From Peronospora farinosa (Eukaryota; Oomycota; Peronosporomycetes; Peronosporales; Peronosporaceae): DNA of 64,000 bases. The notes below the pieces were generated by a model. That model worked only from the letters and a program-made list of their open reading frames with translations, was not told the DNA's origin and did not search any database. Location of the stretch: contig CANTFK010000663.1 of assembly GCA_947646735.1 (NCBI GenBank), positions 1-64,000 of the forward strand. Reading direction: 5' to 3'. The position numbers were made by a program, and so were the translations under genes. How positions within the stretch are numbered: the first letter of the stretch is position 1; the number at the start of each line of letters is the position of its first letter. Below, one piece after another: positions 1-64,000 of the stretch.

Positions 1-1448
1 CCTCGGGCTGCCGGTGGTAACGCGTTGCCTTTTCCCATTAACAGATGTCGTTTCTGCCAAATGATCTGGCGGAGACGGTCCACTTGCTCCTTTGGAGTTA
101 CACCAGGGTCTAAAATCTGGATATCTTCCATCGTAACTTCGTCTGTAGAAGGGGCGACCTCAGGGATAATCGACTAGTTTTTTTCAGTATCTTCCGCGCA
201 TAGCTCTTCACTCTCGTGGACCCAAACCTGGTCATCGGCTATATTTGCCTCGGCTCCATTATCTTGTTGGCCCCTCCGCGATTGGACCTTATCCATCCCG
301 AACTCGTCAATTCTTGGGGCTTTTTTGCTCAGGCTGACTTGTGCTGGTTGGTTCCCGTCAAAAGTATCTTCTCCTACCTCTGAGTCCGGCAGTGCTGACT
401 CGGGGCTCCTCGGATGAACACCCAACACTGTCGTAACCACGAGGCATAAGATCCTGTTCGTGACAATATTCTTTCTGGGGTCTTATACTGGGGTTTTGAC
501 CATGTGACCTTGGTATCCTTCTTCTTGAAAGGGTTCGTAGTCTTCTTTGTTAGTGGTAGTTTGGTATGCCAGGGTTTGGCATTCAACATACCTCCTACAC
601 AAATCCTTGAGATCGAAGGACTCGGTCCTTGGTTAGCCAAATGCCCAGTTTGGTGTCTACATGCAGAATTAAATTCTTGTCATTAACATTGGTGACCCTT
701 ACACACTGGCGTCGTCCATACCCCTGTACCATTGTAGTCACCCATCGTTCTCCATGGGGAATCCATAATTCTACTGATCTGATACAAACCTCTTCAACGG
801 AACCTCCACGTACTTGGTCGCTGGAAATTTTACATACTGGACCGATTTCACTTCAGAAATGTGTCTTGTAGACAAGGTCTTGCGACCTGCCATCTGCATT
901 CGCACTTTATCTTGTAAGCAAATGGTTCCATATGCCATGTCCAATCGTATTCCGGCTGGCACCATAAAATCCATTTCCAAGAGTGCATCCTGACCAACTA
1001 GGGAACCATCCCATACATCGAAAAAATATACCAATATCCCGTTCAGCGTATTTTTCATCTTTGTCCGTCCTTTCGTCGTATAACAACTTCTCCAATACCC
1101 ACACACTCTTGTCTCTCGCTCTTATCGATTTGGTTGCCTACCTCACGAGCAAAGGCGGTATCCAAAATAGATACCTCGGCACCGGAATCGAAGAGCAGAT
1201 TCGCGCAAGTTTTGTTGACCTTCCCAGAGGCCCTTTTTTTGTTTGAACCACTTTTTTGGAGCATGATGTTTCCAGTATCCTCTTGATTCTCCCGGCAATA
1301 ATTCCAGCATCATAACCGGCTCTTCCCGTGTATATTCATTGGATATACGTGCATTGGCCACAACAGCTAAAGAATTAATACAAAAGTCCGATGTATTTCC
1401 AACCAATTCTCTCTTCTTAACTAAATTCTGCACCGGATGCTTCTTCAA
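1..1448 (-). pseudogene. Gypsy pol 5' part (protease to start of RT), decayed, cut by left edge
   Basis: Remnant of the pol gene of a Ty3/gypsy retrotransposon. On the minus strand, 1055-1264 encodes a retropepsin core with the active-site motif LLFDSGAEVSILD. About 770-1106 encodes the stretch after the protease (VGQDALLEMDFMVPAGIRLD), and 1-170 encodes the lead-in to reverse transcriptase (HLLMGKGNALPPAARG), a form familiar from Phytophthora gypsy elements. The reading frame changes several times between these blocks, so no full-length product is possible. The RT itself would lie to the left of the window. The matching gag lies immediately upstream at 1510-4262. Confidence 0.8.
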
Positions 1449-1509
1449 AAATGCATAAATGTAGCAATTAGAACGCTCGGCTCATGCCAGATTCAAACTG
1501 GCGAGCGTC

Positions 1510-4262
1510 CTAATTTAACATCTTCTCGGCAGCCTCCGGCAGCTGCCTCGCGTGCTTGGTCGGGTTGTACCATTGGCAAATCAAGTTGTAGAACGCTTCC
1601 ATCTGGCACTTCTCCTCGTCGTGGATCTCGTTACAACCGCGACACACAAACAAGCAGCGGTCGGACGGCCGGGTGACCCTTCTTTCCACATCGTTCGCAT
1701 GACAGTCGCTTCCAACAGTCCAGGTCCCAATGCTTCTTGGATCCACAATGGGTACACTTCGTCAGCGAGGCCTCTGGGCCCGGTCTTTGTCCGGGGCCCT
1801 CTGGTGCACATCGGCCCCGATCTGGATTCGGGTCCTGATTGTCTCGATGGTCATCCACGTCCCGAGTCCTACCAGTGTGGGCTTTGGTCGCCGCCGCATA
1901 AATTCGTCTCAGGTCTCCCTCCGCCTCAGATCCACTGGAGCTGAACTCTTGCTCACCTTCACTTCCTGATGTAGCTCGGATGGCTTGGACAGGACGTCTT
2001 GGTTGATTTTTGATATACTCTTGGTCAGGGGGGGGGTCGGGGCCTTTTGACGAAACTTGCTGGAGCCGAACACGCCCTTTCCGTGACGCGCCATCTCTCG
2101 CTGGCGAGCTAGCAGAAACTCTTTTAGGTCATCTGCATCCGAAATTCTGAGCATGGTGAGCTGGTCCGCCAGTTCGCGATCGTCAAAGTTTCCACGTAAT
2201 GTTCTACACGCTCACGTTTCACCTGAGGGGGGCCCATCTTAATTTTCAATTGTCTCTGAGCTCCGCCACGTTCAAACGTATTCCAGTGCTGACTCGTCAG
2301 ATCTCTTCCTTGCGTAATAATACTGTTCGGCCACAGACACACCTAGGCCGCAGAAGTGGGCTTAAAATTCTTGCAAAAGTAGCTTCTAGTCGCCACGTAC
2401 CGTCCTACCCAGTTGTCGGTACCAGTTCTGAGCCGGACCCGTGAGTAGGCTCCCAAAAATAAGACATTTCTCACTGTCTGGGGCCTGGTCTCGGATAAAC
2501 GCAGTCTTTGCTTTGGCGCACCAGCTTCGGGCACGGTCCTCAATATTTACCCTTCCATTAAATTTTTAAGTCCGATAAGGCCGACAGGAAGTAAGCGTAG
2601 AGGCCCCGCCTGCTGTAGCCGTGGCCACAGTCGCTCGTGCCGAGGTAGTCGGAAACGTCAAATTATCCGGATTGTACTCTCCATTAGAAGACTCTGCTGA
2701 ATCCATATCCACATCCGGAAATTCGCGTGGTTACCCCGGGTGATAGGCTCTCTGAGAGGGCCTGGGGTAAAGTGACCCTCGGCCCATCATGATCTGCCTC
2801 CTTTCCGATGCATTTCGGGTGAGCCCCTGATCCTCTAGGAACTTATCCACCGCCTTTTCGAAATATGACTGGAGCGCACCAGGGGAATCTGCCTCAGGCT
2901 TTACATTCTGATCAATTCCTGTGTCCAGCGACCCTGGCTCCACTTTGCACCGGGCCCTTGTCACATCTTCGCGTGCTTGTGGCTGGGCCCTCGGGATCGC
3001 TGCATCCATCTCTCCTGTTTCGCGAATTCGTGCTTCGAGCAACGCTGCACCAAATGGCCCCAGCTGCATCCGATCCACTGTATCCATCAGGGCCGAGACC
3101 ATAGACGAAGTGGCCGACTCGTACTGGGACCTCGGTGGTGACCATCGTGGAAACCTGCTGAAGAGCCTAGGCCAGGAACAGATGCTGTGCCCAAGTGACG
3201 GGGTACCTCCTTGTGGGGAATCTCGCCCACTAACGCCTTGATATGACCACGCAAGGCCACCAGGGTCTTCTTCAGGGTCTCGAACCCGAAATCGAAGAGG
3301 GTCTCAGCGGTAAAATTTTCAGCGTCCATCCCGGCTTCGTGAAGCAGGTATATCAGGGCCTTGAGGGCCTTGAGGGCCTTCAGGTCTGTCGTTGCGATGG
3401 GCAGGGTCGTTATCGGGCCATGGACCTGGTCTAGTTGCTTGACCTTGAGCGTCTTCATCACCGGGTCCTTTCGCAAAAACATCTTCAACTTACTCTGGTG
3501 ATATGCTTCTTCCAGGTCCTTTTATGTCCAGTCCTTACTAGCCACACCTTGGCTCTCTCCCGACTCGTCCGTCGTGTCTCCGCCTGTTGGTGCCTTCATC
3601 TTAGTAGGCTTCTTTTGCTTGTCCTTGGGCACCGATGTTTCTTGAGTAGTGGCTTGGGAGACTTGTTTCGAGGTCCATTGTTTTTTAGCTTTCGCTGTCC
3701 AACTTGGGACCCCTGGACCATCTTATTTAATATGGCCCATGTTGTCGTCTTCAACGAAGACGTAAGGGGGAGGATTTTGTGGCTTTCCTTCATATTCCCC
3801 CCTGACCTCAATAGCAGAGCTTCTTCCCAGACTCTGCACGTCCTCCGATCCTTCTTCCTTCTTGATCACTGGCGATCCGGTTTCCAGTGTCTTGGTCGTC
3901 CTTTGGTCCATCTTGACCGTTGTCTTATCTTCTTTGTGGGACACACGGTGAATTCCGCGTCTCCCGAAGATCCGGGCACGCTCACCATTGTGGTGAAGGG
4001 GATTCTCAAACAACGTGATAGAACCACAAACACACATAGCGCCGTACTGCCGACTTACGGAGGGGGTACCCCGATATCGTGTCGCGTCAACCTTGGGTCT
4101 CACCTTGTGTACCCGTCGACTTGGCTGGTCTTGCTCCTCGTTAGACCCAGAAAACTTATAGACTTGGTCCTTATGTGGAGGGACTTGGGTGCCCACGAGT
4201 GAATATACTTCACTCGAGCCCGGGGTTCTTGGGCTCGATTGACTGAGTCGAGAGCAATGCAC
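1510..4262 (-). pseudogene. Gypsy gag, decayed
   Basis: Gag of the same element as the pol remnant at 1-1448. Reading on the minus strand from the ATG at 4262, it has a charged N-terminal region with stops near 3726 and 3522. A helical segment follows at 2731-3488, then the capsid-like Retrotrans_gag core around 2150-2560 (SLLTGPAQNWYRQL, then KIKMGPPQVKRERVEHYVET). Two zinc knuckles lie at 1631-1858; the first is intact CCHC (CTHCGSKKHWDLDC) and the second (CERCGKKGH) lacks its last cysteine. Several frameshifts separate the blocks. Long plus-strand ORFs over this stretch are shadows. The 5' LTR was not identified. Confidence 0.75.
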
Positions 4263-4954
4263 CTGGTACTATGTACCCCTTTCAGTGGCTAACGGTTTCT
4301 TGGTCCTTGGACCCCTTTCTCTTGTTCCCCGTAAAGAAAACGCTTCCTGTAGCGGGTGTTGGATGTTTTGACACCTCAGTCCAACTATCCTGAGGTCTAA
4401 CTTGCGTTGCTTGAGCTGTCACCTTACCTGACGCCGGGGGCCAAAGGGTATCCCGCCCGGAAGAGGTGGAGCGACGTAAAAGCTAAGATGAGGCGCTTGG
4501 AGCTGCCACGTGTAAAGCAAATTCGATTGTGTTTTTTATCTTATACTTTATATGCATTTTCTTGCTTAACCCTAACCCTTCGCTCTGGATAGCGCCCCGT
4601 GTCGACTCTTGGAGGAAGAACTGGATCCTTAGTACCTGTCCTTTGTGTAAGCTTCGGGGTTTCATGTACCGTTTCTGCATCCTCGGGCATTGGGCTCGGT
4701 ACCCTGGGCCCTGTACCCTGTACCCTTTACCCTTTACCCTGGGCCCTTGGACATTGGGGCCTTGTACCTTGAGGCATTGGTGCCTGTAATGGCTTTGCAT
4801 TGTTGGGTCCTTATATACTTCATGAGCCTGGGGCCTGGTGTGAGGTTGTGGATCTGCGAGGCCGTGTTGTTGTCAATCTTTCGAGGAAGTGACTAGAAAT
4901 TATATTGCCCCTTGTTCATATATCTTTTTGTGCCCTGATTTCCTTGGCACTTCT
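4263..4954. other. Non-coding stretch with degenerate CCCTTTA/CCCTGTA repeats
   Basis: No gene is visible. It lies upstream of the minus-strand gag and may contain that element's leader or LTR, but I found no TG...CA ends or primer-binding site. Around 4695-4745 the plus strand carries short degenerate repeats of CCCTGTA and CCCTTTA, and near 4567 two CCCTAA-like units. These resemble but do not match the CCCTAAA telomere strand. Confidence 0.4.
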
Positions 4955-7219
4955 TCACAGCTTGCTGCTATGCCAAACTTGCTGCTGGTGCAAAGGCAGC
5001 CAGCAAAAGGTCGCCCAACCCGAAGGGAGGTGCGAAAAATCAGCGTGCACGACGCACAGGTTCAGCACCTGTCCAAGATGGGTCGGGAAATGTGGGAGGG
5101 CAGTAGGGGCGGGATGCCCTACTGTCGCGGACTCTGAAGCTACCCTTATGTTCAGAGTGATCGAACAAATGGTTAGCATAGTCCCTGAGGCTCCAAAAGG
5201 TCGGACCTCAACACTTTTGGTCTATAGCGCTCGAGTACGAGGCTATGACCAAGTGATGACCCTTCTCGTGGATTCGGGTGCATCACAGAACTTTGTGAAA
5301 CTCGCGGCTCTGAAAAATAGACCGGCGAGTTATGAGTCGCTTTGCCAGGATGGCAAGCGAGAAGAGGCGATCATTCGTTTAGCGAACGGCGCGCTCGTTA
5401 AATCGGAGGGAGTTCAAGTTGAACTCGCCTTCAGTTTCAGTGACTTCTCTTGTAAAGAGAAGTTCACAGTGCTAGGTATGGAGAGTCCGTATGACCTCAT
5501 CCTAGGCATACCTTGGTTGGCTAAACACCAAACATGGATTGCATGGCGTACACGCACAGTCGCTAACTCTACGCATGACACCGGAAAGGATGTGCTCCTG
5601 CAAGCGGCTTATGCAATTGATGCTGTGTTAAACGCAGTCGAGGGTGCGATGACGGAATGTCAATCCGCACCAGGAACTACCCAGCTAGTTGAGCCTGGAT
5701 TAGTTAGAAGTTCCCTGACAGAAAGTCAGGTGACACAAATTCCTACCCAGCTCAAGAAGACTGGTGTAGTGAATGGGGCGATGACAGGTAGTCATGCGTC
5801 CAATGGTCCTCTACAGAGCCAAGAGCCTGTGGCAGTTGATGGTGGGCTGACAGGAATTCAAGAGCCACAAGAACCGGCACAGAGCCTTGAGCCTGGGGCG
5901 GTTGGAAGTAGTGCGTTAGCTATAACAGCAACGGCAACTCTTCCAGGTCAAAGGTCGTGGTGCTCCGAGCAACGAGAAACAGACGTATTAAGACGGTCAA
6001 GAACACGTCGAAACGAGTGACCCTTGGATCAGTCTCGGTCTGAGAGGACGGACCTACGAACGAGTTGTTCGAGGTCTTCGAAGACAAGATGCCGGAGGCA
6101 TCCTCAGCTGAGGTGCTCCAACTTGTCTTGGCATCTGCCGAGGAGATATTAAATCTCTCGGAGATGACGTGGGATCTGTTACTGTCCGAAAAAAAGGAAA
6201 GAAAGATCCACGGCATAGTCGCACCAGTTCCAGAAGAGAACGTGGTGGGCTGTTGCTCTTCATCCACAATGGATGAGAGCGTCTTGGAGACCGACAAAAA
6301 GAAACGGTTCGCTGCTCGAGGCTGGGATGCCTTGAAGTACAGCCCGTTCTATGATGTTCTGTGGAAACACCGTGATGTGTTTCCAGCAGAAGTGCCGAGC
6401 CGCCTACCGTCCTATAGGGGCATCAGGCACGAAATTGACCTGGAGCCTGGCACCAAGTATTGGGTGACCAGGCAATGGCCGTTGCCGAAGGAACAAGTCA
6501 ATTACATCGATGAGTTCTTCGACAAGCGAGCTAAGGCGGGACATGTACGTGAGAGCAAGTCTTCTCACTGCAGCCCGACCTTCTGTGTGCGTAAAGCAAC
6601 GGGTGGATGGCGCGTGGTTCATGCTTATAATAAGCTAAACACGGCCACCATCCCGGCGCAAACGCCGATCCTGCGAAAAGATGTCTTGTTGAAATCCATG
6701 GGAACGTCAACTACCTTTTTCGCGTTGGATCTGAAGGATGGCTACTATCAAGTTCTCATCAGAGATAATGATGTAGCCAAAACGGCAGTAAGCATCCCAA
6801 GCGGTATGCTGTGGGAGTGGCTTGTGATGCCACACGGGTCGAAAAATGCTCCAGCAACATTCAACCGAGTGGTGGCTCACGTGATACGTCATCACCGTGC
6901 CTACGCGCCCCATTACTTTGACGATGTATTCGTGCATAGTAGGGTGGAGGACGGTCTGAGCGCAATAAAGTCGCACAAGCGTCATTTAGATGCTGTGTTG
7001 CAGACTCTGGGTGACGCCCAATTATACGTGAACTTTCAAAAGTGCGTAATAGGGGTCCCCGTGATACCTGTGCTGGGCTGCATTGTTGGTGCACATGGTG
7101 TGCGAGCAGACCCAGAAAAGGTAAAGGCTGTAAAGGAATGGCCAGTTCCACGTCATGTGAAGGATCTGCGCCAATTCCTTGGGCTCGCTAATTACTTGCA
7201 TAAGTACAGCAAGAATTAG
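4955..7219 (+). pseudogene. Gypsy family B pol fragment: protease and reverse transcriptase
   Basis: Plus-strand fragment of the same gypsy family as element 3 (53800-59005). Similarity begins about 4955, just after the gag zinc knuckle. The protease at 5150-5560 has LLVDSGASQNFVKL and ends LILGIPWLAKHQ. A variable linker runs to about 6018, where a stop and a frameshift interrupt. The RT from 6360 to 7219 has the fingers-palm motif FALDLKDGYYQV and the catalytic motif HYFDDVFVHS (FDD where most gypsy elements have LDD). It stops at a TAG in LANYLHKYSKN, where element 3 reads on (NYAEQ). No LTR is attached at either end. Confidence 0.8.
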
Positions 7220-7604
7220 GCGGAGCAGACCAAGCCATTGTCTGACCTTTTGAAAAAGGATACATAATGGACTTTGTCGAAGAATCAAGAAGATTCGTTC
7301 ACATCAGTGAAGCAATCTCTTGTAGAGGCACCGGTCTTGGCATTGCCAGACGCGGATTAGCCCTTTAGCGTCGTCTGCGATGCAAGCAATTCTGCAATTG
7401 GCAGCGCGCTCTGCAGAAGGATGACAGCGGTATTGACCGTGTCATATCGTATCAGTCTCGGCTTTTAAAAGCTGAAGAGCTGAATTACCCTGTGCATGAC
7501 AAGGTGCTACTTTTAATTAAGTATGCCCTTGTAAAGTTTCGGATGCACCTCTTGGTCACCGAACCTTTTGTGGTTTATACGGATCACGCATCACTGCGGA
7601 TAGC
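7220..7604 (+). pseudogene. Gypsy family B RNase H relic
   Basis: Direct continuation of the family B pol. In shifting frames one can still read pieces matching the RNase H of element 3, such as the equivalents of FSVVGDASNFAIGSAL and FVVYTDHISLRT. Many stops and frameshifts are present. Similarity to element 3 ends at about 7604, so integrase and the 3' LTR are missing. The heavier decay here than in the upstream RT suggests an old truncated copy. Confidence 0.65.
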
Positions 7605-9240
7605 TACCAGGTATAACGAGGCTAGAGCTCACCGTCACTAGCGTACACGCGCGCTTGGGGAAGACTCAGCCCATGTATAGGTACTATGTAAATTTAACTT
7701 TGATTTAATGTTGGTTTTAATTCGTACTAATTACATTTTTTGTCGTGATAAATACGACAGTGTTACCGCCTTTCGGGTTCCACACATTTTCAGGTTGAAT
7801 CATCATTGGTCCATATTGGGTCTTTAGGCCCCATTTATAAACTAATAATAGATTGCTACGCTGTGCCCGCTAGTCGGGCAAAGCACCTGCCTACAAACGT
7901 AATTATTATTACTGATGTGTGCAATGAGGCTCATTACATCACTACCGTCTCAAGACAGCTCTCACCAACCATGAGTGCTCAACTGTCAAAATTCCAAGCT
8001 CACAACCGATTTAAGCGATGCCCGACTACACGACACCCAACACTGCAGCACTCCCAACCACCATCAGCGAGAGTGCAACAATCCACGTGATACACCAGCC
8101 CCTCATTCCTTTAGCACATTATCACTTGTCCGTAGCTTGCGCTCCGGAATCACTGGAAACGATGCAGGATGAACTTCAGGCGATTTCGTAAACTTGGGGA
8201 AAGAGTCTTAAAAAATCGCATACGAAGCCCTGCAACGGTTTCAATTCGCCTTCATCCGACGTAAAATTGGATGCTTGAATGTGTAAGTAGCTTCCAGCTG
8301 TGGCTCGCCAAGCGATTAAATCTTCAAGCCGATCAATCCATCGGCGCGCTACACGAAACGGTGTGTGAGAATGCTTGGAATGAGGATCGCCTCTGCTTTT
8401 TTATGTAAATGAAGAATGCCAATCTTGTGACTCGACTTTAAGCCCAACTCATGAAGAATGGCGACGACACATCAATTAGTGTCCACTCAGTGATCGCGAA
8501 TGAAGTTAAATTGCAAAGTATGAGGGACCTCTGATCAAACGGAGAAGCGCAGTTATTCGTGGTGCACCTCGCTGGCATCACCACTCGCGACAGCGGAGTC
8601 AATCACCGCTGTATAATGAGCGCAGGGCAGCTACACGCTCGCCAGCCTGTCCAGCTTCGAGGTTCTCATCTCGTGGTCGTGGTGACATATATCCATCACG
8701 ACGACCTCGTACATCACGAGAACATTCACGTTTGGACTCGCGTCGAAATAGCCGAATTTACGTTCTCGTATGACTGAACAACATCGAGAACGTCACGAAG
8801 AAGAAAGGAACGCGGTATTCACGTATTTACTCTGGTGGTTATCGAAGCTAGCGTATACGATGCTTGCGCGCGGATAGAATCGCGCGCTTCTCATGAGTCG
8901 ACTGTAGCACCGCTCGAGGGCTCGAGGAGGGTCCTCGTGACCTCTTCAATCCAGAGTACCTGTTCTTCCGCATCCATAAGCGGTGGTCTGTCCTCGCGAT
9001 GGTAATGCTGGTTTCCTAGTTGCCCAGGACGATGTTGATCAGGCTGTGATTAGGGCTAAAGATTCTCACCTAAAAGCTGATGCTGCTTTTGAGCGTGCTG
9101 CACAGGCGGAGAAAAACGCGAACTATATCCTGCAGTCAAACCGTAAACTGCTCGAACGGGGGATGTTCTTTGTCACTTCGATCTTTAAGGTGATGATGGA
9201 TACCTTATCACTGAGAGCGGCAACACACAGTGACTGAGTG
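7605..9240 (+). other. Unclassified degenerate region with gag-like plus-strand fragments
   Basis: No intact gene. About 8555-8770 reads, in one plus-strand frame, as an arginine/serine-rich stretch (SRGRGDIYPSRRPRTSREHS). An 84-codon open stretch at 8983-9237 is helical and charged (QAVIRAKDSHLKADAAFERA). Together these could be the tail of an old gag or a decayed host gene; I do not recognise the family. The region is bounded on the left by the end of the family B pol fragment and on the right by a minus-strand gag relic. Confidence 0.3.
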
Positions 9241-9289
9241 TTGGGAGCAACCTTCGTCAAGAGTCCCGCGAACTATCTTGACGTTGCTG

Positions 9290-10594
9290 GATCAGTAGGG
9301 CGCTCCGCTTCTACTGACCCCGACCGTTTTCTGATGGTCCACCACATTGTTGCGATTTTGCAGCAACGTGGGACCCACATCTCTGGCCCTTCTTGGCAGA
9401 CGGACGATCGTCACTCCCAGTGTTACGAGACACTGGCCGTACTCATAAGCGTAGTGACTCAACTTTTGGCAGCGATTGAACTTTTGCAATCGCTTGTATC
9501 CTGAAGAGCGAGGTCGCTCGCTACTTACATAGGAGAGGTTCATTGGTTGTGGACCTCCGTCCTCCTGTCGTCTCAATGGAAGATAGTACCGTGTGGACGT
9601 GAGCCTGTTGCAGGCTACTGTTCCGCTGCAGAGAAAGATTGATCGATCTAATTTAGTTACAAACGAAACAGGTGGGTCTTGACAGGACCATCTGTCAGAC
9701 CCTTGATGAACACAGTATCCTGCGTGTGTTCATCGATTGGGTTCGGCACGATAGAGCTTACGAGGTATCGTAAGTGTTGGGCGTAAGCTTGTATATCACG
9801 CTTATCCTGTTTCAGATCCAGGAACTTAGCCCGAGCCCTGAATTCGACGCGAGGCGGTTCAAACGTGTGTTTAAGCCGCGCCTTGATGACATCATGCATT
9901 GGGAAAATGTATGGTTCATTCATCTTGAGCCCTATGGCCTAAGCTTTGGAACGTCCAGTCAGAATCGACATTACAAACTTTACCTACGTCGCATCGTCAT
10001 CGATGCGAGGAGCCTCAATGACATCGACGAGTTCGACGAACCATCTTAACAAGGAGTCGCTTTCGACTGCCTTGTACTAGGAGACATCAATCTTCAAGGA
10101 CTCGGGTCGACGTATACACGTCGACCCGGCAGCAACAGCACTAGCCTGCTGTTGTCTCAACAGTTCAGACTGTTGAGCGCCTTCTTTTCTCAACATGTCA
10201 TCCTGTTGAGAGCCTTACTCCTGTAGCAAGGTGAGTTTCTTTACAAATTCGTCAAGTTCATGTTGTATAAACTTGGCGATGGTTGCATGTTGTTTTTCTC
10301 TGCTAAAAGAGAGCATCATGGCACCAACGGCAGGGTTGCCGATGGTTTCAGCCAAACGCCGAACCGCATTCCATTTGAGATTACTCAAATGGCGGAAATC
10401 ATCACGCGTTGCGTGATGACACTCATCATCCGCTGGTTCCATAGCGGATGGTGCGGTGGTCGCTGAACGGAACACGAAGTGCTATTAGGTACCTTGCGAC
10501 TATACTGATAACAGTATAGTCTACCTACCCTAATGACATTGAAAGCAGGTGCCTCAATTACCTCACGTACACGTGAGCAGAGGAAATCAATCAA
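9290..10594 (-). pseudogene. Gypsy gag relic (third family)
   Basis: Minus-strand gag of another gypsy family. 10215-10475 encodes a helical N-terminal part. 9657-9923 encodes a Retrotrans_gag core (FKARAKFLDLKQDKR-like context, then HTQDTVFIKGLTDGP). 9292-9576 encodes the C-terminal part ending in a decayed zinc knuckle (NRCQKLSHYAYEYGQC, with the second cysteine lost). Frameshifts separate the blocks and no pol follows. A 121-bp piece closely resembling the capsid part is found inside the RT of element 1 at 16845-16965. Confidence 0.65.
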
Positions 10595-10798
10595 CGAAGC
10601 ACACGCTTAGAAGTAGAGAATAAGAGAACTGTATTTGATATAGTTAACTATTTAATAAAACTAATCTGTTTCAACCTATGTTAACTATATTGAACCACAA
10701 CTATGTATGTTGACAGCTTTTCCTTCACTCATTGCGCGCGTCCATTGGTCATTGATTAGCGCGTTATTTATACAATGGCATATATCATCCAATTTTAG

Positions 10799-11245
10799 TG
10801 TAGCGGAGCTACACAGCTCTTTAGTGAAAGGACGGCTTCTTAGGCTAAAACTTATTAATTTATAATACTAATTAAAGTTTCGGCTAAAAGTCACTTGATT
10901 CTATGGAATTAGGAGAGACTTCTAGTCTACAAGCGATAGCTTAAGGTTTAGAGAACCAATGCACAGAGTGCAAGAACAAAGCTAAATGCTTAGAGGTTTA
11001 GAGAACCAAAGCACGAGTGCATAGGAGAACAAGTCTTATCGAGACTTGCGATCTTTAACTCAAAATGAGAACTAATTTTATTTATGCATTTAGATTTTAT
11101 AAATACTCCAATTCTAAGTACCCTACCCTAGATTAACTACAATTATAATAATTAGACAGAGCTCCCTCCGTTAAGTTATGGGTACGGTGGACAACGATAT
11201 TCATAACTTAACGGAAATTATAACTTATCGGATCATGTGTATTGT
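10799..11245. repeat. Diverged family A LTR relic
   Basis: Begins TGTAGCGGAGCTACACAG and tracks the family A LTR seen at 20432, 29797, 37222 and 52898: CAGCTCTTTAG, GAGAACCAA with TGCACAGAGTGCAAGAAC, GCGATCTTTAACTCAAAATGAG, and TAGATTAACTAC. It is clearly more diverged than the other copies. After about 11170 the match weakens. A weak second match to the inner LTR part is seen near 12125-12240, so the relic may be split by an insertion. No target duplication could be found. Confidence 0.6.
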
Positions 11246-12285
11246 ACATAAAAGAACTTAGGTAATAAAAAAAAAGACCTGGCAGGTTTAGCCCCAATGT
11301 TCACACTGCTAAATAACTTTAGTCCTTGACTCCTTTTTTAGTTGGACCCGGCCCAAAGGTGTGAGACATGTCGTAAACTTGTGTATTCTGTGCTATTTGA
11401 AATAGCTATATGTAGATTTACAGTGCTAAACAGTGTTTTGCCTACTTAGGTAGTCGAAGATGTCGCATTAAAAGCCGAAGCAGGAGCTGAGAGACCATCT
11501 AGAGCAGCTGCGTATTCGGGATCAAACGGCGATTTCGGAGCTTCGCAATCCTATCGTAGAGGATGAGACTGCTTAGCCGGAGCTGACCGAGATCGAGATG
11601 TGTGGAAAAGGTAAAAGCCAGATTTTTTTAGTAGTCATGCTTCTGTATTATGCATGACTTTCTCTGCTATTCTTTATCTTCTACACATCCCTATTTCCGC
11701 TAGTTACCCTACTCTTCCTGCTCTCACAAGGCACAAAAGATGAAAGAAATTAGTGAAGATGTGGCGCCTATCGCAGACAAGTTCACCCGAATTGAAGAGA
11801 CCAACCTTTTTCGTGATAACTGCTACCTGCTCGATGTATCTCAGTCCACAAGCCGCTTATAGCTGTCTTCCGCATCCTTAAACTGGACTTTTCGCAGCGC
11901 ATCTATATTAAAATACCCTTAACGTGTGATTTAAGTAGGTTTTCTTTGTTCAAAGTACAAAAAAAATGTTTATTAAGTTATATTGCCCTGCCTGACTATA
12001 ACTTATAAATTTTAACTTAACGAGCATCGAACGAGCTCGGTGGACACGAAATTCGATAGCCTACCGGAGGCTATAACTCATCGGAGATAACTTATTAGAG
12101 GAGGTTTGTAATATGCCGTTGCTTGTATCTGCGTATGGAATTATCCAATCATCAGTGTATGTTGTACTTAGTAATATTGTATTTATTATGATACTGATTC
12201 CGATAGTATAAGGTATAACTAATAGCTTATAATATCATTCATCTATGATACCCCTATTATAGGGATCGGTATTAAGAATACATAA
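11246..12285. other. AT-rich region with short exon-like fragment, no clear gene
   Basis: Mostly AT-rich DNA without an ORF over 60 codons. 11469-11617 on the plus strand reads as a charged helical stretch (LRDHLEQLRIRDQTAISELR) with two in-frame stops. It is followed by a GTAAAAG donor-like site, a pyrimidine-rich tract, and at about 11740 a second open stretch (MKEISEDVAPIADKFTRIEE). The phases of the two do not fit perfectly. This could be a decayed two-exon gene fragment. I do not recognise it. Confidence 0.25.
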
Positions 12286-13645
12286 TCTTCTATATAATAA
12301 AAGAATTGTGTCCGTCCGTCCGTCCGTAGTGCTCCTTTTCCGGCATTCGGATTGGCTAATTTTACATTATTGGCTAATTTTGCATTGGCTGATATTGTAT
12401 TTTGCATATATGATACTATGAGCTGATTTTTCAAATATATAGTATAATTACTTTTGTCCATACTAATTGCATAGAGCTTTCGAACCTATCGGTCGGAGCG
12501 ACTGGCAGATCTAAATTCGATTTGACGAATTTTGTAATATTAATGCGAGCAGGTCTCCGTTACAGAATTCAGCTTCGAAAGGCGGCAAAAAGCTGTTTAA
12601 CACACCTACATTCAGACCCTTTAATACGTTTGCCATCGTGCTGTTTCTGGGAATTCGAATTGACTGATTTTGCGTTTTATATTCGTTCATATTCGCTAAT
12701 ATGCATTAAAAACGTATTTGATCGATATATTTGGATGATTGAAATAATAACAAATCTTATTTGTGAAATCGATAGGGTGAAGTAAGAATTATTTTAAGTA
12801 ATAAGTACCTATGAGCCTTGGGACGGATTCCCTTCGGTGGTGCAATGGTTTGCTTACCAAGTTTTCAGGTCTGTATAATTGGCACGGGTTCAATTCCCGC
12901 TGCCTGTTAAATTTGGACAAATTAGAAATTTGAGAATTTTTCTCAATCGAACTTTGGGTTGCTTGCGGTAAACACTTTCGAGTGCTAGTCGTTACTTACC
13001 ATTGCATTAAAACGAGAATCCTGCTCCCAAGCTTGCTTGGGTATCACATTGAATATCTTTTTCGGAAGGTGGTCAGTAGTAGTGCTATAACGGTAGGGTC
13101 CGAAGGCGTAAAGGTCCGTAATAACGGTAGGGCCCGTATCCATTCAATATGACTTCGTAATAAGGGACGCAAATCGGCTTAAGCCGTGGCCTCACACGGG
13201 CGTATTAGCATACCAATACGATTATTAAGGAAAAAACAAAGACCAATAAGCCAACTAGGCAGGCATAAGCCAAAAGCGAATCTCCAAATCCTCTTCCTGA
13301 AAGGGTTAAGGAGTAAAGCAAAAACCAATTCCAAAGGCCAAAAGCCAACTACCAACACCCGCAAGGGTTAAGGATATAGGCCAAACGCCTATATACACTT
13401 GATTCTCTAAAAATATTAAAATAGTGTACGTCCATCCATCCGTTTAAATGTTTTCGGCATGTAGATTGGCCAAATTTATATTTTGCAATAATTGGTTTGT
13501 GTCGCACTTTGCGTTAAGATCTCTACTACAGATTTAAGTCCTTATGTGGTGCTACAATTAAAGATGAAAAGCCCACGGTCGCGCCGAAATCGTCTGGACC
13601 GGGAGCGACGTTCTCGACAGCGTGCCAAGGTGATGGAGTAACAGC
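12286..13645 (+). mobile_element. Helitron 5' end fragment joined to gypsy element 1
   Basis: Starts A|TC with TCTTCTATATAATAAAAG and then GTCCGTCCGTCCGTCCGT, the same 5' terminus as the Helitrons at 22089 and 24456. The region 13150-13400 matches 24840-25000 (GGCCTCACACGGGCGTATTA and on). 13564-13641 encodes the first 25 residues of the RepHel-type ORF (MKSPRSRRNRLDRERR), matching the start of the autonomous copy at 25618. Similarity then stops and the sequence passes into the antisense ORF of gypsy element 1 at about 13645. The rest of the Helitron is absent here. Confidence 0.75.
12815..12910 (+). other. tRNA-like relic with A- and B-box motifs
   Basis: Contains TGGTGCAATGGTTTGC, which resembles a pol III A box, TTTTCA at the spacing of an anticodon loop, and ACGGGTTCAATTCCCGC, a near-perfect T arm with a B box. 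The acceptor stem does not pair, so it is not a functional tRNA. It looks most like a decayed tRNA-Glu(UUC) or a tRNA-derived SINE head. A related T-arm motif (GCGGGTTCCATTCCCGTGCC) sits at the comparable place in the Helitron at 24456. Confidence 0.4.
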
Positions 13646-13652
13646 GCCTGGC

Positions 13653-14917
13653 AGTGAGTCACAGACTCTTCGGGACCTCGTTGAAGACAACCTTGACGAA
13701 GCGGTTGATTACGAAAGTGACACCGTCTTTGTGGGACCCGATGGGTCCCCATTAGCCACCCTCACGGTGAAGATGACACTAGTCATGCACCGAATCCGTT
13801 CCCTGAACGTGGTGCTGCAGATGCGCTAACAGCGTTACGTGACCCGCCTGACGTATCATCAACGGTGACGGTTACCAACCCACTCGAAGAGCAGCAACAG
13901 CAGACCATCGACCAAGACGAAGGCGCCAAGCGCCGGACGAAGAATATGGCGAGGCTTCAGGAGCACCGACAGTACAGATTCAAACCACCTACGGTGGAAG
14001 AACGCCTAAAGGAAGCATCTGGGCATTCCCTTTCTGGTTGGACCATTGGGCCTGAGGCCATTTCTCCTGAGGATGTTGCCACGCGCACGGCACTTCGACA
14101 ACGATATCTGGAACCCCACATCACTACACAAAGCCAATACTTGGCACGCCTTAATAGGCAAGTGCGCGGTGCGCCAGTCCCTCCCATAAAGGGTGTTCCC
14201 ATCCTTCTGTTCGCGGGGGAAACCGAGGACGAAGAAGACACGGCTTTCAGCCGCTGGGCGCATTATGCGCGACGTTTAAGCAGCATATGGGCCCTACGGG
14301 CAAGTGCCGATGTGGCAGATGTTCGACTTGAGCGGAAGATGCGTTATGATTACGCTAAATTGAAGGCCCGGGGAAAATTGAAATCCCAACGAACGCATTA
14401 TGCGTCTGCTACCCAGCACCCCAATGTTTCGGCTACACCTGTAGCCGCGAGTCCACGACAGGCCGAGGCCGCTAACTCGCTTACACCCACCATTACTGGT
14501 GAGAAGCGTCAGCGCCAACAGGCTGACCCTGCGCACGACGCTCAAAACGTCCACGGCGTAGGCAATCCTGCCGAAGGGGAATCTCAAACTCCCATGAGTT
14601 CCACGACTCGGGATAACCCCGCCACTTCGCCAGATACTGGTTTTGACCATGGCGGCGACGCTTCTGCAGTAGACGCTCCACGTGGAACTGCAGGTTCCCC
14701 TGCGCATCGAGGAAAGGAGGAGGAGGCCGGTGTATCGGTACAAGCTCATGCCGAGCTTGTTCAAGAGGTGCGGTCCCTCCGTGCGGATATGCAGTCGATG
14801 AAATCTCGTCTTGAGTAACTGGAAGAGAGCCGAACCCGAGTGCAGGGTCAACTTGACTTGTTGGTGCAGATGCTTCGCCCCGAGACAATGCCGATGAGCT
14901 CGGCGCGAGCGCCTTAG
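13653..14917 (+). pseudogene. Antisense ORF of gypsy element 1, broken
   Basis: Counterpart of the intact 427-aa antisense ORF of element 2. Similarity starts at 13653 (SESQTLRDLVEDNLDEAVDY) after the Helitron junction, so the original start is lost. A one-base deletion near 13769 shifts the frame. The frame is then open from 13865 to a premature TAA at 14816-14818, and the homologous stop is at 14915-14917. Near 14545-14570 a 1-bp and a 2-bp deletion together keep the frame but replace the basic KRPRR motif of element 2 by NVHGV. The product is unknown. Confidence 0.7.
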
Positions 14918-16104
14918 CGTCTATTTGGGATGGATCTCGATAAGGTTTTAGCATGGCGACATAGAACACAGGATGTGTACGCAATTTGCGCGGCAAGTTA
15001 AGCGTATACGCTGTGCCTTTCTTGGCAATGACATTAAAGGGTCCGATAAAGCGCGGACGCAACTTCGTCTTAAAGACAGCGGATACTACATTGGTAGGTA
15101 GGTTTTAGCATTTAGTAATACTTGGTCTCCGACCTCATAATCATTAATACAGCTTCTGCCTTTAGCATCTGCATATTCTTCTTGTTTATCTTGACTATCA
15201 GCCATTGCATCTTGCACATGTCGTAAGACATTTAGTCGCGTTGCGAGAAACGCATTTACCTGTATCTTAACAGTATCAGGGCTGACATCAGCAAGCCAAT
15301 CGACAACCCCCCCCCCCCCAAGCCCTGAACCACTCGGTGGTAGCGTTAACGGAACGCGTGGGTGTGTGAGGCCATTGACATAGAACGGAGTGTAGCCGGT
15401 AGAGGCGTGCACGGAATTATTGAGAGCAAACTCATCAACAGGCAGTATAGAGCTCCATCGCTTAGGCGTTTCAGCACAAAAGCTGCGGAGGATATCTTCA
15501 ACAACTCGATTTACGCGCTCGGTTTGACCATCGGCCTGCGGATAATCCGCTGTGGACATGTCCAAACGGGTGCCCAGCACCTGGAAGACGGACTTCCAAA
15601 ATTTACTCGTAAAACGAGGATCACGATCAGAAACAATTGCCACTGGCAAGCCATGTTGGCGAAACACCCGATCGATAAACAGCTCCGCTGTACCAACACC
15701 ATCGATCGATTCTGGGACAGCCGCTAAGTGACCATCTTGCTCAAACGGTCCACAAAGACCACAATACCCGTATTGCCTTGCGAATCTTTCGGTAGGCCAA
15801 ATACAAAGTCCATACTAATGGACTCCCAGCACCCTGTGGGAATAGGCAAACTAGCCAGCGGCGCTGCCGAATGGGGCGAGGGTTTCAACCGTTGACACGT
15901 TTCACACGTGCGCACATATGTACTCACCCATTTGTATAATTTGGGCCACCAATAACTTTGGCATACTGCCCCATAGGTCTTTTCGCGACCCAAATGACCA
16001 CCGATGGCGGTGTCATGTACCTCATAGAGGATACGATACTTCAGGTCCTCGTCATGAGGAACTATAATATGCGGAGGATCCGCTACATCTGTACGATAGT
16101 ACAA
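14493..16104 (-). pseudogene. Gypsy element 1 integrase and chromodomain
   Basis: Integrase of element 1, which would insert the cDNA copy into the genome. 15724-16104 carries the HHCC zinc-binding part (VHDTAIGGHLGREKTYG, then VRTCETCQRL) and the first catalytic Asp in SMDFVFGLPKD. 15086-15667 holds the second Asp in SDRDPRFTSKFW and the Glu in GQTERVNRVVED. 14493-15062 encodes the C-terminal GPY-type part (RPRFIGPFNVIAKKGTAY) and a chromodomain with YLAKWRGYPESWNSWE. Frame breaks lie near 15070 and 15725. Its 3' end overlaps the antisense ORF. Confidence 0.85.
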
Positions 16105-17958
16105 CAGCCCCTCATCGATAGAATATCGATGGAGGCTCGCACTAATCGTGCCGACAATTTAATGTCCGAGTCTTTAAACTCATCACTGCCGAGAGCATGT
16201 AGCAACGCTATACAGTGATCATCTTTAGCATACGCCGATCGAATGAGATCAAAGATCGAAGACGACAACATCGTAACATGAGCAAGGTCATAGTCAGGTA
16301 TACGTGGCAACGCATCAGCCAAAGCATTTTGCTTGCCCGGCTTATATTTCACCTCGAAGTTATATTCGGCAAAAATGACAGCCATCTGGCCATTCTCTGC
16401 GAGAGATGCGGCGACTGAATTGCAGTGCGTAAAGACGCATGATCGGTATAGATCACAAAAGGCTTTGAGCCCAGCAGATTAACTCTGAATTTGACCAGGG
16501 CATACTTCATCGCAAGTAGCTCTTTGTCGTGAACTGGATAGTTCTTTTCTGCAGCTTTCAGCTGGCGAGATTCAAAAGCGATTGCACGCTCACGGCCTTC
16601 ATCATCTGTTTGTAACAGAGCACTGCCAATGGCAAAATCCGACGCGTCACAGACGACGCTAAACGGTCGATCAGGGTCTGGCAAAGCCAAAATAGGATAT
16701 GAAGAAGGCTAGCCTTCGCCGCTTGAAAAGCATCCTCGTGCTCGGTCTGCCAACACCATTCCACATCCTTTTTAAGGAGATTGGATAATGGCCGAGCCAT
16801 ATCAGCGTAATTCTCGCTGTACTTGTGTAAGTAATTGGCAAGGCAAATCCGTCAGACTCTTAATGAACACAGTAACCTGCGTGTATTCATCTATAAGGTT
16901 AAAGCACGATACAACTAACGAGGTATCGTACGTTTTGGGCGTAAGCGTGTGGTGGAGTGGGTTCTCAAGTCCTTTTGAGACTGTGAAACAGGCCAATCGA
17001 CAATGGCTTTGACCTTGGCGGGATACGCTCTTAGGCCCCATTTTTCCAACGAAGCACTATAGAAAGGGAATATCTTCGGCCTTGAAGATGCACTTAGATG
17101 CATTAGCATATAGTTTATTAATGCGCATGCACTCGAGCACAGCTGAACAATATGGTTCTCAATATCTGACCGCCCATTTTCAGCTCGACTATGGACAAAA
17201 ATGTCATCTAAGTACGTATGTGCATAGCTTCGATGGGGTCGAAACAATTGCGTCACCAACCGGTTAAACGTAGCCGGAGCATTAGATAGCCCCTGGGGCA
17301 TCACTAACCACTCCCAGAGCATGCCGCTCGGAGTACTAACAGCATTAAGCGGAATATCGCTAGCTCGCATGAGCAATTAGTAATAACCATCGACTAAGTC
17401 GAGCGCACTGTACATGGTACAACCGACCATATTGTTCTGAAGAACATCCTTTCTTATTGGCTTCTGTGCAGGTATCGTGGCTGCATTGAGCTTATTATAA
17501 GCATGAACGATACGCCATTTACCATTCGGTTTCTTAACACAGAAAGTGGGTGTCGAGTGCGGATATTTGCTCTCGCGCACCATGCCCGCCGCGTGCTTTG
17601 CACGAAAGAATTCGTCAATGACGTCACACTGTTCTTTGGGTAAAGGCCACTGCCGTGTTACACAGTATTTGGTTCCGGGAACCAAGTCAATTTCATGACG
17701 TACACCCCTATCAGGTGGTAGAACCGACGGTGGATCGTGACACACCACGTCCTGGAATTCCCTAACTAAAGGATAGTAGGGATCTGAAGGGTTTTTCAGA
17801 ATAGATGCCCCACTACGTGCACTTAGTGCCGCCTTTGTATCTTCGAGGACTGTCTCATCGACAAGCGAGGATGAGTTCAACTCGAGGTTAGGTCGAATGA
17901 CCACCATATCGGATAGAGCACCAGCCTTCAAGGCTTGATGAAATTCATCCACAGACAT
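16083..17958 (-). pseudogene. Gypsy element 1 reverse transcriptase and RNase H, rearranged
   Basis: 17377-17958 and 16915-17376 encode [37 protein letters not shown], then ALDLVDGYY, and the catalytic TYLDDIFVHS. 16349-16690 encodes RNase H with CDASDFAIGSALL, KELLAMKYAL and YTDHASLRT. Between them, 16845-16965 is a 121-bp insert related to a different family's gag that replaces about 14 bases present in element 2. Further small deletions scramble the thumb region around 17041-17150. RNase H is better preserved than RT. Confidence 0.85.
16845..16965 (-). repeat. Foreign gag fragment inserted in element 1 RT
   Basis: Element 1 and element 2 agree up to GTAATTGGCAAGGC and again from CAAGTCCTTTTGAGACTG. 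In between, element 1 carries 121 bp instead of about 14. On the minus strand the insert reads LIDEYTQVTVFIKSLTD, nearly the same as IDEHTQDTVFIKGLTD of the gag relic at 9657-9923. Confidence 0.7.
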
Positions 17959-18189
17959 TTCGTCTAGCTCTAAGAGAGCATTTATGATGGGAGGGCCTCA
18001 AGGTCAACCTCACCATCTACATCACCTGTAACTCCGTTGACCAGGATGTATAACTGGTCACTGACATTACTACGCGATAAAACAGACGCTTTGCGTCTCG
18101 CAGCCGCCATCTGGCGCCGCTGTCGTCTCATTGATGAGACCGTACCTTATAAAGTAATTGGGATATCATCATCCCCAAAGTCAATAGAT

Positions 18190-18690
18190 TCCTCGACCTT
18201 AACCTGCTCTATACGCCAATGTCAATATTGACATCCAGTGAGTCACTATAACCAGTGACTTCACTAACAAGGTCATCGACCTTAACTTGCTCTATACGAG
18301 AGCCGATGTCATTACCGACATCCAGTGAATTGCATTTACAGCCAATATCACTAACAAGGTCATCGACCTTCTTGCTCTATACGAGAGCCGATGTCATTAT
18401 CGACATCCAGTGAATTGCATTTACAGCCAATATCACTAACAAGGTCATCGACCTTTACTTGCTCTATACGAGAGCCGATGTCATTACCGACATCCAGTAA
18501 ATTGCATTTACAGCCAATATTACTAACAAGGTCATCGACCTTCACTTGCTCTATACGAGAGCCGATGTCATTACCGACATCCAGTAAATCGCATTTACAG
18601 CCAATATTACTAACAAGGTCATCGACCTTAACTTGCTCTATACGAGAGCCGATGTCATTACCGACATCCAGTGTCTCCATATTACTTTGA
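18190..18690 (-). repeat. Tandem 87-bp (29-residue) repeats in element 1 pol
   Basis: About six copies of a unit reading DVGNDIGSRIEQVKVDDLVS followed by xIGCKCxSL on the minus strand, between protease and RT. The inner copies are nearly identical; the outer copies at the RT side are diverged (EVTGYSD in place of DIGCKC). In the fourth copy a deletion within EQVKVDD shifts the frame and ends the protease ORF at 18360. The same array is in element 2. Confidence 0.9.
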
Positions 18691-19286
18691 GTATCACTCA
18701 ACGGAGTACGTGACGTTCCACTAAGTGTCATTGAGCTCTGCTCGACACTATTATTGTTGACATCGGAGTTTATCAACTCAGACACTCCAATGTCCAGCAC
18801 ACTAACTGAATCAGTTAATGGCTCGCGCCAATAGCACTTTTGTTTTCTAGCGAAGGTGGGTTCATGACTCTCCAAAGCTTCGCTAGGAACATTGCGCGTT
18901 GCGCCTAAAGTTTTGGATCTCCAATCGATCCACGGCTCATGGCGTTCCAGCCAGGCCATACCGAGAATGAGATCATATCTCGAGTACAAATCTAGGACAA
19001 GACAGCGTTCAACGCTGTTGAAGTCTAAGAACTTCACACCTAAGTTCAACGGAACTTTAGGAACGGTGACACGTACACCTGTTGCGAGGCGCACGGTTAT
19101 ACTGTCACCCTCTTGCGCTTCTAGCACCTCAGCGTACAGCTGACTCCCTTCAAGGGAACGACGTCGGACATAATTACCTGACGCCCCTGAGTCAATTAAA
19201 ATTAACCATGGTTTCTCAAAACCCTTAACGGTTGCCGACACAACCAACAAGCCTGGCTTGTAACCTTTTTCTATGGAAGCATTCAC
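18360..19286 (-). pseudogene. Gypsy element 1 protease region
   Basis: Retropepsin that would process Gag-Pol. The active-site loop is ILIDSGASGNYVRRRS, followed by TVRLATGVRVTVPKVPLNLG and the C-terminal DLILGMAWLERHEPWIDWR. The ORF then runs into the 29-residue repeats and ends early through a deletion in the fourth repeat. Sequence identity to the element 2 copy (34805-36076) is very high. Confidence 0.85.
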
Positions 19287-19332
19287 AGAACCACCTGGGG
19301 CTAAGCCCTGTTTAACTTTACCTCCTAAATAT

Positions 19333-20380
19333 TTAACAGAACTTAGTTCTTTCCCAGTAGGGCGCCCCGCGCCTACTGGGAGTTGACGTTTTCCCCTGCG
19401 GTGCTCGCCTTTTAGCTAGGAGCAGGGTTTCGGCTCTGCCGATTTGAACGTTGCTTTCGCAACGGACAGCTAGGGCGGAGATGCCTAGTGCTTCCGCACA
19501 TGTAACATCTACGGATTTTACCTTGCTGCTCAGCAGCTTGAAGCTCAGCTTCTTCAGCATGGCTGAGGTCCATGGGTTCCGCCCTGTTAGAGGTATTTGA
19601 TTGATACCATGGCAGACCATATCGAGTAGATTTGAAAATTATTCAGCGTTAAACGCTATGCTTACTACCTCTTCGAAAGTCGAAGTCTGGACACGGAAAA
19701 CTTCCGTTCTGGCGACCCCAGTGCGAAGACCTTCCATAAAAATGGTTACTCGGACTTCCTCTGCCAGTGGGTCCTGCTGCATAGCAGCAATGAGAGTTCT
19801 CAACTCTTGGACATAGTCCGACAATTCTTTCTTACCCTGTCGGGTAGCTAGGAAGCGTGAGCGCACACGATATGCCTGATTAGGCGGTGCAAACACGCAA
19901 GTTAATTGCTTTTTAAGTATTTCCCACGTGGGAAATGCGGCATTTACAGAGACATCGCTCGTTAGAGCCCACTCTCTAGCTCTTCCACCGAGCTTAGAAA
20001 TGGCCAGACCAACTCTTTGCTTATCTTACACAAGCATGGCGGCATCCATTGCCATTTCAACTTCTCGGATACAGAGGAGAAGATTTTCTCCCTCCTTTCC
20101 CTCAAAGTTCTTTACGTTTAAAACGAGTGGGCGAGCTTTTTGGCTCTGCATCGGGCACAGGTACCGGGATTTACTGTGTAGGCGCAGCTGACTCTGCCTG
20201 GTCATGGACCTGTCCGAGTAGCGTTGCTATATAACGCATAAAGGCCTCAAAACGAGCATTTAAAAACTCGGGGCCTTGGGCCAAAAGGGCCTCGATTTGA
20301 TCGGGCCCGACGAACGCAGATAGTTTATCTAATGCGAGTCGTTGCGCCTCAGAGAGGTGATTTTGATTCTCCATTCTCAC
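19333..20380 (-). pseudogene. Gypsy element 1 gag
   Basis: Starts with ATG at 20380 or 20374 (MRMENQNHLSEAQRLALDKL), is interrupted near 20171, continues in the frame [20 protein letters not shown] with a stop near 20020, then the capsid core at 19639-19896 ([20 protein letters not shown]). After a stop, another frame gives EPMDLSHAEEAELQ and a complete CCHC zinc knuckle, CYMCGSTRHLRPSC, at about 19480-19525. The knuckle is only seen in that frame. Confidence 0.8.
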
Positions 20381-20413
20381 AGAGGGTCAGTTAAAGACTC
20401 AAGTGTAGGATTT

Positions 20414-20431
20414 ACTACGAGTACTACCAAG
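20414..20431 (-). promoter_or_regulatory. Putative primer-binding site of element 1
   Basis: Directly inside the 5' LTR the minus strand reads TTGGTAGTACTCGTAGT. Elements 2 and 3 have nearly the same sequence at the same place (TTGGTAGCACTTGTAGT and TTGGTAGCACGAGTAGT). The complement ends in CCA, as a tRNA 3' end would; the tRNA was not identified. Confidence 0.55.
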
Positions 20432-21071
20432 TGTAGCGGAGATGCAAAGCTCTTTAGCCAGAGGAAGACTTTTGGATGGAAGCCTCTTAGTTCTAGAGAA
20501 CTAAATAGAGTTAAGGCTAAAAGCCACTTAGTTCTAAGGAACTAATTAAACGACTTAAAGTCACCCTGTTCTAAGGAACTAGGAAAGAGACTTTTAGTCA
20601 GTCAAGCAATAAGCTTAAGGTTCAAAGAACCAACGCACAGAGTGCAAGAAAAAACTAGAAGATTAGGGGTTCAGAGAACCAACGCACGAAGTGCACAAGA
20701 GAACAAGTCAGAACGACTTGCGATCTCAAACTCAAAATGAGAACTGATTTTATTTATGCTTTAAGATTTTATGAATAGTCCTACTCTAAGTACACTACAC
20801 TAGATTAATTACTATAATAGTAATTATTATATGCAGACTTTGCTATTGGACGATGTATCGTCTAAACATCTGTGTATGATGTACTCAATACAGCGTTAGT
20901 GATTTATCGAATCCCAATCGATAAGATACGGTATTACCGAATACCGTATTATAACGCTCATACTTAATACCTCTCTAAAGAGAAGTATCAAAATGCATTA
21001 TATGCAATAAACAGGGAATTCAACCGTAAACGCTCGGAAAGACGCTACAACCGTCGTGTAACCCCATTACG
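20432..21071 (-). repeat. 5' LTR of element 1 (family A)
   Basis: About 640 bp, from TGTAGCGGAGATGCAAAG to CCGTCGTGTAACCCCATTAC on the plus strand, matching the LTRs of element 2 over its whole length. The last bases differ (ATTACG against GTTACA). It is followed immediately by an inverted LTR fragment, so no target duplication can be read. Confidence 0.9.
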
Positions 21072-21284
21072 CACTTGATGTGTTGGTTCTCTGAATCATA
21101 AGCTTATTGCTTGTAGGCTTTAAGTCCCTCCTAGTTCCTCTGGACAGGATGTTTTCTTATTCGTTTAATCAATTCCTTAAGAGTATATGGCTTTTAGCCG
21201 TTAATTAATTTAGTTCTATAGAACTAAGAGGTTTTAAGCCTTTTAAGTATTTTTTTGACTCAAGAGCTGTGTACATCCGCTACA
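21072..21284 (-). repeat. Inverted fragment of a family A LTR
   Basis: On the minus strand from 21284 it reads TGTAGCGGATGTACACAGCT and continues through the first third of the LTR (TTAGTTCTATAGAACTAAAT region, GGCTTTTAGCC region, GAACCAACAC). It faces the intact LTR at 20432-21071. It is more diverged than that LTR, so it comes from an older copy. Confidence 0.75.
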
Positions 21285-21471
21285 TATAGATCTAAATATG
21301 CATAACGGACCGAATGTGATTTTCTCGATGTGTGTCAAGCAACTTTTTTGTGCTACTTTTAGCTTGTGTGCAACATGTTGGTAGTGCCCGTCGTTCCGAC
21401 AGATAGGGGCGCGATTCTACGCTGATAGTACCCTGGCCCATCATAAATCTTAAAATAGGGATGCTCACTCG
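21285..21471 (-). repeat. Helitron-derived fragment, minus orientation
   Basis: Resembles 38870-39010 in direct orientation (GACCGAATG, CTACTTTTAG, then TGCCCGTCGTTCCGACA). It therefore belongs to the inverted Helitron family and carries one copy of the hairpin in minus orientation. It ends where the plus-strand Helitron at 21472 begins. Confidence 0.55.
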
Positions 21472-22088
21472 TCTTTTATATAATAAAAGAATAGTGTCCG
21501 TCCGTAGTGCTCCTTTTTCGGCATTCGGATTGGCTAATTTTGCATTATTTGCTAATTTTGGATTGGCTAATTTTGCATTATCGGCTACTTTGGATTGGCT
21601 AATTTTGCGTTTTGCATCGATAATAAATGTGTAGATTTCCCTAACTGAGTATAGTTTATTTGGTGTGTCCGTTCTTTATATAATACATCGACGAAACGAT
21701 GGATACACGTTGACCTTCATTCCCATCGTTATGTTGCTATATCAAACACAGCTTTTTTGAAATATTAGATTAGGCACATACTTTAGATTCGTTTAAAAAA
21801 CATAAGCTCATTATAATACACTTAATGTGGTAAGAGCAAGCGTTGTCACTAAGTTGAATTGGATTCAGTTCCAAAAAGCGAAATGACCCATATAGTATTG
21901 TATATTACCTACTAGGGTACACATTGACCTGAGTACACATTACCTTTGATACTGTTTATTTACCTAAGTCAATATACACTCAGCGTCAAAATTGTGCACC
22001 TATCGGTCGAGATGACGGGAACACCCCTATATATGTATTATTAATAGCATAAAACCATGTCCGTCGGAACGACGGGTACACACCCTAG
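21472..22088 (+). mobile_element. Non-autonomous Helitron 1 of a tandem series
   Basis: 617 bp. The 5' end TCTTTTATATAATAAAAGAA is followed by GTCCGTCCG, as in the other copies. The 3' end has a six-base stem with a GAA loop, CCGTCGGAACGACGG (22061-22075), then GTACACACC and CTAG at 22085-22088. A stem-loop about ten bases before CTRR is the standard Helitron 3' terminus. No ORF inside. The next Helitron begins at once at 22089. Confidence 0.7.
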
Positions 22089-24455
22089 TCTTCTATATAA
22101 TATAAGAATTGTGTCCGTCCGTCTGTCCGTGCGATCCTTTTCCAACATTCGAATTGGCTGATATTGTTTTCGTTTTAATTTTGGATTGGCTGATTTTACA
22201 TTTTTGGCTAATTTTGCAATGGCTGATTATGCATATTATACTATTATAATGTGAGCAGACGACTGTAGTAGATTTTAGTGCGTCTGGGTACGTATTTCCT
22301 ATATATAATTAAGTCACAGAACGATGCGTTTCAATCTTTATACCCATCATTACATATTGCTACATCAACACGGCTTATTCATAAATATTCGATTAAACAC
22401 ATGCTTTCGAATCGTTTTAATTCATGGGCTCAGTGCTTAATATGATACACTAGAAGCTGGCAAAAGCAAGCGTTCTTAATAGATTAAATCGAAGAAGATC
22501 GCACGGACAAACGGACGGGCAGTATTCTTTTATTGTATAGATTAGTAACAATAAGAGATGTGACCCATATGTGTTGTATCTGCATTTTGTATATATTGTC
22601 ACGTGAGCAGATTTCCATAATAGAATTTAGTTCATCCCCGGGTGTCGTTATGTCGTGCTTCTATCTATAAAATCAATATACGAAACGATGGCACACTTGA
22701 ATGTTCATATGTATCATTACATATTGCAATATCAAACATAGATTTTTTAGGAGAGTAGATGAGATACATGCTTTCGATTCGTTAGTCAAAGCATGGGCTC
22801 CATGCTCAAATTATACACTAAATAGTGGCAAAAGCAAGCGTAGTGATCAGGTTCAAGTGGATGTAGTTAAAATAAAGCGAATCGACTCAAATGTAATGCA
22901 TCATACTTATAAATTTACCTGAGTCAACCGGACATTCTACATTACGGAACGATGGGTTTACATTTACATTTATATTCATCAATTTATCTATTGAACCGGA
23001 TATATAGAAGTAATATATATGGGTACGAAGATCAAAAAACTTTGCTTACTGTGTCCGTCAATACGACGGGTACACATTGATCTGCGCAACGACAGGTATA
23101 CATTGGCCGGCGTCGACGCGTACACATTGACTTTTTTACATATTGACCATAAAATAAATTAATTTACCTTAGTAAACCGGATATATAATAAGGTAAAATG
23201 GTGGGCCAATATGCTATCAGCGTAAAATTTGCGCACCCATATGTCAGAACGACGGATTAACATCCTAGACCTTAGTATCAAAAAGCTGCATATAGGTTGA
23301 AAGTAGCATGGAAAAAGCTGATTGACACACCAACATTCGGTCCTTTCCATTTAATTTGTTAAAATTTATGGTCCGTTCGGACCTTATCGTCGCAACGTCA
23401 GATGAACACAACTACTTATTTGCACTAACGCAAGTAGATTTCCATCACTTATACATTCAATTAGTAATATGTATCAGGTATAGATATATATTTCGTCGGA
23501 CATCCATCTACAGGAGTGGGTATCATGACTATAATTTGTATTGTATAATCTATATGATATCTCCATCCATCATGCTATATCATGCTATATCATTAAAGAA
23601 AAAATGCACGGAACGACGGGTACACGTTGAATTCCATACCCATCACTTCACCATAGCCGACCCTATCTTTTAAGTAAAAATGCATATATATACTACTTCG
23701 CACTGTCGGAACGACCGGTGAATGCCCTAACGAAACGCTGCGTTAAAATTGCCCATATGAGTACACATTGACCTTTATATCATCATTTAAATGTATTCAA
23801 CAAAACGGTTAAGCAATGATATAAAGGTCAGTATATTACCAGCGTCGACTCGCCCACCATATCCGTCGGAATGACGGGTATACACCCTAGCAAATTGCGG
23901 CGTTTAACATGCCAAAATTTGTTACTTTGCACCATCAAAACGACAGGTGAACACCTTAAAAGAGGTGGGTCGATAAAATACGATGCAATCGTCCATTGAT
24001 TTACTAGGGTGTAGGCATTATCTAAAAATAAATGACTGTATATTAAAGCGTTACAGAAATTCGCTAATGTGTATCCGGTGGAACGACGGGTTTACATTGA
24101 CCTGAATACACTTTGACTTTAATACCTATTAACTTACCTAATTTAACCTGATATTCTAAGCAGTGATAAGCCAGTATACTGTAGGCGTGTCCGTCGAAAC
24201 GACGGGTGAACACCTTAGCAAATTGCTACGTTAAAATGCCTATATATACTACTGCGCACCGTCGGAATGACGGGTGAACACCCTAGCAAAGTGCTGCGTA
24301 AGTATTGCTTATATATACTAGCAGCCTAGATTTCGCACGCTATGTTCGTAGAAACAACGTGTGAGCGCCCTAGGGATGTGCTGTGGGTATTTGTACTATC
24401 AGCGTTGAATTTGTTCACCTACTGTATCCGTCGGAACGACGGGTACACACCCTAG
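22089..24455 (+). mobile_element. Non-autonomous Helitron 2 of a tandem series
   Basis: 2367 bp. 5' end TCTTCTATATAATATAAGAA with GTCCGTCCGTCTGTCCG. 3' end CCGTCGGAACGACGG, GTACACACC, CTAG at 24452-24455. Between them are about ten further, mostly diverged, copies of the hairpin plus ACACCCTAGC-like tail (for example near 23228, 23705, 23865, 24190, 24260). An inverted copy of the 5' terminus ends at 22541. No coding capacity; short ORFs in it are chance. Its relative in opposite orientation is 37863-39654. Confidence 0.7.
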
Positions 24456-25617
24456 TCTATATAATAAAAGAATACTGTCTGTCCGTTTGATCCTTTTCCG
24501 GCCTTCGGATTGGCCAAATTCTGTTTTTGTTTCAATTTTGGATTGGCTGATTTTGCAATTTGTACTATTATTACGTGAGCAGATGTACGTAGCAGAATTT
24601 AATGCGTCTGGGTACGTGTTTCTTATATATGATTTAGTCATGAAACAATGCGTATTTAATCTTCGACCTATCATTACATATTGCTATGCGAGCACGGAAT
24701 TTCTGTAGCATGTATGCAGATCTTGGGTATCTGATGCGGGTTCCATTCCCGTGCCTCTTATAGATACAACATTAATTTTCTAGAGATATTTCTATAATCG
24801 ATTTTAAAAAAACCTGCAATAAACATCATTCGTATAATGGAACGCATTACAACTTAAGGCGTGACCTCAAACAGGTGCATTAGTATACCAAGACGTTTCT
24901 TTAAAAAAAACAAAGACCAACAAGCTAAATTGGCGGGTAATAGCTAAAACCTAATACTCTTAAGGGTAAAGGGTCAAGGGTAAACGCCTAAGAATAATCA
25001 TTAAAACCTATATATCTGAATGAATAGTGTACGCATGTCTGTCTGTGCCTTCTTTTTATATAATCGTCCGTCTGTCCGTGGTTCTTTTCTGTATAATTGG
25101 TGCGTCTGCCCGTGCGTTTTTTATTTATAATCGTCTGTCTGTCTGTGCTTTTTATTGCATAATTGGTCTTTTAAATCGCCCATTCTTATCTTAATACATC
25201 CGGCTGTTTGTCGGTACTTTCTTATAAATTAGCCTGTCAGTTCAATGTGCTGTTTTCGTAAAATCGTCCGTTTGTCCGTGAGAGCTTCTCATATAATTTG
25301 TTGGTCTGAAAACCCAATGTTAGCATGGGTGAAGGGTAAGCTTTCGTTAAATGCCTAAATATAGTCTTCTCAATTAAAATATATGTAATATGAATAGTGT
25401 CCGTCTGTCGATCCGTGAGTACTTCTGATATGATATGCCGTCTGTCCGTGCGGCCGTTTTTTGTAATTCGTTTGACTATTCCTGAGGTGCCTTTTCTTTA
25501 CAAATCGTCCATCTGATCCTGTAGTCCTATCGTATTATAACATCGAGCCATTCAGTCCATCCGAGTTATTGTGAGCAGATCTCCATAACTGAAAAATTGT
25601 CCATCGGTGCTGTTTAA

Positions 25618-28600
25618 ATGGAGAGTCCACGGTCACGACGAAATCGTCTAGCACGGGAACGAAGAGCACGCAAGCGTGCATTGGAAACCGATGATCAGCG
25701 GGAAGCACGACTACAGATTCAAAATGCTACCGAACGTGCGAGACGTGCAGCACGATCACATGATGTGCACATGCGATATCTCCGCAATAATCGCGAGGCA
25801 CACGCTGCGCGACGGGCAGAGCAATCAGAGAAAGTTGCTACTGTGCAGCGTCGCATTGATCGTAATGCGCACGCTGCACAAAGGGCAGAAGATCCCGAGG
25901 TCCCCCTGGCACGTCGCATAATAGGTGCAGACGCTCCAACACTGCGTCATGTGTTGCAAAGAATGAACGTGAGGTGTTAGTCGTGTCAAGCATTACATTA
26001 AATTGAAGAGAGAATTAAAGTAGCTGGGTCAACTCTGGGAAACCCGACTTTTACGATGTGCTGTGAACGTGGAAAGGAATTTAACATCCCACCGTTGGTT
26101 CCGCCACCGGAACCCCTCAACACATTATTGCATGAGCAAACACCACTTGCTAGGGCGTTTCGCAGCAATATTAGAGGTTACAATAATGCACTATCATTCA
26201 CGTCGCTTGGTGCCAAGCTGGATGACCGATTTGTGCAAGGAGGTGTATACACATTTAGGCTGCAGGGCGCTCTATATCATCGTATGGGTGCTCTACTGCC
26301 AGATGGAAGTCGAAATAAAAAATATGCTCAGCTGTACATTGCGGACTCCAATGCCGCCCTGAATAGAAGGATGACAATTTTCCCGTCACTGGATCGACGA
26401 GTTATGGGGGAGCTACAAGCAATGCTGGAAGAAGTTAATCCTTACGTTCAATTGTACGAGCAAGCCCGTCAACGTATGCACCATGATGGTACTTTAAATC
26501 TCGAGCTACGCCTGCTTTGCCTTAAGTCAAATGACCGTCGACGATACAATACTCCAACTGCTGACGAGATTGGTGCAATCATGGTCGGCGATGGTCATGA
26601 CGGCAGCATCTCTGACAGGGACATAATAATCAAGCGTCGAAGTGATGGTGGGATGCAGCGGATTTCAGCGTTGCATTCAGCATACACTCCGCTACATTAC
26701 GTCCTTTTATTTCCAGACGGGCGACAGGGTTGGACTTGAACGATGCCACTGCAAGGATTTGCATACAGAGAAGGGGATGGGCAAAGTTTATACGTGAACG
26801 ATGAAGTTGCTGTACGTGGAAGAGGAGGATCAAGCCGGATATCTCAGATGCAATACTCTTCTTATATGCTTCATCCTCGAGCATCTGGACAGCATTTGTT
26901 CTTGGCAGGACGTTTGCTGCAAGAATATATTGTTGATGCATGGGCATGTACGGAGCAAAATCGCTTGCATTTCATCTCCAGTCACCAAAGCGACCTGCTT
27001 TGTGAGCTGTATTCAGGAATTATGGATGCAATAAGTGACGATGATCATGATGCAGCATGAATAGGTCGTAAAATGATTCTGCCCTCCAGTTTTGCTGGCA
27101 GCGATCGTCAGATGAGCCAGCTGTACCAGGACGCCATGGCAATCGTGCGCAAATATGGCCGACCAGACCTTTTCGTAACCTTTACATGCAATCCGAAATG
27201 GCGTGAAATCAGAGCCGAGCTAGAACCAGGGCAACAGCCTCATGATCGACCAGAATTGGTGGCAAGATTGTTCAACCTCAAATTGCAGGAACTAATGAGA
27301 GACTTCAGCAAACGGAAATTTTTTGGAATAGTGGTCGGCAAAGTTTGGGTAATTGAGTTTCAGAAAAGGGGTCTCCCCCACGCGCACATCCTCATTATCT
27401 TGGATGAGGCTTCCAAGCTCCATACGCCGCAACAGATTGATTCGGCAGTCTCGGCTGAAATTCCTGACCCAGCCACCCATCCTGATGCATATGAGACGGG
27501 GACGCGTTGTTTGGTACATGGTCCGTGTGGCATAGACAAGCCCAACGCACCATGCATGGTGGAAGGAAAGTGCAGCAAGCGAAACCCTCGAGTGTTTGCG
27601 ACTGAGACCTCTGCCGATCATGACAGTTATCCAATTTACAGACGGCGTGACAATGGACGATATATTGAGGATGCAAGGGGCCGTCGTGTTGATAATCGAT
27701 GGATTGTGCCGCATAATTTGTACCTATCCTCTAAGTACAATGCGCACATTAACGTTGAGGTGAGTTGGAAGAAAATGATATTCCCTGTTCATTTTATACG
27801 ATCAACATAATGATACTGAGTAACGATTTGTTTTCGTGTAGATTTGTTCATCAATCTAGGCCGTCAAGTATGTCTTCAAATATGTATACAAGGGACACGA
27901 TCGCACGACGGTGGTGGTTCAAGATGTAAACGAAATTCAGCAATACATTGACGCTCGCTATGTTTCAGCTCCAGAGTCGTGCTGGCGCATCTTTGGCTTT
28001 AAGATGCATGATCACTACCCTCCAATTCAACGCCTGCAGGTGCATTTGACCGACCAGCAACAAGTTGTGTTTAACGCTAACGGTAGCTTGGTGGCTGCAG
28101 TGAACAATGAGCAAGCGCGTAAAACAACACTCACACAGTGGTTTGAGCTCAACCGCCTAAACATAGATGCCCAAGAGACAACTTCCTTGGATTTTCCGTC
28201 ACGATTTGTCTGGAACATAAACAGAAAACAATGGACGGTGCGACAACGAGGAAAGTGCGTCGGTCGTCTTTATTTTGTGAGCCCCAAAGCCGGAAATCGA
28301 TATTTTTTACGGACGTTGCTGACAACTGTGAAGGGAGCAAAATCTTACGAGGACCTGCGAGCATATAATGGCTTGCAGTACGAGACGTTTAAGGCGGCGT
28401 GGATTGTACGAGAACGACGAAGAATGGGAGCAGTGTCTACAAGAAGCAGCGGGGATGCAGAGTGGTGGTAAACTGCGATCCCTGTTTGTCACAATTTTAA
28501 TCCATGGACCGCCTGCTAACCCGCGCCAATTATGGGATATTTTTCAGCATCATTTATCGGACGATTTGGCGCATCGACTTCGCCAGGATGGAAATGCAGA

Positions 28601-29796
28601 GCCGTCATCTGACCAGATCACGAGTTTAACCCTTCACTTGATAGCAAATCTTTTGGCGCCTTTTGAGAAAACCCTTGCTGACTTCAGTCTGCCCACTCCT
28701 GCGTATCAAATGGAAGAGCCACAGGGAAATCGATTGATTGCAGAACAGCTGGCATTCAACAAAGATGTGTTGAAAGAAGAGGCAGAAAAAGAGGTGCAGA
28801 GTATGAACAAGGAACAGCTTCACATTCATCGTGAGATCATCAAATCCTGTAAGAAGGAGCAAGGAGATATTTTTTTCATTGATGGACCCGGTGGAACGGG
28901 CAAAACATATTTAGAGAATTTGCTTCTCAAGTCTGTGCGGGGTCTAGGACACATTGCGCTGGCAGTTGCTTCATCTGGAATTGCATCATTGCTTCTAGAT
29001 AATGGAAGCACCGCTCACTCTCGATACAAGATCCCAATTAATCTGAAGCCTCACTCTGTGTGCTCTATAAGCAAACAAAGTGATCTGGCAGGAATGCTAC
29101 GCCTCACGAAGCTAATTATTTGGGACGAAGCACCAATGATGAGTAAGTTTGCGTTTGAGGCCGTTGACCGGACACTTCGCGATGTCACCGATAAATCTGA
29201 CGTTTCGTTTGGTGGAATCACATTTGTGATGTGCGGCGATTTTCGCCAGATTCTGCCTGTTGTACCAAAAGGCATGCGTCCTGATATTGTTGCCGCGTCG
29301 ATTAAGGAGTCCTATCTATGGAGTTGTGTTCAAGTTTTCAAATTGCGTCAGAACATGCGCGCAAGTAATGATGAGCGAATTGAAAATCTCGGGAATCGCA
29401 CTTTCGCAGATTGGCTTTTAGCACTTGTAGAAGATCGGCTGGAAAAATTGGACGACGATCACGTCCAGTGTCCATCGTCTATGATTGTCCATAATAACAC
29501 GGTGGAAGAACTTTTAAACACAATATATGATGGTGTTGCAGATGTTGCTGAACATGCAAATCAGGAATACTTTAGCAGCCGGGCCATCCTTGCCGCCCGC
29601 AATGATGCTGTTGCTGAAATTAACATGGCGGTGCTAAACAGAATTGGGGGGACATATATAAATACTTGAGCGCAGATAAGGTGGACGATGAAGAAGGTGC
29701 AAATGTTTTGCCCACCGAATATCTAAACAGGTTGGAAGTGAGTGGGTGGCCACCTCATCGACTTAGGTTGAAAATTGGAACTCCAATTATGCTTTT
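25618..29796 (+). pseudogene. Helitron RepHel (replication initiator and PIF1-type helicase), decayed
   Basis: Encodes the rolling-circle transposase of the Helitron. N-terminus at 25618-25977 is Arg/Ala-rich with short repeats. Around 25978-26080 a cysteine-rich zinc-binding stretch is interrupted by stops. 26056-26739 and 26743-27057 are the conserved N-terminal part. The Rep domain at 27073-27759 has PDLFVTFTCNPKW and the HUH-type RGLPHAHILI. After an 82-bp intron, the tyrosine motif YVFKYVYKGHDR follows. The helicase at 28398-29669 has Walker A DGPGGTGKTYL, Walker B LIIWDEAPMM, GDFRQILPVVPKG and LRQNMRAS. Defects: stops near 25978, 26737, 27058 and 27857, and frameshifts near 28400 and 29650. 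The LTR insertion removes the end. Confidence 0.92.
27760..27841 (+). other. GT-AG intron in Helitron Rep domain
   Basis: GTGAGTTGG at 27760 and TTTTCGTGTAG ending at 27841. The upstream frame (from 27073) is at phase 0 here, and joining gives INVE followed by ICSSI, a TAG, then AVKYVFKYVYKGHDR. The intron brings the catalytic tyrosine motif into frame with the HUH motif. Unspliced, the frame ends at 27810. Confidence 0.7.
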
Positions 29797-30436
29797 TGTA
29801 GCGGGCTACACAGCTCTTTAGCCAGAGGAAGACTTTTGGCTGGAAGCCTCTTAGTTCTAGAGAACTAAATAGAGTTAAGGCTAAAAGCCACTTAGTTCTA
29901 AGGAACTAATTAAATGACTTAAAGTCACCCTGTTCTAAGGAACTAGGAAAGAGACTTTTAGTCAATTAAGCAATATGCTTAAGGTTCGGAGAACCAACGC
30001 ACAGAGTGCAAGAACAAGCTAGAAGATTAGGGGTTCAGAGAACCAACGCACGAAGTGCACAAGAGAACAAGTCAGAACGACTTGCGATCTCAAACTCAAA
30101 AGGAGAACTGATTATATTTATGCTTTAAGATTTTATGAATAGTCCTACTCTAAGTACACTACACTAGATTAATTACTATAATAGTAATTATTATATGCAG
30201 ACTTTGCTATTGGACGATGTATCGTCTAAACATCTGTGTATGATGTACTCAATACAGCGTTAGTGATTTATCGAATCCCAATCGATAAGATACGGTATTA
30301 CCGAATACCGTATTATAACGCTCATACTTAATACCTCTCTAAAGAGAAGTATAATAATGCATTATATGCAATAGAAAGGAGAGTTTAAGCGTAAACTCTC
30401 GGAAAGACGCTACAACCGTCGTGTAACCCCGTTTCA
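29797..30436 (-). repeat. 3' LTR of element 2 (family A)
   Basis: 640 bp, plus-strand ends TGTAGCGGGCTACACAGC and AACCCCGTTTCA. It disrupts the Helitron helicase directly at its outer end. The antisense ORF begins 112 bases inside from its inner end, so any antisense promoter in this LTR could drive that ORF. Confidence 0.92.
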
Positions 30437-30450
30437 CCCTCCCCCACCAG
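30437..30450 (-). promoter_or_regulatory. Polypurine tract of element 2
   Basis: On the minus strand the sequence CTGGTGGGGGAGGG lies immediately before the 3' LTR (which begins TGAAACGGGG on that strand). This is the expected position for the primer of plus-strand DNA synthesis. Confidence 0.7.
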
Positions 30451-30547
30451 ACTGACGTTCCCATAGAATGCCACTCGACATCTTTCCTCGTAGAGGTAGT
30501 GCTTTAGCGAACGTTTAAAACCTCACGGTTTGTTCACGGCACATAAC

Positions 30548-31831
30548 ATGACGCCTCCCGATAGTGAGTCACAGTCTCTTCGGGACCTCATTGAAGACGA
30601 CCTTGACGAAGCGGTTGATTACGAAAGTGACACCGTCTTTGTGGGACCCGATGGGTCCCCTTTATCCACCCTCACGGTTGAAGATGACACTCGTCATGCA
30701 CCGAATCCGTTCCCTGAACGTGGTGCAGCAGATGCGCTAACAGCGTTACGTGACCCGCCTGACGTATTATCAACGGCGACGGTTACTAACCCACTCGACG
30801 AGCAGCAACAGCGGTCCATCGACCAAGAGGAAGGCGCCAAGCGCCGGACGAAGAATATGACAAGACTACAGGACCACCGACAGTACAGGTTCAAGCCACC
30901 TACAGTGGAAGAACGCCTAAAGGAAGCATCTGGGCATTCCCTTTCTGGTTGGACCATTGGGCCTGAGGCCATTTCTCCTGAGGATGTTGCCACGCGCACG
31001 GCACTTCGACAACGATATCTGGAACCCCACATCACTAGACAAAGCCAATACTTGGCACGCCTTAATAGGCAAGTGCGCGGTGCGCCAGTCCCTCCCATAA
31101 AGGGTGTTCCCATCCTTCTGTTCGCGGGGGAAACCGAGGACGAAGAAGACACGGCTTTCAGCCGCTGGGCGCATTATGCGCGACGTTTAAGCAGCATATG
31201 GGCCCTACGGGCAAGTGCCGATGTGGCAGATGTTCGACTTGAGCGGAAGATGCGTTATGATTACGCTAAATTGAAGGCCCGGGGAAAGTTGAAATCCCAA
31301 CGAACGCATTATGCGCCTGCTACCCAGCAGCCTAATGTTTCGGCTACCCCTGTAGACGCGAGTTCACGACAGCCCGAGGCCGCTAACCCGCCTACCCTCA
31401 CCATTACTGGTGAGAAGCGTCAGCGCCAAAAGGCAGACCCTGCGCACGACGCTCAAAAACGTCCACGGCGTATGGGCAGTCCTGCCGAAGGGGAGTCTCA
31501 AACTCCCATGAATTCCACGATTCGGGATAACCCCGCCACTTCACCAGATACTGGTTTTGGCCATGGCGGCGACGCTTCTGCAGTAGACGCTCCACGTGGA
31601 ACTGCAGGTTCCCCTGCGCATCGAGGAAAGGAGGAGGAGGCCGGTGTATCGGTACAAGCTCATGCCGAGCTTGTTCAGGAGGTGCGGTCCCTTCGTGAGG
31701 AGAGGCAGACGATGAACTCCCGGCTTGCGTCCCTGGAAGAGAGTCGGACCCGAATGCAGGGTCAGCTTGACATGTTGGTGCAGATGCTTCGTCCCGCGAC
31801 AATGCCAATGGGCTCGGCGCGAGCGCCTTAG
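30548..31831 (+). CDS. Antisense ORF of gypsy element 2, 427 aa, unknown function
   Basis: Open reading frame on the strand opposite to gag-pol, between the 3' LTR and pol, overlapping the last 428 bases of pol. I chose the ATG at 30548 (MTPPDSESQSLRDLIEDDLD); the frame is open a little further upstream from a TTG at 30530. Visible parts: an acidic N-terminus, a central block (ATRTALRQRYLEPHITRQ; FSRWAHYARRLSSIWALRAS), a basic motif KRPRR that could be a nuclear signal, a Ser/Pro/Gly-rich stretch, and a C-terminal heptad-rich segment (HAELVQEVRSLREERQTM) suggesting a coiled coil. No gag, protease or envelope feature is recognisable. The same frame exists, damaged, in element 1. It may encode an accessory or regulatory protein of the element; this is inference. 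Confidence 0.7.
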   Translation: MTPPDSESQSLRDLIEDDLDEAVDYESDTVFVGPDGSPLSTLTVEDDTRHAPNPFPERGAADALTALRDPPDVLSTATVTNPLDEQQQRSIDQEEGAKRRTKNMTRLQDHRQYRFKPPTVEERLKEASGHSLSGWTIGPEAISPEDVATRTALRQRYLEPHITRQSQYLARLNRQVRGAPVPPIKGVPILLFAGETEDEEDTAFSRWAHYARRLSSIWALRASADVADVRLERKMRYDYAKLKARGKLKSQRTHYAPATQQPNVSATPVDASSRQPEAANPPTLTITGEKRQRQKADPAHDAQKRPRRMGSPAEGESQTPMNSTIRDNPATSPDTGFGHGGDASAVDAPRGTAGSPAHRGKEEEAGVSVQAHAELVQEVRSLREERQTMNSRLASLEESRTRMQGQLDMLVQMLRPATMPMGSARAP

Positions 31832-33007
31832 CGTCTATTTGGGACGGATCCCGATAAGGTTTTAGCATGGCGACATAGAACACAGGATGTGTACGCAATT
31901 TGCGCGGCAAGTTAAGCGTATACGCTGTGCCTTTCTTGGCAATGACATTAAAGGGTCCGATAAAGCGCGGACGCAACTTCGTCTTAAAGACAGCGGATAC
32001 TACATTGGTAGGTAGGTTTTTAGCATTTAGTAATACTTGGTCTCCGACCTCATAATCATTAATACAGCTTCTGCCTTTAGCATCTGCATATTCTTCTTGT
32101 TTATCTTGGCTATCAGCCATTGCGTCTTGCACATGTCGTAAGACATTTAGTCGCGTTGCGAGAAACGCATTTTCCTGTTTCTTAACAGTATCAGGGCTGA
32201 CATCAGCAAGCCGATCGGCAACCTCTCCCCCACCAAGCCCTGAACCACTCGGTGGTAGCGTTAACGGAACGCGTGGGTGTGTAAGACCATTCACATAGAA
32301 CGGAGTGTAGCCGGTAGAGGCGTGCACGGAGTTATTGAGAGCAAACTCAACTACAGGGAGCATAGCGCTCCATCGCTTAGGCGTTTCAACACAAACGCTC
32401 TTCAACAACGCGATTTACGCGTTCGGTTTGACCATCGGTCTGCGGATGATCCGCTGTGGACATGTCCAAACGGGTGCCCAGCACCTGGAAGACGGACTTC
32501 CAAAATTTACTCGTAAAACGCGGATCACGATCAGAAACAATTGCCACTGGCAAGCCATGTTGGCGAAACACCCGATCGATAAACAGCTCCGCTGTACCCA
32601 TACCATCGATCGATTCTGGGACAGCCGCTAAGTGACCATCTTGCTCAAACGGTCAACAAAGACCACAATACCTGTATTGCCCTGCGAATCTTTGGTAGGC
32701 CAAATACAAAGTCCATACTAATGGACTCCCAGCACCCAATGGGAATAGGCAAGCTAGCCAGCGGCGCTGCCGAATGGGGCGAGGGTTTCAACCGTTGACA
32801 CGTTTCACACGTGCGCACATATGTACTCACCCATTTGTATAATTTGGGCCACCAATAACTTTGGCATACTGCCCCATAGGTCTTTTCGCGACCCAAATGA
32901 CCACCGATGGCGGTGTCATGTACCTCATAGAGGATACGATACTTCAGGTCCTCGTCATGAGGAACTATAATATGCGGAGGATCCGCTACATCTGTACGAT
33001 AGTACAA
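31404..33007 (-). pseudogene. Gypsy element 2 integrase and chromodomain
   Basis: 32645-33007 has the HHCC domain (VHDTAIGGHLGREKTYG; YVRTCETCQRL) and SMDFVFGLPK with the first catalytic Asp. 32386-32601 has SDRDPRFTSKFW and HPQTDGQTERVNRVVEE with the second Asp and the Glu. 31404-32408 continues with the conserved linker, the GPY-type segment (RPRFIGPFNVIAKKGTAY) and a chromodomain (YLVKWRGYPESWNSWE), which in related elements guides insertion to chromatin. Frameshifts lie near 32400 and 32690. The last 428 bases are shared with the antisense ORF. Confidence 0.88.
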
Positions 33008-34752
33008 CAGCCCCTCATCGATAGAATATCGATGGAGGCTCGCACTAATCGTGCCGACAATTTAATGTCCGAGTCTTTAAACTCATCACTGCCGAGAGCA
33101 TGTAGCAACGCTATACAGTGATCATCTTTAGCATACGCCGTATGAATGAGATCTGTGATAGAAGACGACAACGTCGTCACATGAGCAAGCTCATAATCAG
33201 GTCTGCGTGACAACACATCAGCCAAAGCATTTTGCTTGCCCGGCTTAATTTCACCTCGAATTTATATTCGGCAAAGAATGACAGCCATCTGGCCATTCTC
33301 TGCGAGAGATGCGGCGACTGAGTCGCAGTGCGTAACGACGCATGATCGGTATAAATCACAAAAGGCTTTGAGCCCAGCAGATGAACTCTGAATTTGACCA
33401 GGGCATACTTCATCGCAAGTAGCTCTTTGTCATGAACTGGATAGTTCTTTTCTACAGCTTTCAGCTGGCGAGATTCAAAAGCGATTGCACGCTCACGGCC
33501 TTCATCATCTGTTTGTAACAGAGCACTGCCAATGGCAAAATCCGACGCGTCACAGACGACGCTAAACGGTCGATCAGGGTCTGGCAAAGCCAAAATAGGA
33601 TATGAAGAAGGCTAGCCTTCACCGCTTGAAAAGCATCCTCGTGCTCGGTCTGCCAACACCATTCCACATCCTTTTTAAGGAGATTGGATAACGGCCGATC
33701 CATATCAGCGTAATTCTCGCTATACTTGTGTAAGTAATTGGCAAGGCCAAGCCATTTACGCAAGTCCTTTTGAGACTGTGGAACAGGCCAATCGACTATG
33801 GCTTTGACTTTGGCGGGATCCGCTCGTAGGCCCCGCTTCGCAATGAAGCACCCTAGAAAAGGAATCTCTTCGGCCCCGAAGATGAACTTAGATGCATTAG
33901 CATATAATTTATTAGTGCGCATGCACTCGAGCACTGCTCGTAAATGAACAATATGGTTCTCAATATCTGACCGCCCATGTTCAGCTCGGCTATGGACAAA
34001 AATGTCATCAAAGTACGTCTGTGCATAACTTCAATGGGGTCGAAACAATTGCGTCACCAACCGGTTAAACGTAGCCGGAGCATTAGATAGCCCCTGGGGC
34101 ATCACTAACCACTCCCAGAGCATACCGCTCGGAGTACTAACAGCAGTAAGCGGAATATCGCTAGCTCGCATGAGCAATTAGTAATAACCATCGACTAAGT
34201 CGAGAGCACTGTACATGGTACAACCGACCATATTGTTCTAAAGAACATCCTTTCTAGGTATCGGTGTCTGTGCAGGTATAGTGGCCGCATTGAGCTTATT
34301 ATAAGCATGAACGATACGCCATCTACCATTTGGTTTCTTAACACAGAAAGTGGGTGTCGAGTGCGGGGATTTACTCTCACGCACCATGCCCGCCGCGTGC
34401 TTTGCACGAAAGAACTCGTCAATGACGTCACACTGTTCTTTGGGTAAAGGCCACTGCCGTGTTACACAGTATTTGGTTCCAGGAACCAAGTCAATTTCAT
34501 GACGTACACCCCTATCAGGTGGTAGAACCGACGGTGGATCGTGACATGGAATTCCCTAACTAAAGGATAGTAGGGATCTGAAGGGTTTTTCAGAATAGAT
34601 GCCCCACTACGTGCACTTAGTGCCGCTTTGGTATCTTCAAGGACTGTCTCATCGACAAGCGAGGATGAGTTCAACTCGAGGTTAGGTCGAATGACCACCA
34701 TATCGGATAGAGCACCTGCCTTCAAGGCCTGATGAAATTCATCCACAGACAT
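32986..34752 (-). pseudogene. Gypsy element 2 reverse transcriptase and RNase H
   Basis: 34462-34752 is the lead-in ([20 protein letters not shown]). 34238-34489 is the N-terminal RT ([35 protein letters not shown]). The catalytic motif is TYFDDIFVHS near 34000, preceded by an in-frame stop. 33461-33934 covers thumb and connection (LGLANYLHKYSENYADMDRP). 33177-33593 is RNase H with CDASDFAIGSALL, KELLAMKYAL and YTDHASLRT. At least five frame breaks separate these blocks. A 9-bp shorter run near 34545, compared with element 1, changes the RT lead-in. Confidence 0.88.
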
Positions 34753-34804
34753 TTCGTCTAGCTCTAAAAGAGCATTTAATGATGGGAGGGCCTCAAGGTC
34801 AACC

Positions 34805-36076
34805 TCACCATGTCACTCCGTTGACCAGGGTGTACAACTGGTCATTGACATTACTACGCGATAAAACAGACGCTTTGCGTCTCGCAGCCGCCATCTGGCG
34901 CCGCTGTCGTCTCATTGATGAGACCGTACTCTTCAAAGTACTTGGGATATTATCATCCCCAAGGTCAACAGACCCCTTGTCGTTTACTTGCCCTATGCGA
35001 GGGCCGATGTCATTACCGACACACAGTGGGTCACTAGTACCAGTGACTTCACTAACAAGGTCATCGACCTTCACTTGCTCTATACGAGAGCCGATGTCAT
35101 TATCGACATCCAGTGAATAGCATTTACAGCCAATATCACTAACAAGGTCATCGACCTTTACTTGCTCTATACGAGAGCCGATGTCATTACCGACATCCAG
35201 TGAATTGCATTTACAGCCAATATCACTAACAAGGTCATCGACCTTTACTTGCTCTATACGAGAGCCGATGTCATTACCGACATCCAGTGAATTGCATTTA
35301 CAGCCAATATCACTAACAAGGTCATCGACCTTCACTTGCTCTATACGAGAGCCGATGTCATTACCGACATCCAGTAAATCGCATTTACAGCCAATATTAC
35401 TAACAAGGTCATCGACCTTAACTTGCTCTATACGAGAGCCGATGTCATTACCGACATCCAGTGTCTCCATATTACTTTGAGTATCACTCAACGGAGTACG
35501 TGCCGTTCCACTAAGTGTCATTGAGCTCTGCTCGACACTATTATTGTTGACATCGGAGTTTATCAACTCAGACACTCCAATGTCCAGCACACTAACTGAA
35601 TCAGTTAATGGCTCGCGCCAATAGCACTTTTGTTTTCTAGCGAAGGTGGGTTCATGACTCTCCAAAGCTTCGCTAGGAACATTGCGCGTTGCGCCTAAAG
35701 TTTTGGATCTCCAATCGATCCACGGCTCATGGCGTTCCAGCCAGGCCATACCGAGAATGAGATCATATCTCGAGTACAAATCTAGGACAAGACAGCGTTC
35801 AACGCTGTTGAAGTCTAAGAACTTCACACCTAAGTTCAACGGAACTTTAGGAACGGTGACACGTACACCTGTTGCGAGGCGCACGGTTATACTGTCACCC
35901 TCTTGCGCTTCTAGCGCCTCAGCGTACAGCTGACTCCCTTCAAGGGAACGACGTCGGACATAATTACCTGACGCCCCTGAGTCAATTAAAATTAACCATG
36001 GTTTCTCAAAACCCTTAACGGTTGCCGACACAACCAACAAGCCTGGCTTGTAACCTTTTTCTATGGAAGCATTCAC
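34805..36076 (-). pseudogene. Gypsy element 2 protease region with tandem repeats, 423 aa open
   Basis: The open frame begins at an ATG at 36076 (MNASIEKGYKPGLLVVSATV), with the retropepsin active site ILIDSGASGNYVRRRS at residues about 29-44 and DLILGMAWLERHEPWIDWR at its end. A Ser/Asn-rich linker follows, then the 29-residue repeats, then a tail (SSMRRQRRQMAAARRK). This is the longest uninterrupted pol piece in the element. It would normally be part of a Gag-Pol polyprotein, so the ATG is probably not a true start. Confidence 0.85.
34985..35480 (-). repeat. Tandem 87-bp (29-residue) repeats in element 2 pol
   Basis: Five full units and one diverged unit. The unit reads DVGNDIGSRIEQVKVDDLVS then DIGCKCNSL; variable positions are N/D before IGCKC and D/N/Y after it. 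The unit next to RT is diverged (LCVGNDIGPRIGQVNDKGSV). The repeats are in frame with the protease, so copy-number changes would not break the polyprotein. Confidence 0.92.
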
Positions 36077-36122
36077 AGAACCACCTGGGGCTAAGCCCTG
36101 TTTAACTTTACCTCCTAAATAT

Positions 36123-37170
36123 TTAACAGAACTTAGTTCTTTCCCAGTAGGGCGCCCCGCGCCTACTGGGAGTTGACGTTTTCCCCTGCGGTGCTCGCCT
36201 TTTAGCTAGGAGCAGGGTTTCGGCTCTGCCGATTTGAACGTTGCTTTCGCAACGGACAGCTAGGGCGGAGATGCCTATTGCTTCCGCACATGTAACATCT
36301 ACGGATTTTACCTTGCTGCTCAGCAGCTTGAAGCTCAGCTTCTTCAGCATGGCTGAGGTCCATGGGTTCCGCCCTGTTAGAGGTATTTGATTGATACCAT
36401 GGCAGACCATATCGAGTAGATTTGAAAATTATTCAGCGTTAAACGCTATGCTTACTACCTCTTCGAAAGTCGAAGTCTGGACACGGAAAACTTCCGTTCT
36501 GGCGACCCCAGTGCGAAGACCTTCCATAAAAATGGTTACTCGGACTTCCTCTGCCAGTGGGTCCTGCTGCATAGCAGCAATGAGAGTTCTCAACTCTTGG
36601 ACATAGTCCGACAATTCTTTCTTACCCTGTCGGGTAGCTAGGAAGCGTGAGCGCACACGATATGCCTGATTAGGCGGTGCAAACACGCAAGTTAATTGCT
36701 TTTTAAGTATTTCCCACGTGGGAAATGCGGCATTTACAGAGACATCGCTCGTTAGAGCCCACTCTCTAGCTCTTCCACCGAGCTTAGAAATGGCCAGACC
36801 AACTCTTTGCTTATCTTACACAAGCATGGCGGCATCCATTGCCATTTCAACTTCTCGGATACAGAGGAGAAGATTTTCTCCCTCCTTTCCCTCAAAGGTC
36901 TTTACGTTTAAAACGAGTGGGCGAGCTTTTGGCTCTGCATCGGGCACAGGTACCGGGATTTACTGTGTAGGCGCAGCTGACGCTGCCTGGTCATGGACCT
37001 GCCCGAGGAGCGTTGCTTCATAACGCATAAAGGCCTCAAGACGAGCATTTAGAACCTCGGGGCCTTGGGCCAAAAGGCCTCGATCTGATCGGGCCCGACG
37101 AACGCAGATAGTTTATCTAGACGAGTCGTTGTGCCTCAGAGAGGTTATTTTGATTCTCCATTCTCACAGA
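36123..37170 (-). pseudogene. Gypsy element 2 gag
   Basis: Near-identical to the element 1 gag. The capsid core is at 36429-36686 ([40 protein letters not shown]). The CCHC knuckle reads CYMCGSNRHLRPSC in a second frame near 36280. The N-terminal part has a one-base deletion near 37120 compared with element 1, so the start region is out of frame. Stops are shared with element 1 (for example near 36810), which implies that both copies descend from an already defective gag or that these stops are bypassed. Confidence 0.82.
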
Positions 37171-37203
37171 GGGTCAGTCTTTAAAGACTCAGGTGTAGGA
37201 TTG

Positions 37204-37221
37204 ACTACAAGTGCTACCAAG
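37204..37221 (-). promoter_or_regulatory. Putative primer-binding site of element 2
   Basis: Minus strand TTGGTAGCACTTGTAGT directly inside the 5' LTR, matching the site of elements 1 and 3. Confidence 0.55.
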
Positions 37222-37862
37222 TGTAGCGGAGCTGCACAGCTCTTTAGCCAGAGGAAGACTTTTGGATGGAAGCCTCTTAGTTCTAGAGAACTAAATAGAG
37301 TTAAGGCTAAAAGCCACTTAGTTCTAAGGAACTAATTAAACGACTTAAAGTCACCCTGTTCTAAGGAACTAGGAAAGAGACTTTTAGTCAATTAAGCAAT
37401 ATGCTTAAGGTTCAGAGAACCAACGCACAGAGTGCAAGAAAAAACTAGAAGATTAGGGGTTCAGAGAACCAACGCACGAAGTGCACAAGAGAACAAGTCA
37501 GAACGACTTGCGATCTTAAACTCAAAAGGAGAACTGATTATATTTATGCTTTAAGATTTTATGAATAGTCCTACTCTAAGTACACTACACTAGATTAATT
37601 ACTATAATAGTAATTATTATATGCAGACTTTGCTATTGGACGATGTATCGTCTAAACATCTGTGTATGATGTACTCAATGCAGCGTTAGTGATTTATCGA
37701 ATCCCAATCGATAAGATACGGTATTACCGAATACCGTATTATAACGCTCATACTTAATACCTCTCTAAAGAGAAGTATAATAATGCATTATATGCAATAG
37801 AAAGGAGAGTTTAAGCGTAAACTCTCGGAAAGACGCTACAACCGTCGTGTAACCCCGTTACA
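37222..37862 (-). repeat. 5' LTR of element 2 (family A)
   Basis: 641 bp, plus-strand ends TGTAGCGGAGCTGCACAG and GTAACCCCGTTACA. Nearly identical to the 3' LTR at 29797-30436. Its outer end abuts the 3' end of an inverted Helitron (TAGGGTGTGTGCCCGTCG). Confidence 0.92.
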
Positions 37863-39654
37863 TAGGGTGTGTGCCCGTCGCTCCGACAAATAATACGGCG
37901 AATCCTACGCTGATAGTATATTGTCCCATTCAGGGTTTTCACCCGTCGGAACGACCGACATGGTTTATGCTATTATTAATACATATATAGGGGTGTTCCC
38001 GTCGTTTCGACCGATAGGTGCACAAATTTGACGCTGATCGTAGGTGCACTGATCGTATATTGACTTTGGTGATTGATTAGTTCTAAGTGTAATGTGTATG
38101 AAGGTCAATGTATACCTGTCGTTTCGAAAGTTATGGTGTTCACCCGTCGTTTCGACGAACATGGTCTGCCTTTTGACCTGTAAACTCATCATTTAACGTT
38201 AGATAATTAGATTGACTCAGGGTATAGATAAATATGAAGGCAACGTGTACTCGACGTTTCGTAAAACTTTTATATGATCACCCGTCGTTCCAACGGTACG
38301 AAGTTGTATATACAGGCTTTGTAAGCGCAACAATCTGCTAGGATGTTTACCCGTCGTTCCGACGGTGTATATTCGATTATATAGGCATCATAAGCGCAGT
38401 GATTTGCTTGAGTATTCACCCATTGGACATGCGTGCATAAATTACGCTAATAGTATATGGGCAACTTTAACGCAGCGTTTCGTCAGGGCATTCACCGGTC
38501 GTTCCGACAGTGCGAAGTAGTATATATATGCATCATTTAATTGATAAATCGGGTCGGCTAAGGTTAATAGTGATGGGTATGAAACTCAATGTGTACCCTT
38601 CGTTCCGTGCATTCTTTCTTTAATGATATAGCATGATATAGCATGATGGACGGAGTTATTATGAAGATTTTACTGTACAAATTTTAGTCATGGTACCCCT
38701 TTCTATAAATGGATGTCCGACGAAATTTATTGCTATACCTGATACATATTACTAATTAAAAACTAAAAATTAAAAGATGAAAATAGGCTTACGTTTATGC
38801 AAATAAGTAGTTGTGTTCATCCGACGTTGCGACGGAAAGGTCCGAGCGAACCATAAATATAAGTAAATTAAATGGAAAGGACCGAATGTTGGTGTGTCAA
38901 TAAGCTTTTTTCATGCTACTTTCAGATTATATGCAGCTTTTTGAAACTAAGGTTTAGGATCTTAGTCCGTCATTCCGACATATGGGTGCGCAAATTTAAG
39001 CTGATAGCATATTGGCCCACCATTTTACCTTATTATACATCCAGTTTACTAAGGTAAATTAATATAGTTGATAGTGAATGTCTAAGAAGAGCAAATTGTA
39101 CCTGTCGTTCCAATGGTCAATTTGTACCCGTCGTTCCGACGGACACGGTGCACGAAGCCTGCTTTTGACATTCGTACCCATCTTTTTATTTTACAACATC
39201 TGGTTGGTTTAGGAATCTAAATGAGTAAGACACAATACATATGGTTCACTTCACTTATTGTAACTGATTCCAATTCAACCTGATGATAACGCTTGATTTT
39301 GCCAATGTCAAGGTATAAAAGGTATTTGAGGACTTAGCATTTGTGGACTGAGCCCATGTTTTAATAAAGAAAATTTAAGAATGTGTCTTATTTATTACTA
39401 TTAAAAGCTGCGTTTGATATTGCATATATAGTGATGAATATGAACACGTATGTGTGCCATCGTTTCGTATATTATTGTTATAGATTGAAGCACGACAAAT
39501 TTATTCTCTGATATGGATATCTGCACATGTAGTAATAGTGCAAAATGCAGAATAGGCCATTGCAAAATGAGCCAAAAATGCAAAATCAGCCAATCCGAAT
39601 GCCGGAAAAGGATCAAACGGACGGACGGACAGTATTCTTTTATTATACAGAAGA
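37863..39654 (-). mobile_element. Non-autonomous Helitron 4, inverted relative of Helitron 2
   Basis: On the minus strand it begins at 39654 with TCTTCTGTATAATAAAAGAA and GTCCGTCCGTCCG, preceded by A, as expected for a Helitron 5' end. It runs to 37863, where the hairpin GTCGGAGCGAC and CACACACCCTA meet the LTR. About a dozen diverged hairpins (CCGTCGTTCCGACGG on the plus strand near 38355 and 39130) occur on the way. The block 38870-39060 is almost exactly the reverse complement of 23159-23340 in Helitron 2. No ORF of its own. Confidence 0.7.
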
Positions 39655-39774
39655 TTATATAGATTTGAGCAATTGACAGAGAAAGACGACTTTATCTGAC
39701 ACTAGTTTTGAAAAAGTACAAAACAATAACATTTGTTAGTCAATCGATTGCCACCACACACTGTCAACTACATC

Positions 39775-42700
39775 ATGCTGCGTCATGTGTCGTCTGCGTC
39801 AGTGCGACTGTGCACTCAGCATCTACACCATACCAGTTGCCGTAGCTTCTCATCGATTTTAAAGAGGGGTGACGGTTGCAAGTCTCTGCAGGTGGGCGAA
39901 ATGTATCACAACTTTACGTTAGAGCGAGTGGCGACTGTACCCGAGTACGGCGTGGACGCTCTAGAGCTGCGCCATGAGCCAACAAAGGCTAAGTATTTGC
40001 ATCTTGACGCCAAAGATCCTAACAACGTCTTTGCTATTATGTTTCGATCGCCGCCCAATAACTCGACGGGTGTCGCGCATATTTTGGAACACACGACGTT
40101 GTGTGGATCCAAGCGCTTCCCCGTGCGCGACCCGTTCTTTAACATGATTAAACGCAGTCTTAACACATACATGAACGCTCTCACAGGTGCAGATCACACC
40201 ATGTACCCGTTCTCGACTACCAACGCTAAGGACTGGCGCAATCTTATGAGTGTGTATCTGGACGCAGTCTTCTTCCCTAACTTGTCAAAGCTCGATTTCT
40301 TGCAGGAGGGACATCGACTTGAAATCAATGAAAAAAAGGATGGAGAAGGACAGCTTATGTATAAGGGAGTCGTGCTGAATGAGATGAAAGGAGTACTCTC
40401 GGACAGTAACAACCTCTTCGGTACGCGATTGCAACAGGAACTCATGCAAGGCAGTATCTACGAACATGTAAGTGGAGGCGACCCAAAGCATATTCCATCT
40501 CTTACGTATGAAGACCTCCGTGACTTTCACAATAAGAATTATCACCCGTCCAACTGCTGCTTTTACTCCTACGGTGACTTGTCACTTACGGATCACCTGG
40601 CTTATCTCGACCACGAGATCCTTAATAAGTTTGACTACCACGCTGAATCGGCGGCCATTAAAGTAGACACGGAGGGATTTAATTTGTACAAGACAAACTC
40701 GACAAATTCGGAGTTGATTGTTATTGATGGTCCTAGCAGCAACATGACCAGTGATGCTGCTGATCCCAACACGAAGTATTGTATGAGCAAGTTTGTCGAC
40801 GTGAAGTCTACAGACCCTTTCTCGACCTTTGTGTTGCGAATCGTGAGCTATTTGCTGACAAATGGACCGGCGTCTCCATTGTATAAAGCACTGATCGACT
40901 CTAATATTGCACAAGACTTTTCAGTTGGTACGGGATTCGACACATCCACGTACTACCCTACGTTCGGTGTTGGTGTAGAGGGTATTGAAGGTGGAGAAGC
41001 TGCAGTGCCTGCTATTCGCATAGCTGTGCACAACGCGTTAAAGAGAGTGGTTGCTGATGGCTTTGAGAAAGAACGAGTGGACGGACTTCTACATCAATTA
41101 GAGTTAAGTCTCAAGCATGTGACGGGAAACTTTGGGCTGCAGCTTATGCACGGCATAAGCTCCGTCTGGACTCATGGAGGAGACCTTCTTGAGAACTTGC
41201 AGCTGAATCCTTTACTAAAGCGTCTGGACGTCGAAATGGCTCGCGAACCGAAATTCCTTGAAAGTTACGTGCGGGATTACCTCATGCGCGATAATCTGCG
41301 CGAAGTCCAGATGCTTATGCTTCCTTCTGAGACTTTTGTGCGCGATCAGGAACGCCGCGAACAGGAGAACCTGGCTGCTACACTCATGCAGCTGTCCAAC
41401 GCTGACCTAGACCGTATCGCGCAGACCGCAAAGGAGCTTAAGCGATATCAGCAGAAGAAACAGCCTGTGGAATGTCTGCCCACACTAAATCTGAATGACA
41501 TTCCGCGCATTGAAGAAGGCAATTTTGACCATATCGACAAAACACAGCTTATCTCGACATTGGCGGAATTTGTGCGCGTACCTTCTACCAACGAAATTAC
41601 GTACTTGCGCCTTCTTTTTGATCTGGGAGCGCTGCCACAAGCGTACCATCGATACATAAACGTTTTTACGACAGTGTTTGGATCTCTGGGCACCTCGCGC
41701 TACGCTTACGATGAGCTTCCCACGATTATTTCAAACTGCAGCGGAGGCGTATCGTGCTCAGTAATGACGGCCCCATCGCTCACGGATGTTTTTGGTGAGC
41801 CCAGCGAACAATCACTTTTGCTGGAGACAATGTGTCTGCCTTACAAAGTGGACCAAACGCTAAGTCTTTTGCACGAAGTACTCACTGACACACAGTTTTC
41901 TAGTGAAGAAAACCTGCGCCAGCTGCGTCTTCTTTTGCAGAGTAGCGCATCTAGCGCTAGCAGCAGCATTTCGTCATCCGGCGCTGCCCTAGCTGCGACA
42001 CGCTCACGTGTTGGTCTCTCTCCTGCAGGTATGTACGACGAGTTATACAGCGGTTTAACGCAGATTGAGCAGCTCCAAAGCTGGGCACAGTGCTCCAATG
42101 ATGAGCTGCATCAGATTGCCTGTGTACTACAGGACATCGCGCGCATAGTGTTTTCACCCGCGAATCTGCGCCTGTCTGTTGTGACGGAGGACAAGCTTCG
42201 TTCTCAGGTAGAGCAATCCTTGGCGTCCAAACTTCTCCAGCCACTGGCTGGATCGATATCGATGGCAGACGCTGCGTCGCTAACGCTTGTAAACGAAGAG
42301 CTCAAGTTGCCTAGTGTGTCGACCAAGGACTATTTTGCCTTCCCCGTCTCGGTTAACTTTGTAGTGGAGACGCAGCCGTCTGTGTCATTTGCACACGAGG
42401 ATCACGTACCGCTCACTGTGCTGGCACAAATTATGTCGTCGTGTTATCTGCACCAGCATGTACGTGAGCAGGGCGGAGCCTACGGATCCGGCGTCTCTCA
42501 GAATGAGGGTTCCTTTTCGATGAGCTCTCATTACGACCCGAACACGTTCAAGACGCTTGACGCTTATGACGGTGCACGTCAATGGGTTGTCAATGAAGAG
42601 TTTTCGAACCGTGACGTGCAGGAAGCGCTGCTGTCGGTGTTTGCTAATGTTGACGCCCCAAAGACTCCGTCCATTAGGGGCCGAATGAGCTTCTTGCGTG

Positions 42701-42912
42701 GTATTACCAACGATATGCGCCAACGCCGCCGTGAACAGTACCTGTCATTGACGCGCCAAGACCTTGTTGATGTTGCGCGCAAGTACTTTCAAGAAGACAC
42801 GCCTGATACACGCACTGTTATTATCGGCAAGGATGGCGACGATCTTTACGAGTTCTCGGACAAGGGTTTCAACGTGCAGCGCTTTGCTTCTACAACTTCG
42901 TTAGTCAAATAG
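39775..42912 (+). CDS. PreP: Presequence protease, M16C metalloprotease (PreP/PITRM1), mitochondrial
   Basis: Zinc oligopeptidase that degrades cleaved targeting peptides and other short peptides in the mitochondrial matrix. 1045 aa, no intron, start at the ATG at 39775. The first 35 residues are rich in Arg, Ser and His without acids (MLRHVSSASVRLCTQHLHHT), typical of a mitochondrial presequence. The inverted zinc motif HILEH is at residues 102-106, and the third ligand is Glu203 in NEMKGVLSD. The C-terminal M16 domain keeps REQGGAYGSGVSQNEGSFSM, the substrate-contact region of the family. Length matches the usual 1000-1050 aa. It lies in a gene island right after the Helitron block and converges with the PX-RING gene, 174 bp between stops. 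The family call is firm; mitochondrial location is inferred. Confidence 0.95.
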   Translation: MLRHVSSASVRLCTQHLHHTSCRSFSSILKRGDGCKSLQVGEMYHNFTLERVATVPEYGVDALELRHEPTKAKYLHLDAKDPNNVFAIMFRSPPNNSTGVAHILEHTTLCGSKRFPVRDPFFNMIKRSLNTYMNALTGADHTMYPFSTTNAKDWRNLMSVYLDAVFFPNLSKLDFLQEGHRLEINEKKDGEGQLMYKGVVLNEMKGVLSDSNNLFGTRLQQELMQGSIYEHVSGGDPKHIPSLTYEDLRDFHNKNYHPSNCCFYSYGDLSLTDHLAYLDHEILNKFDYHAESAAIKVDTEGFNLYKTNSTNSELIVIDGPSSNMTSDAADPNTKYCMSKFVDVKSTDPFSTFVLRIVSYLLTNGPASPLYKALIDSNIAQDFSVGTGFDTSTYYPTFGVGVEGIEGGEAAVPAIRIAVHNALKRVVADGFEKERVDGLLHQLELSLKHVTGNFGLQLMHGISSVWTHGGDLLENLQLNPLLKRLDVEMAREPKFLESYVRDYLMRDNLREVQMLMLPSETFVRDQERREQENLAATLMQLSNADLDRIAQTAKELKRYQQKKQPVECLPTLNLNDIPRIEEGNFDHIDKTQLISTLAEFVRVPSTNEITYLRLLFDLGALPQAYHRYINVFTTVFGSLGTSRYAYDELPTIISNCSGGVSCSVMTAPSLTDVFGEPSEQSLLLETMCLPYKVDQTLSLLHEVLTDTQFSSEENLRQLRLLLQSSASSASSSISSSGAALAATRSRVGLSPAGMYDELYSGLTQIEQLQSWAQCSNDELHQIACVLQDIARIVFSPANLRLSVVTEDKLRSQVEQSLASKLLQPLAGSISMADAASLTLVNEELKLPSVSTKDYFAFPVSVNFVVETQPSVSFAHEDHVPLTVLAQIMSSCYLHQHVREQGGAYGSGVSQNEGSFSMSSHYDPNTFKTLDAYDGARQWVVNEEFSNRDVQEALLSVFANVDAPKTPSIRGRMSFLRGITNDMRQRRREQYLSLTRQDLVDVARKYFQEDTPDTRTVIIGKDGDDLYEFSDKGFNVQRFASTTSLVK

Positions 42913-43086
42913 CATGGATAGGCCGAATAGCCACGCAACCACGAGGCATCCGTACTGTAGCAATGTAATATCAAAAACACGACTCAAACATAACTATGTA
43001 TTCGTCAGCTTGCCACGTCTGGCTACGCCTTCCGTTAGTTGTGGGTGGTACATGCACGTTCGTCTTCGTTTGTCTGGTTATGTCAC

Positions 43087-44124
43087 TTAGTAATTGTTAT
43101 TGTTCTCGTCTTCGCCCGAGATCGTACGGCAAATGGGACAGTCAAAGCGAGTGCGGTACCACTCGTTTATGCAGTGCTCGTGGAAAAAGTGTCCGCATGG
43201 CGAAAGCACGAGCTGGTTGCCGTCGAGCTCGGCCCATTCGCAGAGACATATAGGACAGGAGTCTGAGTCCACATGGACATCGCGTGGGTCAACGTACTTG
43301 AGCTGCCGGATGGATCGGACATGCTGCCGCTCGTGATCGAGCGGAAAGTGCAAAAACTCCTTAACCAGAAATCGCGTGGACGCAATTTCATTGCATACTT
43401 CCACCTCCTGCTCGGCAGAAAGGTACTCGCAAAGAGCGACAATGAACTCCTCAAGTCCGGCTGTTCGTCTGCCTACAAGGGCCGATGGGTCTTTAAACAT
43501 GACAATGCGACGAGGAAAGCCCACGTCCTTAAGTTTATCGCGTACCTCGCCACATACTGAACATCCTTTCTGCTTCTTGTGCGTTGCAAGAAGGGCCAAC
43601 AGTCGCTTGCGAAGGCGATAAAATTCCGAGTAACGTTTGCACACGACCCACTTCTGCTTGTAATAGTCGCTAGTAATTTCCAAGTGATACACGTAATAGC
43701 TACCCGAGGCGCCACGAACCAGCACAGCCTGGCAGCCCATACCCAGCTGCGTCATGGTCTCCTGGTGGATACGGCGGATGAGCACGCGCTTAGCAGCTAC
43801 GCCCTGGTCGGCGACGAGCCCGATGGGCACGTCCTGAAAGCGCTGCTGCCCTACAGACTTGGCAGGCAGGCGGTAATTCTCGGGCTGTGGAGCAAAGTTA
43901 GTGCCATAGAACGAGCTCATGTCATCCTCCACATTCTCCACGTCCTCCGAACCAGCATACGACACAGCAGCCGGGCGCTGCATTTGCTGGTTGTTCTTTG
44001 GCCGACCAGTGTCCTTGGCGTTGGGACTACTACTAAACATACTGATAATGTCGTCATTCGAGCGCGGACTGTCTTCCAGCTCGCTATCAAACCACTCGAC
44101 GTTCTCGTTCATCATCTGCGCCAT
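43087..44124 (-). CDS. PX domain and C-terminal RING-H2 finger protein, 345 aa
   Basis: Probably a membrane-associated E3 ubiquitin ligase. The N-terminal 100 residues are acidic and Ser/Asn-rich. The PX domain, about residues 135-265, starts near SGSYYVYHLEITSDYYKQKW and has the phosphoinositide-contact region CKRYSEFYRLRKRLL, then FPRRIVMFKDPSALVGRR. The RING-H2 finger at residues 290-332 has C290-x2-C293, C310-x-H312-x2-H315-x2-C318, and C329-x2-C332 in spacing expected for E2 binding. The tail is Asn-rich. No intron. PX would place it on endosomal or vacuolar membranes. It converges with PreP and diverges from the CX9C gene. Domain calls are firm; cellular role is inferred. Confidence 0.92.
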   Translation of the reverse strand: MAQMMNENVEWFDSELEDSPRSNDDIISMFSSSPNAKDTGRPKNNQQMQRPAAVSYAGSEDVENVEDDMSSFYGTNFAPQPENYRLPAKSVGQQRFQDVPIGLVADQGVAAKRVLIRRIHQETMTQLGMGCQAVLVRGASGSYYVYHLEITSDYYKQKWVVCKRYSEFYRLRKRLLALLATHKKQKGCSVCGEVRDKLKDVGFPRRIVMFKDPSALVGRRTAGLEEFIVALCEYLSAEQEVEVCNEIASTRFLVKEFLHFPLDHERQHVRSIRQLKYVDPRDVHVDSDSCPICLCEWAELDGNQLVLSPCGHFFHEHCINEWYRTRFDCPICRTISGEDENNNNY

Positions 44125-44334
44125 CGTTGCTTTTGACCTGTCAAAGTAAATATGGCAACTCGCTTTTTGCTGTCGTTAGACCTAAGAACGATGCGATCGC
44201 GCCTCTTACCGTCACGGAAAAAAGTCGCACATCGTGCGTCGTCGGATTGGGCAAAAGAAAATTGCAATATCAATACACGATTGGATAAAAAAACTTAAAA
44301 TTAAAAACACAATCTCATACAAGATTCACGCAAT
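44125..44334. promoter_or_regulatory. Shared intergenic region of divergent PX-RING and CX9C genes
   Basis: 210 bp separate the two start codons, so both promoters must lie here or overlap the genes. It is AT-rich towards the CX9C start. I cannot assign a core promoter element with confidence. Confidence 0.5.
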
Positions 44335-44703
44335 ATGCCTAACAAGAGGTGTTTGACATGCAAGACAGGCGACGATACGCATCACCAGAGCGCGGTGGAG
44401 AATACGGGCTGCGAGGAGACCTATCTGCGCGTTGATGGTAAGTTTTCGTAGAGCTACTTATTGCGAATGTTTTCTGGCATCTGTGTCTGCTAAGCTCTCG
44501 GCTGATGCCTGTCGTGGTGTGCTTTTGCTAGCCTGTATGAAGCTTAATAATGGCCGTGTCTCGGCTTGCATCGAAGTAAGTCGAGTTATAGATGTAGTGA
44601 TAGCTAAAATATAACGCGCTCATTGGTGCAGGAGTGGAAGAAGTTCCGTCAGTGCCACGAACAAGGCAAGGCGGCGCACAAAAGCGTAGCAAGAAACAAT
44701 TAG
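44335..44703 (+). CDS. Twin CX9C (CHCH) small protein, three exons, 72 aa
   Basis: Exons 44335-44437, 44532-44575 and 44632-44703, joined across GTAAGT...GCTAG (94 bp) and GTAAGT...TGCAG (56 bp) introns; phases fit (103, 44 and 72 nt). The product has two CX9C motifs, C26-x9-C36 and C47-x9-C57, separated by MKLNNGRVSA, the pattern of small disulfide-bonded proteins imported into the mitochondrial intermembrane space. Residues EEWKKFRQC at the second motif recall COA4/CHCHD8-type cytochrome oxidase assembly factors, but that name is tentative. An extra CLTC sits at residues 6-9. Skipping exon 2 also keeps an open frame but loses both motifs. The gene is too short for ordinary ORF detection. 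Confidence 0.75.
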
Positions 44704-46420
44704 CCGTTACGGAAAGATGAATGACGACTTCGTCTTAAGATCCTTTATAACTCATTAAAAAGACGCTGCAGTTGAACATGCGTTATTGTGGACGGCGTGC
44801 TACGGTTGAATTAAATGCGCATCGGGCAAAAAGACACCATACCAGCAGATCCAGCACAGTGCGAATCGCATTGTCGTCAGCATCACAATGATAGCCACCA
44901 CAAGCAGTGGATGTGGCTGTCACCTGAGCCAGCAGAGCATGCTGAGATCTGTCGCGTGCCGATGGATAGGCAACGTTAAAATTATGTAGGCGATAGACGG
45001 CACCGCTAGGACGCTGCCTCGTGATAGTCAAGAAAGTTCCAGCACCTGATCATCTACTTGTTCTGGCAAATGTCGCTCACCAACTAATGGACATCTCACA
45101 TGCAATTCGAAGCACAATTTATTCGGTTCATTCGCAGGCAAGTTTTATTTGCAGTTTAGCCTGTACCTCACTGGTAGGCAGCGACATGATCTTGACGTAA
45201 TCGCTGAATAGCAGTTTACCTTGATACTGCAAGGCGGCAACACGATGACAATGACCAAATGATAGAGGGCAGAGAGTTGTGACCTGACTTTAATGGCGCT
45301 GAATCGTTGTGTTGACATAAATTTTTGTCAAGGGTTGTAATAAATTATGTCTAACAGTCCCTAAGCCTGTTTAGCAACGCCAGTGCTCGATCGAGTCCGG
45401 TAATTTTACGGGACTAGCCACCTGCGATGACGCTATCGGCTATGCTGATGCAGCATAGCATATGTCCTTATAGGCCGCTCGGCGGCCCGTTTGTCTGAAA
45501 TAAGATTGCGTGGCGCGGAGATTCTACCAGCCGATGAATTCCCCTGGTCTGCTGTTTGCACGACCGGTGACTGTGCGAATTGCATGCCCGATTCATGATC
45601 TTACCCAATTCGGCTTTCGCGAGGAAAGACTCTCGCCGTGTGGGGGGGGGCAAGGCATAAACTGGCCAATGCTTGATAGCGAAAATTTGGAAGTTAATTC
45701 TAAAAGAAAGTACTTAAGTAAATCTAATTGATAACGCTGGCTTTTCTATATAATATACATCCCTTACCATAACCTTCTAAACCTGAGATATCGCGGGAAT
45801 CGGGACATCTGAATAGCCGAGCTGAGAGCGGACCGAATTGATCGCCAATGTGAAGCCTCTTTTAGACAACAACGTTTTTCAGTAAAGCTTAACTTGATTC
45901 GTGCGGCTTCAGCCTCCGAGTAGTCTATTATTGGATTATTGGTAGCGCTTCATTGCTGATGCGGATCCAAATACGATCCGATGCCTCCTTTAACGAAGAT
46001 GACCCACCGTCGTGTTCATTGCGTTCAATGATACATGGCGCCGGGTTCCGTGTCCATTCCGACTGCGGAAGAATTTCGAGAAGGCAATGGCTGGCAAAGT
46101 TCATGGCACAGCTGAGACCGTTCGAATTCGTCCCGTTTCTGGTGAGCGTCTTTTCATTGATTAGCGTTCGTGTGAGCGGTTAGGGCACTCTGAAAAGGGT
46201 TGCGGCTGGGATGTCTTGCGTTCATGGGCGATGCTTTTTTACGACTGCCACTTGTAAATTTGTCTCGTAAAAGTCGCCGGTGACGACGACGTAGACGACG
46301 ACAACATTAACGACGAAAAAAAGAACAGTTCGTAACTTTACACCAATTCGAGTTCCGTGCATTCTTGAAACTACTTGAAACGACGGAGGGCCCTACAGTA
46401 AACGCACAGACGTCAGCAGG
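44704..46420. other. Intergenic region, no firm gene
   Basis: An 82-codon minus-strand ORF at 44783-45031 has no recognisable motif. At about 45145-45300 a minus-strand open stretch ending in TGA reads like a protein C-terminus (QGKLLFSDYVKIMSLPTSEV) but has no visible upstream exon. At 46088 an ATG opens a short exon-like stretch (MAGKVHGTAETVRIRPVSG) ending at a GTGAGC donor, which could splice to an AG near 46409 in frame with the ORF at 46421. Runs of GAC triplets occur near 46280-46310 and a run of nine G near 45640. Confidence 0.3.
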
Positions 46421-46708
46421 ATGATCGTGGTCTTTGGCAGCTCAAACGCCTTCGGACGCGACGTAAACGAAATGGAGATGATGGCAATGGCAGGGACGAT
46501 CTTTGTGGTTTCTGTGCTGCTCGCTCTCGTGTACAAGCTGGCACGAGGCTGGGACGATATAGACAAGGCAGGTTTCGGTGCCAGCGTGCTACCACTGCAT
46601 GCGCCTCGCGCGACGAACCGCTGGGTCAGCAGTCGCAAGACGCACTTTGGACGCCTCGGTACAATTCAGGAGAACGAGGTCTTTTCTTTCAGCTCCAAGA
46701 TGCGGTAA
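46421..46708 (+). CDS. Small single-pass membrane protein, 95 aa, hypothetical
   Basis: ATG at 46421, stop at 46708. A hydrophobic segment of about 18 residues (AGTIFVVSVLLALVYKLA) lies at residues about 24-41, followed by a soluble tail with basic and Ser-rich stretches (RWVSSRKTHFGRLG). I do not recognise the family. An upstream exon starting at 46088 is possible, giving 19 to 23 more residues. It lies between the CX9C gene and the DSN1-like gene in the host island. Its reality depends on expression or conservation, which I cannot test. Confidence 0.45.
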   Translation: MIVVFGSSNAFGRDVNEMEMMAMAGTIFVVSVLLALVYKLARGWDDIDKAGFGASVLPLHAPRATNRWVSSRKTHFGRLGTIQENEVFSFSSKMR

Positions 46709-46847
46709 ACACAGCCACTGCATATTAAATACGGATACAACAGAACGAAGAAAAACAGCATTTGTCCTCCCTGGAGGCACACGACGCAGTGGCCGGCGCA
46801 CGCGGTTGAAGTGTGGGCTGACCCATGTAATATCAGATGACAAGTAT

Positions 46848-47008
46848 GTTTTAAGCCTTATTGGACAAGTATGGACGGCAAAGGCTGGCGGTTGGCCACG
46901 TAGGAAACCGCCATAGATATCATAGATGTGTTTGTAAGCCTCGTTTGGTTAAGTGTAGACGGCAAAGGCTGGCGGTTGACCACATAGAAAAACCGCCATA
47001 GATGTCAT
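46848..47008 (+). repeat. Two tandem 75-bp direct repeats with internal inverted repeat
   Basis: Units at about 46848-46924 and 46935-47008 share AAGCCT, then GGACGGCAAAGGCTGGCGGTTG (read as TAGACGGCAAAGGCTGGCGG in unit 2) and AACCGCCATAGAT. Within each unit TGGCGGTT and AACCGCCA can pair into a hairpin with a loop of about 16 bases. Confidence 0.7.
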
Positions 47009-47041
47009 ATTTAATAAGGATACTCACGTTTAGTCGGCCCA

Positions 47042-47227
47042 ATGGTAGCTCGGTTAATCATTCTCGCCGGTTTATTGTGGTTGGTGCAGCCATTTGTCTG
47101 CGGCGTTTTCACGAGCGGCTTGCTGTCGCCGTCACCGAGTCTAGGATCGCAAATTTGCACACTACATCGAAGATCTAGCCGTCGACGCTGTGGAAGCGTC
47201 TGGTGGGACATTTGTGGTTCGCCATAA
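47042..47227 (+). CDS. Possible small secreted peptide, 61 aa
   Basis: Begins MVARLIILAGLLWLVQPFVC, a good signal-peptide core with a basic n-region and likely cleavage after VCG or so. The mature part is short, Ser-rich and basic (HRRSSRRRCGSVWW) without a known motif. It could be a real short secreted peptide, the first exon of something longer, or chance. It precedes two 31-bp imperfect tandem repeats at 47243-47305. Confidence 0.25.
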   Translation: MVARLIILAGLLWLVQPFVCGVFTSGLLSPSPSLGSQICTLHRRSSRRRCGSVWWDICGSP

Positions 47228-47242
47228 GCGGTAGAAACAGTC

Positions 47243-47305
47243 CCATCTTGGATCTGTCGTCGCTATTGCACTGCCATCTCGGATCTACCGTCGCCTATTG
47301 CGCTG
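47243..47305 (+). repeat. Imperfect tandem duplication of 31-32 bp
   Basis: Unit CCATCTTGGATCTGTCGTCG plus CTATTGCACTG at 47243-47273 is repeated with few changes at 47274-47305 (CCATCTCGGATCTACCGTCG and CCTATTGCGCTG). Confidence 0.7.
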
Positions 47306-47435
47306 CCATCTCATCATGTCGTCCGACAACAGGGTTGAGCAACCTACAGCTTAGAGAAAAGTAAGCACTGCCATGGGAGAAAAATACGCAATTAACCTAT
47401 TTAGATTACTGTAGTACAAGATAAAATCATCGCAG

Positions 47436-48854
47436 CTAAGGTACGCCACCCCGTGCTGGCAGCTGAAGTAGCGCGCGAAGACTCTCTTTTGGCTGTGCCA
47501 TGTTGCCGTAGCCCCTGAAGGCGCTGTCGTGGAAAGCGCCAAAGAACTTCGCCTTCTTCATCTCGGCTTCCACTATCCACCGGTTCACGGCCAGCATGGA
47601 TACTTCCAGGAGCGTCAGCTGTAGGAGAATCAGCGTCACAACACAATGTCAACAAAAAGGCGTTAGTTACGAGTGTGGGAATAATTACAACAAAACGGTC
47701 AGCACGCTAGCATTTACCTGCTCCGTGGTCGACCCCAGTTGCTGTAGCGCCGAGCGCTGGAGGGCATTGATGCTCTGCGTGACCTTCAGCTCGCATGACA
47801 GCTCCTCCAGCTGGTCGTGTTCCCCAATCCTATTTTCTGCCTGGGTGGTGGCAGTATACGTCGCCAAGGAACCACTTGTTGCCTCGTTCAATGCGGACGA
47901 CCTGTCTGCCTCAAGCGTTACCTTCATCGCTCGCCACTGTATTTCTTCATCTTCCAAGCTGCATGCAAAGCAAAAAAATGTATCAGGTACTGTAATTGTG
48001 GACTGACAACAAGCAGACCTACCTTTTGATCTGTTGCTCGTATGTCTCGATCGCGGCGCGCATTCGAGCATTTTCTGGGTTAGGGATCTGAATCTGCACA
48101 TTAAAAAGGATGGTGAGCTACAGCGTTTCAAAACAAAAGCAAAAGATGTAGCTCGTACTGCCACGTTTCCCGGTGGGTGCTCCACCATGAAGGCGATTAG
48201 CTCTTGTTTCATTGCTTGCAAACTGGTCTCGCTGAGCTGCATAATATCCCGACGCGCCGCTGAAGTAAGAAATTCCTTCCTTACCTTGCGGAGTTCGCGC
48301 TTTACTTGCCGCTGCACCATGTGATAGAGAGAGATCTGATCGGCCGACAACTTCTTGTGCTTCATCTCCTCCTCGTTCAGCGCCTCTCGTGTCGCCTCCT
48401 CACGTTTCTTCTGGCGCACTAACCGCCGCATCTCAGCCCTTGCCGCCTTCTCCTGCTTGGCTCGTAACGCTGCTGATACCGCAGCTGCGTCAACAGTGTG
48501 TTGCTTGCCAACATCCTTCTCATCGTCTTTTCGTACGCGGAATACGAACGTGTTGTCCTTAGCAGGTGTCCCAGGTATCCTCTTCCCTACAGGTGTCGCC
48601 TCAGCAGGACCCTCGTTGGGCCCATTATCCTTTTTGTCACTGAATTTAAAGCCTCGCCGAGGTCTTCGCCCTACGTCACTGTCCAACAAACCAAGAAAGA
48701 AAAAAAACGATCAGTCCAAACAACTATACACACAATAATCCGATGTTGAAGCTAGCTAAACACACCTTGGAACGATTGCTTTTCGACGCCTTCGCTTCTC
48801 GCGTTGGACAACTAGTGAGGCGGACGGCACGGCGGTAGAAGGCGTCGCCATCAT
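47436..48854 (-). CDS. Coiled-coil protein, five exons, 365 aa; possible DSN1/Mis13 kinetochore subunit
   Basis: Exons on the minus strand: 48854-48766, 48678-48165, 48093-48023, 47958-47718 and 47618-47436. The introns of 87, 71, 64 and 99 bp are GT-AG with matching phases. The basic N-terminus (QREKRRRRKAIVPSDVGRRP) is followed by a long charged helical region (residues about 95-200), then IQIPNPENARMRAAIETYEQ, QQIKRSLEDEEIQWRAM and a C-terminal segment with FFGAFHDSAFRGYG and PKESLRALLQLP. The block PNPEN...LEDEE..W resembles the core of DSN1/Mis13, a Mis12-complex subunit that links centromeric chromatin to the outer kinetochore. That name is tentative; the exon model is firmer. The upstream ATG of two adjacent ones was taken. 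Confidence 0.72.
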
Positions 48855-49089
48855 TATAACCTGAGCTGGCTAACTTTCGCGCTTTGTGTTCGTTTTTGAA
48901 TGTTCAAACCACCCGATTGGTCAAAAGTAAAAAATAGCCGATTACTGATTAAAGTAATAATTGCAGATCTTATTTTATTGTAATTGTAACAATTAGAGTC
49001 AAAAGACACATACGATGCCTAACAAACAAGGCTTATCTACCACAACCCGCAAATGATAATCGACGATATTAAGCTCCGATCACTCACAC
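48855..49089. other. Intergenic, upstream of the DSN1-like gene
   Basis: AT-rich, no ORF or repeat recognised. It probably holds the promoter of the minus-strand gene ending at 47436. Confidence 0.3.
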
Positions 49090-49395
49090 CACCTTATCCT
49101 AAATGGATGCGTGTGGCGAAAGAAAGTGTAGCACGCCGATTTTGATGTTGTCGTGATGGTCTCGGCGATTCCCTGGTAGGACATTCTTCAGGTCTACAGA
49201 TAGATATCGGCAATGCGCTCCAGTGCAGCCTCGTGCAGTAGTGCTTGGCTCACGTTCTGCACGTCCTGACTGTGTAACTGTCTAGCAACTGCACAATCTC
49301 TTTATTCTGCTGTTCATTAGAAGACCATCAGATCCTAGCACAACAAACTTTGCCGTTGAGGTCGGCCTGCAAAATGTCCTGTATGGCTACAAAAT
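49090..49395 (-). pseudogene. PP2C-family phosphatase C-terminal pseudogene
   Basis: On the minus strand, in three shifting frames: QADLNGKFVVLGSDGLLMN, the conserved PP2C block ending in SDG. It continues with NEQQNKEIVQLL, then SQDVQNVSQALLHEAALERI, and finally DLKNVLPGNRRDHHDNIKIG with VLHF, the metal-binding C-terminal block (HDDITV in active members). The last pieces look most like the pyruvate dehydrogenase phosphatase or plant clade D type. At least three frameshifts and the change of HDD to HDN show it is dead. No N-terminal part is seen; the gypsy RT relic lies next to it. Confidence 0.6.
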
Positions 49396-49404
49396 TTATA
49401 ATTT

Positions 49405-49930
49405 TTTCGGATATTAGCCCAGCTTAAACAAGATTGTATAGAAAGCAATAACGTTTTCAACAATGTAAGTCGACGGAAGCTGCCACGAAAGCGCAGACGA
49501 CGCGGCATCGGGGGAGCGGTTAACTTCCATTACCTTTATGTAGGGTAGACTCAAGAGATCTTGACATAAAAAAGAATTCGGCCCGACCTTGCACACAATG
49601 TCATGAAAAAGATACTTGAGCGCATTCGAGTACAACTTGTTGGTGCGCATGCACTCGCGCACCGCTCACAATACTCGGTGTGATTCTCCACTGTCGACGC
49701 TTGTACTGTATATGAATATATCGTGTACTATAGTCATGAAGAGTTGCGTCACGAGACGATTAAACGTTGCTGGTGCGTCAGAGAGCCCTTGAGGACTAAC
49801 TAGCCATGCCCAGAAAATACCTCACAAAGTCAGCGAGATCGCTTCCTCGCATATGAGGAACCGGCAGTAACTATCGACCAAGTCGAGAAAGCTGAACGTA
49901 GTACAGCCCACCAGATCAACATTTCCGGAT
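49405..49930 (-). pseudogene. Gypsy reverse transcriptase relic
   Basis: Minus-strand frames show [53 protein letters not shown] (the degenerate catalytic region) and RECMRTNKLYSNALKYLFHD. These correspond to the RT of family A elements (MLECMRTNKLYANASKFIF). Frameshifts and stops are common. No gag, RNase H or LTR of the same element is attached. Confidence 0.75.
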
Positions 49931-49980
49931 TTGCACTAAAATGTTGCAATTTTGGAACTGTACATGCTGCTAGCCACGTC

Positions 49981-50592
49981 CTCGTTGTAAACGGGCACTT
50001 CTTCGAAGTTGCCTCGTGCTACTAGCACACACCTTCAGCACAAGCGAGGAAGCGTTCAGACCGTCTTACCTTCGCGTGCGAGGGTGGTTGTGTGGTTGGT
50101 CGACTGCTTAAGCAGTCGTACCACCAGTTGCCTCTCGCTTAAGCGAGAGTGCAACGAACTTCTAAACAAGAAGTTACCGACGTCACGCAGAAGCTTTTCC
50201 AGCTTCTTGTGTGTGGTGCTTCGGTGTTAGCAAATTCAAGACTGAGCTATATTTTAATGAATTAGAATTAAATATAAAACCTAACTACTGATTGGCTATA
50301 TATGTATATAGATCGGATACGCGACTCTTTAGAAGCGTATCCTGACGCATGAACTCGAATCTAGATTTAAGCTTGCGAATGACGTCCTTCGGAGACGTCG
50401 CGATGCCTAGCTTCAACTAGCGTCATCCCTTCCCATGTGAATCCATAAGTGGATATTACATTCACGAGGGTGGATCACGTTTGTGTATCGCACCCAAGTG
50501 ACAGGTCAAAAGTAATCATGAATACTTTTAAAACCAAACATTAAGTATATTATATAATGTTTGCGTGTAACTAGATGCCCTGTTACACTCGT
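49981..50592. repeat. Solo LTR of gypsy family B with 5-bp target duplication
   Basis: The LTR spans 49986-50587 (TGTAAACGGGCACTTCTTCG to AGATGCCCTGTTACA), 602 bp, and matches the 5' LTR of element 3 (58406-59005) throughout. It is flanked by CTCGT on both sides (49981-49985 and 50588-50592), a perfect duplication. This is the product of LTR-LTR recombination after insertion. Confidence 0.9.
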
Positions 50593-50960
50593 TCGATGAA
50601 AAATTGTAAGGTGCATATGCGTATATTAAGCTTAGTAGCATGCTTGACATAGCAGTATTCATTATTGGCGATAACAGCGCCGATTCTCTCGGAATTTAGA
50701 GTACTGGTTATGTTGATAACACTGATATTGTTTCCGCTCTGAAGGTTAGCGAAATTGGCCTATTTATGACGAGGTGGGTGCTCGGATTTTGTGCCCAAAC
50801 GGAAATGTTTGCTAGATGAAAGACGGTAAGACGAAAAAAAATTGTTGTCTCACTTTGTTTGGTCTGGAGGTTTTGCTCGCCATGAAGGATGGTAAGCCGA
50901 ATTTCATCTTACTTTACACTTTTCTCCAAGCTCAACGTCCAAGCATCAGGGATAGTTACC
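50588..50960. other. Intergenic, no gene seen
   Basis: AT-rich, no ORF or known repeat. It lies upstream of the RxLR-like ORF and could hold its promoter. Confidence 0.3.
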
Positions 50961-51158
50961 ATGTCTAGTGCAGCCCGGCTTTTCTGTGCGCTAATTGTTA
51001 TCGCGCTAGTCATTTGCTCAGCTACAACCGTGGCAACGCCCAAGTCGACTCTTGTGGGTGTCGCAATGAATACGCTGCATTCATCTCATTCCCCGGCCGT
51101 GATCACGCGGCGCTTAAGGAGTTTCGAAACAGGTGTGCGCCGGAGCATGAAAGGCTGA
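50961..51158 (+). CDS. Small secreted RxLR-like protein, 65 aa, possibly truncated
   Basis: Start at the ATG at 50961, chosen over the in-frame upstream GTG at 50889 because it opens a clear signal peptide (MSSAARLFCALIVIALVICS, cleavage about residue 25). The motif RRLR at residues 50-53 fits the RxLR pattern and its usual distance from the signal peptide. No EER motif follows; SFETGVRRSMKG and a stop end the protein. Oomycete RxLR proteins are exported to host cells, but most are longer, so this is either a truncated relic or a chance match. It overlaps the minus-strand LINE relic by about 45 bases. Confidence 0.45.
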   Translation: MSSAARLFCALIVIALVICSATTVATPKSTLVGVAMNTLHSSHSPAVITRRLRSFETGVRRSMKG

Positions 51159-51199
51159 TATGGCCCTCACTTCTACCGCTCTCTCCATGTCATCTTCGA

Positions 51200-51949
51200 G
51201 GACATCGTAAAGTTGTGCTCGACCTAAAAGTCGTCTCAGCACCTGAGTATTATGTCTGCCGGGCGGCGAGACGAAAGATCGGTCAAGTCGAGGCACCAAT
51301 GTGCATTTAAATTCCCGCATACGAACAAGGGTCCGTCTTGTTCTAGCAGGTGATGTCGAAGCATCTCGAAAAACCCCTCCCGTTCAGTATTGCATATACG
51401 TTGACAACGAGAAAGGTTCCACTTCAAATAGTAATTCGAACAGCGATATAGTGCGGTGACCAAAGTGTCTTATGCCACAACTCCATTTAGGAAATCGACG
51501 ATTACGAATTTAGTAAATCGCAACCCCTTCACGCGATGCTTCGAACTCGGTCCATCGAGTCTGTCCAGTCTTGTCCACGAAGCCCAATGTACTGTTGTAC
51601 AACTTTCTCTGACTTGCAGCTTTACAAACAGATACCCGCGTTTCTTGCTTTTGTTAAAAGTCGATGAATTCTCGCGATTCGCGCTGCCTTCAATGGCCAG
51701 AGTATCATGCACAGTGTTTCGGATGCTTAGAAAATCTCGCGACTTCTGCGAATACATACCGATGCTGTTGTAGCGTGGCCTTTGAGAAGTCTTTAACATA
51801 CCCCAGCGAAAACTCCGGAGTGTATCTGCCTTTGGAAAGTGAACATTAGAAGACTCAACCCTGTCTAGAGACCTAAGTCGCCCTACAGAATACGGAAAAG
51901 AGGGACTGGGATCCGCACCCCCTGACGAATTAGCCCCTTGCGCAGTCAA
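51200..51949 (-). pseudogene. LINE-type endonuclease relic
   Basis: Minus-strand frames 51470-51949 and 51236-51463 give FTKFVIVDFLNGVVA and then EREGFFEMLRHHLLEQDGPL followed by FVCGNLNAHW, the position of the GDxN motif of apurinic-type endonucleases of non-LTR retrotransposons. The Asp of the motif is changed to Asn (GNLN), and stops separate the two frames. No reverse transcriptase follows. The family call is moderate. Confidence 0.45.
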
Positions 51950-52897
51950 GGTGCTCTCAGTACTAGTGTCCAGCGCTTGACCATCGCTACAAATAAGATC
52001 AATCCCCGGCTGCCACTTGGCAGGTTTGCATATAATGATGACGACAGCCGCGCGCTACGTTTTAGAGAGGTGGTATAATGCCGCTTTGTACTGTGGCATC
52101 ACCACCTACGTCTCATTCTCGACAAGTGCAAGATGAGGCATTAATACACACAGGACATAGAAGTAGCCCCATTGATCCAAGTCCGGAAGCGATTTCATGA
52201 CAGTCGCATACAGTAACACCGGCTGTAATTTGCTGAATTTTCTTCAACGCTTTATGTTCCCCGTCATCTTCCATCATATTTGTCCAGACTAACCGTATTC
52301 CGTTGCATCCTAACCAGTACACAGCTCTCGAAGCTTCTCATCAGCGCCTGTGGTATGTTGACGTATCACAGACAGTTAAAACAGCCGTTTAAAAAAATGT
52401 TTAAAGCTCGAAAAACTTCTTTTGGCTTTGAGGCGAGGTAATCAATTGAATGGGGCAGCTCACTAATAATTGTCGCCAATTCTAACGCACACGAATTGGC
52501 CCATGCGAACAGGACCTTTGACCAACTGGCAGTGTAGCACGTACCACGGTTACCATTTTGCGCTAAGATAAACATCTACGAATTGCAGCAGTGTTCGCCA
52601 AAGTTTATCTTTTTCCCTCTGGCACTAAGGCAGTCGCTACCGATGCGGTGTCAGGAACCATGTGCACTCTAGTAGCACATAACGTCTTATCTTAAGTATC
52701 TTGAGTGCGGATTAGGTCCATCGGAGATCTACGTGCCACCTGTGTACTCGATACCTAATCAGAGCCAATGGGTTTTGTCAACAGATCATAAGCGCCCATG
52801 GACCGGTCAGCTATAGTTTCCCTGGGAAGCCTTGAGCTCATCTTATATAGCTATGAGTAGCTACGCTGGTATAGGAACACTGTCGGCACATGGGGGG
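51950..52897. other. Unassigned region
   Basis: Two minus-strand ORFs of 69 codons (52113-52322 and 52366-52575) lie close together. The second has a helical look (SELPHSIDYLASKPKEVFRA), which may indicate a decayed gene, but I recognise neither. Nothing is seen in 52576-52897. Confidence 0.25.
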
Positions 52898-53538
52898 TGT
52901 AGCGGAGCTGCACAGCTCTTTGGCCAGAGGAAGACTTTAGGCTGAAAGCCTTTTAGTTCTAGAGAATTAAATAAATTTACGGTTAAAAGCCACTTAGTTC
53001 TAAGGAACTAATTAAACGACTTTAAAGCCGCCCGCTTCTAAGAAAGTAGGAGAGAGACTTTTAGTCAATAAAGCAATAAGCTAAGGTTCAGAGAACCAGC
53101 GCACAGAGTGCAAGAACAAGCTAGAAGCTGGGAGGTTCAGAGAATCAACGCACGAAGTGCACAAGAGAACAAGTCAGAGAGATTTGCGATCTTAAACTCA
53201 AAATGAGAACTGATTTTATATATGCTTTAAGATTTTATGAATAGTCCTACTCTAAGTACCCTACTCTAGATTAATTGTTGTAATAGTAATTATAATATGC
53301 CGACTTTGTTATTGGACGACGTATCGTCTAATCATCTGTGTATGATGTACTTAGTACAGCGTTATCGATTATCGAAATCCTAATCGATAGGATACGGTAT
53401 TACTAAATACCGTATCTTTAACGCTTATACTTAATACCTCTCAAAAGAGAAGTATTAAAATTCATTATATGCAATACAAGAGGACTTCGACCGTAACCTT
53501 TCGGAATGATGTGACAACCGTCGTGTAACCCCGTTACA
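52898..53538. repeat. Isolated family A LTR
   Basis: 641 bp from TGTAGCGGAGCTGCACAG to CCCCGTTACA. It is moderately diverged from those of element 2. No internal sequence of family A adjoins on either side. Flanking bases (GGGGG and TGTAT) do not match, so it is either an old solo LTR or a broken end. Confidence 0.88.
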
Positions 53539-53799
53539 TGTATGCTAATAAAGATGTGCTATATTATACAGCGCTAGCCTTCTCTTGGAAGCACTCCCAT
53601 TTGTCGTCTCACTGAGCGTGCGTGCGTGCGTGAGGATGAGCCTGTTGGAAATTGCATGATGAGACTAGGCACTACGTTTACCTAGGAAAAGAGTTTCGAG
53701 GCAGTGTCATCAGGTTGTTATGTAATCGACGATATGGAACGCTGTGGAGGTGGCTACCAATACAGTTATTAAAAGCAAAGTGGTAATGGTTAATATATC
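53539..53799. other. Short spacer, no gene seen
   Basis: Contains a small TGCG run near 53618-53632 and no ORF. It separates the isolated LTR from the truncated 3' end of element 3. Confidence 0.3.
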
Positions 53800-53806
53800 T
53801 AAGTCT

Positions 53807-54429
53807 TTAACTTTCCTCAAGAAGCCACAACTCAATTGGCACGTTCTGTTTGGGCATCAGTTTGGGGATGATCAGCGGCTGACATGTGGAGCTGCTTCCC
53901 AGTAGCTCAAACACATGTCGCCAAAAACCCGACGTAAAACGCGGATCCCGGTCCGATACTATGGACTCGGGCATCCCGTGTAGTCGATACACGTGATCCA
54001 GGAACAAGAGGGCAGCCTCTTTTCCTGAGATCTTGGTGCTACATGGTGCCAAATGCACCATCTTGCTCAGTCTCTCTACAAAGACGACGAGCCCCGTCCT
54101 GCCTTTATGGTGAGGCGGTAAGCCAAACTGACCGACTTCCAACATTCAGTTGGAATCGGCAGTGGCTTCAGTGGCGTACTGTTCGAAGGTGCAGGCTTTA
54201 TGCGCTAACACTCTTCACAAGAGCGAATACAGTTGGCCACCCACCGATATAGGTGGGGCCACCAAAATTTCTCTGAAACTCGTAAGAATGCATTTTCACG
54301 GTCCAGATGCCCACTAGATGGCGCATCATGGCACTCGTGAAGTATCATCAGCTTGAGATCTGTGTCATGAGGGACATAGATTCTCAAGGGATCACAAGGT
54401 GACAGGCTGATGCCATAATAGACCACCAC
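53807..54429 (-). pseudogene. Gypsy element 3 integrase, truncated
   Basis: 54205-54429 has the HHCC zinc-binding part (HECHDAPSSGHLDRENAF; NCIRSCEEC). 53807-54145 has FVERLSKMVHLAPCSTKISG and SDRDPRFTSGFWRHVFELLG with the second catalytic Asp. The DHPQTDGQTE block, which holds the Glu, is garbled by a frameshift (LIIPKLMPKQNVPIE). Similarity ends there. Confidence 0.8.
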
Positions 54430-56429
54430 TGCAACTAAAGCAATTTAGTTTCGCTTTCAGGTACGACGGAAGGCTAAACTTTCGTCCATCAAAATGATCC
54501 AACAGTAGGCGACAATGTTCGTCCTGACTGTAGCCCTCCTTGATATCGGAGGCCATTGAGCTCGTCACATGGTAGGCCTTCATGGCTGCCAATGTTGACG
54601 ACTCAACTTGTGCTTTCGCACGAGACACACTTTCCTGGTGTCTTGCCTCGAAGTCTGGTCTGTGCGATAATGCGTCAGCCAAGACATTCGACTTACCCGG
54701 CTTATATTCAACTTTGAAATTAAATTCAGAGAAGAATGTCAGCCATCTCGCCATTCTAGGCGATACATGCAGTGAATTTATGGAGGTCCGCAGTGATATA
54801 TGATCCGTATAAACCACAAATGGTCCGGTGCCCAAGAGGTGCACCCGAAACTTTACAAGGGCATACTTAATTGAAAGTAGCTCCTTCTCATGCACAAGGT
54901 AATTAAGCTCTGCAGCTTTTAAAAGCCGAGACTGATACGATATGACACGTTCAATGCCGTTGTCATCCTTCTGCATGAGCGCGCTGCCGATTGCAAAATT
55001 GCTTGCATCGCCGACGACGCTAAAAGGCTTATCCGCGTCTGTCAATGCCAAACCGGTGCCTCTACAAGAGATTGCTTCACTGAAGTGAACGCATCTTCTT
55101 GCTTCTTTGACCAAGTCCATTCTGTATCCTTTTTCAAAAGATCAGACAATGGCTTAGTCTGCTCCGCATAATTCTTGCTGTACTTATGCAAGTAATTAGC
55201 GAGCCCAAGGAATTGGCGCAGATCCTTCACATGACGTGGAACTGGCCATTCCTTTACAGCCTTTACCTTTTCTGGGTCTGCTCGTACACCATGTATACCT
55301 ACGATGCAGCCCAGTACAGGTATCTCGGGGACCTCTATTACGCACTTTTGCAAGTTAACGTATAATTGGGCGTCACCCAGAGTCGGCAACACAGCGTCTA
55401 AATGACGCTTGTGCGACTCTATCGCGCTCAGACCGTCCTCCGCCCTACTATGCACGAATACATCGTCAAAGTAATGGGGCGCGTAGGCAAGGTGCTGACG
55501 CATCACGTGAGCCACCACTCGGTTAAATATTGCTGGAGCATTTTTCAACCCTTGTGGTATCGCAAGCCACTCCTACAGCATATCGCTTGGGGTGCTTACT
55601 GTCGTTTTGGCTACATCAGTATCTTCACGAGAACTTGATAGTAGCCAACCTTCAGATCCAACGCGGAAAAGATTGTTGACTTTCCCATGGAATTCAACAA
55701 AACATCTATCCGCGAGATCGGCGTTTGAGCCGAAATGGTGGCCGTGTTCAGCTTATTATAAGCATGAAGCACGCGCCATCCACCTGTTTCTTTACGAAAA
55801 CAAAAGGTCGCGCTGCAGTGAGGCGACTTGCTTTCACGTACATGTCCCGCCTTAGCTCGCTTGTCGAAGAACTCATCGATGTAATCGACTTGTTCCTTCG
55901 GCAACGGCCATTGCCTGATCACACAATACTTGGTGCCAGGCTCCAGGTCAATCTCGTTCCTGATTCCCCTATCGGCCGGTAGGCGGCTCGGCACTTCTGC
56001 TGGAAACACATCACGGTGTTTTCACAGAACATCATAGAACGGGCTGTACTTCAAGGCATCCCAGACTTGAGCAGCGAACCGTTTCTTTTTGTCGGTCCCC
56101 AAGACGCTCTCATCCATTGTGGATGAAGAGCAACAGTCCACCACGTTCTCTTCTGGAACTGGTGCGACTATCTCGTAGATCTTTCCTTCCTTTAGTTTGG
56201 ACAGATACAGATACCACGTCATCTCCGAGAGATTTACTATCTCCTCGGCAGATGCCAAGACAAGTTGGAGCACCTCAACTGAGGATGCCTCCAGCATTTT
56301 GTCTTCGACGGCCTCGAACAACTCGTTCGTAGGTCCGTCCTCTTGGACCGAGACTGATCCAAGGGTCACTCGTTTCGACGTGCCCTTGATCGTCTTAATA
56401 CGTCTGGTGCTCGTTCTTCGAGTCACCAC
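54392..56429 (-). pseudogene. Gypsy element 3 reverse transcriptase and RNase H
   Basis: 56022-56429 is a linker (LGSVSVQEDGPTNELFEAVE). 55611-56009 is the N-terminal RT (WPLPKEQVDYIDEFFDKRAK; WRVLHAYNKLNTATI; ALDLKVGYYQV). After a frameshift 55042-55548 gives the catalytic HYFDDVFVHSRAEDG and the thumb (LRQFLGLANYLHKYSKNYAE). 54392-55120 is RNase H with GDASNFAIGSALMQ, KELLSIKYALVKF and YTDHISLRT. There are three to four frame breaks, fewer than in the family B copy at 4955-7604. FDD replaces the usual LDD in both copies, so it is a family trait. Confidence 0.88.
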
Positions 56430-56758
56430 GACCTTTGACCTGGAAGAAGGTGTCGTTGCTATCTCAGCTAACGCACTCCTTCCAACCGTACCAGGAAGTC
56501 AAGTGCCACAAGAACCGCGCTCATGGCTCTGTGCCGGTTCTTGTGGCGCTTGACTTCCTGTCAGCCCACCATCAACTGCCACAGGCTCTCGGCTCTGTGC
56601 AGGACTATTGGACGCATGACTACCTGTCATCGTCCCATTCACTACACCAGTCATTTCGATCTGGGTAGGAATATGTGTCACCTAACTTTCTGTCAGGGCA
56701 CTTTTAACTACACCACTCCTTTCGAGCTGGGTAGTTCCTGGTGTCGATTGACATACCG

Positions 56759-57484
56759 TCATCGCACCCTCGACTGTGTTGGACATAACATCAGCCACAT
56801 AAGCCTCTCGCAAGAGCACATCCTTTCCGGTGTCCAGTCTATCCATGGTTGGTGTTTAGCCAGCCAAGGCATGCCTAAGATGAGTTCATACGGACTCTCC
56901 ATACCTAGCACTGTGAACTTCTCTTTACAAGAGAAGTCACTGAAACTGAAGACAAGTTCAACTTGAACTCCCTCCGATTTACCGAGCGCGCCGTTCGCTA
57001 AACGAACGATCGCCTCTTCTCGCTTGCCATCCTGGCAAAGCGACTCATAACTCGCCGGACTCTTTTTCAGAGCCGCGAGTTTCACAACGTTTTGTGATGC
57101 ACCCGAATCAACTAGAAGGATCATCACTTGGTCATAGCCTCGTACTCGAGCGCTATAGACCAAAAGGGTTGAGGTCCTACCTTTAGGAACCTCAGGGACT
57201 ATGATACCCATTTGTTCGATCACTCTGAACTTAGGGGTAGCTTCAGAGTCCGTGACAGTAGGACATCCCGCCCCTACTGCGCTCCCGCATTTTTTTTCCG
57301 ACCCATCTTGGGCAGGTGCTGAACCCGTGCGTCGTGCACGCTGGTTTTTCGCACCTCCCTTCGGGTTGGGAGACCTTTTGCTTGCTGCCTTAGCACCAGC
57401 AGCAACTTTGACATAGCGGCAAGTCATCATACTGCCTCGCTTGCCGCACTTGTAGTAGATCACATCTGCATCGACTAACTCCAT
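56759..57484 (-). pseudogene. Gypsy element 3 protease and gag C-terminus
   Basis: Starts in the gag C-terminus with a damaged zinc knuckle (YKCGKRGSMMTC, the His changed), then a basic linker, then the retropepsin with LLVDSGASQNVVKLAAL and LILGMPWLAKHQPWIDW. A frameshift near 57480 separates it from the capsid ORF. Downstream to about 56440 a variable linker carries QSREPVAVDGGLTGSQ-type short repeats also present in the 4955-7604 copy. Confidence 0.85.
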
Positions 57485-58357
57485 GGAGTGGCATTAGACT
57501 TCTCGGACGATGGCCTGTAATAGGCTGTCGCCGAGGCGCTGTTGTAGGATTGCTCCTCAACTAAGGCAATGTCAATTGCCTCTTCCATCGTCGCTGGCAC
57601 CTTTCTGAAAAGGGCCTGACACGATGGGCCGTGCCGTAGTCCATTCATGAACGTGGTCACCTTGATACGTTCTGGTATCGGTTCCCCATTGATGGACGCC
57701 GACAGCGAACGCATCTCCTGCACAAATTCTTGCAAAGAGCGTTTCGCCTGTCGTGCTTCAGAGAAGTGCGCCATGAGCAACACTTCGTTGTTAGGCGGCT
57801 GATACATGGCGCGAATCTTTGTCTTAAAGATCGCCCATGATGGAAACGCATCAGCATTTGCCATCAGCGCAGAGTATACCCACTCTGACGCTTTGCCACG
57901 CAAGTTGTACATGGCATACGACACCATTCTGGTGTCGTCTTCGATGAGCTGCGCCACTCCACATTGCTAAACTGCTAATAGCCAGTGAACAATCGTGTGA
58001 GGGGTAGTTCCATCGAACTTCGGAGGATCCATCCGAATAGGCCTTGGCTGATTAGGCCGGGCAGAGAGCGTCTCAAAAGCTCTGTCGAGCGCCTCGTTCC
58101 GAGCTTGATCCACGCAAAACCTCATCCTGAGTCTTAGTGGACTCAGCCGTAGCTTGGCTGTTTACCTCGGACGCGTTTCTACGCTGTCCGAGCACAAACG
58201 CCTCAAATGGCTCTAACTGAGCAACATGTTGCTCAGGAGGACAATGCAAGAGGTTGACCAGGGCTTGTTTGCCGAATCCCTGCGCCATATGCTCTATGAT
58301 GTTGGGAGAGGTGAGAGAAGTCACTCCAGTCCATGTTAAGGACCATCTTAACCACAC
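57475..58357 (-). pseudogene. Gypsy element 3 gag
   Basis: N-terminal part at 58073-58357 (NIIEHMAQGFGKQALVNLLH), a frame break and stop near 57965-58070 (RPIRMDPPKFDGTTPHTIVH), then the capsid at 57475-57957 with MVSYAMYNLRGKASEWVYSA, the typical Retrotrans_gag core, and TTFMNGLRHGPSCQALFRKV. Capsid assembly of the element would depend on this protein. Confidence 0.85.
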
Positions 58358-58387
58358 GCACGCTCAGAGAGACGGGTCGTGGGAAGG

Positions 58388-58405
58388 ACTACTCGTGCTA
58401 CCAAG
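58388..58405 (-). promoter_or_regulatory. Putative primer-binding site of element 3
   Basis: Minus strand TTGGTAGCACGAGTAGT directly inside the 5' LTR, matching elements 1 and 2 although the LTR sequences of the families differ. Confidence 0.55.
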
Positions 58406-59005
58406 TGTAGACGGGCACTTCTACGAAGTTGCCTCGTGCTACCTAGCACACACCTTCAGCACAAGCGAAGAAGCGGTTAGACTGTCTTACCTTCGCGTGC
58501 GAGGGTGGTTGTGTGGTTGGTCGACTGCTTAAGCAGTCTTACCACCAGTTGCCTCTCGTTTAAGCGAGAGAGCAACGAACTTCTAAAACAAGAAGGCATC
58601 GACGTCACGCAGAAGCTTTTCCAGCTTCTCGTGCGGTGCTTCGGTGTTAGCAAATTCAAGACTGAGCTATATTTTAATGAATTAGAATTAAATATAAACT
58701 CTACTACTGATTGGCTATATATGTATATAGATCGGATACGCGACTCTTTAGAAGCGTATCCTGACGCATGAACTCGAATCTAAATTTAAGTTTGCGAATG
58801 ACGTCCTTCTGAGACGTCGTGATGCCTAGCTTCAACTAGCGTCATCCCTTCCCATGTGAATCATCAATGGATATCACATTCACGATGGTGGATCACGTTT
58901 GTGTATCGCACCCAAGTGACAGGTCAAAAGTAATCATGAATACTTTTAAAACCTTACATTAAGTATATTATATAATGTTTGTGTGTAACTAGATGCCCTG
59001 TTACA
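58406..59005 (-). repeat. 5' LTR of element 3 (family B)
   Basis: 600 bp, plus-strand ends TGTAGACGGGCACTTCTACG and TAGATGCCCTGTTACA. Closely matches the solo LTR at 49986-50587. Confidence 0.92.
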
Positions 59006-60004
59006 ACACCACCACACCGCTGTTCTGATTGTTTCGGAAGATTCTTGAGGCGTTTTCTACATTTAAAACTTGACTAGAGTATTGCGATATACAAGCGTAG
59101 CTTGAGGTCTCGTGTGTTGACATTAGCATTGCAGTGCATATCGGGATCTTTGTTTCTTATAGCGCCAACCTACGAGCGTTACTGAATAATTGCTTTCACA
59201 CATAATTGACGACGTTGTGACGAACTAAGACGTTTGCCACTAAAGTTACCTAATACATATTAAACAAAAAGCGCAATCAATCTGTTGCAATAAAATTGCA
59301 TGTGCTGTCGATAACCATCAGGCTTTTCAGACTTATCTTTATGACTGTGAGGTATTTTATAGCACCCATGGCTGAATTCTAAACCTTCGACTTATTATAA
59401 AAAGAGGCAAAAAGAGCACGAAAATGAAGCTAATTGTGAAAGGTGAGCAACAACAGATGAACCATTTCAGCTAGTTGTATCACCGTCTGTCTCGCTCACG
59501 GGATCAAGCTCGTAAATGCAGAAGCATGGATGTTGCCGTCGATATTGGTGGTTCGTTGTGCATAATGTTCTGCTGTCAACTAACTTCTACTCAGGAATCA
59601 CCGCGAACAAGCCGCACCGTCTACTTGTTGAGCGGTTGAACCCTGATGGTAGCAATAATTAGCTTCAATCTGTCGAGTTCTCCAGATATAAAATTTGCTC
59701 CGTGTTGGTCTCTAGTTTCTTCTGCATCGCATTCGCAGCTACGCAGCAGAGTAGGGGCGGGATGACTCCTGGAGTCGAGTTGGAGGTGATGCATTGTCCG
59801 GCGAAGAAAGCAAATGCTCGCAATATTGCGAGTGTGTACAACTGTTAGCACAGACGTAACTGCCATGGGATGTAAGTCGGGATATCAGTCGCCGCCAATG
59901 CAAAGTGGAGCCATTAGGATCTGGAGACTGGACGTCTATTTTTTATTGTGTTTCAGATCGCGTTGCTGCCGGTGTAAATTCTATCGTTGATACATTAACG
60001 CTTC
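59006..60004. other. Intergenic, one weak two-exon candidate
   Basis: No firm gene. An ATG at 59424 (MKLIVKG) meets a GTGAGC donor at 59443; splicing to an AG at 59593-59594 would extend the frame to a TAG at 59662 (28 codons, GITANKPHRLLVERLNPDG). This is too short to support without transcripts. The minus-strand 81-codon ORF at 59621-59866 shows no motif. Confidence 0.25.
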
Positions 60005-60949
60005 CTAGCGTTGACGCCTTCTTTTCACCCAGTTTTGGTGTTTTCGCCGACACTGTGTCGATTGCGAAGTCTCTAAAAACTCATGTGTAATAGTTGGCTC
60101 TGGAGCTGAATCTGCTTGAGTTGGATCTGTTGCTGACAAATTTGTTGTGCCCGACGTTGATTCACTTCCAAAGTCCGACGCTGAAGCCTCTGATGATGCA
60201 TGTAAAGTTGGCGCTGGACTTGGTATTGTACCCACCGCTACACCAACTGTAGTGTCCACTCTTGATGACTCATCTGTGATACCTGGAGTCAGTGCTGGTG
60301 CTGATGCATCTTCAGACTGTGTTGCATTGCCCAATAAAGGCAAATCTTTAGCGAATGACGTCGATGTTGGCGTTGGCTTATAGACCAATGAGTCTACTGT
60401 GTCCAAAGTTGAAGCAGGAGTGGGCGCTGGCGTCGGTGCCGCGGTGGATTTGTCGGCTCCACACGCAAATAACTTTGTCACTTTTGTTACTTCCACACTC
60501 CAGCTTTCATCGTAGTCTTCGATTCCATCGAGTATGTCGGCGTTAATGCTTGAAGTCAATTCATCTTCGTCATAGTCCCAAGTCTCGCACTGAGTTGTCG
60601 GGGCTGCCGTTGTAGGAGTATTTCCACGGCATCCAAACGACGGAAATACGCAGCCCCACGTCGTGTCTGTCACAAATACGCACTTTGCGTCTTCAGGTGC
60701 CACGCAAGTGCCGTCATTATACGACACTAAATTTTCGATGCAGTGGGTGCTCGCTTTGTCTCCTTTTAACGGACAGGCCGTGCCTGGGGGAATGGGGTCA
60801 GCCGAAGCGCAGATCCAGCCTCGATTTTCGGGCAAGTCATACGTGGCATCACCGCAAACACTGACTTCCCAAGTAAATGTAGGCGTTGCGAGCACGCTTA
60901 TCGTAGCGAGCGAGACCACGAGTCTCCTCATTTTCATATTTTTCGACAA
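60005..60949 (-). CDS. Secreted mucin-like protein with cysteine-rich N-terminal domain, about 310 aa
   Basis: Probable wall- or surface-associated glycoprotein. The likely start is the ATG at 60937 (MKMRRLVVSLATISVLATPT), a better signal peptide than the first ATG at 60949. The cysteine-rich domain at residues about 25-110 has VCGDATYDLPENRGWIC, GTACPLKGDKASTHC, DGTCVAPEDAKC and TWGCVFPSFGC, a pattern seen in oomycete proteins annotated as mucin-like. Then come a Thr/Pro stretch (TPTTAAPTTQ), an acidic segment with a cysteine pair, and a long Ser/Thr/Pro/Ala-rich tail (PAPTPASTLD) suited to O-glycosylation. The end is basic (WVKRRRQR) without a GPI-type hydrophobic tail. No intron needed. 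Confidence 0.82.
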   Translation of the reverse strand: MSKNMKMRRLVVSLATISVLATPTFTWEVSVCGDATYDLPENRGWICASADPIPPGTACPLKGDKASTHCIENLVSYNDGTCVAPEDAKCVFVTDTTWGCVFPSFGCRGNTPTTAAPTTQCETWDYDEDELTSSINADILDGIEDYDESWSVEVTKVTKLFACGADKSTAAPTPAPTPASTLDTVDSLVYKPTPTSTSFAKDLPLLGNATQSEDASAPALTPGITDESSRVDTTVGVAVGTIPSPAPTLHASSEASASDFGSESTSGTTNLSATDPTQADSAPEPTITHEFLETSQSTQCRRKHQNWVKRRRQR

Positions 60950-61329
60950 TTTTCGATGCGGCTCGAAAGTTCAGTAAATGCAATTCCGTCAGCCTTTTTA
61001 CTAACGATTTCCGTTTTTAAGCAAATCGTGCACTGTCAATGGGCCCATTTACCGCAGCACTACGTTCACATCTGCGTGCTGCGCCGGGACGCGCGGCAAG
61101 GGTAAATGACATAACTTTCGCCCTTTTTGAAAAAAAACAATCGTTGAATATAAGACCGGCATAGTGCAGCATATGGCAAAACGTGTCTATTTAAGACACC
61201 ATTTCGTTATATAAAGAAACGCTAAGCGTAGAAGTAGCAATTTGAAGCATTGCCCTTCAAAAGCTCAAAACTTTCAGCAAATGGTAATTATATGCTGGAG
61301 GCTTGCATTGTCATTCAAAGCGCAACAGA
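60950..61329. other. Intergenic, no gene seen
   Basis: Upstream region of the mucin-like gene. AT-rich, with GC-richer bases near 61060-61100. Nothing else recognised. Confidence 0.3.
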
Positions 61330-61586
61330 GTGTGTACTCAATGGCAGGTCCACAAACTAATTTAAAATCTGACTTTACGTGTGCGTACTTCAGCAATCAG
61401 TCAATCACGACCGGCAAGTTTAATGCGCGCGGAGACATTTTTGCGTATGCATTATCGTATGATTGGTGCATGGGCGCCGAAAAATACAACCAGAGTCAGC
61501 CTAGCGTCATTCGACTGCACAGTGTGGCCGAGGCGGAAATCAAGCAGAAGAAAAAACCAGGTACTGGGTCACGGAATTCGTTTTAG
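61330..61586 (+). pseudogene. RAE1/Gle2 C-terminal fragment
   Basis: The frame reads QTNLKSDFT, then NQSITTGKFNARGDIFAYAL followed by SYDWCMGAEKYNQSQPSVIR and EAEIKQKKK. This is the last WD repeat and tail of the mRNA export and spindle factor RAE1 (GDIFAYA.SYDW.KG.E..N is its signature). Only about 75 C-terminal residues are present. The codons upstream (from 61242) do not resemble the rest of the seven-bladed WD40 protein, so this is a truncated copy or a gene remnant, not a working gene. The true RAE1 gene should be elsewhere. Confidence 0.7.
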
Positions 61587-62039
61587 AAGCGCAAGCTACA
61601 AACCACGGGCTCCAGTAGCACATCCGTTGGGGCGTGGCTTTTGTGCGCATTTGATATGCGGCAATCCCTTGCTGTTTTTTGTCGCCAAGTTCCTCGACTT
61701 AATGTTTTGTTCTCGTCTTCTTGTTTGCGTTCGCTAGCCTCTAGATAAACTATTGATCGAACGCACTATCCCCACCGTTCGCGCTCGCCTCTGTTCGGCG
61801 CGTCAACAATCGACATTTGCTGCATATCGTAAGTGTCTAGCATTTTTGCGACAACAGGAACGGGTGCGAAAGCATATCGTTCAAAGGATAACAATATAAT
61901 TGCTAAAACGCAATCAGTGTTTCTTCTGTATCTCGTTGCCTGACGCTTTCTTCATAAGAAATCATAACAATCATTCGAGTTGTTGGGGTTGCTCTTTATT
62001 GATTTGTCGAGTATATGCATGCGTTAACGGTGTTCAACG
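61587..62039. other. Intergenic, no gene seen
   Basis: Lies between the RAE1 fragment and the convergent 3' end of the sulfatase-family gene; probably holds that gene's 3' UTR. No repeat recognised. Confidence 0.3.
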
Positions 62040-64000
62040 CTACTGATTCGTGCAATTAACGGCAAACAAGCAGTTGTTGTCCCAGCGCTCTATGTAGTAT
62101 TGACCAATGTCTCGCCCGATATCTCGCCATTCTAGCCACTCTTTCTTCTCTTCAGTCGTCAAATGCGGAAACAGATCCACTTGCATATCGTGGTCGGTGT
62201 CCGCATTATGCAGCAGCACCGAGTCAAGATCTTGATCGTATTGCAGCCGCTCGTGCCCGCGCACAATCGCCATCTTGCGAATCGGGTTATTGCTGAAAAC
62301 TACACGCTCGCCAAACGGAGCCTTGCGCTTGAGAGATCGACCCACCCCGTGCTGCAAAAAACCACCATCGGGGAGCCCCGTGATGTCGGCCAACGTGTTA
62401 AGTAGGTCGTAGTGTTCGGTAGCATCGTCGATTATGAGCCCGGCATATTTTCCTAACCGACCTTCGGCAATGATGGTGGCAGGCACCCGCGTCACCGACA
62501 CATCACGCATGTCACTATTCACATACTCGACGCCTCGGCCGTGGTCACCAAATATAACCACGATAGTGTTGTTGAGAATTCCTTCTTGTTCCATACGGTC
62601 CATAAATTTACCCAACTCCATGTCGACAAAATACTGAATCTCCATGTAATTTTTGATCACATTTCTTCTATCATGGCCAGCGTAAAGAGCAGAAAAATCA
62701 GGTTTTTTCATGTCAGCGTACCATTTCGGACGCTGTCTGAACGGTTCGTGGCTAGAAACGGTGTACTGCATGAGAAACAAAGGCTTCTTGGGCTCACCTT
62801 TAGCCATACGCTCATTCTGCTCTTTCGTCTTGTTCACTAGCAAGTTACCCAGAAGTTGGAAGTTGAGGTCGTCGTGGACGCCCCAACCAAGCTGGCGCCA
62901 TACAGGTCCTAGCCATTCATCAGGTCTAATACCCAGATCGCTTTCTGCTAACGCTTTCATTTGTTCAAAAGCATACACGGTTTCGAATCCATGCGCAGCT
63001 AGGAATATATTCCATTGGTCGTGTTCGAGTCCAGCTCCAGTCATAAAGAACGTTTCATACTCTTTAGCCAAGAAGAGTTGTGGCATGCCGGAAAGCTTGG
63101 TGTCGGCCCTCCCACCAGCTATTCCAGTTGTTACTTCATGGTTGTATGGAACCTGACCAAATAGCACGCTTTCCAGACAGCGACTTGAAGGATGACTCGA
63201 CCACATGTTGCTAAAACTTATGCCTCGTTTTGCCCACTTGTCGAAACTTGGCGAGATCGTAATATTGGTGCCTTTGAATAGATTCGACGGGTCAGATTCT
63301 CCAACAAGATAACGCGAATTATGAAACCGCGCTGCCTCGAGAGCAATGAGGATGACGTTGGGTGGGTCGTCGCTGTCTATAGTGACGTTGAAAGCAAGAT
63401 CTCCGCGGAAGCCCAAGGTGCGTCGAAAGAGCGAGTTCCCAAACAGTTCATGCTCCTCAGTTTGAGTGTGAATGAACGTTTTAGTCCACGGTCTCAAGCT
63501 ACTTTGATTATATTTGCGTGTACTTACTGGCAGTAAAGCCTGCATGAGTACTTGATTAAGTGTCATGTTTAGCGCGGAGTACGCAACAAGAGCCGAGCTT
63601 GACCTGCTAACTCCCACTACAAAGAGTGGAAACGCAATCAAGGTTACAAAGAGAATGGCGATCTGCAATCGGCGTTTGTCGGGAGTAGTGAGTTTATTGA
63701 CATAGTTTGTGTCAAAAGTCGTTGGCGTAACCGGTCGGTGTGAGGCATCTCCGATCGATTGAACCTTTTCATAGCTCTGCCCATTGTGTTGGATAGACTT
63801 TGTGGAAAACCGGCTTAATCGTAATGTAATAAAATTCACAACGAGATGCATTGGGTTCCAGTTCGACAGATCTGCCCAACGAGTCTTCGAGCGCACCGTT
63901 GCGATAAATGTGGCAGCGACTGCCATGAAAAACAAATGAAGAAATGCCGCGTGGAACTCCTCTTTTGAAATTGGTGCTTCACGAATAAAAGCCCTCTCAT
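62040..64000 (-). CDS. Membrane sulfatase/LTA-synthase-like protein, 5' end beyond right edge
   Basis: Member of the alkaline phosphatase/sulfatase superfamily, probably a phosphotransferase or hydrolase facing a lumen or the outside. The frame is open to the window edge (ERAFIREAPISKEEFHAAFL precedes the Met at 63935), so the N-terminus is cut. Counting from that Met (631 aa): a membrane segment at about 90-110 (QIAILFVTLIAFPLFVVGVS) and a hydrophobic start suggest several N-terminal spans. The sulfatase fold follows with metal-site Glu200 in VILIALEAAR, the nucleophile region SSHPSSRCLESVLFG (Ser250 or Ser251), His396 in SSHEPF, and Asp464-His465 in VIFGDHGRG. Spacing mirrors bacterial LtaS (Glu, Thr, His, Asp-His). 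The substrate is unknown. Confidence 0.9.
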   Translation of the reverse strand, partial: ERAFIREAPISKEEFHAAFLHLFFMAVAATFIATVRSKTRWADLSNWNPMHLVVNFITLRLSRFSTKSIQHNGQSYEKVQSIGDASHRPVTPTTFDTNYVNKLTTPDKRRLQIAILFVTLIAFPLFVVGVSRSSSALVAYSALNMTLNQVLMQALLPVSTRKYNQSSLRPWTKTFIHTQTEEHELFGNSLFRRTLGFRGDLAFNVTIDSDDPPNVILIALEAARFHNSRYLVGESDPSNLFKGTNITISPSFDKWAKRGISFSNMWSSHPSSRCLESVLFGQVPYNHEVTTGIAGGRADTKLSGMPQLFLAKEYETFFMTGAGLEHDQWNIFLAAHGFETVYAFEQMKALAESDLGIRPDEWLGPVWRQLGWGVHDDLNFQLLGNLLVNKTKEQNERMAKGEPKKPLFLMQYTVSSHEPFRQRPKWYADMKKPDFSALYAGHDRRNVIKNYMEIQYFVDMELGKFMDRMEQEGILNNTIVVIFGDHGRGVEYVNSDMRDVSVTRVPATIIAEGRLGKYAGLIIDDATEHYDLLNTLADITGLPDGGFLQHGVGRSLKRKAPFGERVVFSNNPIRKMAIVRGHERLQYDQDLDSVLLHNADTDHDMQVDLFPHLTTEEKKEWLEWRDIGRDIGQYYIERWDNNCLFAVNCTNQ

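Follow-up and report, generated by a model that had tools for sequence, protein, structure and literature searches.

Does a long open frame that runs against gag and pol in a Gypsy element encode a protein, or is it an accident of the opposite strand? The question is raised by an element in a stretch of 64,000 nucleotides of Peronospora farinosa (assembly GCA_947646735.1, contig CANTFK010000663.1, positions 1 to 64,000 of the forward strand), which was analysed at its full length and is called the window here. The frame translates without a stop into 427 residues, as an earlier note on this DNA had reported, and it is a real protein-coding gene of a chromodomain Ty3/Gypsy family. The frame goes beyond chance because selection is seen at the codon level, with a six-frame control, and because homologues 30–91% identical are found. 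The features of the locus are collected in Table 1.

Table 1. Features of the antisense gene and of the elements that carry it (positions in the window)
Feature	Position	Strand	Basis or remark
Antisense gene, 427 aa	30548..31831	+	Open frame, copies, dN/dS
Damaged copy of the antisense gene, element 1	13638..14914	+	Genome match and comparison with fetched copies
Gypsy element 2	29797..37862	- (gag-pol sense)	8066 bp; LTR pair 98.4% identical over 641 columns
3' LTR of element 2	29797..30436	-	640 bp; identity to the 5' LTR ends at 30436
5' LTR of element 2	37222..37862	-	Comparison of the LTR pair
Leader, LTR to antisense ATG, 111 bp	30437..30547	+	Starts with the polypurine-tract complement
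INR+FPR core promoter motif, weak candidate	30471..30484	+	Three mismatches to the consensus scanned
3' end of pol (SH3-like integrase end and chromodomain)	31404..32408	-	Shares its last 428 bases with the antisense gene
Chromodomain	31446..31601	-	Pfam PF00385, E 2e-12, frame residues 270-321
Folded core, codons 79-250	30782..31297	+	Predicted; pLDDT 86 when folded alone, 52 sequences
Linker with KRPRR, codons 286-365	31403..31642	+	Predicted disordered; faces the chromodomain, without visible constraint in the antisense frame
Coiled-coil helix, codons 369-414	31652..31789	+	Predicted; opposite a low-complexity pol linker

Elements in the window

The window contains two copies of one Ty3/Gypsy family, elements 1 and 2, both on the minus strand, and a tblastn search of the window with six homologues finds relatives of the antisense gene in these two elements only. 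The 3' LTR of element 2 had been thought to reach 30547, but the identity between the two LTRs ends earlier, and the complement of the polypurine tract, ccctcccccaccag, follows directly past 30436. The antisense ATG is located 111 bp inside the element, behind this complement, and pol, which runs on the minus strand to its stop at 31404, shares 428 bases with the antisense gene. Damage to the copy in element 1, which had been noticed first, consists of a changed start codon, frame-breaking deletions and an in-frame stop.

The description of gag and pol as full of frameshifts is right for the copies in the window but not for the family, in which pol is a single open frame of 1,558–1,645 codons in 4 of the 20 full-length copies fetched. 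A frame of 318–361 codons is found at the gag position in 15 of these 20. The gag and pol pieces of one copy match Pfam models of Retrotrans_gag/Ty3_capsid, protease, reverse transcriptase and RNase H, followed by the integrase zinc-binding domain, the SH3-like end and the chromodomain. LTR pairs are 94.4–100% identical in the 22 of 26 fetched loci that have two comparable LTRs, and an exact 5-bp target duplication is present at 14 of the 26, from which we infer that the family was active in the recent past. The ends of element 2, when compared, have no matching 5-bp duplication, in contrast to these 14 loci, which is perhaps the result of recombination between copies.

Other features of the window are an array of an 87-bp unit (34900–35634 and 18284–18844), which is located within the protease-bearing frame, encodes a repeated unit of 29 residues and has unequal copy numbers in elements 1 and 2, and a second Gypsy family at the inverted positions 4905–7335 and 54392–57957. 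Frames at 26056–29669, which are in pieces, are taken by us to resemble a Helitron replication/helicase protein, and the intact frame of 1,059 residues at 39733–42912 presumably resembles a metalloprotease of the presequence-protease type.

Copies of the antisense gene and selection on its protein

The antisense gene has 101 matches in its own genome (46.85 Mb; the best candidates were scored and a few copies are counted twice), and 46 copies were fetched, which are the 40 highest-ranking matches and six lower-ranking ones. Start codon, unbroken reading frame and stop are all kept in 28 of the 46, namely in 15 of the top 20, 13 of the next 20 and none of the six of lower rank. The frame is therefore not broken in most fetched copies; breakage in most copies is what the earlier note would have counted against a gene. 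An LTR adjoins the antisense gene in all 27 loci fetched with their flanks. Intactness of young copies is weak proof, and therefore the kind of changes was used as the test.

In the part outside the overlap, where the earlier note had proposed to measure dN/dS, the NG86 ratio is 0.199 (0.13–0.29) over 285 codons of 40 ungapped copies, six gapped copies and element 1 being left out, and it is not near one. In the six-frame control on the same DNA, four other frames give 1.25–2.43, and the fifth gives 0.289 but has 7 stops per copy. A GY codon model on a fixed tree, fitted to the 33 unique sequences among the 34 copies that are stop-free in the non-overlapping part (stop-bearing copies were dropped), yields an omega of 0.406 and a kappa of 4.3 at a lnL of -2685.7. 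With omega fixed at 1, the best lnL over the kappa values tried is -2708.5, which is worse by 22.8 log units. The changes were also placed on the branches of a tree of 39 unique copies and read against a neutral N/S of 2.24, for which the mutation spectrum of that stretch was used. Internal branches carry 41 silent changes, 19 replacements and no stop, and terminal branches carry 108 silent changes, 107 replacements and 8 stops. A gene that matters during the multiplication of the elements and decays once they are inserted leaves this pattern.

The three genes can be compared in the same 20 copies, where frameshifted copies were kept and broken codons skipped. Mean dN/dS is 0.164 for the antisense gene (non-overlapping part), 0.277 for pol and 0.459 for gag, and the tightest stretches of pol (codons 572–858) are at 0.04–0.10, below the antisense gene. 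The first two thirds of the antisense gene are under purifying selection, which is tighter on average than that on the whole of pol or gag.

The same layout is present in a second family of the same genome, L055, which has an open antisense frame of 430 codons, 54% protein identity to the window family, and the same LTR end and leader length of 111 bp. Outside the overlap, the comparison of L055 with the window family gives a dN of 0.325 and a dS of 1.56, a ratio of about 0.2 at a high dS. The stretch fetched for L055 has no open minus-strand frame of at least 120 codons, and its pol is therefore broken.

Predicted structure of the antisense protein

AlphaFold, run with 28 sequences, predicts a confident core at about residues 82–246, a coil of 46 residues at 369–414 and disorder in the rest of the protein. 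The features that had been read from the letters are found again: the N-terminus is acidic, with 19 D/E against 4 K/R in residues 1–78, the basic motif KRPRR occupies residues 304–308, and the C-terminal heptad region corresponds to the predicted helix, with pLDDT blocks of 88–96 over residues 371–410 and lower values at its ends. The core has 30 K/R and 23 D/E among 168 residues. A KRPRR match with no more than one substitution is found in just 17 of 44 long proteins, so that a putative nuclear signal of this kind is not well conserved.

The lack of resemblance to gag also holds, with an hhalign probability of 0.2%. A Pfam search of P0001 gives no domain above the Pfam cut-off, and the sequence and fold searches return no convincing known fold and no relative of known function. 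Constraint along the protein tracks the predicted structure: dN/dS is lowest in the core (codons 79–246, 0.116, 0.07–0.20), followed by the N-tail (0.31) and by the part of the linker outside the overlap (0.79, 0.30–3.15).

Overlap of the antisense gene with pol

In the overlap the two genes seem to share their constraint by region. Opposite the antisense linker, the chromodomain part of pol has a dN/dS of 0.116 (0.05–0.24), and the linker itself gives 4.2 within the family, that is, no constraint, a value which we take as a by-product of the overlap phase. The stretch of pol that faces the coil is a Ser/Ala/Pro-rich linker with a dN/dS of 0.65 (0.22–2.67), and the coil gives 0.54 (0.17–1.85; upper bound 1.72 in one estimate) within the family, both intervals including 1. 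Since the linker is unconstrained and the interval of the coil spans 1, the last third of the protein does not stand out as constrained within the family. It is the comparison between families that supports the coil, which there has a dN of 0.40 and a dS of 1.39 (L055 against the window family). The dS of pol is not clearly lowered in the overlap (0.065 vs 0.072, P 0.33), and of 5000 synonymous recodings, 290 have an antisense frame that is open throughout the overlap by chance.

The phase of the overlap is fixed, with the third codon position of pol opposite the second position of the antisense gene, and a constrained pol therefore predicts second-position changes in the antisense frame opposite the chromodomain. 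Among 17 homologues, with the window copy as reference, a single change at the second position suffices for 340 of 552 differing residues in the linker (62%) and for 340 of 1390 in the core (24%); the homologues come from related elements, and hence these counts are not independent and the P values computed from them come out too small. Four Phytophthora proteins pooled give 57/124 in the linker and 95/423 in the core, and P0146 of P. fragariae, which is outside these four, has a weak footprint (11/39 against 16/114). In the structure model, the coil and the chromodomain each appear opposite a disordered stretch of the other gene, and we propose that the two overlapping genes may coexist because each would be disordered where the other is structured.

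Leader and candidate promoter

In a comparison of one fetched copy with L055, the leader is 82% identical without gaps, against 75% for the final 350 bp of the LTR and 66.5% for the non-overlapping part of the frame, and a promoter or some other cis signal may lie in it. The oomycete core promoter elements are given as YCAYTYY for INR and MWTTTNC for FPR (PMC3599244); the pattern used in our scan was a general consensus of the two. The candidate motif is located in the leader, not in the LTR. Its score is equalled by 14.6% of shuffles in the window copy, by 0.3–3.1% in four other copies and by 96.7% in L055, where the motif fails.

Relatives in other species

Relatives of the protein are found in Peronospora effusa (91%), P. 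matthiolae, P. destructor, P. farinosa, Hyaloperonospora arabidopsidis and H. brassicae, and in Phytophthora citrophthora, P. ramorum, P. fragariaefolia, P. nicotianae and, weakly, P. fragariae. They are annotated as unnamed or hypothetical proteins, and the libraries searched contain no named relative outside the oomycetes. These other species are known here from protein records alone. One such record, P0111 of P. citrophthora, carries RRVTPLHPPPP at residues 4–14, which is the antisense reading of the LTR end and the polypurine tract in 2 of 3 copies shown; the window copy reads RRVTPFHPPPP, one residue different, in a frame other than that of the antisense gene. The peptide occurs in just 3 of 146 proteins, two of which are inexact or of unnamed source, and it indicates, with one protein as basis, that the antisense gene adjoins an LTR in P. 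citrophthora.

From the protein records we infer that the gene is placed opposite the end of pol, in the same layout, in other downy mildews and in Phytophthora, which would make the arrangement old. The antisense gene is thus probably old in the elements of Peronosporaceae. In the gene model of P0135 (Phytophthora fragariaefolia, 696 aa), the homologue is preceded in the same direction by another stretch, which we take to resemble an integrase end, and either the prediction is a fusion or the family is laid out differently.

Comparison with known antisense genes and Gypsy groups

Antisense extra genes are described from plants and a fungus, and their function is still sought, according to PMC7264820. 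The closest kind is the aORF-3R of plant Ty3/Gypsy elements (Grande gene23, RIRE2 and Retand; TRP28/PF04195), and the analogy to Grande and Retand drawn in the earlier note is borne out in position by the accounts in PMC7264820 and PMC11963269. The oomycete gene is antisense to gag-pol and placed between pol and the 3' LTR, with the pol overlap in addition, and it has the conservation and the selection of this class (28 of 46 fetched copies intact, dN/dS 0.16–0.20). The protein of Grande gene23 is described as nuclear, and the transcription of its gene as driven by an upstream promoter (PMC7264820, PMC11963269). Retand proteins carry TRP28, and Retand is a non-chromovirus lineage with 2.9–6.6 kb from pol to the LTR (PMC11963269), unlike the oomycete element, which has the chromodomain PF00385. 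TRP28 (PF04195) gives no Pfam match at E up to 10 with 24 homologues or at E up to 1 with four proteins, in searches where the HMMER filters drop very weak matches. The antisense gene is in the aORF-3R class by position and outside the Retand family.

An antisense gene of an LTR element outside plants is brtn of Boty, in Botrytis cinerea (PMC7264820, PMC8365987). It is fungal, not oomycete, and it is likened here by description alone. The HBZ protein has an acidic tail and a C-terminal zipper. No bZIP is among the Pfam matches of the oomycete proteins at E up to 10, and the likeness to HBZ is an analogy only. HBZ is encoded by an antisense retroviral gene of HTLV-1 that is read from the 3' LTR side (PMC11963269).

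Among Gypsy groups, Chronos of the Peronosporales has a chromodomain at the end of pol, as here, and a second RNase H of the plant/archaeal type (PMC5348765). In the one copy of the present family considered, Pfam shows one RNase H (PF17917/PF17919), with 103 unmatched residues before the integrase. The word "antisense" is absent from the main text of the Chronos paper (PMC5348765), and in searches of open-licence papers no oomycete description of such a gene came up among the titles and abstract beginnings listed.

Possible functions of the antisense protein

The antisense gene is the third gene of a chromodomain Ty3/Gypsy family of Peronosporaceae, an extra frame on the other strand that fills the space from pol to the 3' LTR and overlaps the chromodomain end of pol. 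We propose that a short antisense mRNA would be made from a promoter that is located within the 3' LTR or just inside it. The protein, which may self-associate by its coiled coil, combines an acidic tail, a compact core, a basic motif of the KRPRR type and a coil, a combination that would suit a nuclear accessory protein. It might bind DNA, RNA or chromatin of the element and tune expression or integration, and this role would resemble the proposals for the proteins of Grande gene23 and Retand TRP28. That the protein has such a nuclear accessory or regulatory role is in our judgement an even call. A wider reading is more tentative, and we lean somewhat against it as a whole: the folded core may be of a kind so far undescribed and the protein an old family of its own, the third gene would predate the split of Peronospora and Phytophthora, it would share its DNA with the chromodomain on the other strand through complementary order and disorder, and the protein would be a nuclear trans-acting controller that is convergent with HBZ and Grande gene23.

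The protein could instead act within the particle or the pre-integration complex, as a nucleic-acid chaperone, in nuclear import or in the choice of targets together with the integrase chromodomain, which we consider rather unlikely. Its constraint is comparable to that of pol, the gene is found beside gag and pol in copies with LTR pairs up to 100% identical, the element carries a chromodomain, and a like function is discussed for the plant antisense frames in PMC7264820; however, the sense RNA would be a simpler source of such a protein, antisense expression uncouples it from gag-pol, and no sequence relation to gag is detectable. A suppressor of small-RNA silencing, which would counter the dsRNA formed with gag-pol RNA, is improbable. 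The overlap of 428 bases between the genes would lead to dsRNA, a consequence of antisense transcription named in PMC7264820, but no convincing Pfam family or solved fold matches the protein.

Capture of a host gene by the element (transduction) would fit with the lack of a named relative outside oomycetes in the libraries searched, yet it is very improbable for a gene with 101 matches in one genome (some counted twice), an adjacent LTR in 27 of 27 loci and families in three genera. Least credible is that the antisense RNA alone matters, with the open frame an accident or a shadow cast by pol. The linker behaves in this way, being unconstrained in the overlap where pol dominates, but pol covers just one third of the frame, and the other two thirds have a dN/dS of 0.16–0.20 and no stop on internal branches, and between families dN is far below dS and the homologues keep the protein.

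The oomycete gene is an antisense extra gene in an independent eukaryotic lineage, carried by a chromodomain element in about a hundred copies, in at least two families of one genome and in three genera. For annotators, such proteins stand as unnamed or hypothetical genes in the sets of downy mildews and Phytophthora. The overlap with pol is a clean case of two genes that seemingly take turns in constraint, and the codon-level evidence that the protein matters makes the role of retrotransposon antisense proteins testable.
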